From the NCBI RefSeq assembly GCF_000739635.1, contig NZ_BATQ01000154.1:1-44352 (forward strand): 44,352 nucleotides of DNA. The letters are read 5' to 3'. The notes under the pieces were generated by a model. It saw only the letters and a list, made by a program, of their open reading frames with translations. It did no database searches and was not told the origin of the DNA. Source of the stretch: Verrucomicrobium sp. BvORR034 (GTDB taxonomy: Bacteria > Verrucomicrobiota > Verrucomicrobiia > Verrucomicrobiales > Verrucomicrobiaceae). Below, one piece after another: positions 1 through 44,352 of this stretch. Numbering within the stretch: position 1 is the first letter of the stretch; each line of letters starts with the position of its first letter. A program made the position numbers and the translations under genes.

Positions 1-1
1 T

Positions 2-46
2 CGCCAGCTGATCACCCGCGTGCAGATCACCTCGATCAACGCCTAA
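2..46 (+). CDS. rplU: 50S ribosomal protein L21, C-terminal end only
   Basis: Only the last 14 codons are in the window; the gene begins upstream. The reading frame ends in RQLITRVQITSINA and TAA, which matches the usual basic-then-KI/QI end of L21. The next gene, 48 bases downstream, is rpmA, and rplU-rpmA is a near-universal bacterial pair, which is the main support for the name. L21 binds 23S rRNA in the large ribosomal subunit. Identification from such a short tail depends mostly on context. Confidence 0.8.
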   Translation, partial: RQLITRVQITSINA

Positions 47-94
47 TCGCGACCGAGCTCACCCCACCCCAGTTCACGAGAGAAAGGAACCGAT

Positions 95-352
95 ATGGCT
101 CATAAAAAAGGTCAAGGTAGTGTTAAGAACGGACGCGACAGCCAGAGCAAGCGTCTCGGCATCAAGAAATTTGGTGGTGAAGCCGTCATTGCCGGCAACA
201 TCATCTGCCGCCAGCGCGGCACCAAGTGGAAGCCCGGTTTGGGCGTTGGCCTTGGCAAAGACTTCACCATCTTCTCCCTTGTGGACGGTAAGGTGCGCTT
301 TGACCAGGATGGCCGCCGCGTGAACGTGGACGCCGTTGCGGTATCCGCGTAA
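95..352 (+). CDS. rpmA: 50S ribosomal protein L27
   Basis: An 85-residue protein, the normal length for L27, a basic protein of the large subunit whose N-terminus reaches toward the peptidyl-transferase centre. It starts [16 protein letters not shown], the family signature, and continues with the conserved [15 protein letters not shown] block near residues 34-48 and a [16 protein letters not shown] core near 53-68. There is no N-terminal extension of the kind that is proteolytically removed in Firmicutes. A purine-rich ribosome-binding site (GAGAGAAAGGAAC) lies just before the ATG. It is co-transcribed with rplU and followed by a strong intrinsic terminator. Confidence 0.98.
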
Positions 353-383
353 GCGAAGCGAATCAGCTTCCCTGAAAAGTTTG

Positions 384-419
384 AACCCTGCGTGTGCTAA
401 TGCCACGCAGGGTTTTTTT
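384..419 (+). terminator. Intrinsic terminator of rplU-rpmA
   Basis: A perfect 11-bp stem (AACCCTGCGTG / CACGCAGGGTT) with a 9-base loop runs directly into a run of seven T, about 30 bases after the rpmA stop codon. This is a textbook Rho-independent terminator on the plus strand. Confidence 0.93.
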
Positions 420-500
420 GTGCCTGCGCGGAGTCCACGCAGGGGAGTGACTCAGGGATGACGCGACTGAGGTTGAGGGAGGCAAGGGTTTGCTGAGGGG

Positions 501-624
501 GTTGAGGCGCTTTTCCTCCGCTCCCCAGTCGGCTGGGGACAACCGGACTACGCCCTCCGGTCCGCTGCAGGGTTGGAGTTCCGCTTTTAAACGGTCAGGA
601 CGCGGTACCCCTACGTTGCATTCC
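501..624 (+). repeat. Interspersed repeat, copy 1 (pairs with 1475-1599)
   Basis: About 124 bp that align with few gaps to 1475-1599 in the same orientation. Shared landmarks are CCTCCGCTCCC, GGCTGGGGACA, CCGGACTAC, GTTGGAGTTCCGCTTTTAA, CGGTCAGGACGC and GCATTCC. The GTTGGAGTTCCGC part links it to the palindromic spacer family seen at 1361, 18597, 21673 and 22929. The two copies bracket the small secreted-protein gene at 792-1244. Confidence 0.85.
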
Positions 625-791
625 GCAGTGGCGGCTCAGCCATCGCGCGAACTGAAACCGCCTGACCAAAGAGTGACACAGCCGTCCCACCGGCTCAGTT
701 GTCAGTCGGGCGGTGGACTCGCTGTCTGGATTTAATCGACACCCCTTCATTGAACGCCCATCCGTTGCGTGAATCTGATGTGGGCAGCCCT

Positions 792-1244
792 ATGATCACA
801 CTCCCCCTTTCCGCGACATCGGTCTTGAATTGGTTCCGCCTCCTGACGTTGGCAGCGCTTCTCTGCTTGTCACTCACCGCAGAGCTGGGGGCCGCCGAGA
901 CGGCCAAATGGGACTGGAGTGCGCCGATCCCAGTCGAGTACACGACGAAGCCTTCTCCGCGCGCGCATCGGACCGTGGCGGAAGTCGAGGCGTACTTCAA
1001 AGCAAACCCTGGGCAGCCCAAGCTCCAGTCTCTCATGGATCACTTCGGTCCGCCGGATGCGGTGAGCCGTCAGTTCATGAACTCCCAAACCAAAGGCTCT
1101 GCTGGACTTTCGAAGGATGGATACACCCTCCGCTTTCTGCTCGATGACGGTGGTGAAGTGCACGTCTGGGCACCGGAGAAGTTCTCGCCGAACCTCGTTA
1201 TCCGGTACGAGAAAGGCGGCAAAGGACACTTGTTGTGGAAGTAG
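792..1244 (+). CDS. Small secreted protein of unknown function
   Basis: I do not recognise a family. From the ATG at 792 the product is 150 residues with a clear signal peptide: a hydrophobic stretch at about residues 12-29 ending near LGAAET. The frame stays open back to 699, but the added 31 residues are hydrophilic and would bury the signal peptide, so 792 is preferred. The mature part of about 120 residues contains LMDHFGPPDAVSRQF, LRFLLDDGGEVHVWAP and ends in GGKGHLLWK. The pattern suggests a small periplasmic beta-rich domain of the SmpA/BLUF-type 'predict output from previous state' kind, but that is only an impression. It stands alone between two directly repeated spacer elements. Confidence 0.6.
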   Translation: MITLPLSATSVLNWFRLLTLAALLCLSLTAELGAAETAKWDWSAPIPVEYTTKPSPRAHRTVAEVEAYFKANPGQPKLQSLMDHFGPPDAVSRQFMNSQTKGSAGLSKDGYTLRFLLDDGGEVHVWAPEKFSPNLVIRYEKGGKGHLLWK

Positions 1245-1360
1245 GCGGGCGCTGGCGGGAGGGGTAGGCACATCGAACTGAGGCCGACTTTAGTCGGCTT
1301 AGTACGCACTATGCATGGCTCATGGCGTAGCGGTGATTTTTCCATCAGGAGTCGTATGGC

Positions 1361-1390
1361 CTGACCGCCTAAAGGCGGAACTCCAACCCT
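1361..1390 (+). repeat. Palindromic spacer repeat, CCGCCTAAAGGCGG type
   Basis: Palindrome CCGCCTAAAGGCGG followed directly by AACTCCAACCCT. This combination recurs at 18597-18640 and 21673-21753, and the AACTCCAACC part recurs next to different palindromes at 22929 and 42742. Confidence 0.85.
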
Positions 1391-1474
1391 GATTGAAATG
1401 CTTGGGGGCGTTTGGTTGATTCTTGACCTGAAAAACGTGCGACTGAGATCAGAGCGGTAAAGACGTGACAGGAA

Positions 1475-1599
1475 GTTGAGCGCCGTCCCCTCCGCTCCCA
1501 CACCGGCTGGGGACAGCCGGACTACATCCTCCGCGCCGCTGCTGCGTTGGAGTTCCGCTTTTAAGCGGTCAGGACGCAGTACTCAAGACGTGGCATTCC
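1475..1599 (+). repeat. Interspersed repeat, copy 2 (pairs with 501-624)
   Basis: About 125 bp, direct-repeat partner of 501-624 (landmarks listed there). A shorter and more diverged relative lies near 15128-15190, sharing the CCGGACTACA and GCGCTGCTGCGG segments. Confidence 0.85.
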
Positions 1600-1641
1600 C
1601 TTGACAGCACTCCTCCCCTTCTCCCTTACCCCTCTCTCGCC

Positions 1642-2178
1642 TCACTGCTCCACCTTCTCCAACAGGCTTACATCGTACCCAAGCTCCCTCGCCCGGTTCA
1701 CGAGCATCTCATAAACCCCTCTGTCCATCTGTGGCGTCCGGCTGAGGATCCAGAGGTATTTCCGGCTGCCCTCGCCCACCATGGCCCAGTGGTAGTTCTT
1801 GTCGTCCAGGGCGAGGACCCAATAGTTTCCTGAGGGCAGGAGGGTGAAGAACTTGACCTTCAGCTTCGCGCCGTTGCTTCCTGCAACCGGGGTGGCCACG
1901 CCTTCGATGCTGTCGGGTTTGCCGTCCTTCATGGAGCGGTTCACCACCTTGATGGTGCCATCGGGCTGGGAGAGATAGTTCGCGGTCACATGACTGGCCC
2001 CCTTCTCAAAGGAGTGTGGGAACCGGGCGATCTCATACCAGGTTCCGGTGTAGCGCTTCAGATCCACGGCAAGCACGGTGGGTGGGGCACCGGCGTTTGA
2101 TTTGGATTTGGCACCAGAGACGCAGCCAGCCAGGGCCAGCAGGCCCAGACTGCCAAAGATCAACGTGGAGGTTTTCAT
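1642..2178 (-). CDS. blc: Lipocalin-family outer-membrane lipoprotein (Blc-like)
   Basis: A 178-residue lipocalin, the usual size for bacterial Blc. Blc proteins are lipoproteins on the periplasmic face of the outer membrane that bind fatty acids or lysophospholipids and are linked to envelope stress. The signal peptide ends in the lipobox LAGC with Cys19 as the lipidation site. The lipocalin motif GTWYEIARFPHSFEKG is at about residues 45-60, and the Blc second signature KYLWILSRTP lies in the C-terminal third. The mature N-terminus carries a Ser/Ala/Pro linker. The gene lies downstream of the outer-membrane barrel gene on the same strand, with a GC-rich hairpin between them, so they are probably transcribed separately or with attenuation. 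Confidence 0.93.
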   Translation of the reverse strand: MKTSTLIFGSLGLLALAGCVSGAKSKSNAGAPPTVLAVDLKRYTGTWYEIARFPHSFEKGASHVTANYLSQPDGTIKVVNRSMKDGKPDSIEGVATPVAGSNGAKLKVKFFTLLPSGNYWVLALDDKNYHWAMVGEGSRKYLWILSRTPQMDRGVYEMLVNRARELGYDVSLLEKVEQ

Positions 2179-2273
2179 CGGAGGGAGAAAATGAGGTGTC
2201 TTCGTTTGCCCCCGATTCGGCCATCCTCAGCCCCCCGGTTGTGACGCGCTTGAGCGCCACCATCACGACGAAC

Positions 2274-2301
2274 CCCCGCCCACGTGATACCGTGGGCGGG
2301 G
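2274..2301 (-). terminator. GC-rich hairpin after the barrel gene
   Basis: A perfect 11-bp inverted repeat (CCCCGCCCACG / CGTGGGCGGGG) with a 6-base loop lies about 30 bases after the stop of the minus-strand barrel gene. There is no T-run after it on the minus strand, so it may be a Rho-assisted terminator, an mRNA-end stabiliser or an attenuator ahead of the lipocalin gene. Confidence 0.5.
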
Positions 2302-2332
2302 CGCAGGTACTTGGGCTGCGGATGCGGCCAGA

Positions 2333-3589
2333 CTAGAACCGGATGCCGATTCCAAGCCCCCCCTCCCAGGAGGAAGGGTCGATGCTCACTGAGGCAGCCG
2401 AGCCCCCGACGTCGGCGGAGTCCACCCAGCGATAGCTGCCGTGGGCTTCCAGAAACAGCTTTTCCGTCAGATCAAACACCACGTTCACCTGCCCCATGAC
2501 CCCCACTTTCACGTCTGTGGAGGACTCATGCCTCCGCTCGACTGCCACCGGTGTGCTGCGGCCGTTCGCATACCAGGCGAGCTTCGCGTCGAAGTCGGAA
2601 TCAATGACATTCAGCGTGGGACCGACGGCCAGTCCGATGTGAAGGCGATCTCCCAGCTTGCGCCGGTACTCGACGGAGAAGACGACCTCATTGAGCGTCA
2701 CATCCAGTTTGGATGTGGCCACTGGGACAAAAGCAGCCGCCACTTTGGAAGATGCACGTGAGCTTTTGCGAGGCGAACGGGTCCCTGTGGGACTCGGAAC
2801 AGCCAAAGCGTCATAGAGCGCAGCGTCATAGACCAGCGCGCTGTTGGGGAGGCCCACCGTGTGAGGATAGCTTGCCGGAGCAACGCCCGCGGCCGTGAAA
2901 AAATCGTAGTTGTAGGTGTAAGCCGTGTCCTTCCGGAACACATGCTGATAACCCAGCGCGGTGGGGCCGGTGCCATGCTCGGTCCGCACGTAGCTCCACC
3001 CCAAATTCAAGGCCACGCTGCTCTCTGATCCCGAAAACACGGCGTAGGAAAGATTGACGTAAGGCCCGACTCCCACGTCGCTGTCAGACGCGTCCAGGCT
3101 GTGCAGATGGGTGTCTACGGAATAGCTCGTCGTCGAACTGTGGAAGGCCGCATTGTAGATCGGTTGCCCGGTGGCGAGAGTGCGCCCCGTCCCACTGAGC
3201 TGGGAACCGGAATTGATCATACCTTGGGAGAGACCAAAGTTTTCGACCCCGCCGAAATTGATCGACGGTCCGACAATCCCGTCATCGTACCGCACGACGG
3301 AATTCCCATTGGAGAAGCCCACATCACCCCGCCCCCTGGATGCCCGACCTATGAGCGGCTGCCAGGACAGGGGGGTCGGCTGGGCAAAATGGAAGTCCGC
3401 ATCGATGGAGCGCACCGTGGCCCCGGCGCTGAAGGTCCAGGGTGAAACGTCTGCCGCAAACTGAACGGGAGGGTTTTTCGCATCCACCGCTGGCGGCGGC
3501 AAAGTCGGCCCTGCATGGAGGCTCGCCGTGCTGATCACGGTCCCGGCGACCAAGATTAAGGAATGGGGGGAGGATGGTTTGGACTTCAT
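2333..3589 (-). CDS. Secreted outer-membrane beta-barrel protein, family unknown
   Basis: A 418-residue protein from the ATG at 3589. The frame is open further upstream to 3901, but that part has no good start and its composition is unlike coding sequence, while the chosen start gives a signal peptide (hydrophobic residues about 11-25, cleavage near LHA-GP). The body shows alternating hydrophobic/polar strands with many Gly, Tyr and Ser (for example VGPYVNLSYAVF and FSVEYRRKLGDRLHIGLAVG), and the protein ends GLGIGIRF with a terminal Phe, the recognition mark for outer-membrane barrel insertion. A basic, Ser-rich insertion (SPRKSSRASSK) in the second half is probably an external loop. It is divergent from the damaged TonB receptor. 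I cannot assign a substrate. Confidence 0.75.
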   Translation of the reverse strand: MKSKPSSPHSLILVAGTVISTASLHAGPTLPPPAVDAKNPPVQFAADVSPWTFSAGATVRSIDADFHFAQPTPLSWQPLIGRASRGRGDVGFSNGNSVVRYDDGIVGPSINFGGVENFGLSQGMINSGSQLSGTGRTLATGQPIYNAAFHSSTTSYSVDTHLHSLDASDSDVGVGPYVNLSYAVFSGSESSVALNLGWSYVRTEHGTGPTALGYQHVFRKDTAYTYNYDFFTAAGVAPASYPHTVGLPNSALVYDAALYDALAVPSPTGTRSPRKSSRASSKVAAAFVPVATSKLDVTLNEVVFSVEYRRKLGDRLHIGLAVGPTLNVIDSDFDAKLAWYANGRSTPVAVERRHESSTDVKVGVMGQVNVVFDLTEKLFLEAHGSYRWVDSADVGGSAASVSIDPSSWEGGLGIGIRF

Positions 3590-3956
3590 GTTGTCGGTGT
3601 GTGAGATGACCTTCACTGAAAAAGACGCGGGGGCGCGATGGGCACGGGAAACCGGCAAAGCCAGCAGCCTTGGAGCATGGACCCGTTCGAGGATGGATAT
3701 TGGGGCCTCGGGTTTTTTGGGGAGTCGGAAGGCTGGGGAGACGTCGCCATTCAAGCAGATTAAAAGCCAGCGCATAGAGAAATCTTTTCTCCGACGACTC
3801 AGAGAAACGCGCCATTGGCGGCTCCGCACCGGGTGTCGCCCAGCCCGCCCACCGCCAGGAAACAAGAGCCGCGCTCGCTCCTCTCGCGCATTTTCTCCCA
3901 CAGAAAAGTTTTCCTATGCAACAAAGAGCCTATATGCACAGTTTAGCATATTAACT
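3590..3956. other. Divergent spacer upstream of barrel gene
   Basis: Gene-free region between the barrel-protein start (minus strand) and the TonB-receptor remnant (plus strand). The last 60 bases (about 3895-3960) are AT-rich compared with the rest of the window and include GCCTATATGCACAG and GCATATTAAC, which could hold a promoter. I cannot place -35/-10 boxes with confidence. The plug-domain start of the receptor is missing, so part of this stretch may also be a deletion scar. Confidence 0.4.
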
Positions 3957-4520
3957 TCGACCCAGATCATGTCCACGGACTCGGGCTCCCGCTCGTTTGG
4001 CGATCTGTACTCCGTGCGCGGTTTGACGAACACGGTCTTCTTCGGCAGCCCTGCGACCACCCTCTATGTGGACGATGTGCCGTTTGGCGAGACGTTTACC
4101 TACGCCCAGCTGCTCTCGGCGGTGAACAGCGTGGAGGCGCTCCGCGGCCCCCGGCCCATGGTGGTGGGTCGCAACACCGTCACGGGCCAGTCGCTGGATG
4201 GGAACACGCCCCCGTTCGTGCCGGAGTTCGACGCGACCGTGGCGCTGGACTTGCATCTGGATGCGGGGTTCTTCGCCCGGGTGGAGTACCTCGCGCTGGG
4301 GAATACGAAGTACGACGACTTCAACCGGGAGGAGTTCCAGCAGGACAGCTTCGGCCTGCTGAACGCTGCTGTGGGCTGGTGCGCCCGGAACTGGAGCATC
4401 TGCCTCTACGGCACCAATCTGGCTGGGGAGGAGTACTACACCACCATGAACACGGACGTCCGCACCGGAGCCCCTGGGGCTCCGCGGGAGTTCGGCGTGA
4501 GGGTGGGCGTGCGGTTCTAG
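3957..4520 (+). pseudogene. TonB-dependent receptor with internal deletion
   Basis: TonB-dependent receptors are 22-strand outer-membrane transporters of about 700-900 residues. Here only two pieces survive, joined in frame. The first (from about 3957, with an ATG at 3969) is part of the plug: SRSFGDLYSVRGLTNT, ATTLYVDDVPFGETFTY and VNSVEALRGP. The second, from about 4170, is the end of the barrel: TGQSLDGNTPPFVPEF, YGTNLAGEEYYTTMN and the terminal GVRVGVRF. The signal peptide, TonB box, early plug and most barrel strands are absent. The fusion point lies at roughly 4150-4185, where the plug motif GRNT runs straight into the late-barrel motif GQSLDGN. No frameshift or stop occurs in the remaining frame. 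A functional protein is unlikely; it is called a pseudogene by inference from family length. Confidence 0.85.
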
Positions 4521-4887
4521 CTCCCGACCGGAGGCCCTGGGAGCCGATGGTTCGAGCCCGCTCCCAGGCACCTCCAGTCAATTTTCGGATTCGTTGTAAC
4601 TGGCCGCTGCGTCTGGTCAGAGTTCCCACTGCGGAGGCGTGGCCCCGGCCTGCCTTCCGCCAGTCTACCAGTGAGTTGAGTCGTCTGTCAGTTGTTCATT
4701 CAGTTCTTTGGTTGGTTGGTCAGATAGTTGAATTGCCCGTGGGTTGGGCACTGTGGCCGGTTGCGTCCTGGGTCAGGGACGCAACCGGCCCTTTCTTTTT
4801 GTAGGTCTGCCCTGATTTTGTCGTTCCATTCCGGCCAGCCTGTGCCTAGGTGTGCCGCCGTTTTCCTTTCCCAGCTCTCCCTTTTCC
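4521..4887. other. Spacer with strong terminator
   Basis: No gene is seen. A long terminator hairpin occupies 4755-4800. Bases 4676-4740 are a T/G-rich stretch with short imperfect repeats (GTTCATTCAG, GTTGGTTGGTC). After the terminator a pyrimidine-rich leader runs into the lipoprotein gene at 4888. Confidence 0.6.
4755..4800 (+). terminator. Intrinsic terminator downstream of the receptor remnant
   Basis: Perfect 14-bp stem (GGCCGGTTGCGTCC / GGACGCAACCGGCC), 8-base loop, then CTTTCTTTTT. It is one of the strongest hairpins in the window and lies 235 bases after the receptor stop codon. That the terminator is intact suggests the receptor gene was functional until recently. Confidence 0.92.
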
Positions 4888-5385
4888 ATGTCCCGGCTTT
4901 CCTCCCTCCTGCTCGCCGCCACCCTGCTCCTTTCCCTGGCCAGTTGCGCGGACCCCATGATCCAGCAGCAGATGGACGCCCGGAAACTGCAGATCAACAA
5001 CGAGCCACGCGGCGACTACTTCATTGGCCGCCGCTACTACATTGAGCGCACCCAGTTCTGGGGCTACATCCGCCGGCCCGGCCAGAGCTGGGACAGCTCC
5101 CGCCTGGTTGTGATCAACGAGAACCAGAAGAGCGCCCCCGACCGCCTGCCAGAGATGCCCGCAGACGGCGGCAATGCCCACGGCTACGATCACAATCGCG
5201 AGTACCGCATGTGGGGCCGCTTCACCGGCCAGACCATCTACGACCCGAACAGCGACCTCTTCCTGCCTGAGTTCCAGCTCACGAACTACGAGCTGATCTC
5301 CCCCGCCCCCGGCTGGCTCTTCCACCCGAAGGAGAAGTCTGATGGGAAGCGCCTGCTCCGCTTTGAGAAGCAGGAGTACCCGTAA
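4888..5385 (+). CDS. Small lipoprotein of unknown function
   Basis: 165 residues from the ATG at 4888; an in-frame codon at 4852 would add 12 residues before the signal peptide and is less likely. The start MSRLSSLLLAATLLLSLASC is a lipoprotein signal with the lipobox LASC and Cys20 as the acylated residue, so the protein should be membrane-anchored on the periplasmic side. The mature part is hydrophilic and aromatic-rich: YFIGRRYYIERTQFWGYIRRPGQ near residues 44-66, then RLVVINENQKSAPDRLPEMP and FQLTNYELISPAPGWLFHP. I recognise no named domain. The stop codon is followed at once by a tandem CAGTGCG/CAGTGGG spacer repeat that also follows the VTT gene at 37983. Confidence 0.75.
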   Translation: MSRLSSLLLAATLLLSLASCADPMIQQQMDARKLQINNEPRGDYFIGRRYYIERTQFWGYIRRPGQSWDSSRLVVINENQKSAPDRLPEMPADGGNAHGYDHNREYRMWGRFTGQTIYDPNSDLFLPEFQLTNYELISPAPGWLFHPKEKSDGKRLLRFEKQEYP

Positions 5386-5387
5386 GG

Positions 5388-5437
5388 CCAGTGCGCCAGT
5401 GGGCAGTGCGCCAGTGCGTCAAGGTGTTGGACCGGGG
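5388..5437 (+). repeat. CAGTGCG/CAGTGGG tandem repeat abutting a stop codon
   Basis: Begins two bases after the TAA of the lipoprotein gene. Units such as CCAGTGCGCCAGTGGGCAG are repeated, followed by GTCAAGGTGTTG. The same arrangement, in reverse, occupies 37921-37982 directly after the stop of the VTT-domain gene. Confidence 0.8.
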
Positions 5438-5480
5438 TTCGTTTAAGAACGGACTTGAGCCGATGGTTTTCTCGGGTGAC

Positions 5481-5521
5481 ACAGGCGTCCCGCCTGTGCG
5501 TGGTACCGGCATCTTGCCGGT
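5481..5521 (+). repeat. Two 17-bp palindromes, GGC-N-TCC/TCT-N-GCC type
   Basis: ACAGGCGTCCCGCCTGT and ACCGGCATCTTGCCGGT, each with 7-bp arms round a 3-base centre, 7 bases apart. Related palindromes occur at 36628-36664, 37826-37845 and 42808-42850. The arm sequence changes but the GGC..GCC frame and the TCC/TCT (or GGA/AGA) centre are kept. Confidence 0.8.
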
Positions 5522-5729
5522 GGGTATAGGTGTAGCCAGACGCAGAGCGGCACCAGAAAAATGCCACCGCCAAGGGGTTATCCGGGGCAGTCGGGTGAGG
5601 CGCTCGCCCCACAGGTCAATACCATCTGGGAAAAGTGATGGTGCCGCTGTTTGGACTGCCAAGGGGTTCCAGAATTGGATCGTCGTGAGGCTGGCGTCGT
5701 TAGTTTCCAGTTGGTGAGATCAGAGATTC

Positions 5730-5985
5730 AAAAGGACCGAAGGCCCGGCCTCATCAAGCCTGCCCACCACAAACATCCCTGAGTGAACCGGGCCGACAGC
5801 CCTGAGCATCTCAAATCCCAGATAACCTTGGGCGCGGCCCAAGGCTGCAATTATTCCGGGCTTTCAGCCCTCAGCTCGCTCACACAGGGCTACCAGTGGC
5901 CACTTCTTCTCCCTGATGGCATAGCCCTACGGGTGGGAGACAGGGCGATATGACGCGCTTCATGTTTAAGGCCGATCAACTCTAC
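5730..5985. repeat. Decayed long spacer repeat with small hairpins
   Basis: Contains CCGAAGGCCCGG, CCTTGGGCGCGGCCCAAGG (perfect 8-bp arms, near 5825-5844) and GGGCTTTCAGCCC, followed by CAGGGCTACCAGTGGCCAC. This phrase set resembles a repeat I know as common in Planctomycetes and Verrucomicrobia spacers (recalled, not searched). A shorter piece with CCCAAGGT/ACCTTGGG arms lies near 14728-14764. Confidence 0.55.
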
Positions 5986-6051
5986 GAGGAGCATTGACGC
6001 CTTGCCGCCGGGACTGGCATACTCCGGTATCACCCCCTGCCCAAGCCTCCC

Positions 6052-6246
6052 ATGAGAACCTTCCTCTTCGTTCTTGGATCCGCACTGCTTTTCGCCTTGT
6101 TAGGCTCGCTGCTTATCCCGCTGGTTTCCGCGGGAAATCCGAGCGCGGATTCCCGACAACTAGGACAGATTCTGGGACTGCCGCTGCTGTTTGCCGGTGC
6201 GGTGGTGGGGTATGTGGTCGCGCGATCGACGCGAAAGAGGGGGTGA
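6052..6246 (+). CDS. Small two-helix membrane protein
   Basis: 64 residues. Two hydrophobic segments at about residues 4-26 and 40-59 are joined by a polar loop (AGNPSADSRQLGQ) and followed by a basic tail (RSTRKRG), a typical small inner-membrane protein with both ends inside. No family is recognised. No convincing Shine-Dalgarno sequence precedes the ATG, but this is common for genes in this window. It lies just upstream of the first large secreted paralogue on the same strand, 88 bases away. Confidence 0.5.
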   Translation: MRTFLFVLGSALLFALLGSLLIPLVSAGNPSADSRQLGQILGLPLLFAGAVVGYVVARSTRKRG

Positions 6247-6334
6247 GGGCGGGATGATCACCGTTTCAGTTCTATCCCTTCACATTGTCACCTTGCTCAT
6301 CAACCCGTCCCAGTGTGCCTGGGTTAGATGAAAC

Positions 6335-9300
6335 ATGGCGCGCCTGCCAAGCTTCCTCATGAGGCTCCCCCACGCCACATTCTTGGATAGCGCCACGCCG
6401 ACCAGGCGGCAGAGGGGCCCAGCTCGAGTTGCGTCCGTTGGGATGGACCTTCTCCTGCTGGCGCTCTTACCCCTTCTATGGGTCCTCACCGCCCTCCCCT
6501 CAGCCAAAGCCGGAGCCCCGGACTTTGCCAAGGGCTTTGACCTTCTCTTCGAGCTCGGGCTGCCAGATGCCTCTGGCCCGGACTGGCGCTACACCCCATT
6601 GAGCGGGCCCTCGCTGCAAAGGCAGAATTTTATTGATCCCTTTGGTTCGTTCAACGTTCGCATCGGGCTCGGTGACGTGTTCGAACACGGGTGGGTGCAG
6701 ACCACCCGTTCCAACGTGGTTGCGACGCCCCCAGGCACCGCGGCTTCTACTCCGATTCCGGAACCTCACTTTCCAACAGGCACCAAGGTGTTGATCGATG
6801 GCTGGCAGCTCCAAACCGCCGTTCCACCCGGGGCGGAATCAATCCACCTGGAAAAGTTAGGCCTCTCACCCGCCAACATTCACCCTGGAGAGGGAACAGC
6901 AGACGAGAAGGCAGACGCCCAACTCCTCGTCCAATACCTGCAGCGCGTGGCCAAGAACAAGGAGGAGGACGACAACTCCCTCTGGCAAGGTGCCCTGGAG
7001 GATCGGGATTTCATCGCCACCTGCTTCTTCCGCGCTGCCCAGCATCATCGGCGCGGCTACCGGGAGGAGGCCGCCGCCGCGGTGCAGGCCCTGCTGACGA
7101 TCGTCCCACGCCAGGATCGCCTCATGGATCTCGCCGTGCAGTGGTTGGCCGAGACCTCCTATGCCAACGCGATGAATCAATTCCGAGGCTCCGGCGATTG
7201 GCAGGCGCTGCATGCGAGCCTCACTCATGCCCTGCGCACCTACACCCGCGGCTGGGAGCGACGCCCCCTAGTGGAAAAGCTCCACGCCCAGATCACACAA
7301 CGCCTCGCCACACCGACTGCGCCTCCCCTTCCCCTGGCTCAAGCCCGCCTGCTCACCCCGGAACAACGGACCTGGTGGGAGCAGGTGGCGGACGATCCTC
7401 CCGTGCCCTACAAGGAGAAGATCTCAGCGCCAGCAGACAACCCTACAGACGAAAGGGAAGCCACCATCGTCAACATCTTCGTCAAGGCCAGACTCGACCG
7501 GATCGCCGTCACCTGGCTCTACGATTTCAAGATGCAAGTTGATCCATCGAACCTCGCGCTCTGGCGGAAACACAGCGCCACGGGACCGGCCTGGACGCAG
7601 GCGATCCTGCATCAAGACTGGGACTGGATGACCATTGCTGCCGCCGCTGTGGACGATGAGACGCTCATTCCGGTCGTCAGTTCATACTGGAATGTGCCGA
7701 ATCCCAATCCCTTCGACTTTGAAAATAGCCCGCCAGATTTTGAGTCACAGGAGCTGGAACGAAGCTGGCAACACATGTACCGGCCACAGACACGGGGAGA
7801 GCTCGCCCGGGAATTCCTCTTGCACACGTTGCCCTTGACCAATGAGCAGCGGGCAGACCTAGCCACCGATCCCGTGGAACTGCGACGACTCGGCCTGGAA
7901 TGCGGTCGAGTCCTCAAGGGAAGCACTCCATCCCAAGCAGCTCGTTATTTCCTTAAATTCGGCGACCTGGCTCAAAAAGGCAAGGCCCTCATGGCCCTGA
8001 TCAACACCGGTGCTGCCGAGGACCTCAAACTGGCTGAGGACTTGATCATCCAGCAATCCAGCATCCGCTTTGACGAAGCCTCCCACCTCGTCCGCACTCG
8101 CGGAAAGGCCAGTCGCCCCTTCCTTCAGCGGTATCGGAGGGCGCTCTTCGCGGCCTTTGAGATTGAGGCTTCCGGGGATTCCCCATCGGAAGATCACAAA
8201 CTGCCTTCCCCATGGGCTCTGAACCTCGCGACTCTGGAGCATCTTGCCGCCGGCCGCGGCCCTACAGACATCCTTGCCGCCTACGTCAGGGGAGAGCTCG
8301 CGTTTGATACGCTCTATGCACAGACTCAAGCGCTGTTGACCGATGATTCTCATCGTGAGGGTTTCGTGGACCCCATTCTGGATGCCGTCCTCCGCATGCC
8401 CAAGGGGCAGGGTGAAATCAAAATGGGCCTGCTTACTCTATGCGCATGGTTCGGGAGGAAACTGACTCCAGCGCGCAAAGACAAGCTGCGGCAGATCCTG
8501 AGGGAAGATCCTGATACGTTGGTCGTCACCCATGACTACACCGTCTCGCCGCTCTCGCAGGTCGTGTCCTGGCTGACTCTGCAATTCCCTGACGACAAAG
8601 AAGGCGTACCCGAAAAGATCCATCCCCTTTTCCGCGATTTGGATACCTCTGATATCTGGCCTGTTTGGCTCGCTTTTGGGCGGGCCATTCTGGACGGCAG
8701 GTCTCTGCCCCCGCTCCCCTCAGCGACCAACGTCACCACCGAACGTCGTCGCGAGATGATGGAGGCGATTCCACAGCGCCTGGAAAAGGGCGAATGGTCT
8801 GAGTACGTGCAGGCCCTCTCACTCGATGAGAAACTCGCACTGGGCGAGGATCTCGCCACGGTACCGTTCACGCCGATTGGGATTGAAGCCGCCTTGCGCT
8901 TTAGGAGGATCGACTCCTATCCCCCGGATCTTGCCGCACGCGTGGGATTGCACGCATTCGTTGGCCAGAGCGCCAGCGCCTCTACGTTGGCCAAGCTCGG
9001 AGAGATCTGCCGCACCCAGTTGCCTGAGCTGAAGGAAGGCGAGGGCGACGGCCTCTGGATCGCTGTGAAGCCCATGCCCCTGCGCCAGGGCCTGCGCATC
9101 TTCATCACCACCGGCTCTACCAGCCACAGCACGGACTTCGGCAAGACCACCTTCACCTACGTGGGCCATTGGATGAAACAGCTTCCTCAGACACCTGCCC
9201 GTTCACCTGAGCTTCTGGGTTATGGATGGATGGTGTGGAAGATCGCTTCTGATGGGTATCAAAGTGCCGACTGGTATCAGGAAAAAGGCCAGCCCTGGCA

Positions 9301-9487
9301 ACACTGGCCCGACGCTGGGCACCCCACACTCGGCGCCTCTCCCATAGGAGACACCAATGTCTCCGAGACTGATCTTCTTCCCGCACTCGAAGCCCGGAGC
9401 AACACCTGGGATAAGCCGTCCGAGACGATCTGGTTTGAGACAGGAGCACGGAGACCCGGAGGTAGTGCGCGAGAGGTCGGAGATTAG
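6335..9487 (+). CDS. Large secreted protein, paralogue 1 of 3
   Basis: 1,050 residues; no known family recognised. The N-terminus contains a signal peptide; the hydrophobic core is at residues 38-55 with likely cleavage at AKA-GAP. Met37 (at 6443) would give a more standard signal, so the true start may be there. It shares conserved blocks with the proteins at 15400 and 18660: KGFDLLFELGLPDASGPDW (about 66-84), ADEKADAQ (about 189), FFRAAQHHRRGYREEAAAA (about 231-249), TYTRGWERRPLV (about 304), DWDWMTIAAAAVDDETL (about 429-445), RPQTRGELAREFL (about 486), DIWPVWLAFGRAILDGRSLP (about 773-792), and a C-terminal Trp-rich segment ending FETGARRPGG. It is mostly alpha-helical in look, with no further membrane segment, so probably periplasmic. 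It lacks the AGAC-type tail of its two paralogues. Confidence 0.85.
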   Translation: MARLPSFLMRLPHATFLDSATPTRRQRGPARVASVGMDLLLLALLPLLWVLTALPSAKAGAPDFAKGFDLLFELGLPDASGPDWRYTPLSGPSLQRQNFIDPFGSFNVRIGLGDVFEHGWVQTTRSNVVATPPGTAASTPIPEPHFPTGTKVLIDGWQLQTAVPPGAESIHLEKLGLSPANIHPGEGTADEKADAQLLVQYLQRVAKNKEEDDNSLWQGALEDRDFIATCFFRAAQHHRRGYREEAAAAVQALLTIVPRQDRLMDLAVQWLAETSYANAMNQFRGSGDWQALHASLTHALRTYTRGWERRPLVEKLHAQITQRLATPTAPPLPLAQARLLTPEQRTWWEQVADDPPVPYKEKISAPADNPTDEREATIVNIFVKARLDRIAVTWLYDFKMQVDPSNLALWRKHSATGPAWTQAILHQDWDWMTIAAAAVDDETLIPVVSSYWNVPNPNPFDFENSPPDFESQELERSWQHMYRPQTRGELAREFLLHTLPLTNEQRADLATDPVELRRLGLECGRVLKGSTPSQAARYFLKFGDLAQKGKALMALINTGAAEDLKLAEDLIIQQSSIRFDEASHLVRTRGKASRPFLQRYRRALFAAFEIEASGDSPSEDHKLPSPWALNLATLEHLAAGRGPTDILAAYVRGELAFDTLYAQTQALLTDDSHREGFVDPILDAVLRMPKGQGEIKMGLLTLCAWFGRKLTPARKDKLRQILREDPDTLVVTHDYTVSPLSQVVSWLTLQFPDDKEGVPEKIHPLFRDLDTSDIWPVWLAFGRAILDGRSLPPLPSATNVTTERRREMMEAIPQRLEKGEWSEYVQALSLDEKLALGEDLATVPFTPIGIEAALRFRRIDSYPPDLAARVGLHAFVGQSASASTLAKLGEICRTQLPELKEGEGDGLWIAVKPMPLRQGLRIFITTGSTSHSTDFGKTTFTYVGHWMKQLPQTPARSPELLGYGWMVWKIASDGYQSADWYQEKGQPWQHWPDAGHPTLGASPIGDTNVSETDLLPALEARSNTWDKPSETIWFETGARRPGGSAREVGD

Positions 9488-9881
9488 AGGGCAAATGGGA
9501 GAGGATGAGGAGAGAGGTTGGGTACGGATTACGTGGCCAGTGCAACGGAGGCGGAAGTCTCCACACGCAGCAATCATTTCCCCTTCGGGCTCCAAAAGCG
9601 TCTTCGAAGGCAGTGATCTGGCGGATGACTACCAGGCGTGGCGCACGCGTGCACACCCCCTGCTGAAACGCTACGGCTCGAGTTTGTCACCAGGGCCGCC
9701 AAAAAGCGGTGTCGAGCCACCAGCACTCCAAGACGCTTCGCGACTTTGGATGCGCCGGAGCTATTGGAGGTCAGGTCCCGATTGGCGGTCGGCTCACGAA
9801 ACACTGGCGCAGCGCGGTGTGGGTCTGATGCTCTCTGTGATGAAAGACTCCTGGCAGGAAAAGCCGGGCTTCGGCATTTGA
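9488..9881. other. Spacer with directly repeated element
   Basis: No convincing gene, although a frame is open through much of it. It holds a repeat copy at 9662-9744 (listed separately). The first 60 bases are purine-rich (GGGAGAGGATGAGGAGAGAGG). Confidence 0.5.
9662..9744 (+). repeat. Spacer repeat, copy 1 (pairs with 11030-11110)
   Basis: About 83 bp matching 11030-11110 in direct orientation. Identical cores are AGCGGTGTCGAGCCACCAGC followed by ACTCCA, and GACGCTTCGCGAC; the first part differs at scattered positions (CGAGTTTGTCACCAG versus CGAGTTCGTCACAAG). The two copies flank the membrane-protein/DUF2199 gene pair. Confidence 0.88.
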
Positions 9882-10238
9882 ATGATGAGCCAGAACTGGC
9901 AGATATTTTTGATCGAAGCGCTCAACTGGTTCATCCAGGCGGTGCTGCTCTGTCTCGCGTTCGTCCGCCCTTGGCTCGTCAAGCGGTGGCATCTCAGCGA
10001 CCTCTTTGGCTACCCGATGATACTGTCAGTCTTCTGGTGCATCTGGCGCATGGTCATCTTTGATCCAGCCACCGACAACGACGTCCCTGGCATGGGGTAT
10101 CTGGCGGTGGGGTTTGTCCTCGGATTTATCGCCGTCTTCCTGCACCTGTTGCGGTGTGCTTTCACGCGACGCCCCGTCACTGCGCCCCCCGCAAATTCAC
10201 TTGCTGAAAAGAGCGCGCGCACCGTTTGTGATCCATGA
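9882..10238 (+). CDS. Small membrane protein of unknown function
   Basis: 118 residues with three hydrophobic segments at about 10-30, 43-60 and 71-92, and a polar C-terminal tail of about 25 residues. The start may be the first or second Met codon (9882 or 9885). No family is recognised. Its TGA overlaps the ATG of the DUF2199 gene by four bases (ATGA), which suggests translational coupling and a shared role. The pair is flanked by directly repeated spacer elements at 9662-9744 and 11030-11110. Confidence 0.7.
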   Translation: MMSQNWQIFLIEALNWFIQAVLLCLAFVRPWLVKRWHLSDLFGYPMILSVFWCIWRMVIFDPATDNDVPGMGYLAVGFVLGFIAVFLHLLRCAFTRRPVTAPPANSLAEKSARTVCDP

Positions 10239-10729
10239 TTTGGCAATGCCCGGACTGTGGAAGGACTCACGACGATCTGCCCGTCTGCTTTGGCATTGAA
10301 GCACCCTGGCGGGCTCTGGTGCCGGAGGAGGAGTTCGATTCGCGGGTGGAACTGACACCTGACCAGTGTGTGGTGGATGAATCTCAGTTCTTTGTTCGTG
10401 GCCACATAGAAGTCCCCATTCACGGTCATGATGAACCGTTGTCTTTCTCGGTCTGGTCCTCTCTTAGCGAGCAAAGCTTCTTGCACATGTGTGATCGCTG
10501 GGAGGAGCCGGATCGGGGGCTTGACCCGCCGTACTTTGGCTGGTTGTGCAATTCCATTTACGTGTATCCCAGCACCCTCCATCTCAAGCTCTCTGTGCAG
10601 TCACGAGCCCAGGGTCTGACGCCGCTCTTCACGGTTGAGCCCACGGATCATCCGCTTGCGATCGACCAGCATCATGGCATCACGATTGCACGCTGGCATG
10701 AACTCGCCCATCAGCTGTTGCATGCGTAG
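10235..10729 (+). CDS. DUF2199 domain protein
   Basis: 164 residues. The N-terminal CPDCGRTHDDLPVCFG (about residues 5-20) is the short zinc-ribbon-like start of the DUF2199 family. FVRGHIEVPIHG (about 53-64), FSVWSSLSEQSF (about 71-82), PPYFGWLCNSIYVYPSTLHLK with its internal break, and the late HPLAIDQHHGITIARW block follow the family order. Function of DUF2199 proteins is not known; the two cysteines suggest possible metal binding. It is cytoplasmic (no signal peptide) and coupled by ATGA overlap to the upstream membrane protein. Confidence 0.85.
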   Translation: MIWQCPDCGRTHDDLPVCFGIEAPWRALVPEEEFDSRVELTPDQCVVDESQFFVRGHIEVPIHGHDEPLSFSVWSSLSEQSFLHMCDRWEEPDRGLDPPYFGWLCNSIYVYPSTLHLKLSVQSRAQGLTPLFTVEPTDHPLAIDQHHGITIARWHELAHQLLHA

Positions 10730-10780
10730 TTGAGAGTGATGCGACGACCCCAATGCAGGAGGAAATCAGGGGCAATGCGC

Positions 10781-10799
10781 GGCAAGCGGAGCGCTTGCC
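10781..10799. repeat. GCAAGCG-GAG-CGCTTGC hairpin
   Basis: 8-bp perfect arms round a 3-base centre, followed by CTACAGTGGAC. It has no T-run, so it is listed as a repeat module rather than a terminator, though it lies 50 bases after the DUF2199 stop. Confidence 0.6.
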
Positions 10800-11029
10800 C
10801 TACAGTGGACTTTGGACGCGGGGCGGCTTGACGAGTGCACAAAGGATTCAGCCCGTCATTCGACCGCACACCCCGGGTTGTAGGGCGACCGCACCGGTTG
10901 CCGTTCGAGAATGTGAATGAGATTCAAGCGACATGCGATGCCGCTGGGGAGTAAAGGAGGCGGGGGCTCCGGCCCCGCGAGCACGTTGCCGGAGGAGCAA
11001 CCGGCACGCGCTGGGGATCATCGAACGCT

Positions 11030-11110
11030 GTTGAAGTGCTTCGGTTCGAGTTCGTCACAAGAGCCGCCAAAGCGGTGTCGAGCCACCAGCACTCCATGAC
11101 GCTTCGCGAC
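11030..11110 (+). repeat. Spacer repeat, copy 2 (pairs with 9662-9744)
   Basis: See the entry at 9662. The two copies are about 1.37 kb apart in direct orientation and enclose exactly two coupled genes. Confidence 0.88.
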
Positions 11111-11245
11111 GGTGCACACACTGGGGAGGTTGGCCGACTTGTCCCGGCAGGCTGTCATTCGTCGCCCTGCGCCAAACGAAGCACCAGGCGCCCAGAACCT
11201 CCCTCCTTTACATCCTCCCCCTCCCGCCTACTTCTTCCCTTGTAC

Positions 11246-11701
11246 ATGAGCACGCAAAGTCCATATCATCGCAAAGGAACGCCGGGCGGTCCCGGATGCC
11301 GGGTCAATCTCCTCCCTGTGCAGGGCCCGACGGCCCAGGGAACGACCGCGAACTTCGCCCTGCTGGATGCGGGCAAGGAAGCCTCTGAGGTCGAGCTGCT
11401 GCGCACCATCGTGAAAGGCCTGGGTGTGAAATGGGGCAACGATGACTTCGGCTGGTGGGCGGCGGTGCCGGAGAAGCCGATCAGCGCCTTTGCTGCGGCG
11501 CTCTACAAGGCCGCCACGGATCCTACCGTAGCGAACAGCCCACACTCTCTCTATCGTGAGGACGACAACGGGGGTCGCTTCCATGTCGGCGATTTCGAGA
11601 CCCGCCGCGCGGCAGAGGAACGCGCCAAGGAGCTCGCCTCTGGCGGACACAAACAGTACTTCTTTGTGGAACCGATCGTGCAGCCTCCGAGCAAGGCGTG
11701 A
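11246..11701 (+). CDS. Hypothetical cytoplasmic protein
   Basis: 151 residues from the ATG at 11246. The frame is open back to 11036, but the upstream part is repeat DNA, so the internal ATG is chosen. No signal peptide or membrane segment is present. Features seen are a Gly/Pro-rich start (HRKGTPGGPG), LLDAGKEASEVELLRTIVKG in the first half, GWWAAVPEKPISAFAAALYK in the middle, and an Ala/Glu-rich helix (RRAAEERAKELASGG) before KQYFFVEPI. I recognise no family. It converges on the membrane-protein gene at 11796, with a hairpin between them. Confidence 0.6.
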   Translation: MSTQSPYHRKGTPGGPGCRVNLLPVQGPTAQGTTANFALLDAGKEASEVELLRTIVKGLGVKWGNDDFGWWAAVPEKPISAFAAALYKAATDPTVANSPHSLYREDDNGGRFHVGDFETRRAAEERAKELASGGHKQYFFVEPIVQPPSKA

Positions 11702-11714
11702 CCGATCACAATAG

Positions 11715-11753
11715 GATGGCCCGGAGAGGCTTCAGGAATCCTCCGGGCCCATC
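11715..11753. terminator. Hairpin between convergent genes
   Basis: Arms GATGGCCCGGAG and CTCCGGGCCCATC pair with one bulged C; the loop is about 14 bases. It sits midway between the stop codons of two convergent genes and could serve both, but lacks clear T-runs. Confidence 0.5.
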
Positions 11754-11795
11754 TCACCTCGCAACCCGCGATCATCGTGTCCCGCTGCGCCTTGA

Positions 11796-12248
11796 TCACC
11801 GGCGCACCACAGCCTTGGGCGAAAACGAATGGAGAAGCTGTGCCCCGAACAGACTTCCCACCACGGATACAAGAAGCGCCATGCAAGACATGACGAGAAA
11901 CCAGACCTCTGGCGCCTCACCGACCACGTGTTTCACGACAACAAGCCTGGCACCATTCACCTCCCAATAGTAGCCTTGAAGTTCCTCGTATTTTTGGGCG
12001 AGGTTTTCATAGGTAGGTAATTCGCCGATTCGGCGCAAGTTCCCCTCCTCATTCCTCAGCGCGCGAATATACTGCCAGGACTCTGCCGCTGCCTTCTTCA
12101 TCTCAGGCGGATCCAAGTAAGCCTCCCGGGGATCAAGGGCGATCATCCCCGCAGCCATCCCAATGATCTGCACGGAGAACAGAAAGATCACAATGAACAA
12201 CCCACCCCACATGGGCCAGTCAGAAAGTGCAAACCGCGTGTGCTTCAT
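11796..12248 (-). CDS. Membrane protein with helical periplasmic or cytoplasmic middle
   Basis: 150 residues. Hydrophobic segments at about 14-36 and 117-138 flank an 80-residue hydrophilic, helix-prone middle (EMKKAAAESWQYIRALRNEE, LAQKYEELQGYYWEVNG). No family is recognised. It is the last of four minus-strand genes (14269 to 11796) that are all of unknown function and closely spaced, perhaps one transcript. Confidence 0.6.
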   Translation of the reverse strand: MKHTRFALSDWPMWGGLFIVIFLFSVQIIGMAAGMIALDPREAYLDPPEMKKAAAESWQYIRALRNEEGNLRRIGELPTYENLAQKYEELQGYYWEVNGARLVVVKHVVGEAPEVWFLVMSCMALLVSVVGSLFGAQLLHSFSPKAVVRR

Positions 12249-12424
12249 GGGCAGAAGGGTTAGGGCGAAATGGGAACCACAATTTTTGCGATGCTGCCAC
12301 CCTACAATGTTCGCCGGGCCAAAAGCCAGTAAAAAATAAACACAGGGAAGGAAGGCTTGCGCGAGCGCCCGCAGGGTCGTTGCCTGCCGTTGCGGCTTCG
12401 CTCGCCCTTTCGTGTCGCAATCAC

Positions 12425-12841
12425 CTACCGAGGAGAGACCTTGAACACGAAGTTGCCATTCGGAATCAGGCTGCGATCAAGCGGCGGATTCTTGTTCAAC
12501 ACCTCCTCCATGGCAACTGGGTCCGTGCTGGACAGTGCCGTCCGGTGGTTGAGCATCATCAGCTCGAACAGAGGCCGGGCTGACTCTGGCACCAGATAGA
12601 TGGTCTTGATGGGAGCATCGTCCTCCACGATCCGGAATTCCGATGGGGCGCGGTCTTTCGTCTTGGGCAGGGTTTTCGCCACCAGCAAATAGTCCCAGAA
12701 ATGAGGGAACTTGATTTGCGCGGTGAAATCCCCGTCCCCCACCTGCTTGGTGATCATAGCGCGCGAGCCATCCGCCGAGTCCAGCGTCAGCGTCCACCCG
12801 TTTATCTTCGCGATCAGACGCTCTCCACCACGCTTGTCCAT
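12425..12841 (-). CDS. Hypothetical protein, N-terminus possibly frameshifted
   Basis: 138 residues as read from the ATG at 12841. The product starts MDKRGGERLIAKINGWTLTL and looks like an extracytoplasmic beta-rich domain without an export signal. Just upstream, in another frame, bases 12872 down to about 12840 encode MIGVLAFLFVLWTS, preceded by NKPYLT, which looks like the missing membrane anchor or signal segment. A single-base indel near 12840 would join the two. This may be real decay, a sequencing error, or coincidence. No family is recognised. It is part of the minus-strand cluster of unknown genes. Confidence 0.55.
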   Translation of the reverse strand: MDKRGGERLIAKINGWTLTLDSADGSRAMITKQVGDGDFTAQIKFPHFWDYLLVAKTLPKTKDRAPSEFRIVEDDAPIKTIYLVPESARPLFELMMLNHRTALSSTDPVAMEEVLNKNPPLDRSLIPNGNFVFKVSPR

Positions 12842-12936
12842 AGAACAAACAGGAAGGCAAGCACGCCGATCATGGTGAGATAGGGCTTATTGATTGAGCA
12901 TGATGAATCCTCATACCGAGGTTGTTTTGGCAAAGT

Positions 12937-13554
12937 CTAAAGAGAGGCATACGGATCACGCCCCAGCAGCAGCTTCAGCTCCGCCCGGCTGAACTTACGC
13001 TGCTTGATGGCAAATTGACTCGCCAGGTGTTGCATCAGTTTGTCAGCATGACCGTGGTTGGCATACTCGATAGCGCCGGACGGCCCCTCAGCCTTGACAT
13101 AGAGAGCGACAATGTCCCAGCCCCCACGCGGCATTTCATCGCGGATCGCCTCGAAATCCTCCTCGGTTTTGGCCTTTTCATACTTCTTCAAGTAGGCGGC
13201 AAAGGCCTCCGATTTGGTGATTTCTTTTTCGACATCGGCAGCAGACTCCTGCAGGACCTTTGCCAGGGCTTTGTATTCATCGGCAGACAACGCACGAAAC
13301 ACACCTCCGGATTCTTGGATCGACCGACACTTCATGGCGGCACCAGGCTTGTCCCGCACGATCTCCATCGCGGCAGCATAACCCTGTCCGTAGTCGGTCA
13401 ACAGCACCGAGCCAAGAGTCAGCTTTGTCCAAGGCGCAGTGAGAGGTTCCTGCACAGACTTGGCTTGCGCCGCCACTTTGTCCTCTGCGTTTGCCAATGA
13501 CAGGAGATTGACTTGAACCGACAAGATCAGCAGGAGGAGCAATGGCCGGTTCAT
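12937..13554 (-). CDS. Secreted protein of unknown function
   Basis: 205 residues with a clear signal peptide (hydrophobic residues about 4-21, cleavage near ANA-EDK). The mature part is hydrophilic and helix-rich: SADEYKALAKVLQESAADVE and EAFAAYLKKYEKAKTEEDFE lie in the middle, then IEYANHGHADKLMQHLASQF, with the end RAELKLLLGRDPYASL. No conserved motif I know is present. The start is only 22 bases after the stop of the next upstream gene (13577-14269), so the two are probably co-transcribed. Confidence 0.7.
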   Translation of the reverse strand: MNRPLLLLLILSVQVNLLSLANAEDKVAAQAKSVQEPLTAPWTKLTLGSVLLTDYGQGYAAAMEIVRDKPGAAMKCRSIQESGGVFRALSADEYKALAKVLQESAADVEKEITKSEAFAAYLKKYEKAKTEEDFEAIRDEMPRGGWDIVALYVKAEGPSGAIEYANHGHADKLMQHLASQFAIKQRKFSRAELKLLLGRDPYASL

Positions 13555-13576
13555 GGTGGCGAACTAAAGGGTGACG

Positions 13577-14269
13577 CTACTCCAATAGCGCATCGCGCAG
13601 CAAGGCGACATCTTCGATGGGAGAGTTTTCCGGGAACGCGATTCCAACGAAGCGTTTCCACTCAGCGTGAAGCTGGTCGAAGTTGGTGCCGCTCCAGAGG
13701 AAGTCAGATGAAACATAGTGCTCCGCGATGGAGCCCATTTTGACAAGCTTGGCTGCCAGCGCCGGCACATCGTTTGGGTCAGCGTATCCCATCAACGCCA
13801 GCATGAGCTGGCCCAGAAGAAGGAGCGGAGCCTCTTTATCAAACCAACCATCATGCTTCAGCCGGGCATGCAAATCTGCGAAGACGGGATAGAGTAGTCT
13901 TAGCAGCTGTGCGTCCTGAAGTGCGTGGGAATCTTCCAAGAGACGGATGACCAGATAGTTAGGCACCATCGTGCCTGGAGGACCGGCAGGTCCGGCACAC
14001 AGCGCGACTCCCACGGAATTCGTAAACACACGGAACCGGCGGAAGCGAACAGGATCCTTTTCGGTTTCCGCGTCGCCCCACATGGTCAATCCAATCGTCT
14101 CCGTGATGTCGAAATCTGCGTCTTGGGGAAGTTTTCGCGATTTGAGTATCGCGGTGAATTCTCGCACGTAGCCCGGAAACCCCGGATCATTCGGACTGAA
14201 ATCCCACACATCACGCGGTGTTACTTCGTTGACAGCATAAGCAAAGAGCTTGTAACAGGCGGGGGTCAT
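13577..14269 (-). CDS. Hypothetical cytoplasmic protein
   Basis: 230 residues without signal peptide or membrane segment. It starts MTPACYKLFAYAVNEVTP; a central segment has MVPNYLVIRLLEDSHALQD, and the second half is Leu-rich and helical (LLLLGQLMLALMGYADPND). I do not recognise a family. It is the first gene of the minus-strand cluster (13577, 12937, 12425, 11796), and 1.1 kb of gene-free DNA lies upstream of it. Confidence 0.65.
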   Translation of the reverse strand: MTPACYKLFAYAVNEVTPRDVWDFSPNDPGFPGYVREFTAILKSRKLPQDADFDITETIGLTMWGDAETEKDPVRFRRFRVFTNSVGVALCAGPAGPPGTMVPNYLVIRLLEDSHALQDAQLLRLLYPVFADLHARLKHDGWFDKEAPLLLLGQLMLALMGYADPNDVPALAAKLVKMGSIAEHYVSSDFLWSGTNFDQLHAEWKRFVGIAFPENSPIEDVALLRDALLE

Positions 14270-14679
14270 GGGGGCAGGTGTGGAAAGGATGCCCGGAAAT
14301 CAAAAAAGGCAAGCGGGGCTCGTCAAGGTAGCCTCGTTCATCGATGGTGCATCAGCGTCAGGTTAACTTGCATACCGCCTCCTGCCCTGGAAGCCTCAAT
14401 GTCTGTCGAGATTTGGCGACATCGGCGAGAAGGCGAAGCTTGCAGACGCTTCAGCTAGTGCCTCCTCACGTCGACAACTACAGGGGCGCTGGGTAGTTGG
14501 TGATCAAACACCAGTGGGTGGGCATAGCGACGCGAGCCGTCGGGGTGTGTGCGGATACGAAGGATATTTGAAGATGCCTTCTTCATTGTGGTCACGATTG
14601 CCGGTCGTAGTTGACGACGTAAGGAGAACAGACCAATCGCGCGCGTTTGGGGTGGCCGCCAAGGAACCATCTGGAAATA

Positions 14680-15019
14680 CCCGACTCAGACCGAAGTTGA
14701 TCCCAGTATGGGATCTGTAGCACAGCCCAAGGTTGGACGAGCCCTAAGCGAGTCTACCTTGGGTACCGCCGCAGGAGAAGATCAGGTGGGAAAGCCGACA
14801 GCATTCGCTTCCTCCCCTCCGTCTTCAACACCTCCATGTCGGCGCCTCAGGTTCCTTGGCAGGCACTAACTTAACCGTATGCGATGTCTCAATCGTGGCG
14901 CGCGACCGCATTCCCAAGGGGTGCTTCATGGCCGCGAGGTGAACCGGTATCAAACTCCCCTATCAACCCGGCTTACACGTTAGCCTCCCGATGAGGGATC
15001 AACTTCGGACTGAGTCGGG
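14680..15019. mobile_element. 340-bp element with 25-bp terminal inverted repeats
   Basis: The left end 14680-14704 begins CCCGACTCAGACCGAAG and continues TTGATCCC; the reverse complement of 14995-15019 is the same except for one base (A versus T at position 11), so 24 of 25 bases match. The interior has no gene. This is the architecture of a miniature inverted-repeat element, but I see no clear target-site duplication (flanks GGAAATA and CTGGGCA), and no transposase in the window uses these ends. Confidence 0.55.
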
Positions 15020-15127
15020 CTGGGCAGGCGCGGTTTCTTGGTAACCACAACATCGAAGGCGGGAAGTGCGGGAGTGCTGGTTGCGGAAGATGGGAATCGA
15101 CGAATTGAACGCACGTCCCTGCGGCGA

Positions 15128-15190
15128 CTGAGCCGGACGGCACGTCCGGACTACACCCTAGGCGCTGCTGCGGAGTAGTTCGACGGTCCC
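15128..15190 (+). repeat. Diverged copy of the 125-bp spacer repeat
   Basis: Shares CCGGACTACA-CCT and GCGCTGCTGCGG with the copy at 1475-1599, but the rest is too changed to align well. Confidence 0.5.
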
Positions 15191-15399
15191 CATCGGTTCA
15201 GGAGCAGAGGGTTTGGCGGAAGAAGTGGCGGACGCTCTGGCCACTCATCACGTTCTTCAGCAGGTGCGTCCCCTCACGCTCACCCTCATGGATAAACTTT
15301 TCGTCAGAAAGAAGCACCAACCCGGAATATTTTCCCTTCCCTTTTGAACGGCATCTGGGTTAAACCAGTCAGCGGAAAAACGAATCTTCATCACCCCCA

Positions 15400-18300
15400 A
15401 TGAGTTCGGCCTACCAACAGTCCAACGGACGCACCATGCCCTTGTGGCGAAATCTTGCTTTCACCGCAGCGCTGGTGGGGCCGGCACCTGGGGTGCTGCC
15501 TCTGTTTTTCACCCTGGCCCTGCCTGCCCCCCGGGTGCAAGCGGCAGGGGTGGACTATGGGAAGGGCCTGGAGATCCTCTTTGAACTGGGCCTGCCAGAT
15601 GTCTCAGGACCCGACTGGCAGTACCTCACACTGGAAGGCCGTCAGGGTTCTGAGATGGAGGACCCGTTCGGGGGCAGGTCCCGTAGCGGCAACAGTTCGC
15701 CGGAGATCGAGGCGCTTCAAAAGACGCTCGCCCACGGTTGGGTGGAAAAGCCGACCGTCTCCGATCCGACCAAACCCAATCTCACGTATCGACGTGTCCT
15801 CGGTGACGGCTGGCGGATCCTGGGCACGACCAACGAGCAAGCCGCGGCGCGTCTCATGCAGCAGGCCGGCCTGCAGTGGAGCCCACTCACGCCTACGAAG
15901 GACGCCAAAGCAGCAGATGAGAAGGCGGATGCCAAGGCACTGGCGCTGGGCCTCCAGGGTCTGGCCAACTCGGACGAAAGCATCAAACGCTCGCTCTTCT
16001 ACTCGCCAGATCTCATTGTGACCTACCTCTTCCGTGCAGCGCAGTATCATCGGCGCGGGCACAAGGAGGAAGCGGCTGCGGCAGCCCAGGCCCTGTTTAG
16101 CCTGATTGATCGCAAGGACCGGTTGGTGGATCTGGCCGTGGAAAAACTGGCCGGCACCCGTTACGATGAGGTGATGCGGCGCTTCCGGCAGAACCGCGAT
16201 TGGAAGGAGTTGGACGCCGGATTGGCCAAGCTCCTCTCCACCTACACCCGGGGCTGGACAGAGCGGGCCGTCGTGGAGCGTCTGGGCCAGCTCGTGCAAC
16301 AGCGTCTGGCCACACCCGCCGGGCAATCCCCCCCGTTGCTCCATGCTGCCAGCCTCACACCGGAGCAGCAATCGTGGTGGCTGGAGCTGGATGCCCCGCC
16401 CAAGGTCAAGGAGACAGCGAAACCAACCGAGGCAGCGCCTGCTCAAAAGGCGGGCGAGGAGGAGACGAACGAGGTCGACTTGAATTCGGACGAAGCAGTG
16501 CTCGGGGACGAGGAAAGCACGGCCAACTTCGACTTCTCCAGCTTCTCCCAGATCTGGTTGTTCGGCGTGAAGATGCAGGCCGATCCGGACAATCTGGCGA
16601 TGTGGAAGGAGCAATCCGCCGCCGCCCCTGCCTGGATGCGGGCCCCCATCGAGAAAGATTGGGACTGGATCACGGTCATGGCCGCGGGGTTGGGCGACGA
16701 GACGCTGGTCGCGCTGCCGGGTCGTGAATCGTACCGCTCCTCGCGGAGCTTCGATTTCGAGTCGGATACTCCCGAGATGACGGAGGAGGAACTGACCGAG
16801 CTCTGGGACAACCTCAGCCGCCCCCGCACACGCAGTGATCTTGCCCGGGAGTTCCTTCAGGTCGTGCTTCCCATCAATGACGAGGAAGACGACGAACTCC
16901 CGACCGATGCGATCGAGCTCCGGCAGTTGGCTCTGGATCTGGCCAAAGCGCTGAACGGCAAGACTTCGCAGGAGATTGCCAGATTCTACCTGAAAGGCGG
17001 CAGCAGTGAGCAGAAGAGCCAGGCCATGTCTGCAGTGATTCATGCGGGCAATGAGGCCGATGTGAAGCAGGTGGAGGCTCTCATTCTGGAAAACCCTGGT
17101 CAGCACTTCGAACAAGCTGCCACGCTGGTGCGGAAGCAAAAGTCGGCCAGCAAGCCCTTCCTCGACAAGTTCCGCAAGGCGCTGCTGGACGAACAAGTGC
17201 GCCAGGGCAGCAGTGATGCAGAAGTGGCCAAGGGAGAGTTGCCCGCCTACTTGAAGGAGCAGATGACCATGCTGGAAGGGCTGGCTTCCGGCAAGGGGGC
17301 CACGGAGCTGCTGGATGACTACGTGACCGGCAAGCTCAACCTCGGCCAGCTGAGCCGGCAGCTCAACGCCATGAGCCGCTCCTCAGAGAACAACGACAAA
17401 ACAGTGGACGCCATCCTGGCGGCCGTACCCCGCCTGCCCAAGGGTGAGGGTGATCGCAAGTGGCGGCTGCTGGTGCAGTGCATGAACTTCGCCCAGGGCA
17501 TGACGGACTCCCGCAAGGAGGCCCTGCGCAAAATCCTGCAGGAGGATCCCGATGCGCCGGTGAAGTCCAACGAGGGCACGACGGCCCCCCTGTCGCAGTA
17601 CGTGTACTGGACGGCAGACTTCCTGGCCAATGACGACCTCCAGAACATCAGGCGTCAGGTTCAAGGACTTGACCACAGCGAGCTGTGGCCGCTGTGGATC
17701 GCCCGGGGCCGGGCCACGCTTGAGGGCACCCCCATGCCTCCCACTCCCTCTGGAGCGGATGTGCCTGCGGATCGCCGCAAAGCCATGGTGCAGGCACTGG
17801 ACACCCCTCCAGACAAAGGCTGGGCCGAGTATGTGAACACCCTCTCACTGAATGAGAAGATCGCCCTGAGCGAAGAACTGCGGAAGGCGGAGTTCAAGCC
17901 CGCATGGCGGGAGCAGGCGCTGGTGGTGGTCCAGATGGACGGCAATCCCAAATCCCTGCTGGAACTGGACGCGATCAAGGCGCTCACCGGACAGAAGATC
18001 ACTCCAGAGGCCACGGTCAAACTGGCCGAGGCGTGCCGCAATCACCTGCCCAAGCTGGGCGAAGGCCAGGGCATCCGAGTCTTCATCATGCAGAAGCCTT
18101 TCTACCAGGGCTTGCGTGTCCAGGTGGAGGTGACGGACGCCTTGGAAGAGAATGAGGAAGGCGAGTACGACCGCTCCCTGGTCTCCCAAGGTGCCCGCTG
18201 GATGAAGGAGCTCCGCTCCGCCAGCCCGGAGGCCGTCCCCGTGAATGGCTATGCCTCACTGCGCTGGATGCAGGGGCCCCGGGAGGCTGCCATCGTCAAC

Positions 18301-18537
18301 TGGCACCTCGACAAGGACGCCAAGTGGCAGAACTGGGCCTCAACTGAACACGAGGAACTGGGCCGGGCCCCCGGCTATGGGACTGCCGTGCCCGAGGCCG
18401 ACATCGCCAAGGCCCTGGAGGAACGCATCAAAACCTGGAACCCCGCCACCGACCCCTTCTGGATTGAGACCGGGGCGGTGAGGCCGCCTGCGGCGGAGAC
18501 ACCAGACAAGAAGACTCCAGACGCCAGACCTGAATGA
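15400..18537 (+). CDS. Large secreted protein, paralogue 2 of 3
   Basis: 1,045 residues, same family as 6335 and 18660; function unknown. The signal peptide core is at residues about 18-45 with cleavage near VQA-AGV; an alternative Met at residue 13 would shorten the leader. Conserved blocks include GLEILFELGLPDVSGPDWQY (about 53-72), ADEKADAKALALGLQGLA (about 175-192), YLFRAAQYHRRGHKEEAAAA (about 208-227), SLTPEQQSWWLELD (about 318-331), DWDWITVMAAGLGDETLV, RLPKGEGDRKWRLL, ELWPLWIARGRATLEG and NTLSLNEKIALSEELR. It carries an acidic insertion at about 335-385 that the others lack. The last 14 residues (ETPDKKTPDARPE region) are encoded by an AGAC-rich repeat. 122 bases separate it from paralogue 3. 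Confidence 0.87.
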   Translation: MSSAYQQSNGRTMPLWRNLAFTAALVGPAPGVLPLFFTLALPAPRVQAAGVDYGKGLEILFELGLPDVSGPDWQYLTLEGRQGSEMEDPFGGRSRSGNSSPEIEALQKTLAHGWVEKPTVSDPTKPNLTYRRVLGDGWRILGTTNEQAAARLMQQAGLQWSPLTPTKDAKAADEKADAKALALGLQGLANSDESIKRSLFYSPDLIVTYLFRAAQYHRRGHKEEAAAAAQALFSLIDRKDRLVDLAVEKLAGTRYDEVMRRFRQNRDWKELDAGLAKLLSTYTRGWTERAVVERLGQLVQQRLATPAGQSPPLLHAASLTPEQQSWWLELDAPPKVKETAKPTEAAPAQKAGEEETNEVDLNSDEAVLGDEESTANFDFSSFSQIWLFGVKMQADPDNLAMWKEQSAAAPAWMRAPIEKDWDWITVMAAGLGDETLVALPGRESYRSSRSFDFESDTPEMTEEELTELWDNLSRPRTRSDLAREFLQVVLPINDEEDDELPTDAIELRQLALDLAKALNGKTSQEIARFYLKGGSSEQKSQAMSAVIHAGNEADVKQVEALILENPGQHFEQAATLVRKQKSASKPFLDKFRKALLDEQVRQGSSDAEVAKGELPAYLKEQMTMLEGLASGKGATELLDDYVTGKLNLGQLSRQLNAMSRSSENNDKTVDAILAAVPRLPKGEGDRKWRLLVQCMNFAQGMTDSRKEALRKILQEDPDAPVKSNEGTTAPLSQYVYWTADFLANDDLQNIRRQVQGLDHSELWPLWIARGRATLEGTPMPPTPSGADVPADRRKAMVQALDTPPDKGWAEYVNTLSLNEKIALSEELRKAEFKPAWREQALVVVQMDGNPKSLLELDAIKALTGQKITPEATVKLAEACRNHLPKLGEGQGIRVFIMQKPFYQGLRVQVEVTDALEENEEGEYDRSLVSQGARWMKELRSASPEAVPVNGYASLRWMQGPREAAIVNWHLDKDAKWQNWASTEHEELGRAPGYGTAVPEADIAKALEERIKTWNPATDPFWIETGAVRPPAAETPDKKTPDARPE
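18496..18534 (+). repeat. AGAC-rich repeat inside the end of paralogue 2
   Basis: GAGACACCAGACAAGAAGAC and following, preceded by the palindrome-like CCGCCTGCGGCGG. The same pair of modules (GC palindrome, then AGAC-rich tract) is at 21590-21640 in paralogue 3, and on the minus strand at 43027-42976 right after the stop of another gene. Confidence 0.75.
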
Positions 18538-18596
18538 CTTCGCCGCGGGAGACTGCATGTGAGTTCTCGAACCCTTCAACTATTTGATGAACTGAT

Positions 18597-18640
18597 GCCG
18601 CCTAAAGGCGGAACTCCAACCCTCTCCGCTGCCCCGATTG
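18597..18640 (+). repeat. Palindromic spacer repeat, CCGCCTAAAGGCGG type
   Basis: Palindrome plus AACTCCAACCCTCTCCGCTG and CCCC, nearly identical to the left half of the larger inverted repeat at 21673. It lies between paralogues 2 and 3. Confidence 0.88.
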
Positions 18641-18659
18641 GGACAAATCGCCCGCCGCC

Positions 18660-21650
18660 ATGAATTCTGTCGATCACAGCATCAGCCCCTGGAGGCAGGC
18701 CCGTGGGCCTGCCCGCCGGATGATGATGATCGCGTGGTTCTCTGCATCTGCCAGCCTCTGTGTGCCGGGGATTATTCCCTTTATCCCTGGCATGGGTGGC
18801 ACGGCCTGCGCTGTGACACCGGATTTCGGGAAGGGCTTTGACCTCTTGTTTGAGCTGGGCCTTCAGGAGCTTCCTGCCGACCGCTGGGAGTATCGTGAGA
18901 TCGAGGGCGTGGGCAGCCGGGAGATTCTCCCCAGTTCAGGCATGGATAACATCCGGGCCGTCGTCACTGAATTGGAGAACACGTACACCCGGGGCTGGGC
19001 AGATAAGACGACCGGAGAGCCCGGCAAACCAGAGCTGTTGGTGTGGGATGGCTGGCAGATCCATGACAGCACCCAACTGGTGCACTCATGGGGTGAACCC
19101 AGGCGGATCAGTCTGCTGCCGGCAGATGAGAGGGCCGACGCCCAGGCTCTGGCGAAAGGGCTGCAAGCCATCGCGACCTCCAAGCCAGTCAGAGAAAACC
19201 TCCTGTACAGCTCGGATACGATTGTTTCCTTCTTGTTCCGGGCCGCCCAATATCACCGACGGGGATACAAGGCCGAGGCCGAAGCGGCCGCACAGGCCTT
19301 GTTTGCCATCGTGCCCCGTCAAGACCGACTGCTCGATCTGGCCGTGCAGACTCTCGCGGGTCAGCAATACCAGAAGGCATTGGACAAGTTTTCCGGAACC
19401 CGGGACTGGCAGACGCTGGACACCGATCTCAAACGGCTCCTGCAAACCTACAGCCGGGGCTGGCCCAGTCGTCCCTTGGTGGAGAGGTTGCAACAGTCCG
19501 TCCAAAAGCGCCTGTCCTCGCCGCAGATACCAGCCCTCGTTCACGCTTCATCTCTCACTCCTGAACAACAGGCGTGGTGGGTCTCCGTGACAGACGGGCC
19601 ACCTCCAAAGAAGCAAGGCGCCACGGAGCCGGAACCTGAAGAGTACCCTTACGGTATGAACTACCTGGGCGAGCAATGGCTGACTGGAGTGAGAATGGCG
19701 GCCAATCCCGAGGGTTTTAATGATCTCGAAAAGCAAAAGGACTCCCTGCCCGCTTGGCAACGCGCCGTCCTGGATAAGGACTGGGACTGGATCACCGTGA
19801 TTGCAGCCGGCCTGGGGGATGACGTCTTGGTGGGACAACGCCTTCCCTCTTACGATCCCTATGAGCCCGGCTTCGAATTCAAAGCCGATCCTCCGGAGCT
19901 GACCGAAGAGGAAATCAATGACCAATGGAACATCTTCTTTCGTCCGCAAACGAGAGGTGAACTGGCACGTGCTTTCATCGAGACCATCGTTCCTTTCCAT
20001 GAAGAGGAAGGCGAGAGTTTACCAACGGATCTGGCAGAGCTTCGTGAGCTGGCGCTCAATACGGCCAAAGACATCCACGGTAAGACTCCAGTGGAAGTGG
20101 CCAAATACTATCTAGAGGTTGGCACCATCGATCAAAAATCTGAGGCATTGTCAGGCATCATCCGGAATGGGAACGATGCGGACCTTGATCTTGCTACCAC
20201 GATCATTCTCTCGCAGCCGACTCGGTATTTTCAACATTTTTCGGACCTTGTGCACCGCCGAAAGTCCGCTGCGCGGCCAGCAATTGCCCAGTTCCGCAAG
20301 GCGCTGACAGCAGAGGAGCTTGATCACGATCCTGATGGCAACGCAAAAACTAGCTCTGGTCGCCATCGCGAACACTTTGAAGCTCTCGAAATTGTGGCTT
20401 CGGGACGAACGATTGCCACGGTGATCGAAGATTACGTGATGGGCAAAGTACCTGACGCAAGACTCTCGCAAGAGCTCCGCACCGTGGTCGTCTCAGTAAG
20501 AGAGAAGGAGTCGTTGCCGGACCTGGGTCTGGAGGCAGTTACCCGTCTCCCGAAGGGCGATGGCACACGTAAGTGGCATCTGATTCAGAATACCATAGAG
20601 TATTCGCGGGAACTCACTGAGGCCCGATGCCGGGACCTTCTCCGAATCATCCAGGAGGATGGCAATGCCCCGGTGATCCATGAGAATGGAGGCTCACGTC
20701 CGCTTTCCGATCAAATCTACTGGCTGGCGAATCTCTTTGAAGACTATGGGCGGACAAGTTTTGTCGCGGAGGTCTATCGGTTCGATCCTGACGATCTCTG
20801 GCCATTGTGGATTGAGCACGGCAAGGCCTCTCTCGAAGGCAGGCCCCTGCCCCCTCTCCCTTCTGCCGGGGATGTGCCCGCCCCTCGTCTCCAGGAAATT
20901 CTCCAGGCCATCCCGAGCCGGATCACGAAGGGGTGGCCTGAGTACCTGCACACGCTCTCGCTGGCGGAGAAACTGGCTCTTCAAAAGGAGCTTCGCCAGT
21001 CGGGAGTCCCGCCAGAGTGGTGCCCCTTGGCACTCCGCGTCACCAAGGTGACTGGTTCGTCGCCCGAGTTGGAGAAGTGGGCTCCGATTCAGTCCGCCTT
21101 GGGCAAGCCTCTTGACGGAGCTATCATGGCCTCCCTGGCCGAGGCCACTCGTACTCGCATGCTTCAACGAGAGGGACAGGAAATCGGCGTCACCCTTCAC
21201 CTCAGCCCACTGCCACTGCTACAGGGCTGGCAGATCGAGGTTGAGACCTATTCCCCAACTGATCTGGATAGACCCAACCTGAATCTCCCTCGTACAATGG
21301 AGTGGATTCAGAAATTCGAGGGCCAGTTTGGCGCTCCTTCTGGCATCCAAGGTTGCGCCTGGCTCCGCTGGCCTCAGAACCGTCGGGAACAAACCCTCTT
21401 CCACTGGCATCTCGATGCCGACCGCCGATGGCAAAACTGGACCTCGGCTGAATATCCCGGGCTGGGTGGCCCAGCGCAGGAGGGCAATGTGATTCCCGAA
21501 ACTCAAATGAATGCCGCTCTCGACGAACGTCTTCGTACCTGGAACCCCACCGAATTGAATTTTTGGATGGAAGCCAGTGCGCTCAGGCCCGCTGCGCGGG
21601 AGACAGAAGACTCGAAGACGAAAGACAAAAGACCTGAGGAACACCCCTGA
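18660..21650 (+). CDS. Large secreted protein, paralogue 3 of 3
   Basis: 996 residues, third member of the family. The signal peptide lies after a basic start (residues about 22-50, with a run of Met at 21-23 offering other starts). Conserved blocks seen in order are KGFDLLFELGLQELPADRW, ADERADAQALAKGLQAIA, FLFRAAQYHRRGYKAEAEAA, IVPRQDRLLDLAVQTLAG, SLTPEQQAWWVSV, DWDWITVIAAGLGDDVLV, FRPQTRGELARAF, RLPKGDGTRKWHL, DLWPLWIEHGKASLEGRPLP, HTLSLAEKLALQKELR and HWHLDADRRWQNW. The end (ETEDSKTKDKRPEEHP) is encoded by an AGAC-rich repeat. MoxR starts 153 bases later on the same strand, so paralogues 2 and 3 may be read together with the MoxR operon. No catalytic motif is recognised. Confidence 0.87.
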   Translation: MNSVDHSISPWRQARGPARRMMMIAWFSASASLCVPGIIPFIPGMGGTACAVTPDFGKGFDLLFELGLQELPADRWEYREIEGVGSREILPSSGMDNIRAVVTELENTYTRGWADKTTGEPGKPELLVWDGWQIHDSTQLVHSWGEPRRISLLPADERADAQALAKGLQAIATSKPVRENLLYSSDTIVSFLFRAAQYHRRGYKAEAEAAAQALFAIVPRQDRLLDLAVQTLAGQQYQKALDKFSGTRDWQTLDTDLKRLLQTYSRGWPSRPLVERLQQSVQKRLSSPQIPALVHASSLTPEQQAWWVSVTDGPPPKKQGATEPEPEEYPYGMNYLGEQWLTGVRMAANPEGFNDLEKQKDSLPAWQRAVLDKDWDWITVIAAGLGDDVLVGQRLPSYDPYEPGFEFKADPPELTEEEINDQWNIFFRPQTRGELARAFIETIVPFHEEEGESLPTDLAELRELALNTAKDIHGKTPVEVAKYYLEVGTIDQKSEALSGIIRNGNDADLDLATTIILSQPTRYFQHFSDLVHRRKSAARPAIAQFRKALTAEELDHDPDGNAKTSSGRHREHFEALEIVASGRTIATVIEDYVMGKVPDARLSQELRTVVVSVREKESLPDLGLEAVTRLPKGDGTRKWHLIQNTIEYSRELTEARCRDLLRIIQEDGNAPVIHENGGSRPLSDQIYWLANLFEDYGRTSFVAEVYRFDPDDLWPLWIEHGKASLEGRPLPPLPSAGDVPAPRLQEILQAIPSRITKGWPEYLHTLSLAEKLALQKELRQSGVPPEWCPLALRVTKVTGSSPELEKWAPIQSALGKPLDGAIMASLAEATRTRMLQREGQEIGVTLHLSPLPLLQGWQIEVETYSPTDLDRPNLNLPRTMEWIQKFEGQFGAPSGIQGCAWLRWPQNRREQTLFHWHLDADRRWQNWTSAEYPGLGGPAQEGNVIPETQMNAALDERLRTWNPTELNFWMEASALRPAARETEDSKTKDKRPEEHP
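21590..21640 (+). repeat. GC palindrome plus AGAC-rich repeat in paralogue 3 end
   Basis: CCCGCTGCGCGGG followed by AGACAGAAGACTCGAAGACG and AAAGACAAAAGAC. Read on the minus strand, 43014-42976 has almost the same AGAC tract with the segments in a slightly different order. Confidence 0.78.
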
Positions 21651-21672
21651 CCATGAACGCCGCGTCCATCTC

Positions 21673-21753
21673 TCCTGAGCCGCCTAAAGGCGGAACTCCA
21701 ACCCTCTCCGCTGCCCCTTCATGGTTGGAGCACCGACTTTAGGCGGCTCAGGA
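21673..21753. repeat. Full inverted palindromic spacer element
   Basis: Left arm 21673-21703 (TCCTGAGCCGCCTAAAGGCG then GAACTCCAACC) and right arm 21723-21753 are inverted copies with three mismatches over 31 bases, separated by CTCTCCGCTGCCCCTTCAT. Each arm also contains its own small palindrome. The whole would form a long hairpin in the message between paralogue 3 and moxR. Confidence 0.9.
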
Positions 21754-21803
21754 AACCATCACCCTTTTCCCTCTTCCCTTAACCCTTTCCCCTCTCCTTA
21801 CCA

Positions 21804-22796
21804 ATGTCTGAAACAACCGACGCGGCCTTTGCCGCACAATGGGAACGCGCCAAAGACGCCGCTGCACGGGTGCGCCGTGAACTTGCCCGTGTCATCGTGG
21901 GGCAGGACGAGATCCAGGAGCAGATGCTGGTCTCCCTGCTCTGCCGTGGGCACTGTCTGATCGTGGGCGTGCCTGGCCTGGCCAAGACGCTGCTGGTCAG
22001 CACGCTGGCGCAGGCACTGGGGCTGAAGTTTCATCGAATCCAGTTCACGCCAGATCTCATGCCCACCGACATCGTGGGCAGTGAGGTGCTGCAGAGCGAT
22101 GCGGGCGGGGTGCGCAAATTCGAGTTCACCCCTGGTCCCGTGTTTGCCAATCTGCTCCTGGCAGATGAGATCAACCGCACCCCTCCCAAGACGCAGGCCG
22201 CGCTGCTGGAGGCCATGCAGGAGAAACAGGTCACAGTGGCCGGGGTGACCCGTCGGCTGGAGGAACCGTTCCTGGTGTTCGCCACGCAGAACCCAGTGGA
22301 GCATGAGGGCACCTATCCGCTGCCGGAGGCGCAACTCGACCGCTTCTTCTTCAATCTCAAGATCGGCTACCCCACTCTGGAGCAGGAGGCAGATGTGGTG
22401 CGCCGCACCACAGGCCGCAACCAGGATGTCGCCGAGAAGGTGCTGGATGCCGCCGGCGTGCTGGACCTGCAAAAGGTGGCGGTGGAAGTGCCTCTGCCCG
22501 ACTCCGTACTGCAAGCCATCCTGAAACTCACGCACAGCACCCGCCCTGAATCCCCTCTGGCCGATGAATACGTGAAACGCTACGTCGAATGGGGCGCCGG
22601 CCCGCGTGCCTCACAGAACCTCGCCCGCGCCGCCCGCGCCCTGGCCCTGCTGCGTGGCCAGGCCACCGCCTCCATCGAGGAAGTTCGCGAGGTTGCCCTG
22701 CCCGTGCTGCGGCATCGCATCATCCCGAACTATCAGGCCACGGGAGATGGGGTGAGTACGGAGGACATTGTGAAGAACCTGTTGGCGAAGATTTGA
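21804..22796 (+). CDS. moxR: MoxR-family AAA+ ATPase
   Basis: 330 residues, the normal length for MoxR. These cytoplasmic AAA+ proteins act as chaperones that activate or insert cofactors into partners, usually with VWA-domain proteins encoded next to them. The Walker A motif is GVPGLAKT at residues 55-62, the Walker B motif LLLADEINR at about 117-125, sensor 1 FATQNP at 159-164, and the arginine-finger region LDRFFF at 179-184. The C-terminal helical lid contains GPRASQNLARAARALALL. It is the first gene of a seven-gene operon and is preceded by the full palindromic spacer element. The start is supported by family length. Confidence 0.96.
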   Translation: MSETTDAAFAAQWERAKDAAARVRRELARVIVGQDEIQEQMLVSLLCRGHCLIVGVPGLAKTLLVSTLAQALGLKFHRIQFTPDLMPTDIVGSEVLQSDAGGVRKFEFTPGPVFANLLLADEINRTPPKTQAALLEAMQEKQVTVAGVTRRLEEPFLVFATQNPVEHEGTYPLPEAQLDRFFFNLKIGYPTLEQEADVVRRTTGRNQDVAEKVLDAAGVLDLQKVAVEVPLPDSVLQAILKLTHSTRPESPLADEYVKRYVEWGAGPRASQNLARAARALALLRGQATASIEEVREVALPVLRHRIIPNYQATGDGVSTEDIVKNLLAKI

Positions 22797-23033
22797 GGGG
22801 GGGAGGAAGGATGCAGTGAAAAGTTGAGAGTAAAAAGTGATAAGCGGAACTCCTGCCATTCACGATTCCTCGAACCCAGAAAATCCAAAATCCAAAATCC
22901 AAAATCCAAAATCCAAAATCAAGCTTCACCGTCCCGCATGCGGGACGGAACTCCAACCCTCTCCGCTCCGACTTCATGGTTGGAGTTCCGCCTTTAGGCG
23001 GCTCAGTCTGCTCATCCTTAAGCGATCCATTCC
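22797..23033 (+). repeat. Mosaic spacer: AAAGT motif, heptamer tandem, palindromic element
   Basis: After moxR comes an AGTGAAAAGTTGAGAGTAAA-type motif, then CTCGAACCC, then a tandem array of the heptamer AAAATCC (about six copies, 22880-22921), then the inverted element 22929-23007. The last has the 20-bp perfect palindrome CCGTCCCGCATGCGGGACGG on its left, CCGCCTTTAGGCGG on its right, and the shared AACTCCAACC/GGTTGGAGTT arms in the middle. Related modules recur at 31240-31355. Confidence 0.85.
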
Positions 23034-23921
23034 TTGAAACATTCCTCCTCATCCAAATACCTGAGTGCCGAAGACGCCCGTGCTTTGCGCGCGATGGCCT
23101 TTGCGCCGCGCATGCTGGTGGAGGGGCATCATTCCGGGAAGCACCGCTCGCGCTGGCGGGGGGCTTCGATGGAGTTTCATGAGTTTCGCCCCTACACTCC
23201 GGGCGATGCGCCGCATCTGGTGGACTGGCGGGTGTTTGCGCGCACGGACCGGTTTTACCTGAAGACCTTTGAGCAGGAGACGCGGCTGGAGTGCCATCTC
23301 TTTGTGGACAGCAGCGCGTCCATGGGTTTTCCGGAGGAGCCGGGGGCGATGACGAAGCTGGACTGGGCCTCGCACCTGGCGGCGTGCCTGGCTTATCTAG
23401 TCACCCTGCGGCAGGATCGCGTGTCGCTCACGCTGTTTGATGCCACGATCCGTCAGCACCTGCCCCCCGGTGCCACCCGCGGCCACCTGCAACAGATCCT
23501 GCATGCGCTGGAGCAGAATGCCCCGGGGCAGAAGACCTCACTCTCTGCCGCACTGGAGCGGGCGCTGCCCCTGCTCAAGCACAAGGCCACGCTGGTGGTG
23601 GTGAGTGATTTCCTCGATGACCCGGCGGCTGTCTTCCGCGCCCTGGGGGCGTATTTGCACCGCGGCTTCCGCGTCTTCCTCTTTCAGGTGCTCACGCCGC
23701 AGGAACTTCTGCTGCCGGACACCGCCTACCGCCGTTACGTGGACATGGAGACTGCCACCGCCCTTCCCGTGCATCCCTCGGCGGTTCGTGCCGCCTACCA
23801 GCGCGAGCTGGAGGAGCACCACCGCCGCCTGTCCCAGCTCAGCGCCCGCCGGGGTGTGGAGTTTGTACAAGCCCGCACTGACCAGCCCTGGCTGGACCAC
23901 CTGAGGAGGCTCACACGATGA
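23034..23921 (+). CDS. DUF58 domain protein
   Basis: 295 residues from a TTG start; no ATG is well placed and the family normally begins just before the SAEDARAL-type helix seen here at 11-18, so TTG is accepted. DUF58 proteins are cytoplasmic VWA-like partners of MoxR ATPases. The signature RPYTPGDAPHLVDWRVFART is at residues 52-71, followed by FYLKTFEQE. The VWA-like core starts at VDSSASM (Asp91-Ser95 area) with the DxSxS metal-site pattern, and a second conserved strand LVVVSDFLDD lies near 187-196. Its TGA overlaps the ATG of the next gene by four bases, a sign of translational coupling. Confidence 0.94.
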   Translation: MKHSSSSKYLSAEDARALRAMAFAPRMLVEGHHSGKHRSRWRGASMEFHEFRPYTPGDAPHLVDWRVFARTDRFYLKTFEQETRLECHLFVDSSASMGFPEEPGAMTKLDWASHLAACLAYLVTLRQDRVSLTLFDATIRQHLPPGATRGHLQQILHALEQNAPGQKTSLSAALERALPLLKHKATLVVVSDFLDDPAAVFRALGAYLHRGFRVFLFQVLTPQELLLPDTAYRRYVDMETATALPVHPSAVRAAYQRELEEHHRRLSQLSARRGVEFVQARTDQPWLDHLRRLTR

Positions 23922-26005
23922 ATTTTAGCATCGGCTGGTTGCAACCCGGGCTGCTCTGGCTCGCCGCCTTTGCGGCGGCACCGGTCATCGTCCACCTCGT
24001 CTCCCGCATCCGCCCGCCGGAGCGGCGCTTCCCCACGGTGGAGTTCCTCCGCCGGGCCATGAGCCGCACCTTCCGCTGGCGGCGTCCGCAGGACTGGCTG
24101 CTGCTGGCGCTGCGCACCCTGGCCGTGGCCGCCCTCGCACTGTGCTTTCCTCTACCCGTGCTTGTGGGAGGTCGGAACCTGGCCCAGAGCAGCGAGGGCA
24201 AGCACCTCATGCTGGTGGTGGACCGCTCCGCCTCCATGGCCGCCAGCGGCGACGGGCAGTCCCGCTTTGCCCTGGCCGTGGCCCGCGCGGTGGAGATCCT
24301 CCGCTCCGCCGGTCGCGTTGAGTCCTTGAACCTCGTGTGGCTGGATGCACAGCCGGACGCGGTCTTCCCCGATATGGGCCGCAGCCGGGAGCGGCTGGAG
24401 GAGGTGCTGCGAGCCGCCAATGTCTCGGGTCAACGCGGCGATGTGCCCGGGGCCCTGCGTCTGGCGCTGGAGCGGCTGGAGAAGCTGCCCGGGGCCAAGG
24501 AGATGTATGTGCTCTCTGACCTTCAGGCGACCACCTGGCGGGAGACCCTGCCCACTGCACCGAAGGACGTGCAGGTCTTCAAGGTGAAGCTCGGCACCGA
24601 TGCGCCCAACCTGGCCCTCAGCGGCCTGGAGACCCAGCCGGTGGAACCGCTGCCGGGCGAGAACGTGCAGGCTCTGGCGCGGGTGAAGAACTTTTCCCCC
24701 GAGGCCCGGATTGCCACCGTGGCGTTCTCTCTGGGGGATGCCCGCTCCACCCGTCAGGTGGAGGTGCAGCCCTGGGGTGAGGCCCAGGTGGGCCTGAACC
24801 TCCCCATCACGGAGGTGGGCAGTTTTGTCGTCCGCGCCTCCTTGCAGGGTTCGGAGGATCGCTTCTCCATGGATGACCAGCGTGCCATTGTGCGCCGTGC
24901 GAGAGAGGGGCTCAAGGTGGGCGTCCTGCCCACAGCCTTGGCCTCGGAGGAACGCGAGGTCTGGCAGCGCGCCTTGGGAGCCCTGCCGTGGGCCAATGTC
25001 CAGCAGGGAGCCGTGGCAGACCTGGGCAGCACGTGTGAAATCCTTGTGGCGGGCGACTCGGGAGAGGAAACAACCAAAGCCGTGCAGGAGGTCCTGCGTC
25101 GCGGCGGCACCGTGTTGTACCGGCCCCTGGCCGCTCCCTGGCAGCCCGGTCCGGTTGGCAGGGGTCAACCCGCCCTGACAGCCTCTCTTGAGAAGACCCC
25201 GACGGACGCCCCGTGGCATCTGCGCATTGCCAATGAGAAGGCGGAGGTCTTCCAGCTCTTCAGCACCGGGGAATTCGGCGATCCCGCCCGCGGTCTCTTT
25301 CATCAACGCGCCCGCCTCGCTGGAGGGGCGGATGATCTCAAGGGCTGGGACCTGACCATGGCCTACAGTGACGGCATGCCTGCGCTGGCCCGTAAAAAGG
25401 TGGACCAGGGGGCCGTCTGGTGGTGGAATCTTCCCATGGCCCCTGGCGCATCCACCTGGGCGGGCGAGTCCGCTTTCCTCCCCTTTCTGGGGGAGGTGAT
25501 CCTCCAGAGCCGTCCCGTCACTTCCCTCCCGCCTGGCACAGAGGTGCAACCTGGCCAGTCCGCCGCGTGGTCCCCCGCCCGCCTGCTGGAAGGCGGCACG
25601 GTGAAACTAATGGACCAGGCCGATGCTGTAGTACCGGTGCAGGAGGATCTGCAAACGGGCGGCCAGCGCTACTTCACCGTCCGCCCGCTCGAGCCCGGCC
25701 TCTACCGCTGGCTCATTGTGCAGGAGAACCAGGGCGGCACCGGCCATGTGGTGGCCCATACGGCCGTGAACGTGCCGGAGGAAGAGATGGACCTGCGTAC
25801 CCTGGCACCGGAGGCGGTGCCCTTCGGCGAGACTCTCGTCACCGGCAACGCCGCCAGCCTCAGCTTCGCCCAGCTCCGCGATGGCGTGCCTCTCTGGCCC
25901 TGGCTTCTGGTCACAGCGACGGTCGCGTTTCTCCTGGAGTCCCTGCTGCTCGCTTGGTGGCAAAAAACTCCAACTGACAAACTTCAAACTTCAACCGCTG
26001 CCTGA
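23918..26005 (+). CDS. BatA-type membrane protein with VWA domain
   Basis: 695 residues. Order: the BatA N-terminal domain (WLQPGLLWLAAFAAAPVIVH, residues 7-26, then RRFPTVEFLR at 36-45), a second membrane segment at about 60-83, a VWA domain beginning LMLVVDRSASM at 97-107 with the DxSxS metal site, and VLSDLQATTW near 203. A long periplasmic Ig-like/unknown region follows, with a final membrane helix (about 664-682) and a basic end. It should sit in the inner membrane with its bulk in the periplasm, and partner MoxR/DUF58. The last residues (KTPTDKLQTSTAA) are encoded by an ACTCCAACTGACAAACTTC-type spacer repeat, so the tail may be repeat-derived. Confidence 0.93.
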   Translation: MNFSIGWLQPGLLWLAAFAAAPVIVHLVSRIRPPERRFPTVEFLRRAMSRTFRWRRPQDWLLLALRTLAVAALALCFPLPVLVGGRNLAQSSEGKHLMLVVDRSASMAASGDGQSRFALAVARAVEILRSAGRVESLNLVWLDAQPDAVFPDMGRSRERLEEVLRAANVSGQRGDVPGALRLALERLEKLPGAKEMYVLSDLQATTWRETLPTAPKDVQVFKVKLGTDAPNLALSGLETQPVEPLPGENVQALARVKNFSPEARIATVAFSLGDARSTRQVEVQPWGEAQVGLNLPITEVGSFVVRASLQGSEDRFSMDDQRAIVRRAREGLKVGVLPTALASEEREVWQRALGALPWANVQQGAVADLGSTCEILVAGDSGEETTKAVQEVLRRGGTVLYRPLAAPWQPGPVGRGQPALTASLEKTPTDAPWHLRIANEKAEVFQLFSTGEFGDPARGLFHQRARLAGGADDLKGWDLTMAYSDGMPALARKKVDQGAVWWWNLPMAPGASTWAGESAFLPFLGEVILQSRPVTSLPPGTEVQPGQSAAWSPARLLEGGTVKLMDQADAVVPVQEDLQTGGQRYFTVRPLEPGLYRWLIVQENQGGTGHVVAHTAVNVPEEEMDLRTLAPEAVPFGETLVTGNAASLSFAQLRDGVPLWPWLLVTATVAFLLESLLLAWWQKTPTDKLQTSTAA

Positions 26006-26069
26006 CCCCTGCCCACCCCGCGCAGTCCCACTGAATTACCGAATCACTGAATCACTGATCCACCCCGAA

Positions 26070-28307
26070 ATGACCTTCCTCCCGACACTCCCTCTTCCTG
26101 TGCTGCTCGTAGGCGGCTTGCTGCTGCTGGCGGCTGCGGCCTGGCTGGCATGGAGGGGGGCAGGCACTTGCAGTCCGCGGGTGAGACTGGGGCTGACCGT
26201 CCTGCGGGTGCTGGGGCTGCTGGTGCTTCTGTTGGTGGCGGCCAATCCGGGCCGATGGCTTACCGAAGGCGAGCAAGAGACGCCGGGGTATGCTCTGCTG
26301 CTGGATCGCAGCGCGAGCATGGCGGTGGCGGATGGCCAGCCAGAGCAGAACAACGGCAAGACCCGCTGGGAGGTTGCATCCGGGGCGGCGCAAGAGTGGA
26401 TCAAGGCCTCCAAACACCCGGAGAGGGTGGAGCTGCACCCCTTTGCGGTCGATCTGGAGCCCGCGGTTGACTCCAAAACCCTGGGCGGCCCCAATGCCAT
26501 CAAACCCGATGGCGCTGGCAGCGAGATCGCCCGATCCCTGGCCCGCCTGCTGGAACGCGCCGCTTCTGAAAATCAGCGCTGGGAGGGCGTGGTGCTGCTC
26601 TCTGACGGACGCGAAACCGCCGCTGTGGACACCGCCTACCAGGACGCCGTGGGCCGGGCCCGGGCCCTGGGCATCAAGGTACACACGCTGGCGGTGGGCG
26701 GCCCTGTCTTCCGGAAGGATCTGGCCCTGCAGGTCGTGCGTCGCCAGATCGTGGCCTATCCGGGACAGGCGGCCTCTGTGCAGGTCAATGTCTCGAACCG
26801 CGGCTTCGGCGCAGTGAAGCCGGTCGTGCGCGTGCTGGACGCCGCGGGTGCCGAGGTGGCCCGCGCCACCGCCACGCTCAAGGCCAATGCCACGGCCGCC
26901 CTCACCCTGGCCCTGCCCGAAGCAGCGACTGAAGGCGAGTACGCAGTGAAGATGGACCTGTGGGAGGGCGATGAGGTTCCCGCCAACAACACCGACCGCT
27001 GCCGCCTGCGCCGTCTTACCAGCCGCTCCCGCGTCTTCCTGGTGGAGGGCGCGCCTTATTGGGACACGAAGTTCCTCGCGCAGCTCCTGCGTGGCCAGGG
27101 CCTCATGGAGGTCGAGGCCGTGTACCGCCTGCGCCCGGATCGATTCTACCGCGTGGTCAGCTCCGATGACCGGAAGCTGGAGGAGACGAGCAAGATCTTC
27201 CCCGCCAACCAGGCCGAGCTGGGGCAGTATGATCTGGTGGTCTTTGGCAAGAGCGCGGAGTGCTTCCTCACCCCGCAGCGGGTGGAGATGCTGCGTGCCT
27301 TTGTGCGGGACCAGGGCGGGGCGGTGCTCTTCTCCCGCGGCAAGCCATGGGCGGGCGACTACCAGGAACTCTCCTTCCTCGAACCCGGACGCTGGGGTGA
27401 GGAGGCCGGGGCGGAGTATGGCTTCCTGCCCACCCTGGAGGGGGAGGAGGTGGGCCTCTTCGGCGAGCGTCTGCCCCAGCCCAAGGACGAGCTCTGGCAG
27501 AAGCTGCCGCCGCTCAATGACGTGCGCTCCCTTAGCGAGCTGAAGCCCTTCACCCGGGTGCTGGCCATGGGCGAGCGCCGCGGGGGTGGGAACGGAGTGC
27601 CTCTGCTCCTGGCCCGCCGCTATGGACGCGGCATGGCCGCCACCCTCAATGGCGACGGCCTCTGGCGCTGGTCCTTCCAGCCCGGCAAACCGGATGCGCC
27701 GGAGCGGCAGAAGGAGTTCTGGCTCCAGCTCCTGCAGTGGGCCGCCACCTACTCGGAGTTCCTCCCGGGCGAGGATTATTCCCTGAAACTCAGCACCTCC
27801 TCCGTTGCCGCTGGTGCCACCGTGCGCGCCCGCATCGGCCAGCGCGGCGCGGCAGGCGGCACCCCGCCTCTGCTGGAATTGGTGGCAGGCAGCGAGGTAA
27901 AGCACCGCGTGCAGGCGACCAATCTGGGCGGCGATGAGACTGGCGGTGTCCAGTGGGGCGCGCTCATTGCCATGCGGGATCCAGGAGCTTACACCGTCCG
28001 CATCCAGGTGCCTGAGGGAGCCTCCGCGCCCAGCGCCCCCCTCACGGTGCTGGCCCCGCCCCAGGAATCGGACGAACTCAGTGCTGATCCCGCCTACCTT
28101 CAGAAGCTCTCGTCGGAGACCGGCGGTCAGGCCCTGCCCCTGACGCAGTGGCGCACGGCCCTGCAATCTCTGGAGCCCGATCACGTGCCGCTGCAGCTCG
28201 ATGACGCCCGCTGGGATCCGCTCTGGAGCCGCTGGTGGATCCTTGCCATCGCCGTTCTCCTCCTCGGCACCGAGTGGGGCCTGCGCCGCCGGCTCGGCCT
28301 TTCGTGA
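26070..28307 (+). CDS. Second membrane VWA protein with amidotransferase-like fold region
   Basis: 745 residues from the ATG at 26070; the open frame upstream overlaps the end of the previous gene and gives no sensible N-terminus. Two hydrophobic segments at about 8-29 and 40-59 are followed by a VWA domain starting YALLLDRSASM (74-84, metal site DxSxS) with VVLLSDGRET near 174. After an Ig-like stretch (VQVNVSNRGFGAVKPVVRVL), the part from about 320 to 600 resembles the glutamine-amidotransferase-like domain seen in such proteins (RVFLVEGAPYWDTKFL, LVVFGKSAE, GGAVLFSRGKPW, YGRGMAATLNGDGLWRW). A C-terminal membrane helix (about 718-736) ends in RRRLGLS. The pair of VWA proteins presumably form a complex with MoxR. 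Confidence 0.9.
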   Translation: MTFLPTLPLPVLLVGGLLLLAAAAWLAWRGAGTCSPRVRLGLTVLRVLGLLVLLLVAANPGRWLTEGEQETPGYALLLDRSASMAVADGQPEQNNGKTRWEVASGAAQEWIKASKHPERVELHPFAVDLEPAVDSKTLGGPNAIKPDGAGSEIARSLARLLERAASENQRWEGVVLLSDGRETAAVDTAYQDAVGRARALGIKVHTLAVGGPVFRKDLALQVVRRQIVAYPGQAASVQVNVSNRGFGAVKPVVRVLDAAGAEVARATATLKANATAALTLALPEAATEGEYAVKMDLWEGDEVPANNTDRCRLRRLTSRSRVFLVEGAPYWDTKFLAQLLRGQGLMEVEAVYRLRPDRFYRVVSSDDRKLEETSKIFPANQAELGQYDLVVFGKSAECFLTPQRVEMLRAFVRDQGGAVLFSRGKPWAGDYQELSFLEPGRWGEEAGAEYGFLPTLEGEEVGLFGERLPQPKDELWQKLPPLNDVRSLSELKPFTRVLAMGERRGGGNGVPLLLARRYGRGMAATLNGDGLWRWSFQPGKPDAPERQKEFWLQLLQWAATYSEFLPGEDYSLKLSTSSVAAGATVRARIGQRGAAGGTPPLLELVAGSEVKHRVQATNLGGDETGGVQWGALIAMRDPGAYTVRIQVPEGASAPSAPLTVLAPPQESDELSADPAYLQKLSSETGGQALPLTQWRTALQSLEPDHVPLQLDDARWDPLWSRWWILAIAVLLLGTEWGLRRRLGLS

Positions 28308-28349
28308 TGAGTCTTTTGTATCCTTGAACCCTTTCTCCTTCTCCAATCC

Positions 28350-31244
28350 ATGGACGTCCCACAGGAACTTCGCGAGACACTGGCCCACTTCCGGGACCAG
28401 GTGCGCGCCCGGCTGCGACTCCGCGGCACCCTGGCACTGATCGCTGCCTGGGTCGGGCTGGCCATCCTCCTGGGCCTGCTGGATGCCTGGCTCAGCTTTG
28501 AAACCCAGGGCCGCACCGTTCTGGCCGCACTGCTGGGAGGCGCGGCTGTGGTGGGACTGCTGACAGTCTTCTGGCGCAGCCGACGGTTCACACTTCAGGA
28601 TGCCGCTCAAAGGCTCGATGCCGTCACCGGTGATCCGCGTGGTCTCGCCAGCATTGGCTCCGACCTCTCTTCGCTCACGAAAGTCGCGGAAAAACGCGAA
28701 AGCTCGTCCCCCACTGCTCCGCCTGCTCTGCCCACTCTGGAGGGCTTTCTCACCCGCCGGGCCCTGGCGGAGGCCCTCTCCCGCCTGCGAGCCCTGCCGG
28801 AGGAGACGTTGACCTCCCGCATCCGGCTGCGGCCTGTCTGGGCACTGCTGGGCGCGGCTCTGGCGGTGGTCATCGCGCTGGCCATCTGGCAGCCCCGGGC
28901 GACCTCGCTCATCGCCCAGCGCCTGCTTCAGCCCGGTCGTGAGCTGCCGCCCTACAGCCGCTATGTGTTTGACCTCGATCCCTCCCAGCCCCGCGTCATT
29001 TATGGGAAGGCCCTCTCGCTGGCCGCGGAGATCACCGGCGCCCCGGTGGAGGGCGTGGAGGTGCAACTGCTCACCCGCAGTGCAAGAAGCTCCCAGGTGG
29101 ACCGCCTGCCAGTCTACCGCGAGGCAGGGCAACGATTTGCCCAGAAGCTGGAAGGGGTGACCACCCCGCTGGAGGTGGCCTTTGCCATCGGCCGTGCCCG
29201 CTCCGCCTGGGTGCCGGTGGAGATCCTCTGGCAGCCGCAGCTGGAGCGCTCTGAGGTGACCATCACCCCGCCGCGCTATGCCGGTCGCAAGACAGTGCCC
29301 GGCACCCTCACGGGGGAAATCCAGGGACTGCGGGGCTCAGAGGTGCACCTGCGCCTGAGCAGCAACCGCCCGCTCTCCGGCGGCCTCCTGGAAGCCAGAG
29401 TTGAAGGAAACAACGAAGTGGTGGAGAAGGTGGACGGCACCCCGCTGCGGGGAGATCCCCGCACGGTCGAGTTCCGCTGGACCATCAGCCGCGACTGCCG
29501 CTGGACGGTGGATCTGCGGGACATCCGCGGCACCCGTATGGCGGAGCCGGTCCGCTTCGTCCAGCGTCTGGTGCCAGATGAGAAGCCCGCCATCGATCTC
29601 CTCGCCCCCGGCCCCTTTGCCATGGCCACCCCCTCCAGCGCGGTCAAGCTGCAATGGCAGGTGTCGGATGACATCGGCCTAGACCGCGCCTCCTGGGTGC
29701 GTACGGCGGATGGCTTCCGCGATCGCGCCACCGCCCTGCCCGGGGTGGGTGGGGAGCGTTCCGTGGAGGTGCAGCGCGAAATCCAGCTCACGAACCTGGG
29801 CGTGAGCCCCGGGCAGACTCTGGAGTTCCTCCTGGAGGCCCGCGACCGCAACCCCAGCCTCATGGGTGTAAGCTCCTCGACCCCGGTGAAGGTGAAGATC
29901 ATCTCCGAGGAGGAATACGCCGAGCAGATCCGCGTGCGCACCAGCATCGAGGAGTTCGCCGCCCGCTATCAGGTCCTCCGCGATACGCTGGATGCGGCAG
30001 CCAAGGCGCTGGATGAACTGGCCGAGGCCGCCCGCTCTGGCGATCGCACCAAGATCGAGGCCGCCCGCCAACGTGCTCTCAACAAGCAGAAGCAGGCTGC
30101 GGAGTGGTTTGGCGACTTTGCCGATGACTTCCCGGCCTTCGCCACGGACAAGGAGCTGTCCGAACTCTCCGGTGATCTGCAGGAGGAACTGGAGAAGAAT
30201 GCCAAGGATCTGGAAGGCCAGTCTGGCTGGGACAACCCCGCCAAGGCCGAGGAACTGGCCAAACAGATGCGGGAGCGCCTCCAGGCCGGCTCTGACAAGC
30301 TCGATGAGCAAAAGGAAATGGCAGACGAGTTTGCCAAGATCGCCTCCGTCGCGGAGATGGCTGCCGAGCTCCAGGCCATCCACCAGGAGCAGCGGGAGGT
30401 TTCAGAAACCCTGGCTCGCATCGCGGAGGAGATCGCCGTCGGCATGACTAACAACCGCCACAAGGTGGGTGAGCTGCGCCAGCGGCAGCTGCGCAATGAG
30501 GAACGGCTCCGCGAGGTCGAGGAAAAACTGCCCGAGCGCCTCGCCCAGCTCCCGGAATCCGCCGCCAAGCTCAAGGAAGGCGCGGAGAAAGTGCTGGAGG
30601 GGCTCAAGAACTTCGACGTGGCCAAGCAGATGGGCGACGCCGTGACCAAGATCGGCAAAGGGGACCTGCTCGGTGCCAGCAACGACTCCCTGCTCGCCCG
30701 CGGCAATCTGGACCAGATCCTGAGCCAGCCGGACAATCCTTTCTGTGACATGTGCCAGGGCAACATGCCCGGCGGCATGGGCAGCGGCGGTGCCGGTCAG
30801 CAGGAAGCGCTGGCTCAGATGATGGGGGCTCTGAAACGCCGTGCGCAGGGCGAAGGCCAGGGCCAGGGGCCCAACTCCAAAGGCGGCATCGGCGAAGGCG
30901 GCCAGGGTTTCGGTGCCAAGGGCGGCAGCGGCTCCAGCATGGCTGGCACCCAGCTTCCCGTGCCCTTGATCGGTCCGCCCAGGCTCCAGCTCAACGGTCC
31001 CAAATCACTCGGCAGCACCGGGGACAAATCTGGCGACGGGCGAGCCAGCGGCAGTGCCACGAGCCAGCCAGAAACCGCGTCCAACACCCTCCCGGGCGCC
31101 ACCGTGCCCAACGCCAAAGGCTCCGGCCCCAGCCTGGACGAAGTGCCCATGAAGTACCGGGAGGCGGTGAAGAATTACTTTTCGCGAGAAGGTGGTAGCG
31201 AGGCGGGTGGAAGTCAGGGGGAAGGCGGGAGCGGAAAGAAGTAA
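28350..31244 (+). CDS. Large coiled-coil membrane protein (DUF4175-like)
   Basis: 964 residues. Membrane segments lie at about 27-48, 56-75 and 162-181. A periplasmic region of beta-rich repeats covers about 190-520 (for example ERSEVTITPPRYAGRKTVPG). A long charged coiled coil covers about 523-770 (LDAAAKALDELAEAARSGD, KDLEGQSGWDNPAKAEELAK). The end, about 800-964, is Gly/Gln/Ser-rich and probably disordered. Gene order and layout match the DUF4175-type proteins of MoxR/VWA operons. A CxxC pair, Cys799-Asp-Met-Cys802, stands at the border of the coiled coil and the Gly-rich tail; apart from one more Cys near residue 386 I see no others, so the pair is conspicuous. It may be a substrate of the thioredoxin/CcdA protein two genes on. 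Confidence 0.82.
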   Translation: MDVPQELRETLAHFRDQVRARLRLRGTLALIAAWVGLAILLGLLDAWLSFETQGRTVLAALLGGAAVVGLLTVFWRSRRFTLQDAAQRLDAVTGDPRGLASIGSDLSSLTKVAEKRESSSPTAPPALPTLEGFLTRRALAEALSRLRALPEETLTSRIRLRPVWALLGAALAVVIALAIWQPRATSLIAQRLLQPGRELPPYSRYVFDLDPSQPRVIYGKALSLAAEITGAPVEGVEVQLLTRSARSSQVDRLPVYREAGQRFAQKLEGVTTPLEVAFAIGRARSAWVPVEILWQPQLERSEVTITPPRYAGRKTVPGTLTGEIQGLRGSEVHLRLSSNRPLSGGLLEARVEGNNEVVEKVDGTPLRGDPRTVEFRWTISRDCRWTVDLRDIRGTRMAEPVRFVQRLVPDEKPAIDLLAPGPFAMATPSSAVKLQWQVSDDIGLDRASWVRTADGFRDRATALPGVGGERSVEVQREIQLTNLGVSPGQTLEFLLEARDRNPSLMGVSSSTPVKVKIISEEEYAEQIRVRTSIEEFAARYQVLRDTLDAAAKALDELAEAARSGDRTKIEAARQRALNKQKQAAEWFGDFADDFPAFATDKELSELSGDLQEELEKNAKDLEGQSGWDNPAKAEELAKQMRERLQAGSDKLDEQKEMADEFAKIASVAEMAAELQAIHQEQREVSETLARIAEEIAVGMTNNRHKVGELRQRQLRNEERLREVEEKLPERLAQLPESAAKLKEGAEKVLEGLKNFDVAKQMGDAVTKIGKGDLLGASNDSLLARGNLDQILSQPDNPFCDMCQGNMPGGMGSGGAGQQEALAQMMGALKRRAQGEGQGQGPNSKGGIGEGGQGFGAKGGSGSSMAGTQLPVPLIGPPRLQLNGPKSLGSTGDKSGDGRASGSATSQPETASNTLPGATVPNAKGSGPSLDEVPMKYREAVKNYFSREGGSEAGGSQGEGGSGKK

Positions 31245-31436
31245 AAAGTTACGAGTCAAAAGTGAAAAGTGGAATGCAGCCATGACTCCTCGAACCTTCC
31301 ATCTCAGACCTCAGTGTTGGAGTTCCGATCCCGCATGCGGGACGGCTCCGTCCGCCCCACCCAGCACATCTCATCTCCCAGGACCAACCAAAAACTAAGA
31401 ACGACGAACCAAGAACTCAATCCCCTGCCTGGTCCC
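31240..31436 (+). repeat. Mosaic spacer with palindromic repeat
   Basis: Directly at the stop of the coiled-coil gene: AAGTAAAAAGTTACGAGTCA and AAAGTGAAAAGT, then CTCCTCGAACC, then GTTGGAGTTCCGATCCCGCA with the palindrome TCCCGCATGCGGGA (31330-31343). The order AAAGT motif, CTCGAACC, palindromic element is the same as in the moxR/DUF58 spacer. The rest (31380-31430) has an AAGAACGACGAACCAAGAAC stretch. Confidence 0.8.
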
Positions 31437-32084
31437 ATGAAAACTCTCCTATCCATCTTAACCCTCACGCTGACACTGGCCGTCTCCAGTTCCGCCAAAG
31501 AAGGCATCGTGCAGTGCGGCAATCTTATCTATGGCGGAGGGAAGACCTCCACCTGCTTCAGCGATGAATTCCTGAGCTCCGTGCAGAAGGAGACGAGCAT
31601 CGCCACGGACCGGCGTTTCCGCCCGGTGAAACTGGCGGGCGACGAGCTCTTTGAGTTCCCCTTTGTGGTCATGACGGGTGAGGGTGACTTCAGCCTGACG
31701 CCAAAGGAGCGGGAGAACCTGAAACGCTTCCTCACCAATGGCGGCTTTCTGCTGGCCTCAGCCGGCTGCTCGAATGCGGAGTGGAACGCCTCCTTCCGCC
31801 GGGAGATGAAGACGATTTTCGGCAAAGAGGTCTTCAACAAGCTGGAGATGAAGCACCCGGTCTTCAACACGGTGTTTCCTGTGAACGATCTGGGGCTGAA
31901 GAAGAGCGACGGCCACTCCGCACTGGAGGGCTTTGAGCACGAAGGCCGTCTCGTGGTGGTGTACTCGCCCGATGGTCTGAACAACACGGCCAATGCCCCC
32001 GGCTGTTGCTGCTGTGGCGGCAACGAGATCGCGAACAGCCTTCAGCTTAATGTGAACATCCTTGCCTATGCCCTGCTGCACTGA
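31437..32084 (+). CDS. Secreted DUF4159 protein with four adjacent cysteines
   Basis: 215 residues from the ATG at 31437, chosen because it gives a signal peptide (hydrophobic residues 4-17, cleavage near SSA-KEG) and the upstream frame is repeat DNA. The DUF4159 pattern is visible: CGNLIYGGGKTSTC near the start, FEFPFVVMTGEGDFSLTP (72-89), ENLKRFLTNGGFLLASAGC (93-111), and FRREMKTIFG (120-129). DUF4159 proteins belong to MoxR/VWA operons and have a flavodoxin/amidotransferase-like fold. This one is unusually cysteine-rich: Cys27, Cys40, Cys111 and the run Cys190-193 in NAPGCCCCGGNEIANS. It overlaps the next gene by 17 bases, implying coupling to the thioredoxin/CcdA fusion. Confidence 0.85.
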   Translation: MKTLLSILTLTLTLAVSSSAKEGIVQCGNLIYGGGKTSTCFSDEFLSSVQKETSIATDRRFRPVKLAGDELFEFPFVVMTGEGDFSLTPKERENLKRFLTNGGFLLASAGCSNAEWNASFRREMKTIFGKEVFNKLEMKHPVFNTVFPVNDLGLKKSDGHSALEGFEHEGRLVVVYSPDGLNNTANAPGCCCCGGNEIANSLQLNVNILAYALLH

Positions 32085-35000
32085 CAGCATCCGCCCCGCG
32101 TGGCCTCCTCTCCTGCTTGCCGCCGCTTTGATGCTGTGGCCGGGCACCGGCGTGACTGCGCCCGTGAAGCCGCCCCCTGCAGGATCCGGCGGCACGGCCG
32201 CCACTGCCACTCCCCAGCCCACGGAGGATCTGGACTGGGCCGCCATGGCCCGCGGTCTGGGCAAGATGGAGACCCGCACGGCCACGCTGGATGAGCTGCG
32301 CACCGTACAGCCCTTTCCCGCTGCTGCCTGGGTCGCCCTCCTGGACCACGCTGACCTCGCCGTAAGGCTGGGTGCCCTGGAGGTTTTGGAAGATCTGGCC
32401 GGCAATGACCAGGGCTATGATGCCTGGCAGACCGACCCCGCTGAGCGGGCCGAGTCGCTCCAGCGTTGGCGCACCTGGGCCTCCACCGGCGCAGGCAAGG
32501 GCACGAATGTGGCTGCCGCGGCCAACCTCCAACCGGAGCAGCTTCAAGACTATCTCCAGGACATCCTGGGTGGCGATGCCAGCAAGGTGGAGCGCGCCAT
32601 GAGCCGCCTGCACCCCTATGCCCCACAGGCCATCGGAGCCATTGAAAATTTCCTCGCCTCCCAGAAGTCCCTCCAGGAGGGAGCCAAAGGCCGCTTGAAG
32701 GAGGCGCAATACCGCCTGCTGCTGGAAAGCAGCGCCGTGCCCGATGCGCCGCGCCTGGCCCGCATGCTGATCTTTGGCAATCGGGACGAACGGGTGGAAG
32801 GCATGGAGGGCATCTCCGGTGCTGGCAAGCGCGTGCTGCCGATCGTACGGGAGATGCTGGGCGACCGCGAAGCCCTGGTGCGGGAGCGCGCCGTGGACCT
32901 GCTTTTCCAGACGAATCACAAGCCCGCCCTGGCCATCATCGAGACGCATCTGAAGACCGAGAAGGATGCAAACGTGATCCATGCCGCCATCCGCGGCTTT
33001 GGCAAGGTGGAGTCCGCCATCTCCACACGACTGCTCGTGGGTTTCCTGAACCACGAGAACGAAGACCTCGTCTCGGCAGCATTGCTGTCCCTCAGCCTCC
33101 AGAGCGGGGCTGCCCGCAATGCCAAGCCTCAAATCGTGGCCTGCCTCAAGCACCCCAGCTGGCGGGTGCGGGCTGCAGCGTTGCAATGCGCGACGAAGGC
33201 CAGCCTCGGCAATCTGGGGGACGATGCCCTGAACTTGCTCAAGGACAGCGACAGCTTCGTGCGTCAGGCCGCCGTCATCGCCATCGCTGCGAGTGCCCGC
33301 GAGAGCGCCAGTGATTCCTTTGGCTCCTCCGGCTTGCTGGGCATGGTGCGCAAGGCCACGGGCGGGGAAAAGAGAGATGCAACCACCGCTCTGAGCGAGG
33401 CTTTTGCCGCAGATGACGAGCTCAAGGGCGTGGTGCTGAAGGCCTTTGCGACCATGCAGAGGCCGGTGCCGGACAAGATCCTGGAACAGTTCCCCAAGCT
33501 CTCTCCGGAACTCCTCGCCTTCGGCCTGACGAGTGTGAACCCTCGTGGGGACAAGGAGATCGAACTCCTGTTGCGCTACGGCCGGGATCCCAACCCGGAC
33601 ATCGCCTGCGCCGCCCTGCGTGTACTGGCGAAACACTGCAATGACACTCCCAGCGCTCAGCCGATCCTCATTGAAGTGCTGAGCGGCACCGACCGCGCCC
33701 GTCAAGAGGCGGTGCTGGACCAGCTCAACACCCCATACAAGGCGCTCACCGCGCCACGCCAGGTGCTGGAAAAGAGGCTTCAGGAAATCACGGCAGACGT
33801 CACCCTGCCAGTCGCACCCGCGCCGGCCCCGACTCCGGGGAACTCCCAGTCCTCTTCGGTCCCCGCGGCCGACCCGATGAGCCGGTTGTACGCCGCCTTT
33901 GCGAGCAGTGACACCTCGAACTCGTCCCCCGGCACTCCGGCTACCCCCTCGGGTCCCGCTCCTGCTACAGGTGCAGAGGCAAATGCAGCCGCAAGCCCGG
34001 ACAAGCTGGTGGATCGTCTGCACGCTGCATTCCTTGGTTCCGGCCCTGACACGACGGCACCTGCTGCGACACAGCCTCCGCCTCCGACGCCTGGTGCAGA
34101 GCCCCCTGCCACCACCGGGAAGCCGGCCACCGGGCCCGTCACGCCTGCTGCCGCCACCGGGCCGCCCAAGAGCACCATCGAGGCGATGGACCGCCTGGCC
34201 GCATCCGCGGACAAGCCGTCTGGAGAAACGCCCGACCTGCCGCTGATGGCAGCGTACAAGCTGGTGGAAGGCGGCAGCTCAAAAGGGGCCGCCCACTTCC
34301 TCCGCTGGTGGCCGCACCTCAACGTCCAGCACCGGGCCGGTCTGGCAGACTTGCTCAGTCGCAATCCCCAGCCGGGTTCGCTCGATATCTGGCAGCGTCT
34401 CCTGCGGGATCCCTCCCGGGAGATCCGGCGCAAGGCCGTTGAGAGCGCCTTTTACGAGGAGAAGGTCCCCTCCCCCATCAAGCTCGTTTTCCTCGAACTC
34501 ATGCGGCGCGATGCCGTGCTGGAGGCCGCGGATGTCTACCAGTCCCGCCTGGAGAGCATGGTCTCAGACCGCGAGTCCCGCGGCATGGTCTCCGAGCAGG
34601 CCCGGGTGTTGATCAATGACTCCCGCGTGGACCGCCAGGTTCTGGCCGCCATCATGCTGCGCGAGCGCACCAAGGCCGCGGACACGGAGCTCCTGGAGCG
34701 CACCTCCGCCTCCCCCCACTTCTGGGTGCGCCGCGCCGCTGTGCGAAGCCTCGGCCAAGGGGGCAAACGCACGCTGGAGGCCCACCTTCCCGTCTTGACC
34801 AAGGACCCCTCCGCATGGGTGCGGGAGGCCACCGCCTCCGCCCTTGGTGACGGCACCTGGCCCTGGGAGCACCACTTTGATGACAACACCGCAGTGGAAG
34901 ATGAGGGGAACAGTTATTTCACCGACTCCTCTTCCAGCCGTCGTCTCTCAGAGCCCGCCCAGGCGGCCCTGCGGGAGCTGGCCAAGGACAGGGAGGAGCG

Positions 35001-36462
35001 TGTGCGGCTCGCAGCGCTCTCGGGCCTGCTGGTGAGCCGTGAGGAGATTCATCTGCCCACCTACCTGGACCTCTTTGACCATGCGGCCAACCGCAAGGAG
35101 CTCGCGAAGATGCTCACCTCCTTCGTGGAGAGGAACTACACCAAGCTGGGCAAGGGTCTCGCCCCGTTGCTGGAGCGCATGGACTGGAAGCATGTGAACG
35201 AGACGCAGGTGGAAGCCATCCAGAAGCACTTCGGCACCCTGGGCAAGGACACGCTTACCGAGTTCACCGCGTACGTAGCCGAAGCTGGAAAGGCGGGCAC
35301 ACTCCTGGCGAATGCCGGCCAACCCCAGTTCACCCCGGAAAGCAGTGACGCCACGGACGAATCCCCCTCCGTGGATTTTGAGAAGGCCCCGGTGACCGTG
35401 CTGTTCTTCCACAACCCCGGTTGTCACGAGTGCGAGAAGGTGCGCAAGGAGCTCGCCTCCCTGGGCAGGCAGTACACCGGCCTGAAGGTTCAAGAACACA
35501 ACATCCGCGAGACGGAGGCGGTGATCCTCTATGAGGTGCTCTCCCAGCGCTTCAACGTGCCCCCGGCCGACCGCCTGAAGACGCCCGCTGTTTTCCTCCA
35601 GAACGGGGTGTTCATCACCGAGCAGATCAACCGCCCCACCCTGGCCAGTGCGATTCGCGATGTGGCGGAGACGGGTGAGACCGACGTGTGGCACCAGACC
35701 CAAACTCAGGATCTAGCCCTGGCCAAAGAAGAGGTGCAGCAGCGCGTGCACACCCTGCAGCCGGCCGTGATCTTCTTTGCCGGGCTGCTGGATGGGGTGA
35801 ACCCCTGTGCCTTTGCCACCATTATCTTCCTGCTCTCCTATCTTCAGGTGGCCAAGCGCACCTCTCGGGAGATCCTCCTGGTGGGCATGGCCTTCATCTG
35901 CGGAGTGTTCATCACCTACTTCGTGCTCGGCCTCGGCCTGGTGGAGGTGGTGAGCCGCCTCACCGCTCTGCAGACCATTGGTACTATTGTGAACTGGATC
36001 CTCGCGCTGGGCTGTCTCGTGGTGGCTGTGCTGAGCTGGCGGGATGCCCGCCTCGCGAGCCAGGGGCGTCTGCAAGACATGTCGCTCCAGCTCCCTGGGT
36101 TTTTGAAAGAACGCATCCGCGGTGTCATCCGCACCGGCACCCGCGTGAACCGATTTGTCATCGCCGCCTTCGGTGCTGGAGCGGTCATCAGCGTCCTGGA
36201 ACTGGCCTGCACCGGCCAGGTCTATCTGCCCACGATTGTCTATGCCATGAAGTCCGGAGCGTCCAACGCGACCGGATTCCTGCTCCTGTACAACCTCGCG
36301 TTCATTGTCCCGCTTGCCACCGTCTTCGGCCTGGCCTGGGGAGGTCTGCGCAGCGATGCGCTGATCCGCTTCCAACATCGCCATACGGCCAAGGTGAAGT
36401 ATGCCCTGGCGCTGTTGTTCGGCGTGTTGTTTGTGGTGCTGGCGACGAGTGGGAGACTGTAG
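32068..36462 (+). CDS. HEAT-repeat / thioredoxin / CcdA (DsbD-like) fusion protein
   Basis: 1,464 residues from the ATG at 32068; a TTG two codons upstream is an alternative. After a signal peptide, residues about 60-575 and 720-1080 are HEAT-like helical repeats (for example WVALLDHADLAVRLGALEVL; VRRAAVRSLGQGGKRTLEAH). Between them lies a Pro/Ala/Thr-rich linker with the motif RLYAAF / RLHAAF repeated. Residues about 1103-1205 form a thioredoxin-like domain with FFHNPGCHECEKV (Cys1119, Cys1122). The end, 1230-1464, is a six-helix CcdA/DsbD membrane domain with NPCAFATI (Cys1247) and ELACTGQVYLP (Cys1381), the two cysteines that shuttle electrons across the membrane in this family. I infer that it passes reducing power from cytoplasmic thioredoxin to periplasmic partners held by the HEAT scaffold. 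It is the last gene of the operon. Confidence 0.93.
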   Translation: MPCCTDSIRPAWPPLLLAAALMLWPGTGVTAPVKPPPAGSGGTAATATPQPTEDLDWAAMARGLGKMETRTATLDELRTVQPFPAAAWVALLDHADLAVRLGALEVLEDLAGNDQGYDAWQTDPAERAESLQRWRTWASTGAGKGTNVAAAANLQPEQLQDYLQDILGGDASKVERAMSRLHPYAPQAIGAIENFLASQKSLQEGAKGRLKEAQYRLLLESSAVPDAPRLARMLIFGNRDERVEGMEGISGAGKRVLPIVREMLGDREALVRERAVDLLFQTNHKPALAIIETHLKTEKDANVIHAAIRGFGKVESAISTRLLVGFLNHENEDLVSAALLSLSLQSGAARNAKPQIVACLKHPSWRVRAAALQCATKASLGNLGDDALNLLKDSDSFVRQAAVIAIAASARESASDSFGSSGLLGMVRKATGGEKRDATTALSEAFAADDELKGVVLKAFATMQRPVPDKILEQFPKLSPELLAFGLTSVNPRGDKEIELLLRYGRDPNPDIACAALRVLAKHCNDTPSAQPILIEVLSGTDRARQEAVLDQLNTPYKALTAPRQVLEKRLQEITADVTLPVAPAPAPTPGNSQSSSVPAADPMSRLYAAFASSDTSNSSPGTPATPSGPAPATGAEANAAASPDKLVDRLHAAFLGSGPDTTAPAATQPPPPTPGAEPPATTGKPATGPVTPAAATGPPKSTIEAMDRLAASADKPSGETPDLPLMAAYKLVEGGSSKGAAHFLRWWPHLNVQHRAGLADLLSRNPQPGSLDIWQRLLRDPSREIRRKAVESAFYEEKVPSPIKLVFLELMRRDAVLEAADVYQSRLESMVSDRESRGMVSEQARVLINDSRVDRQVLAAIMLRERTKAADTELLERTSASPHFWVRRAAVRSLGQGGKRTLEAHLPVLTKDPSAWVREATASALGDGTWPWEHHFDDNTAVEDEGNSYFTDSSSSRRLSEPAQAALRELAKDREERVRLAALSGLLVSREEIHLPTYLDLFDHAANRKELAKMLTSFVERNYTKLGKGLAPLLERMDWKHVNETQVEAIQKHFGTLGKDTLTEFTAYVAEAGKAGTLLANAGQPQFTPESSDATDESPSVDFEKAPVTVLFFHNPGCHECEKVRKELASLGRQYTGLKVQEHNIRETEAVILYEVLSQRFNVPPADRLKTPAVFLQNGVFITEQINRPTLASAIRDVAETGETDVWHQTQTQDLALAKEEVQQRVHTLQPAVIFFAGLLDGVNPCAFATIIFLLSYLQVAKRTSREILLVGMAFICGVFITYFVLGLGLVEVVSRLTALQTIGTIVNWILALGCLVVAVLSWRDARLASQGRLQDMSLQLPGFLKERIRGVIRTGTRVNRFVIAAFGAGAVISVLELACTGQVYLPTIVYAMKSGASNATGFLLLYNLAFIVPLATVFGLAWGGLRSDALIRFQHRHTAKVKYALALLFGVLFVVLATSGRL

Positions 36463-36528
36463 GTTCGGTGGATCGGTGATTCAGAAGCGCGATGAGGGAG
36501 AGGTTGGAGGCTGCTGGCTGTTGAGGTG

Positions 36529-36562
36529 CAACACCTGGCCCCGCTTGCGGGGCCAAGTGTTG
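36529..36562. terminator. Long hairpin between convergent genes
   Basis: CAACACCTGGCCCCGC pairs with GCGGGGCCAAGTGTTG with one C-A mismatch. It lies 67 bases after the fusion gene stop and 124 bases before the end of the convergent gene. No T-run follows on either side. It could end both transcripts or be a palindromic spacer module. Confidence 0.5.
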
Positions 36563-36672
36563 AAGATCAGGGGTGGGAAGCCTGCATAGTCGGCCTGAGA
36601 TGTCTGGGGGACGTGCGACTGACGTTCCCGGCAAGATGCCGGAAACAGCACGCAAGATGCGTGCGCTCCCCA
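36553..36672 (+). repeat. Spacer repeat with AGA-centred palindromes, copy 1
   Basis: Includes CCGGCAAGATGCCGG (36628-36642) and GCACGCAAGATGCGTGC (36648-36664), then GCTCCCC. It aligns with 37761-37866: shared CCAAGTGTTG/CCAGGTGTTG, CCTGAGA, GTTCCCGGCA-GATGC and GCGTGCGCTCCCC. The two direct copies enclose the single gene 36686-37678. Confidence 0.75.
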
Positions 36673-36685
36673 ATCTGCCTAGCCA

Positions 36686-37678
36686 CTACCTTGCAGGTCC
36701 CCACTCATAAAACAGCCGGCAGCTCTCCACCACCTCCTCCTGACCATCTCCAGGGATTCGCGTTACCACCTCGAACTGCCAGCCGGTGAACTGAAAAACG
36801 GGCTCCCATGCCAGTTTCAGAACATACCTCATCTGACCTTCTCCCCACGATGAGATTCCCCAGCCGTTCTTTCCGCTTTCGATGCGGAACGCCTCCCGGA
36901 TCGGCGCGAAGCGCTCGCCCTTGAGCAGAATCCCGGCATTCATCAGCTTGATCAAATGGGTCACCTGGCTGGTCTCCAGCGATTCAAAGAGCTCAGCGAT
37001 CTGCCCGGCAAAGAACGTCATCGCTTTCTTGTCCTCGAAATGGGACAGTTCCCCCAGCAGATCAAGATACTGCTGCCGATCCTGTTGCACCGTTCGCGCA
37101 TAGCTCCGGAGCAGCCATCGCCGGCATTCATCGGAGGATTTCTCGGGCAGCGGTTCTTTGGCTTCTGCCAGTCTCATCGCGGCTGCACCTCCCGTTTCCC
37201 AAAACCGAATCACCACCTGCTCTGGGAAAGGAGGCTCAGAGACAAGCTGCACTACCCAGTCACCCATCAGACTGTCCTTTGCGGGGACCAGATACCACGT
37301 GCGTTCCACGCCTTCGCGCAGGGGTTCTTCGAATCCCATCAGGTGGGTGATCGCGCGTTCGCCGGGAGAAGCAAGGTCGCGGCGAATCAGCATCGCCAGC
37401 TTGGAAGCCAGTTCACAGCCTACGGTCTGTGAACGCTTCCACGCGGTGTACTCAACCTGTTTCGAGCGGTAAGAAGCCTCCTTTAGCGCCTCCAGTTGGA
37501 GCCGACGATGCTCGCGGAACAACCGGACATCTGGATAGATCATGACGCCACCGTCGCTACCATGGATGATTTCAGGGTCTGGAAGCGAAGGCTTTTGGGC
37601 GAATGAACCCGTGACGCACTGGAGCGCGAAGATGACGGCGAGCAGAATCGGCCAACGGGTTGCGCCATGGGGTTTCAT
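36686..37678 (-). CDS. Secreted protein of unknown function
   Basis: 330 residues with a signal peptide (hydrophobic residues about 10-24, cleavage near SFA-QKP). The mature protein is hydrophilic: VMIYPDVRLFREHRRLQLEA (about 45-64), ERTWYLVPAKDSLMGDWVVQ (about 125-144), PEQVVIRFWETGGAAAMRLA (about 152-171), a helical part ETSQVTHLIKLMNAGILL and the C-terminal WEPVFQFTGWQFEVVTRIPG. I do not recognise a family. It is flanked by two direct copies of a spacer repeat (36553-36672 and 37761-37866), and convergent with the HEAT/thioredoxin/CcdA gene. Confidence 0.75.
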   Translation of the reverse strand: MKPHGATRWPILLAVIFALQCVTGSFAQKPSLPDPEIIHGSDGGVMIYPDVRLFREHRRLQLEALKEASYRSKQVEYTAWKRSQTVGCELASKLAMLIRRDLASPGERAITHLMGFEEPLREGVERTWYLVPAKDSLMGDWVVQLVSEPPFPEQVVIRFWETGGAAAMRLAEAKEPLPEKSSDECRRWLLRSYARTVQQDRQQYLDLLGELSHFEDKKAMTFFAGQIAELFESLETSQVTHLIKLMNAGILLKGERFAPIREAFRIESGKNGWGISSWGEGQMRYVLKLAWEPVFQFTGWQFEVVTRIPGDGQEEVVESCRLFYEWGPAR

Positions 37679-37760
37679 CCTGCTGATGTAAATCGAAAAG
37701 CAGGTGGGAAGTCAATCCTGCTAGCGCACGGTACATGGGAGATGGGACGCCGACAGATGG

Positions 37761-37866
37761 CCAGGTGTTGGGGGTTAGGAGTGGGGGGCACGTCGTATTG
37801 GCCTGAGACGCCGGAGGAACGCCCGACGGAAGTTCCCGGCAGGATGCTGGAAGCGTGCGCTCCCCG
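37761..37866 (+). repeat. Spacer repeat with AGA/GGA-centred palindrome, copy 2
   Basis: Direct partner of 36553-36672, missing the AACAGCACGCAAGAT part. Contains CCGGCAGGATGCTGG (GGA centre). Confidence 0.7.
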
Positions 37867-37920
37867 AGCTTCCCCAAGCTCCCGCAAGCCTCAATGCGTT
37901 CCCACTTCCCATCCAGCCGC

Positions 37921-37982
37921 AACACCTTGACTACTGACGCACTGCCCACTGACGCACTGGTTCCCGCCCACTGACGCACTGG
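37921..37982 (-). repeat. CAGTGCG/CAGTGGG tandem repeat abutting a stop codon
   Basis: Read on the minus strand it starts directly after the TAG of the VTT gene: CCAGTGCGTCAGTGGGCGGG then AACCAGTGCGTCAGTGGGC and so on, ending GTCAAGGTGTT. Partner of 5388-5437. Confidence 0.8.
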
Positions 37983-38654
37983 CTAAGACCTGAGCTTCTT
38001 CAGCTTCCCGGCTGCCAGGCCATACAACACCACGGGAGCGAGTGCGCTTAACGCCACGGCCAAACCTGGACGATCATGCCCCAAGTCACCGATGGCGGCG
38101 AAGGTGAATCCCAGGGGCACGGTGCCGCACAGTAGGCTCACCCAGAATCTGCGCCAGGACATGCCGGTGAGACCGGCCAGGCAGGCCACTGCTTCTGGCA
38201 ACACGGGCATCCAGCGGGACAAGGCGACAATCCAGCCCCCCTTATTTCCTTGAAACACCTTCTCGCCTTTCTTCAGCCCGTCGTCGCCCGCCAGCCAGAG
38301 GGCGGCGCGATGGCCGAAGAGGCGGCAGAGCCAGTAGGCCACGATCCCGGAAAGCGCGGACCCGGCAATGCTGGCGACACCGCCCCAGAACCAGCCGTAC
38401 ACCAGGCCCAGGGCAGACATCACCACGGTGCCGGGCACGGGCAAAACAAGATCCCCCACCAGCAGGACGACGCCACCCACCCAGGCCCAGGGGCCCAGAG
38501 ATTCCATCCAACGGCGGGCACCTTCCAGGGAAAACGTTTCCTCAAACCACTGACCCCAGATGCAGAAGGGCAGGATGATCAACACCAGCAACACCACGGC
38601 CAGCAGCCAGAAGCGCGAACGATGCGGGGCACGGGCGGGCGGATCTCCAGCCAT
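37983..38654 (-). CDS. VTT-domain (TVP38/TMEM64, DedA-like) membrane protein
   Basis: 223 residues, normal length for the family. These inner-membrane proteins are thought to be lipid transporters or scramblases. A first hydrophobic segment lies at about 15-33. The VTT core runs from about 55 to 200: VGDLVLPVPGTVVMSALGLV with the Pro-x-Pro re-entrant motif, YGWFWGGVASIAGSALSGIV, the conserved basic-Pro segment ALSRWMPVLPEAVACLAGLT, and WVSLLCGTVPLGFTFAAIG. It ends in a basic tail KLKKLRS. It lies 15 bases downstream of riboflavin synthase on the same strand, so the two are probably co-transcribed, without an obvious functional link. Confidence 0.88.
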   Translation of the reverse strand: MAGDPPARAPHRSRFWLLAVVLLVLIILPFCIWGQWFEETFSLEGARRWMESLGPWAWVGGVVLLVGDLVLPVPGTVVMSALGLVYGWFWGGVASIAGSALSGIVAYWLCRLFGHRAALWLAGDDGLKKGEKVFQGNKGGWIVALSRWMPVLPEAVACLAGLTGMSWRRFWVSLLCGTVPLGFTFAAIGDLGHDRPGLAVALSALAPVVLYGLAAGKLKKLRS

Positions 38655-38669
38655 GGCGGTGTGATGTCG

Positions 38670-39281
38670 TCAGGCGCCCACCGTCGGTTTCACCTGCACC
38701 AGACGCTCGAGGTGCTTTGCCAGCATGTCGAACTCCAGGTTCACCCGATGGCCTTCCTGTTTATCAGGCAGGTGGGTGACGGCATGGGTGTGCGGTGTGA
38801 TCCAGAAAGTCATGCGATCAGGCTGCAGATCCGCAATGGTGAGGCTGATGCCGTCCACACAGATGGAGCCCTTGTGCACCACGAGGTGGGCCCACTCCAG
38901 GGCGAGGCCCACGGTGAACTGATGATCCATGCCCACTTTTTTCAACGTGAGGATGGGCGCGGTGGTATCCACATGCCCCTGCACAAAGTGGCCGCTGAGC
39001 CGGTCACCCAGGCGCAGCGCCCGTTCCAGATTCACGAGGCTGCCTTCCTTGAGCTCACCCAGGCTGGTGACCTTCAAGGTCTCGATCAGCAGGTCAAACG
39101 CCGCCGTCTGGGCCGCCCCGTCGAACTCCGTCACAGTCAGGCAGCAGCCGTTCACCGCCACACTTTCCCCGAGGGTGAGCTCGGCCGCCATCGGCCCCAC
39201 CTGCAACACCAGACGCGCCCCGCCTTCACGGAAGACGATGCTCTGAACAGTACCAACGATTTCAACAATGCCTGTAAACAT
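38670..39281 (-). CDS. ribE: Riboflavin synthase, alpha chain
   Basis: 203 residues from the ATG at 39281 (start MFTGIVE, the family start; an ATG two codons earlier is possible). The enzyme converts two 6,7-dimethyl-8-ribityllumazine molecules into riboflavin and the pyrimidine precursor, in the cytoplasm as a trimer. The two lumazine-binding repeats are visible: GESVAVNGCCLTV with the conserved Cys in the first, and KGSICVDGISLTIADL in the second, plus LSGHFVQGHVD at the domain border. There is no FMN riboswitch in the short gap upstream, and no other riboflavin genes are in the window. It lies between the antiporter-like gene and the VTT gene. Confidence 0.97.
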   Translation of the reverse strand: MFTGIVEIVGTVQSIVFREGGARLVLQVGPMAAELTLGESVAVNGCCLTVTEFDGAAQTAAFDLLIETLKVTSLGELKEGSLVNLERALRLGDRLSGHFVQGHVDTTAPILTLKKVGMDHQFTVGLALEWAHLVVHKGSICVDGISLTIADLQPDRMTFWITPHTHAVTHLPDKQEGHRVNLEFDMLAKHLERLVQVKPTVGA

Positions 39282-39342
39282 AAACAAACGGAACTACGAC
39301 AACAACGGGGATGAGGAAGACGAACTTTCCTGAACCCTCCAC

Positions 39343-40893
39343 CTAACCCATGAGCGGGCTGCGCAGGATCAGCAGGATGAGGATGCATACGACCGTGGGC
39401 AGCAGGGCGGCCAGGGCAAGTTTCCCCGGCTGGACATTTCCCGCAAAGTGATGGCCCAAAAGACTCTGCCCGGCCGGGTTGGGCGCGTTGGCAATCACCG
39501 TCATGCCCCCGGCGGCCACCGCTCCGGCCACCACGGCGTATTTGGCGAAGTCCCCCAATCCAGGAGCCTGCGCGGCCAGGTAGGTGATGGCGGCATTGTC
39601 GTTAAACATCGTGAGCACGGCCGCGCCCAGCAGCAGGCCCCACTCCGGCAGATTGGCGCTGGTGAGGAGCGGCTCAATCCACCAGGACTGGCACCGCCCA
39701 TGCACGATGAGCGCCCCCAGGAAGAAGCCCACCAGCAGCGGGGACCGCAGGGAGACGGGGCTCTGGTGGTGACGTGTGGCTTCCACGAACCCGAGGAAGA
39801 ACAGGAATCCGCCGATGAAGAGGGCCGGGTAGTGATTGGTAAAAACCGTCCAGGCCAGGAAGAACAGGTGCACGGCCGTCACCTCCCGCGGCACGGGTTC
39901 CTCCACCCTGTCATCCACCCTGGCCCGGGCACTGGCTGAGGCGAGCGACCGCAGTTCCTTGCGGAACACGAGGAAATACGCGGCGTTGTTGATGAGGATG
40001 GCCACGACCATCTTCCAGCCAATGTTGCCGAAGACGATGGCGGTGTCCCACTTCCACGGGGCCGCCACCATGAGGATGGGCGGCGCGGCAAAGTGCGTGA
40101 GAGTGCCCCCCACGCTGATGTTTACGAAGAGCAGTCCGAGGGTGCCGTAGGCGAGCTTGCGGCTTGGTGCCAGGGAATACAGACGCTGGGAGAGCAGCAG
40201 GGCGGCCAGAGTCATCGCGGCGGGCTCGGTGATGAGGGAGCCCATGAGGGGTGCCACCGTCAGGATGGCCAGCCACCACGCTGCAGGCGTGCTCTGCCTC
40301 AGGGCCGCGACCCGGCCGATACAGGCCTCGGCGAACTTCACCACCGGACGGGAGGCGGCAATGGCCATGATCACGATCACGAAGAGCGGCTCCGTGAAAT
40401 TCACATCGTGGCCGAGGTAGTTCCGTAGATCCGCCCACCCGTGGAAGTACAGGGCCGTCCCGGCGAGGGCCACGATCCAGAGGCCGAAGACGGCCTCCAC
40501 CTCGCCAAAGAAATGCAGCGTGACCGCCCAGAAAGAGACTCTCTCCGTGTCCTCGCCGTGTTTGGCCAGATGCCGCTTTTCCAGATCATGCGCCCACTCC
40601 CGGAAAATCCCGGCCACAAAGGTGTGCATGACCGCCAGGACGAAGATGATGGTGGCGGCCACGTTGAACGGCTCCTGGGCCGCCCGCTCCTTGATCATCT
40701 GCCATGCGCCTGCACCCTCTGCATGCTCGTACAGGGACAGCGGCTTGGGGAAGTGGGAGAACTGCGGGTGCCCTTCATAGACCGGGGCCCCCTCCTCCTC
40801 CGCCCATCCGGTGCCCAGAAATGCGAAAAGGAACAGGACGATGGTGGTCCACTTCCCGAACGGACGCATCAGAGAGAGGGATGGGTTTCTCAT
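39343..40893 (-). CDS. Putative sodium/proton antiporter (NhaD-like membrane protein)
   Basis: 516 residues from the ATG at 40893 (the open frame extends 24 codons further without a better start). A signal-like first hydrophobic segment (about 15-30) and a hydrophilic stretch with YEGHPQFSHFPKPLSLYEH precede some 12 membrane helices. Motifs typical of the putative Na+/H+ antiporter group related to NhaD are seen: GSLITEPAAMTLAALLLSQ, VNISVGGTLTHFAAPPILMV, and MFNDNAAITYLAAQAPGL with the buried Asp/Asn pair. It would exchange sodium for protons across the inner membrane. It is divergent from trxB, and the upstream gene of the ribE/VTT group. Confidence 0.87.
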   Translation of the reverse strand: MRNPSLSLMRPFGKWTTIVLFLFAFLGTGWAEEEGAPVYEGHPQFSHFPKPLSLYEHAEGAGAWQMIKERAAQEPFNVAATIIFVLAVMHTFVAGIFREWAHDLEKRHLAKHGEDTERVSFWAVTLHFFGEVEAVFGLWIVALAGTALYFHGWADLRNYLGHDVNFTEPLFVIVIMAIAASRPVVKFAEACIGRVAALRQSTPAAWWLAILTVAPLMGSLITEPAAMTLAALLLSQRLYSLAPSRKLAYGTLGLLFVNISVGGTLTHFAAPPILMVAAPWKWDTAIVFGNIGWKMVVAILINNAAYFLVFRKELRSLASASARARVDDRVEEPVPREVTAVHLFFLAWTVFTNHYPALFIGGFLFFLGFVEATRHHQSPVSLRSPLLVGFFLGALIVHGRCQSWWIEPLLTSANLPEWGLLLGAAVLTMFNDNAAITYLAAQAPGLGDFAKYAVVAGAVAAGGMTVIANAPNPAGQSLLGHHFAGNVQPGKLALAALLPTVVCILILLILRSPLMG

Positions 40894-41009
40894 GGAATAA
40901 CAGGAGCGCCCTGCCCTCCCACCGTCAACCAAAGTCGGCCCGGAAGGGTGCGAAACCCGTTGCACCCCTTCACCCCTGCGCTAGGTAGAATCGTATCCTA
41001 TTGCCCACC

Positions 41010-41930
41010 ATGGAAAACGTCATCATCATCGGCACCGGCTGCGCTGGCTATACCGCAGCCATCTACACCGCACGCGCCAATCTGACCCCGCTGCTCCTCT
41101 CTGGCAGCCAGCCCGGAGGCCAGCTCACGACCACGACCGACGTCGAGAACTTCCCCGGCTTCCCCGAGGGCATTATGGGTCCGGATCTGATGATGAAAAT
41201 GCAGGCCCAGGCCGAGAAATTCGGCGCCCGCATTGAGTACTCCCAGGTGGAGAAGGTGGAAAAGACCCCTGAAGGGCACTTCGATCTCACCATGGGCGAC
41301 GGCAAAGTCATCCAGTCCAAGACGGTGATCGTGGCCACTGGTGCCTCCCCCCGCCACCTGGGCCTGCCCAATGAGAAATCCCTCATCGGCCGCGGCCTCA
41401 CGAGCTGCGCCACCTGCGACGGTGCCTTCTACCGCAACGTCCCGGTCGCCGTCATCGGCGGCGGCGATTCTGCCGCGGAGGAAGCCAACTTCCTGACCCG
41501 CTTCGCCAGCACGGTGTACCTCATCCACCGCCGCGAGGAACTCCGCGCCTCCAAGATCATGGCCGACCGCGTGCTGGCCAACCCGAAGGTGAAACCCATC
41601 TGGAACAGCACCGTCAGCGAGTACCTCACCGATGAAAAAGGTGAAATGCGCGCCGTGACGCTCAAAAACCTCGTCACCGGCGAGGAGAACGAGCTGGAAC
41701 TGAAGTGCGTGTTCGTCGCCATCGGCCACGTGCCCAATACCCAGTTCCTTAATGGTTCCGTGACCACGGATGAAAATGGCTACATCGTCCAGAGCGAAGG
41801 CACCCGGACGAACATCCCCGGCCTCTTCGCCGCCGGCGACGTGGCCGACCACGTGTACCGTCAGGCCATCACCGCTGCCGGCCAGGGTTGCGCCGCTGCG
41901 CTCGAGGCTGAGCGCTATCTGGCCCACTGA
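41010..41930 (+). CDS. trxB: Thioredoxin-disulfide reductase
   Basis: 306 residues from the ATG at 41010; a TTG three codons upstream is less likely because the family begins at the ENVIIIG strand. The FAD-binding motif is [16 protein letters not shown] (Cys replaces the usual Pro in GxGPAG), the redox-active pair is Cys133-Ala-Thr-Cys136, and the NADPH site is [11 protein letters not shown] (149-159) with [10 protein letters not shown]. The C-terminal FAD motif [10 protein letters not shown] and [20 protein letters not shown] complete the family pattern. It reduces cytoplasmic thioredoxin with NADPH. That thioredoxin would be the natural electron donor for the CcdA-type domain encoded 4.5 kb upstream, although the genes are not in one operon. 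Confidence 0.97.
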
Positions 41931-41940
41931 TCCTGCTACG

Positions 41941-41963
41941 CAGAAGACAGAAGACCAACGACT
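41941..41963 (+). repeat. AGAC-type tract after trxB
   Basis: GCAGAAGACAGAAGACCAAC immediately downstream of the trxB stop, a short relative of the AGAC-rich tracts at 18496, 21590 and 42976. Confidence 0.5.
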
Positions 41964-41969
41964 TGATGA

Positions 41970-42001
41970 AGCGCGGGGCGTGATGTCCCCGCGCTTTTTT
42001 T
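41970..42001 (+). terminator. Intrinsic terminator of trxB
   Basis: Perfect 9-bp stem AGCGCGGGG / CCCCGCGCT with an 8-base loop, followed by a run of seven T. About 40 bases after the trxB stop codon. Confidence 0.94.
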
Positions 42002-42181
42002 ATGGCCTGATTGTTTGGAAAAGTACGCGTGATACAATCCATCTGACCACTGGGAGCGCAAATACACATCTTCATACCGCCAATCTTCGCGAAGCGGGCG
42101 AATCACGCGCGACGCTTTCACGAGTTCACCCGGTTTCACATCAAGACATCAAACCTCATTTCGCTCTCCAAGTTCCGTCTC

Positions 42182-42619
42182 ATGCTTACATCAGTGCGCA
42201 AGTCAAAGTGGGATGCTTGGTGGGTGGATGTCCTGATGGCGATTCTCATCTTCGCCAGCGCCCAGGCCATCGTGCTGGGAGCCGGGCACGGCGTTGGCCT
42301 CATGGGCAGCCTGCTGCTTGAGGCCCCCCTCCAGATACTGCTCCCGTTTTGGGGAGGGCATCTCTACACCTCAGCGCTCCTGATTGCAGGCAGCCCCAGC
42401 CCCCGCCGGGTGAAGCGGTTTGTCCGGCTGCTCTGCGTGGCGGCGGGATTTGGGTACACCCTGTTCTTTATCAGTCTTTCTGACATCCCGGAAATAACCG
42501 CCGTGAGCTCCGCACCAGTGATGCTGGCGCTGCTGATCCTCACCGGGATATCGTGCGGATCTGAATTCGCTCATCAACAGCGGAGGCGGAGATCGCGGCA
42601 GGGTCCGGGGGAGATGTAG
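42182..42619 (+). CDS. Membrane protein of unknown function
   Basis: 145 residues with four hydrophobic segments at about 14-33, 40-58, 82-99 and 107-124, and a strongly basic C-terminus (QQRRRRSRQG). The family is not recognised. There is no clear ribosome-binding site. It stands alone between the trxB terminator and a repeat-filled spacer. Confidence 0.6.
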   Translation: MLTSVRKSKWDAWWVDVLMAILIFASAQAIVLGAGHGVGLMGSLLLEAPLQILLPFWGGHLYTSALLIAGSPSPRRVKRFVRLLCVAAGFGYTLFFISLSDIPEITAVSSAPVMLALLILTGISCGSEFAHQQRRRRSRQGPGEM

Positions 42620-42741
42620 AGGGGACGGCAGGGTGGAGGCGAAACGTTTATTTCATAAACCTCGTTGCGATGAAGGTGTGGCGGGAGTGGTTTGTAGTTC
42701 AAATTTTAGTCTGCCTCAGAAGGTCTGTCGCAAACTGAGCT

Positions 42742-42762
42742 GACCGAAGTCGGTACTCCAAC
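42742..42762 (+). repeat. Palindromic spacer repeat, ACCGAAGTCGGT type
   Basis: A near-palindrome ACCGAAGTCGGT joined to ACTCCAAC, the same junction arm as in the CCGCCTAAAGGCGG copies but with a different outer palindrome. Confidence 0.75.
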
Positions 42763-42807
42763 AATGCGGCCGCAAGGGGGGCGGACGATGGGTAGCTTGG
42801 GGCGTGA

Positions 42808-42850
42808 ACCGGCGGGACGCCGGTCGCACGCACCGGCTGGAAGCTGGTGT
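42808..42850 (+). repeat. GGA-centred palindromes
   Basis: ACCGGCGGGACGCCGGT (7-bp arms, GGA centre) and ACCGGCTGGAAGCTGGTGT (GGA centre, one G-T pair). Members of the family at 5481-5521 and 36628-36664. Confidence 0.75.
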
Positions 42851-42886
42851 CACCGAAACGCCGCTTCGGAGACACTGTATGGAATA

Positions 42887-42930
42887 CAGACTTTAGTCTG
42901 CCTCAGTTCAGAAAGGCCCGCATGCGGGAC
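42887..42930 (+). repeat. Two palindromes: TTTA-loop and CATG-centred
   Basis: CAGACTTTAGTCTG, like GCCGACTTTAGTCGGC at 1283, followed by GCCTCAG and then GCCCGCATGCGGGAC, the same palindrome as at 22929 and 31330, followed by GGGACTCCG. Confidence 0.8.
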
Positions 42931-42975
42931 GGGACTCCGTACAGCTTCGAGCTTCCAGTCCCAAATACCCCTGCC

Positions 42976-43027
42976 TCCAGTCTTCTGTCTTTCGTCTTGA
43001 AGTCTTTTGTCTCCCCGCATCGCGGGG
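42976..43027 (-). repeat. GC palindrome plus AGAC-rich repeat directly after a stop codon
   Basis: On the minus strand, right after the TAG of the gene at 43028: hairpin CCCCGC-GAT-GCGGGG, then AGACAAAAGACTTCAAGACG and AAAGACAGAAGAC. The same two modules in the same order form the coding ends of paralogues 2 and 3. Confidence 0.8.
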
Positions 43028-43783
43028 CTAAGGGACCACCACAGGACGCTCCAGGATCTTCTCCTCGTTCTCGCCTTCAAACACCACGCGCACGCTGCTG
43101 ATTTTCTCGCGGTGCTCAGGGTGGGACTCCACGATCCACTTCTGCACGAACTGCTCGATGTCTTTGCGAGCGGTTTCCTTGACCACGGGAACATGCTGCT
43201 TGGCGCGGCGCTCCAGTTCAGGGGTCAGATTCTTCTCGAGTTCCGCCAGGAGCTGGGCTCCATCGAAGCGGAACCAACCGTCCTCAGATCGCTTCTCCAC
43301 GCCAGCGGTGTCGAACGCGACGGGCAGGCTGGGATAGATGGCTGGCACTTTCACCACGAGCACCTTGTCTTTGATCTGTGCACCCTTCAGTTCGGAGAGC
43401 TTCACATGAAAGCGGTAGGAGGCGGGCACCTTGATCTCGCTGGTGGAAGTGCCGAGGTACACCTTGCCCCAGGCGGCGAAGCGGGCATCGCTCTTGCTGA
43501 AGAGCTCCATCGTCTTCAGCGGGGAGGCTACTTCCAGCACATCGCCATGAGTGCGGCCAATATCCACCAGCACACTGCTGGCCTTGACGGTGGTCACGCG
43601 GCTCACAAAGCCGCCGGACCACTTGTCCACCATATCCCGGGCTGCACCGCCGACGACGAAGACCAGAATCCCCCCCATCACCACGAGCGTGATGAAAATG
43701 ATCAAAAACGCCTTGAGGCAGCCCGACATGGACTGCGATTTGGGCGAGGAGCGCCGGGAATGGCTGGTGGCGTAGTTGCTCAT
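43028..43783 (-). CDS. Membrane-anchored protein of unknown function (DUF4230-like?)
   Basis: 251 residues. A Ser/Arg-rich cytoplasmic start is followed by one membrane helix (about 22-46, FLIIFITLVVMGGILVFVVG) and a periplasmic domain of about 200 residues. That domain has FHVKLSELKGAQIKDKVLVV followed by KVPAIYPSLPVAFD, then an acidic/basic helix with LERRAKQHVPVVKETARKDI. The order of a strand pair, a 'VPA' element and C-terminal helices resembles DUF4230 proteins, but I am not sure. Its stop codon abuts a repeat hairpin. The next gene upstream (43954-) is on the same strand but has its own terminator, so this gene must have its own promoter within about 43784-43880. Confidence 0.7.
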   Translation of the reverse strand: MSNYATSHSRRSSPKSQSMSGCLKAFLIIFITLVVMGGILVFVVGGAARDMVDKWSGGFVSRVTTVKASSVLVDIGRTHGDVLEVASPLKTMELFSKSDARFAAWGKVYLGTSTSEIKVPASYRFHVKLSELKGAQIKDKVLVVKVPAIYPSLPVAFDTAGVEKRSEDGWFRFDGAQLLAELEKNLTPELERRAKQHVPVVKETARKDIEQFVQKWIVESHPEHREKISSVRVVFEGENEEKILERPVVVP

Positions 43784-43880
43784 GACCGATGGAACTCTAC
43801 ACGGTCAGGGCGGCCGTCTTTTCAGTCAAGCAGAAGGAAGGAAGACGTGTGGAGCAACAGGTGCAGTGCCACGCAGACAC

Positions 43881-43931
43881 AAAAACTCCTGCCGGAGGAG
43901 TGGTCTTTGCCAGCAGCCTCGGGCAGGAGTT
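43881..43931 (-). terminator. Intrinsic terminator of the partial gene at the window end
   Basis: On the minus strand, AACTCCTGCCCGAGG pairs with CCTCCGGCAGGAGTT (one mismatch in 15), loop about 21 bases, followed by TTTTTGTG. It lies about 22 bases after the stop codon at 43954. Confidence 0.85.
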
Positions 43932-43953
43932 CATCAGGAAATAATCCAGGGTA

Positions 43954-44352
43954 TCAGCGCAGCTGGCGGCCGCTGCCGTTGCCGCGGAACCAGTCATCCC
44001 GCTGACGACGGAGCTCCTCCAGCCGAGAGGCCACGAGGTCTTTGTCGCGTCCAGCCTGCTGGACAAAGTGGTTGTTGCTGCCATAGGCGCGCCAAGGCCC
44101 GTTGGGGACCTCGTCCACCTCGACAAAACGCCAGTCGATCTTTGTATTGGTCTTGAAGCCGAGGTAATCCCGGACCGCCGGGGAGACGTCGATGCCCGCC
44201 CCGTTGTTCTTGGGGTTGGTGGGCCGGCCATCGCCGAAGACGTAGTCCACGTCGTCGGTCAGGAAGGGGCCGCAGTCGCTCCACTGGGCGTAGCACACGC
44301 GGTCACCCGCGCGGATGGCGATCCAGCGGTCCCGGCAGACGGACTTGCCGGA
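43954..44352 (-). CDS. Conserved protein, C-terminal part only (possible double-psi barrel)
   Basis: The last 132 codons of a gene that starts beyond the window edge; the frame is open to base 44352 (SGKSVCRDRWIAIRAGDRV at the edge). The conserved-looking core is RVCYAQWSDCGPFLTDDVDY, YVFGDGRPTNPKNNGAGIDV, SPAVRDYLGF and DWRFVEVDEVPNGPW. The GIDVSPAV.DYLG pattern followed by W..V....VP.GPW recalls the double-psi beta-barrel of RlpA/expansin-type wall proteins ('D-S-P-A' block, then a V-x-W strand). This is a pattern impression. The three Cys may form disulfides, suggesting an exported protein, but the N-terminus is not visible. Confidence 0.75.
   Translation of the reverse strand, partial: SGKSVCRDRWIAIRAGDRVCYAQWSDCGPFLTDDVDYVFGDGRPTNPKNNGAGIDVSPAVRDYLGFKTNTKIDWRFVEVDEVPNGPWRAYGSNNHFVQQAGRDKDLVASRLEELRRQRDDWFRGNGSGRQLR

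Follow-up and report, generated by a model that had tools for sequence, protein, structure and literature searches.

The window, a 44,352-nt stretch of Verrucomicrobium sp. BvORR034, contains an operon with the gene order MoxR-DUF58-BatA-VWA-u964-DUF4159, closed by a gene for a HEAT-thioredoxin-CcdA fusion protein (HTC); all features described here lie on the forward strand. The operon encodes a MoxR AAA+ ATPase (21804-22796; PF07726, E 5.7e-63), a DUF58 protein (23034-23921; PF01882, E 3.4e-45) and a BatA-like protein with BatA N-terminal and VWA regions (23918-26005; PF07584, E 1.5e-13). The BatA ORF overlaps that of a VWA/MG2-like membrane protein (25881-28307), which has an uncertain start codon and matches VWA_2 and MG2 below threshold. 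The next protein, u964 (28350-31244; 964 aa), matches no Pfam family above cut-off and carries a CDMC motif (codons 30744-30755). The DUF4159 protein (31437-32084; PF13709, E 3.4e-27) comprises 215 aa from its probable ATG, has a signal peptide as judged by eye and includes four adjacent cysteine codons (32004-32015) in a GCCCCGGNE motif; its ORF as listed opens earlier, at 31269. Upstream of MoxR lies a gene for a protein of about 1,000 (996) aa (18660-21650), with homologues at the equivalent place in many relatives. Its 'TPR-like' label, the only sign of a BatC-type TPR protein here, rests on a weak match (E 0.037) of a paralogue at 15400-18537. The BatD model was not named for the operon proteins in a general Pfam scan.

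Known defence systems were considered and rejected. PADLOC assigns HEAT-ARM_XIII to HTC (E 3.8e-12), matches u964 weakly to LmuB (E 1.3e-5) and at E ≤ 0.001 finds nothing for MoxR, DUF58, BatA, VWA, DUF4159 or the 996-aa protein. MoxR-vWA conflict systems, which are defined by other third components (PMC7159879), were likewise set aside: 'DUF58', 'BatA' and 'thioredoxin' are all absent from the main text of that paper. Our search of a limited literature collection found no paper mentioning DUF4159, none joining HEAT repeat, CcdA and thioredoxin in Verrucomicrobia, none on MoxR with DUF58 in Verrucomicrobia, and none with at least four of MoxR, DsbD, CcdA, von Willebrand and operon.

Domain architecture of HTC

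The HTC frame (32068-36462) shares its first 17 nt with the end of the DUF4159 gene and translates without a stop into 1,464 aa. Its N-terminal hydrophobic segment, a probable signal peptide by hydropathy (residues 15-33; 32110-32166), precedes a first HEAT block (residues ~84-590; 32317-33837), a Pro/Ala/Thr-rich linker read in the sequence (~591-716; 33838-34215) and a second HEAT block (~717-1075; 34216-35292), the borders of all three being approximate. The HEAT assignment comes from five stretches matching PF13646 HEAT_2 (E 8.8e-29; 100.1 bits against a cut-off of 27.7). There follow a thioredoxin/glutaredoxin-like domain with a CHEC motif (35380-35652; CHEC codons 35422-35433) and a six-helix CcdA-like domain (35773-36459). 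No other match to HTC exists in its own genome at E ≤ 0.001.

The thioredoxin-like domain matches Pfam models below threshold only, the best match covering residues 1110-1193 (E 0.0055; 17.4 bits against 26). Its CxxC is Cys1119-His-Glu-Cys1122, and 54 residues further lies the Pro of a T/S-PAVF motif, which we take to be the cis-Pro of the thioredoxin fold. Both the CxxC and this Pro are invariant among six aligned relatives. Structure prediction of the thioredoxin-CcdA part had too low a confidence (pLDDT 43.9; shallow alignment) to model a thioredoxin fold.

Hydropathy, on which the helices rest, places six merged segments at residues ~1238-1262, 1269-1287, 1304-1329, 1363-1391, 1404-1427 and 1443-1461, with Cys1247 (codon 35806-35808) in the first and Cys1381 (codon 36208-36210) in the fourth. 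Pfam gives no CcdA/DsbD match (PF02683 DsbD_TM) for the membrane part at E ≤ 0.1, nor does PF02683 match three stand-alone relatives at E ≤ 1. The NCBIfam model ArsG matches at E 2.6e-7, but scores 30 bits where the cut-off is 200. Fifteen ORFs of relatives match a profile (A1) at E 6.5e-7 to 3.3e-5, with both cysteines aligned; all five of these that were scanned are DsbD by Pfam and match PF02683. The relation to CcdA is based on the ArsG match together with this profile match; hhalign gives P 6e-05, with a probability of only 65%.

HTC homologues occur across the phylum Verrucomicrobiota, and the cysteines of CxxC, NPCAF and CTGQ are retained in 49/49 copies. These data bear out much of an earlier note on this DNA, which had described a single 1,464-residue protein with two HEAT blocks and a Pro/Ala/Thr linker at the end of a MoxR/VWA operon and had named loss of the CxxC and CcdA cysteines in orthologues, or an assembly artefact, as grounds for abandoning it. 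The artefact is ruled out, as the same fusion recurs in many independent genomes. The thioredoxin-like domain proposed there keeps its CxxC and invariant Pro, with a Pfam score under the cut-off.

Genomic association and alternative terminal genes

Wherever context is readable (46 loci; L003, L030 and L111 lie on contigs too short to count), the HTC fusion directly follows a DUF4159 gene with the Cys motif and closes the operon. Where at least 9.95 kb of sequence precedes the DUF4159 motif (43 loci), the MoxR, DUF58, BatA, VWA and u964 genes lie on the same strand in 41; MoxR, DUF58 and BatA are missing upstream in L104 and L178, and VWA also in L178. In a survey of 189 genomes from the order, 25 hold both HTC and a strong u964 match, one has HTC only (a remnant) and none has u964 only. 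In one genome (G113) a HEAT-thioredoxin gene lacking CcdA sits apart from the operon.

These associations bear on whether HTC serves this operon at all. It might instead oxidise or isomerise, or be a general periplasmic reductase or chaperone whose HEAT repeats bind unfolded clients, its place in the operon reflecting co-regulation only. Relatives of the thioredoxin-CcdA part do occur in shorter ORFs, mostly of ~380-630 aa, in many genomes of the phylum, and none of five such contexts inspected has an operon of this kind; the module thus has uses without DUF4159. The invariable position of the fusion behind the Cys-motif DUF4159 gene and its near-perfect co-occurrence with u964 nevertheless make these roles improbable.

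The terminal position is not reserved for HTC. At 16 related loci its place is taken by a tetraheme cytochrome carrying a UshA/SoxB-like domain. Two such proteins were scanned; they have a fused tetraheme cytochrome c554 domain and, with a PCGC motif, match the UshA-like model NF041198 at E 7e-73 and 1.1e-68, with scores (246 and 232 bits) under the curated cut-off of 275. HTC and the cytochrome are found together in none of 76 loci encoding DUF4159 with the tetra-cysteine motif (DUF4159-CCCC). Two unrelated electron-transfer proteins therefore occupy one operon position, which suggests that the tetra-Cys/Sec protein pairs with interchangeable partners. Neither redox gene adjoins DUF4159 in 8/76 loci, which shows that pairing in cis is not obligatory; five further loci retain HEAT and CxxC without the CcdA part, so the membrane relay would be dispensable or supplied in trans.

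Cysteine and UGA forms of the DUF4159 motif

In surveys of Verrucomicrobiota genomes, all 35 operon DUF4159 homologues picked by homology contain GCCC followed by Cys or UGA. The GCCCC motif is absent from the eight canonical DUF4159 paralogues inspected, and none of six canonical loci has an HTC or UshA-cytochrome gene. The fourth cysteine codon (32013-32015) is TGT in the window; in 11 relatives an in-frame TGA aligns with it and the frame stays open to the common end.

A SECIS-like hairpin lies 3' of the UGA, 24 nt from it, with a 7-bp stem (93.5% of cells paired) and a 3-nt G-U-Y loop whose G is present in 11/11. It falls within the ranges listed for bacterial SECIS elements in PMC13188914 (loop of 3-9 nt with G among the first two bases, stem of 4-16 bp, 16-37 nt from UGA). 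The hairpin is part of the minimum-energy fold at ten of the 11 UGA loci, L093 being the exception; Rfam named no family at gathering score in eight loci. SelB scores above cut-off in all 11 UGA-form genomes versus 11 of 39 others. Rfam RF01852 cannot tell Ser from Sec tRNAs (108/189 genomes score above its cut-off); ARAGORN, given nine RF01852 matches of 91-95 nt chosen from genomes of interest, identified tRNA-Sec (tca) in 5/5 UGA-form genomes checked. In three of the 11 genomes u964 carries a second UGA, giving UxxC at its CxxC site.

The UGA could be an artefact of sequencing error, pseudogenes or code reassignment, leaving DUF4159-CCCC as an ordinary structural disulfide protein. That the UGA forms make up a single clade (support 0.883) and that two of five covariation measures for the hairpin do not exceed shuffles would suit such a view. 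Against it, the codon is identical in 11 genomes with open frames and SelB throughout; 5-6 of six inner hairpin pairs form in 11/11 UGA forms, whereas 52 Cys sequences average 2.6; and two pairs have changed on both sides. Reassignment of UGA is ruled out: in tblastn alignments of the 11 loci there is no in-frame stop in MoxR, DUF58, BatA, HEAT or thioredoxin-CcdA, and in genome G563 the DUF4159 gene itself ends with TGA. The four stops found outside DUF4159 are one TAG in the poorly aligned VWA N-terminus and three TGA at the u964 CxxC site; of the 13 within DUF4159 alignments, 11 are the UGA codons themselves and the other two precede the true start. We consider an artefact very improbable. 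This genomic evidence makes DUF4159-CCCC/U, in which the CCCU motif is unusual, a strong candidate for a new family of selenoproteins, and the cysteine-rich neighbour of HTC appears to contain selenium in some relatives.

A candidate thiol relay and its relation to known systems

HTC probably serves the MoxR/BatA/VWA operon as its dedicated thiol relay for electrons across the membrane and reduces the tetra-Cys/Sec site of DUF4159. The CcdA-like domain would take up cytosolic electrons through Cys1247 and Cys1381 and hand them on to the thioredoxin domain joined to it on the periplasmic side. The HEAT arrays may dock the thioredoxin domain on a periplasmic complex encoded by the operon itself, where the CHEC motif would reduce the tetra-Cys (in some relatives Cys3-Sec) site of DUF4159, the secreted protein encoded next to HTC; MoxR/VWA would act as an assembly or activation motor. 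The earlier note had proposed reductant delivery to large periplasmic clients. Delivery is still the most economical reading, but the best candidate client is the small, presumably secreted DUF4159 protein next door; the note mentions neither its CCCC site nor the cytochrome that can replace HTC. Replacement by a multiheme cytochrome is equally compatible with electron flow out of the DUF4159 site.

The same site can be read as a metal or metal-sulfur centre of a periplasmic enzyme, with MoxR/VWA as a metal-insertion chaperone like NorQ/NorD, HTC only keeping the ligands reduced during assembly and the cytochrome serving the mature enzyme as electron partner. A run of four cysteines would fit a metal site, selenocysteine is a known metal ligand, and the alternative terminal gene encodes a tetraheme cytochrome bearing a UshA/SoxB-like domain. 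NorQ/NorD, described in PMC9976466 as needed for iron insertion, supply a precedent. Yet no known metalloenzyme subunit was named among the operon proteins scanned, and the DUF4159 model (pLDDT 39.4; shallow alignment) had too low a confidence to show a metal ligand set or an interface with thioredoxin. We regard a metal centre as unlikely, if less so than a general, oxidising or isomerising role for HTC.

Beyond the thiol relay itself, we tentatively suggest that these operons may represent a class of periplasmic redox machine, in Verrucomicrobiota, that has not been described before. It would consist of a MoxR/VWA-assembled complex, DUF4159 Cys3-Cys/Sec as catalytic or carrier subunit (itself a new family of selenoproteins, u964 being another in three genomes), and an interchangeable HEAT-scaffolded thioredoxin-CcdA relay or UshA-like tetraheme cytochrome. 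Such a machine may carry out Sox-like sulfur or metal chemistry and would explain Bat-type operons.

HTC shares with DsbD/CcdA the six hydrophobic segments with conserved cysteines in the first and fourth, which align with those of the relatives' DsbD ORFs, and an attached thioredoxin-like domain. It differs in having that domain N-terminal to the membrane part, rather than the order DsbD_N, membrane part, C-terminal thioredoxin; in its ~1,000 residues of HEAT and CTGQ[VI]Y signature; and in lacking a Pfam match to DsbD_N. The 'CcdA/DsbD-type' label of the earlier note thus agrees with the segments, the cysteines and the profile relation, but not with the domain order or the silent Pfam DsbD model.

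The alternative terminal proteins resemble the UshA-like (seleno)protein NF041198 and differ from it by the fused tetraheme cytochrome c554 domain. DUF4159 shares with the prokaryotic selenoprotein families in Table 1 of PMC13188914 a Cys/Sec exchange at a Cys motif with a bacterial SECIS; PF13709 and CCCU are both absent from the main text of that paper. As an analogy only, the SoxV-SoxW-SoxYZ system likewise has a CcdA-like protein that reduces a periplasmic thioredoxin (Appia-Ayme and Berks, 2002, as cited in PMC10451225), and the cytochrome version of the operon ends, in an equally loose parallel to Sox, with a gene for a heme protein that has a UshA/SoxB-like domain. No SoxY, SoxZ, SoxA or SoxX was named when the operon proteins were scanned for families; the carrier would instead be DUF4159 CCCC/U.

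Bat (Bacteroides aerotolerance) operons, of a MoxR/BatA/VWA type found in many bacteria, have the same order of MoxR, DUF58 and BatA/VWA genes; the HTC operon adds u964, DUF4159 with the Cys motif and, at its end, a dedicated redox gene. Tang et al. (1999, as cited in PMC3557215) proposed that Bat proteins export reducing power to the periplasm. Leptospira bat mutants have no oxidative-stress phenotype, according to PMC3557215, whose account leaves the export idea without a demonstrated function. An operon with its own predicted membrane thiol relay beside a Cys/Sec protein makes that idea directly testable, the test case being one donor, one candidate client and one motif.

HTC domains, conservation and distribution

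The ORF at 32068-36462 (+) encodes a protein of 1,464 aa, which the earlier note had read as a HEAT scaffold fused to thioredoxin (Trx) and CcdA/DsbD electron-transfer domains (HEAT-thioredoxin-CcdA, HTC). Its HEAT repeats are clear by Pfam; the Pfam signal of the thioredoxin-like part is weak, and this part contains CHEC and the invariant proline in [TS]PAVF. Hydropathy reveals six hydrophobic segments in the C-terminal part, with Cys1247 in segment 1 and Cys1381 in segment 4. A profile built from six relatives matches 15 ORFs (E 6.5e-7 to 3.3e-5), of which all five scanned are DsbD by Pfam, and both membrane cysteines align with cysteines of the 15. The Pfam DsbD model does not match the HTC membrane part. 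The NCBIfam ArsG model gives a match (E 2.6e-7) that scores far under its cut-off. The window comes from contig 47 of a draft genome of 8.58 Mb; a near twin, Verrucomicrobium sp. BvORR106, carries an HTC that is 89% identical (tblastn).

The cysteines of the thioredoxin and membrane parts are conserved among orthologues: CxxC and NPCAF are present in all 49 HTC copies with an ACTGQ-type motif that were read, several of them 5'-cut by contig ends. The stricter NPCAFAT pattern is found in 47/49, the remaining two (L109, L111) having NPCAF. Ten of the 49 also have an N-terminal CxWC, in a region that on visual inspection looks like another thioredoxin domain. Such a domain occurs with other CxxC motifs at loci L117-L119, is recognisable by eye without CxxC at L083, L084 and L086, and is absent from the window's HTC. 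The C-terminal thioredoxin is therefore the constant part, and the N-terminal thioredoxin and CcdA are variable.

A family survey of 59 genomes found 22 with an HTC match at E <= 1e-3, six of them at E < 1e-100; the other 16 matches (E 2e-5 or weaker) lie in ORFs of 440-877 aa, DsbD where scanned. Across the order, 26 of 189 genomes match at E <= 1e-10. Nearly full HTC domain matches account for 24 of these, two of the ORFs being contig-cut; the remaining two are a HEAT-Trx protein without CcdA (genome G113) and a remnant (G080). The 91 of 387 phylum genomes with a match at E <= 1e-8 comprise giant HTC fusions (1,344-1,613 aa, plus contig-cut ones), Trx-CcdA proteins in smaller ORFs (about 380-630 aa in most cases; operon absent from all five contexts examined), and giant ORFs that match HTC only in the Trx part and end, by eye, in one hydrophobic helix (G113, G334, G464, G466). 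Among the shorter ORFs, stand-alone Trx-CcdA proteins of 402-444 aa (L112-L115) are among the closest to the fusion; no operon genes surround them in the stretches examined.

The MoxR/VWA operon

A tblastn search with the window's genes recovers the order MoxR-DUF58-BatA-VWA-u964-DUF4159-terminal gene across relatives, where u964 is a 964-aa protein (28350-31244, +) and the DUF4159 gene (31437-32084, +) directly precedes HTC. All five upstream genes are on the same strand in 41 of the 43 loci whose sequence extends 9.95 kb or more upstream of the DUF4159 motif. The other two keep u964-DUF4159-terminal gene, but MoxR, DUF58 and BatA do not adjoin at L104 (G391), nor these and VWA at L178 (G170). 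In G113 the HEAT-Trx gene is apart from the operon and u964 has an internal TAA. Many loci encode a further protein of ~1,000 aa upstream of MoxR, homologous to three in the window (6335-9487, 15400-18537, 18660-21650); these three share their homologues in relatives, and none has a Pfam match over cut-off. Downstream of the operon lies a putative Na+/H+ antiporter gene (39343-40965, -; PF07399, E 3.4e-158).

Strong u964 matches (E < 1e-58, a threshold chosen post hoc on the gap to 4e-44) occur in 25/189 order genomes, and these are also the 25 genomes with an HTC or HEAT-Trx gene (Fisher p 2.6e-30, with kinship ignored and the threshold post hoc). Including weaker matches the count is 65/189, several of the weaker ones coming from operons with a cytochrome gene.

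Conserved cysteines and an in-frame UGA in DUF4159

DUF4159 stands out among the aligned operon proteins in cysteine count. The VWA protein and the ~1,000-aa protein upstream of MoxR have no cysteine column at >= 30%, and a few are common in MoxR (26/29, 27/29), DUF58 (26/29), BatA (21/31) and u964 (27/34). DUF4159 has seven conserved columns: three single ones (34/35, 35/35, 35/35) and a CCCC run in GCCCCGGNE (35/35, 35/35, 35/35, 30/35). In the five proteins without the fourth Cys the codon is TGA, and the frame runs on to the same conserved end. TGA occurs in 11 genomes among 386 of the order, always at this codon; in the phylum sample (387 genomes, DUF4159 matches at E <= 1e-30) it appears only in G151, one of the 11.

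A hairpin of 7 bp with a GUU/GUC loop lies 24 nt 3' of the TGA, and its features fit the bSECIS model given in PMC13188914. Five or six of the six inner pairs form in 11/11 UGA sequences, whereas 52 Cys sequences average 2.6; 93.5% of cells are paired, versus 10-49% with partners slid, and two pairs show both-sided changes. Three measures lie above every one of the 500 shuffles: paired cells, cells with both-sided changes and the covariation score. Two do not, namely the numbers of pairs with both-sided changes (reached by 266/500) and of further pair types (500/500). The minimum-energy fold of one UGA form, L093, is a different structure.

SelB scores over cut-off in 11/11 UGA genomes versus 11/39 other, hand-chosen genomes (p 1.9e-5, kinship ignored), and a tRNA-Sec (anticodon tca) was verified in 5/5 UGA genomes checked and four Cys-form genomes. 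In the midpoint-rooted DUF4159 tree the UGA forms fall in one 12-tip clade (support 0.883), whose sole Cys member is G671 (L219, L279). Its codon is Cys, yet the hairpin is kept (5/6 inner pairs), and its selB frame looks interrupted; both observations suggest a reversion to Cys after Sec decoding was lost, although a sequence error in selB may explain the latter instead.

Three UGA genomes (G563, G674, G702; L213, L214, L215) also have a TGA in u964, in place of the leading Cys codon of a CxxC (UQMC, UQMC, UQAC). In two of them a hairpin with a GG-type loop follows ~21 nt 3'; the third has a different hairpin. Because this CxxC is not invariant, u964 is only a candidate second selenoprotein of the operon there.

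Alternative terminal genes and a possible electron relay

We retained 76 CCCC/CCCU DUF4159 loci by motif from homology searches (the unbiased motif count is 35/35). The next gene encodes HEAT-Trx-CcdA at 46 loci, HEAT with CxxC but no CcdA match at five (L117-L119, L256, L257), a contig-cut HEAT protein at one (L262) and a UshA-like tetraheme cytochrome at 16 (L175-L180, L220-L227, L255, L258); neither gene is adjacent at eight (L181, L259-L261, L265, L266, L268, L269). No locus has both HTC and the cytochrome gene (0/76, E <= 1e-5), and the DUF4159 tree splits HEAT-type from cytochrome-type loci. All five cytochrome proteins scanned match cytochrome c554, and 15/16 contain PCGC or PCNC plus four CxxCH, the sixteenth (L227) being contig-cut. 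Two were scanned against NCBIfam, and both hit NF041198, a model of UshA-like (seleno)proteins, at scores under its cut-off (E 7e-73 and 1.1e-68). The cytochrome is a UshA-like protein fused to a tetraheme cytochrome c554 domain, and is a Cys-form relative of this known selenoprotein family. Six canonical-DUF4159 loci have neither gene; a different ORF, with five CxxCH, is present at one of them. Within genus g12, five small genomes (L099, L181, L265, L266, L268, L269) keep the operon with NCCCC and no adjoining terminal gene. The window's genome has a second MoxR/DUF58/VWA/DUF4159 cluster (G000:C51, L273) without the CCCC motif or a redox terminal gene.

That a multiheme cytochrome can take the operon position of the thiol relay argues that the terminal gene encodes the electron partner. 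Outside the 76 loci, a 1,069-aa protein (L281, G471:C50; Trx-CcdA match at 4296-5330, tblastn E 9.5e-45) looks, on visual inspection, like a fusion of a UshA-like domain with a Trx-CcdA part. On this reading the pieces are combined in a third manner, and each of the two kinds of electron partner is found with the same UshA-like domain. Cys/Sec exchange is a mark of a chemically active residue. From the domains, operon, Cys/UGA exchange and terminal genes, we infer that DUF4159-CCCC/U is probably the redox-active subunit of a periplasmic complex assembled by MoxR/VWA. HTC would bring electrons across the membrane to this subunit, its HEAT arrays anchoring the thioredoxin on the complex.

The operon parts are of known kinds. 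Their combination was not found in the literature searched, which covered few subscription papers, and may have been described elsewhere; PF13709 and CCCU are absent from the main text of a 2026 selenoprotein review (PMC13188914). That Bat operons export reducing power is a proposal described in PMC3557215, a study that did not find this role in Leptospira. The nearest functional analogy to the HTC relay may be the Sox system, which has a CcdA-like SoxV and a thioredoxin, SoxW (according to a title cited in PMC10451225).
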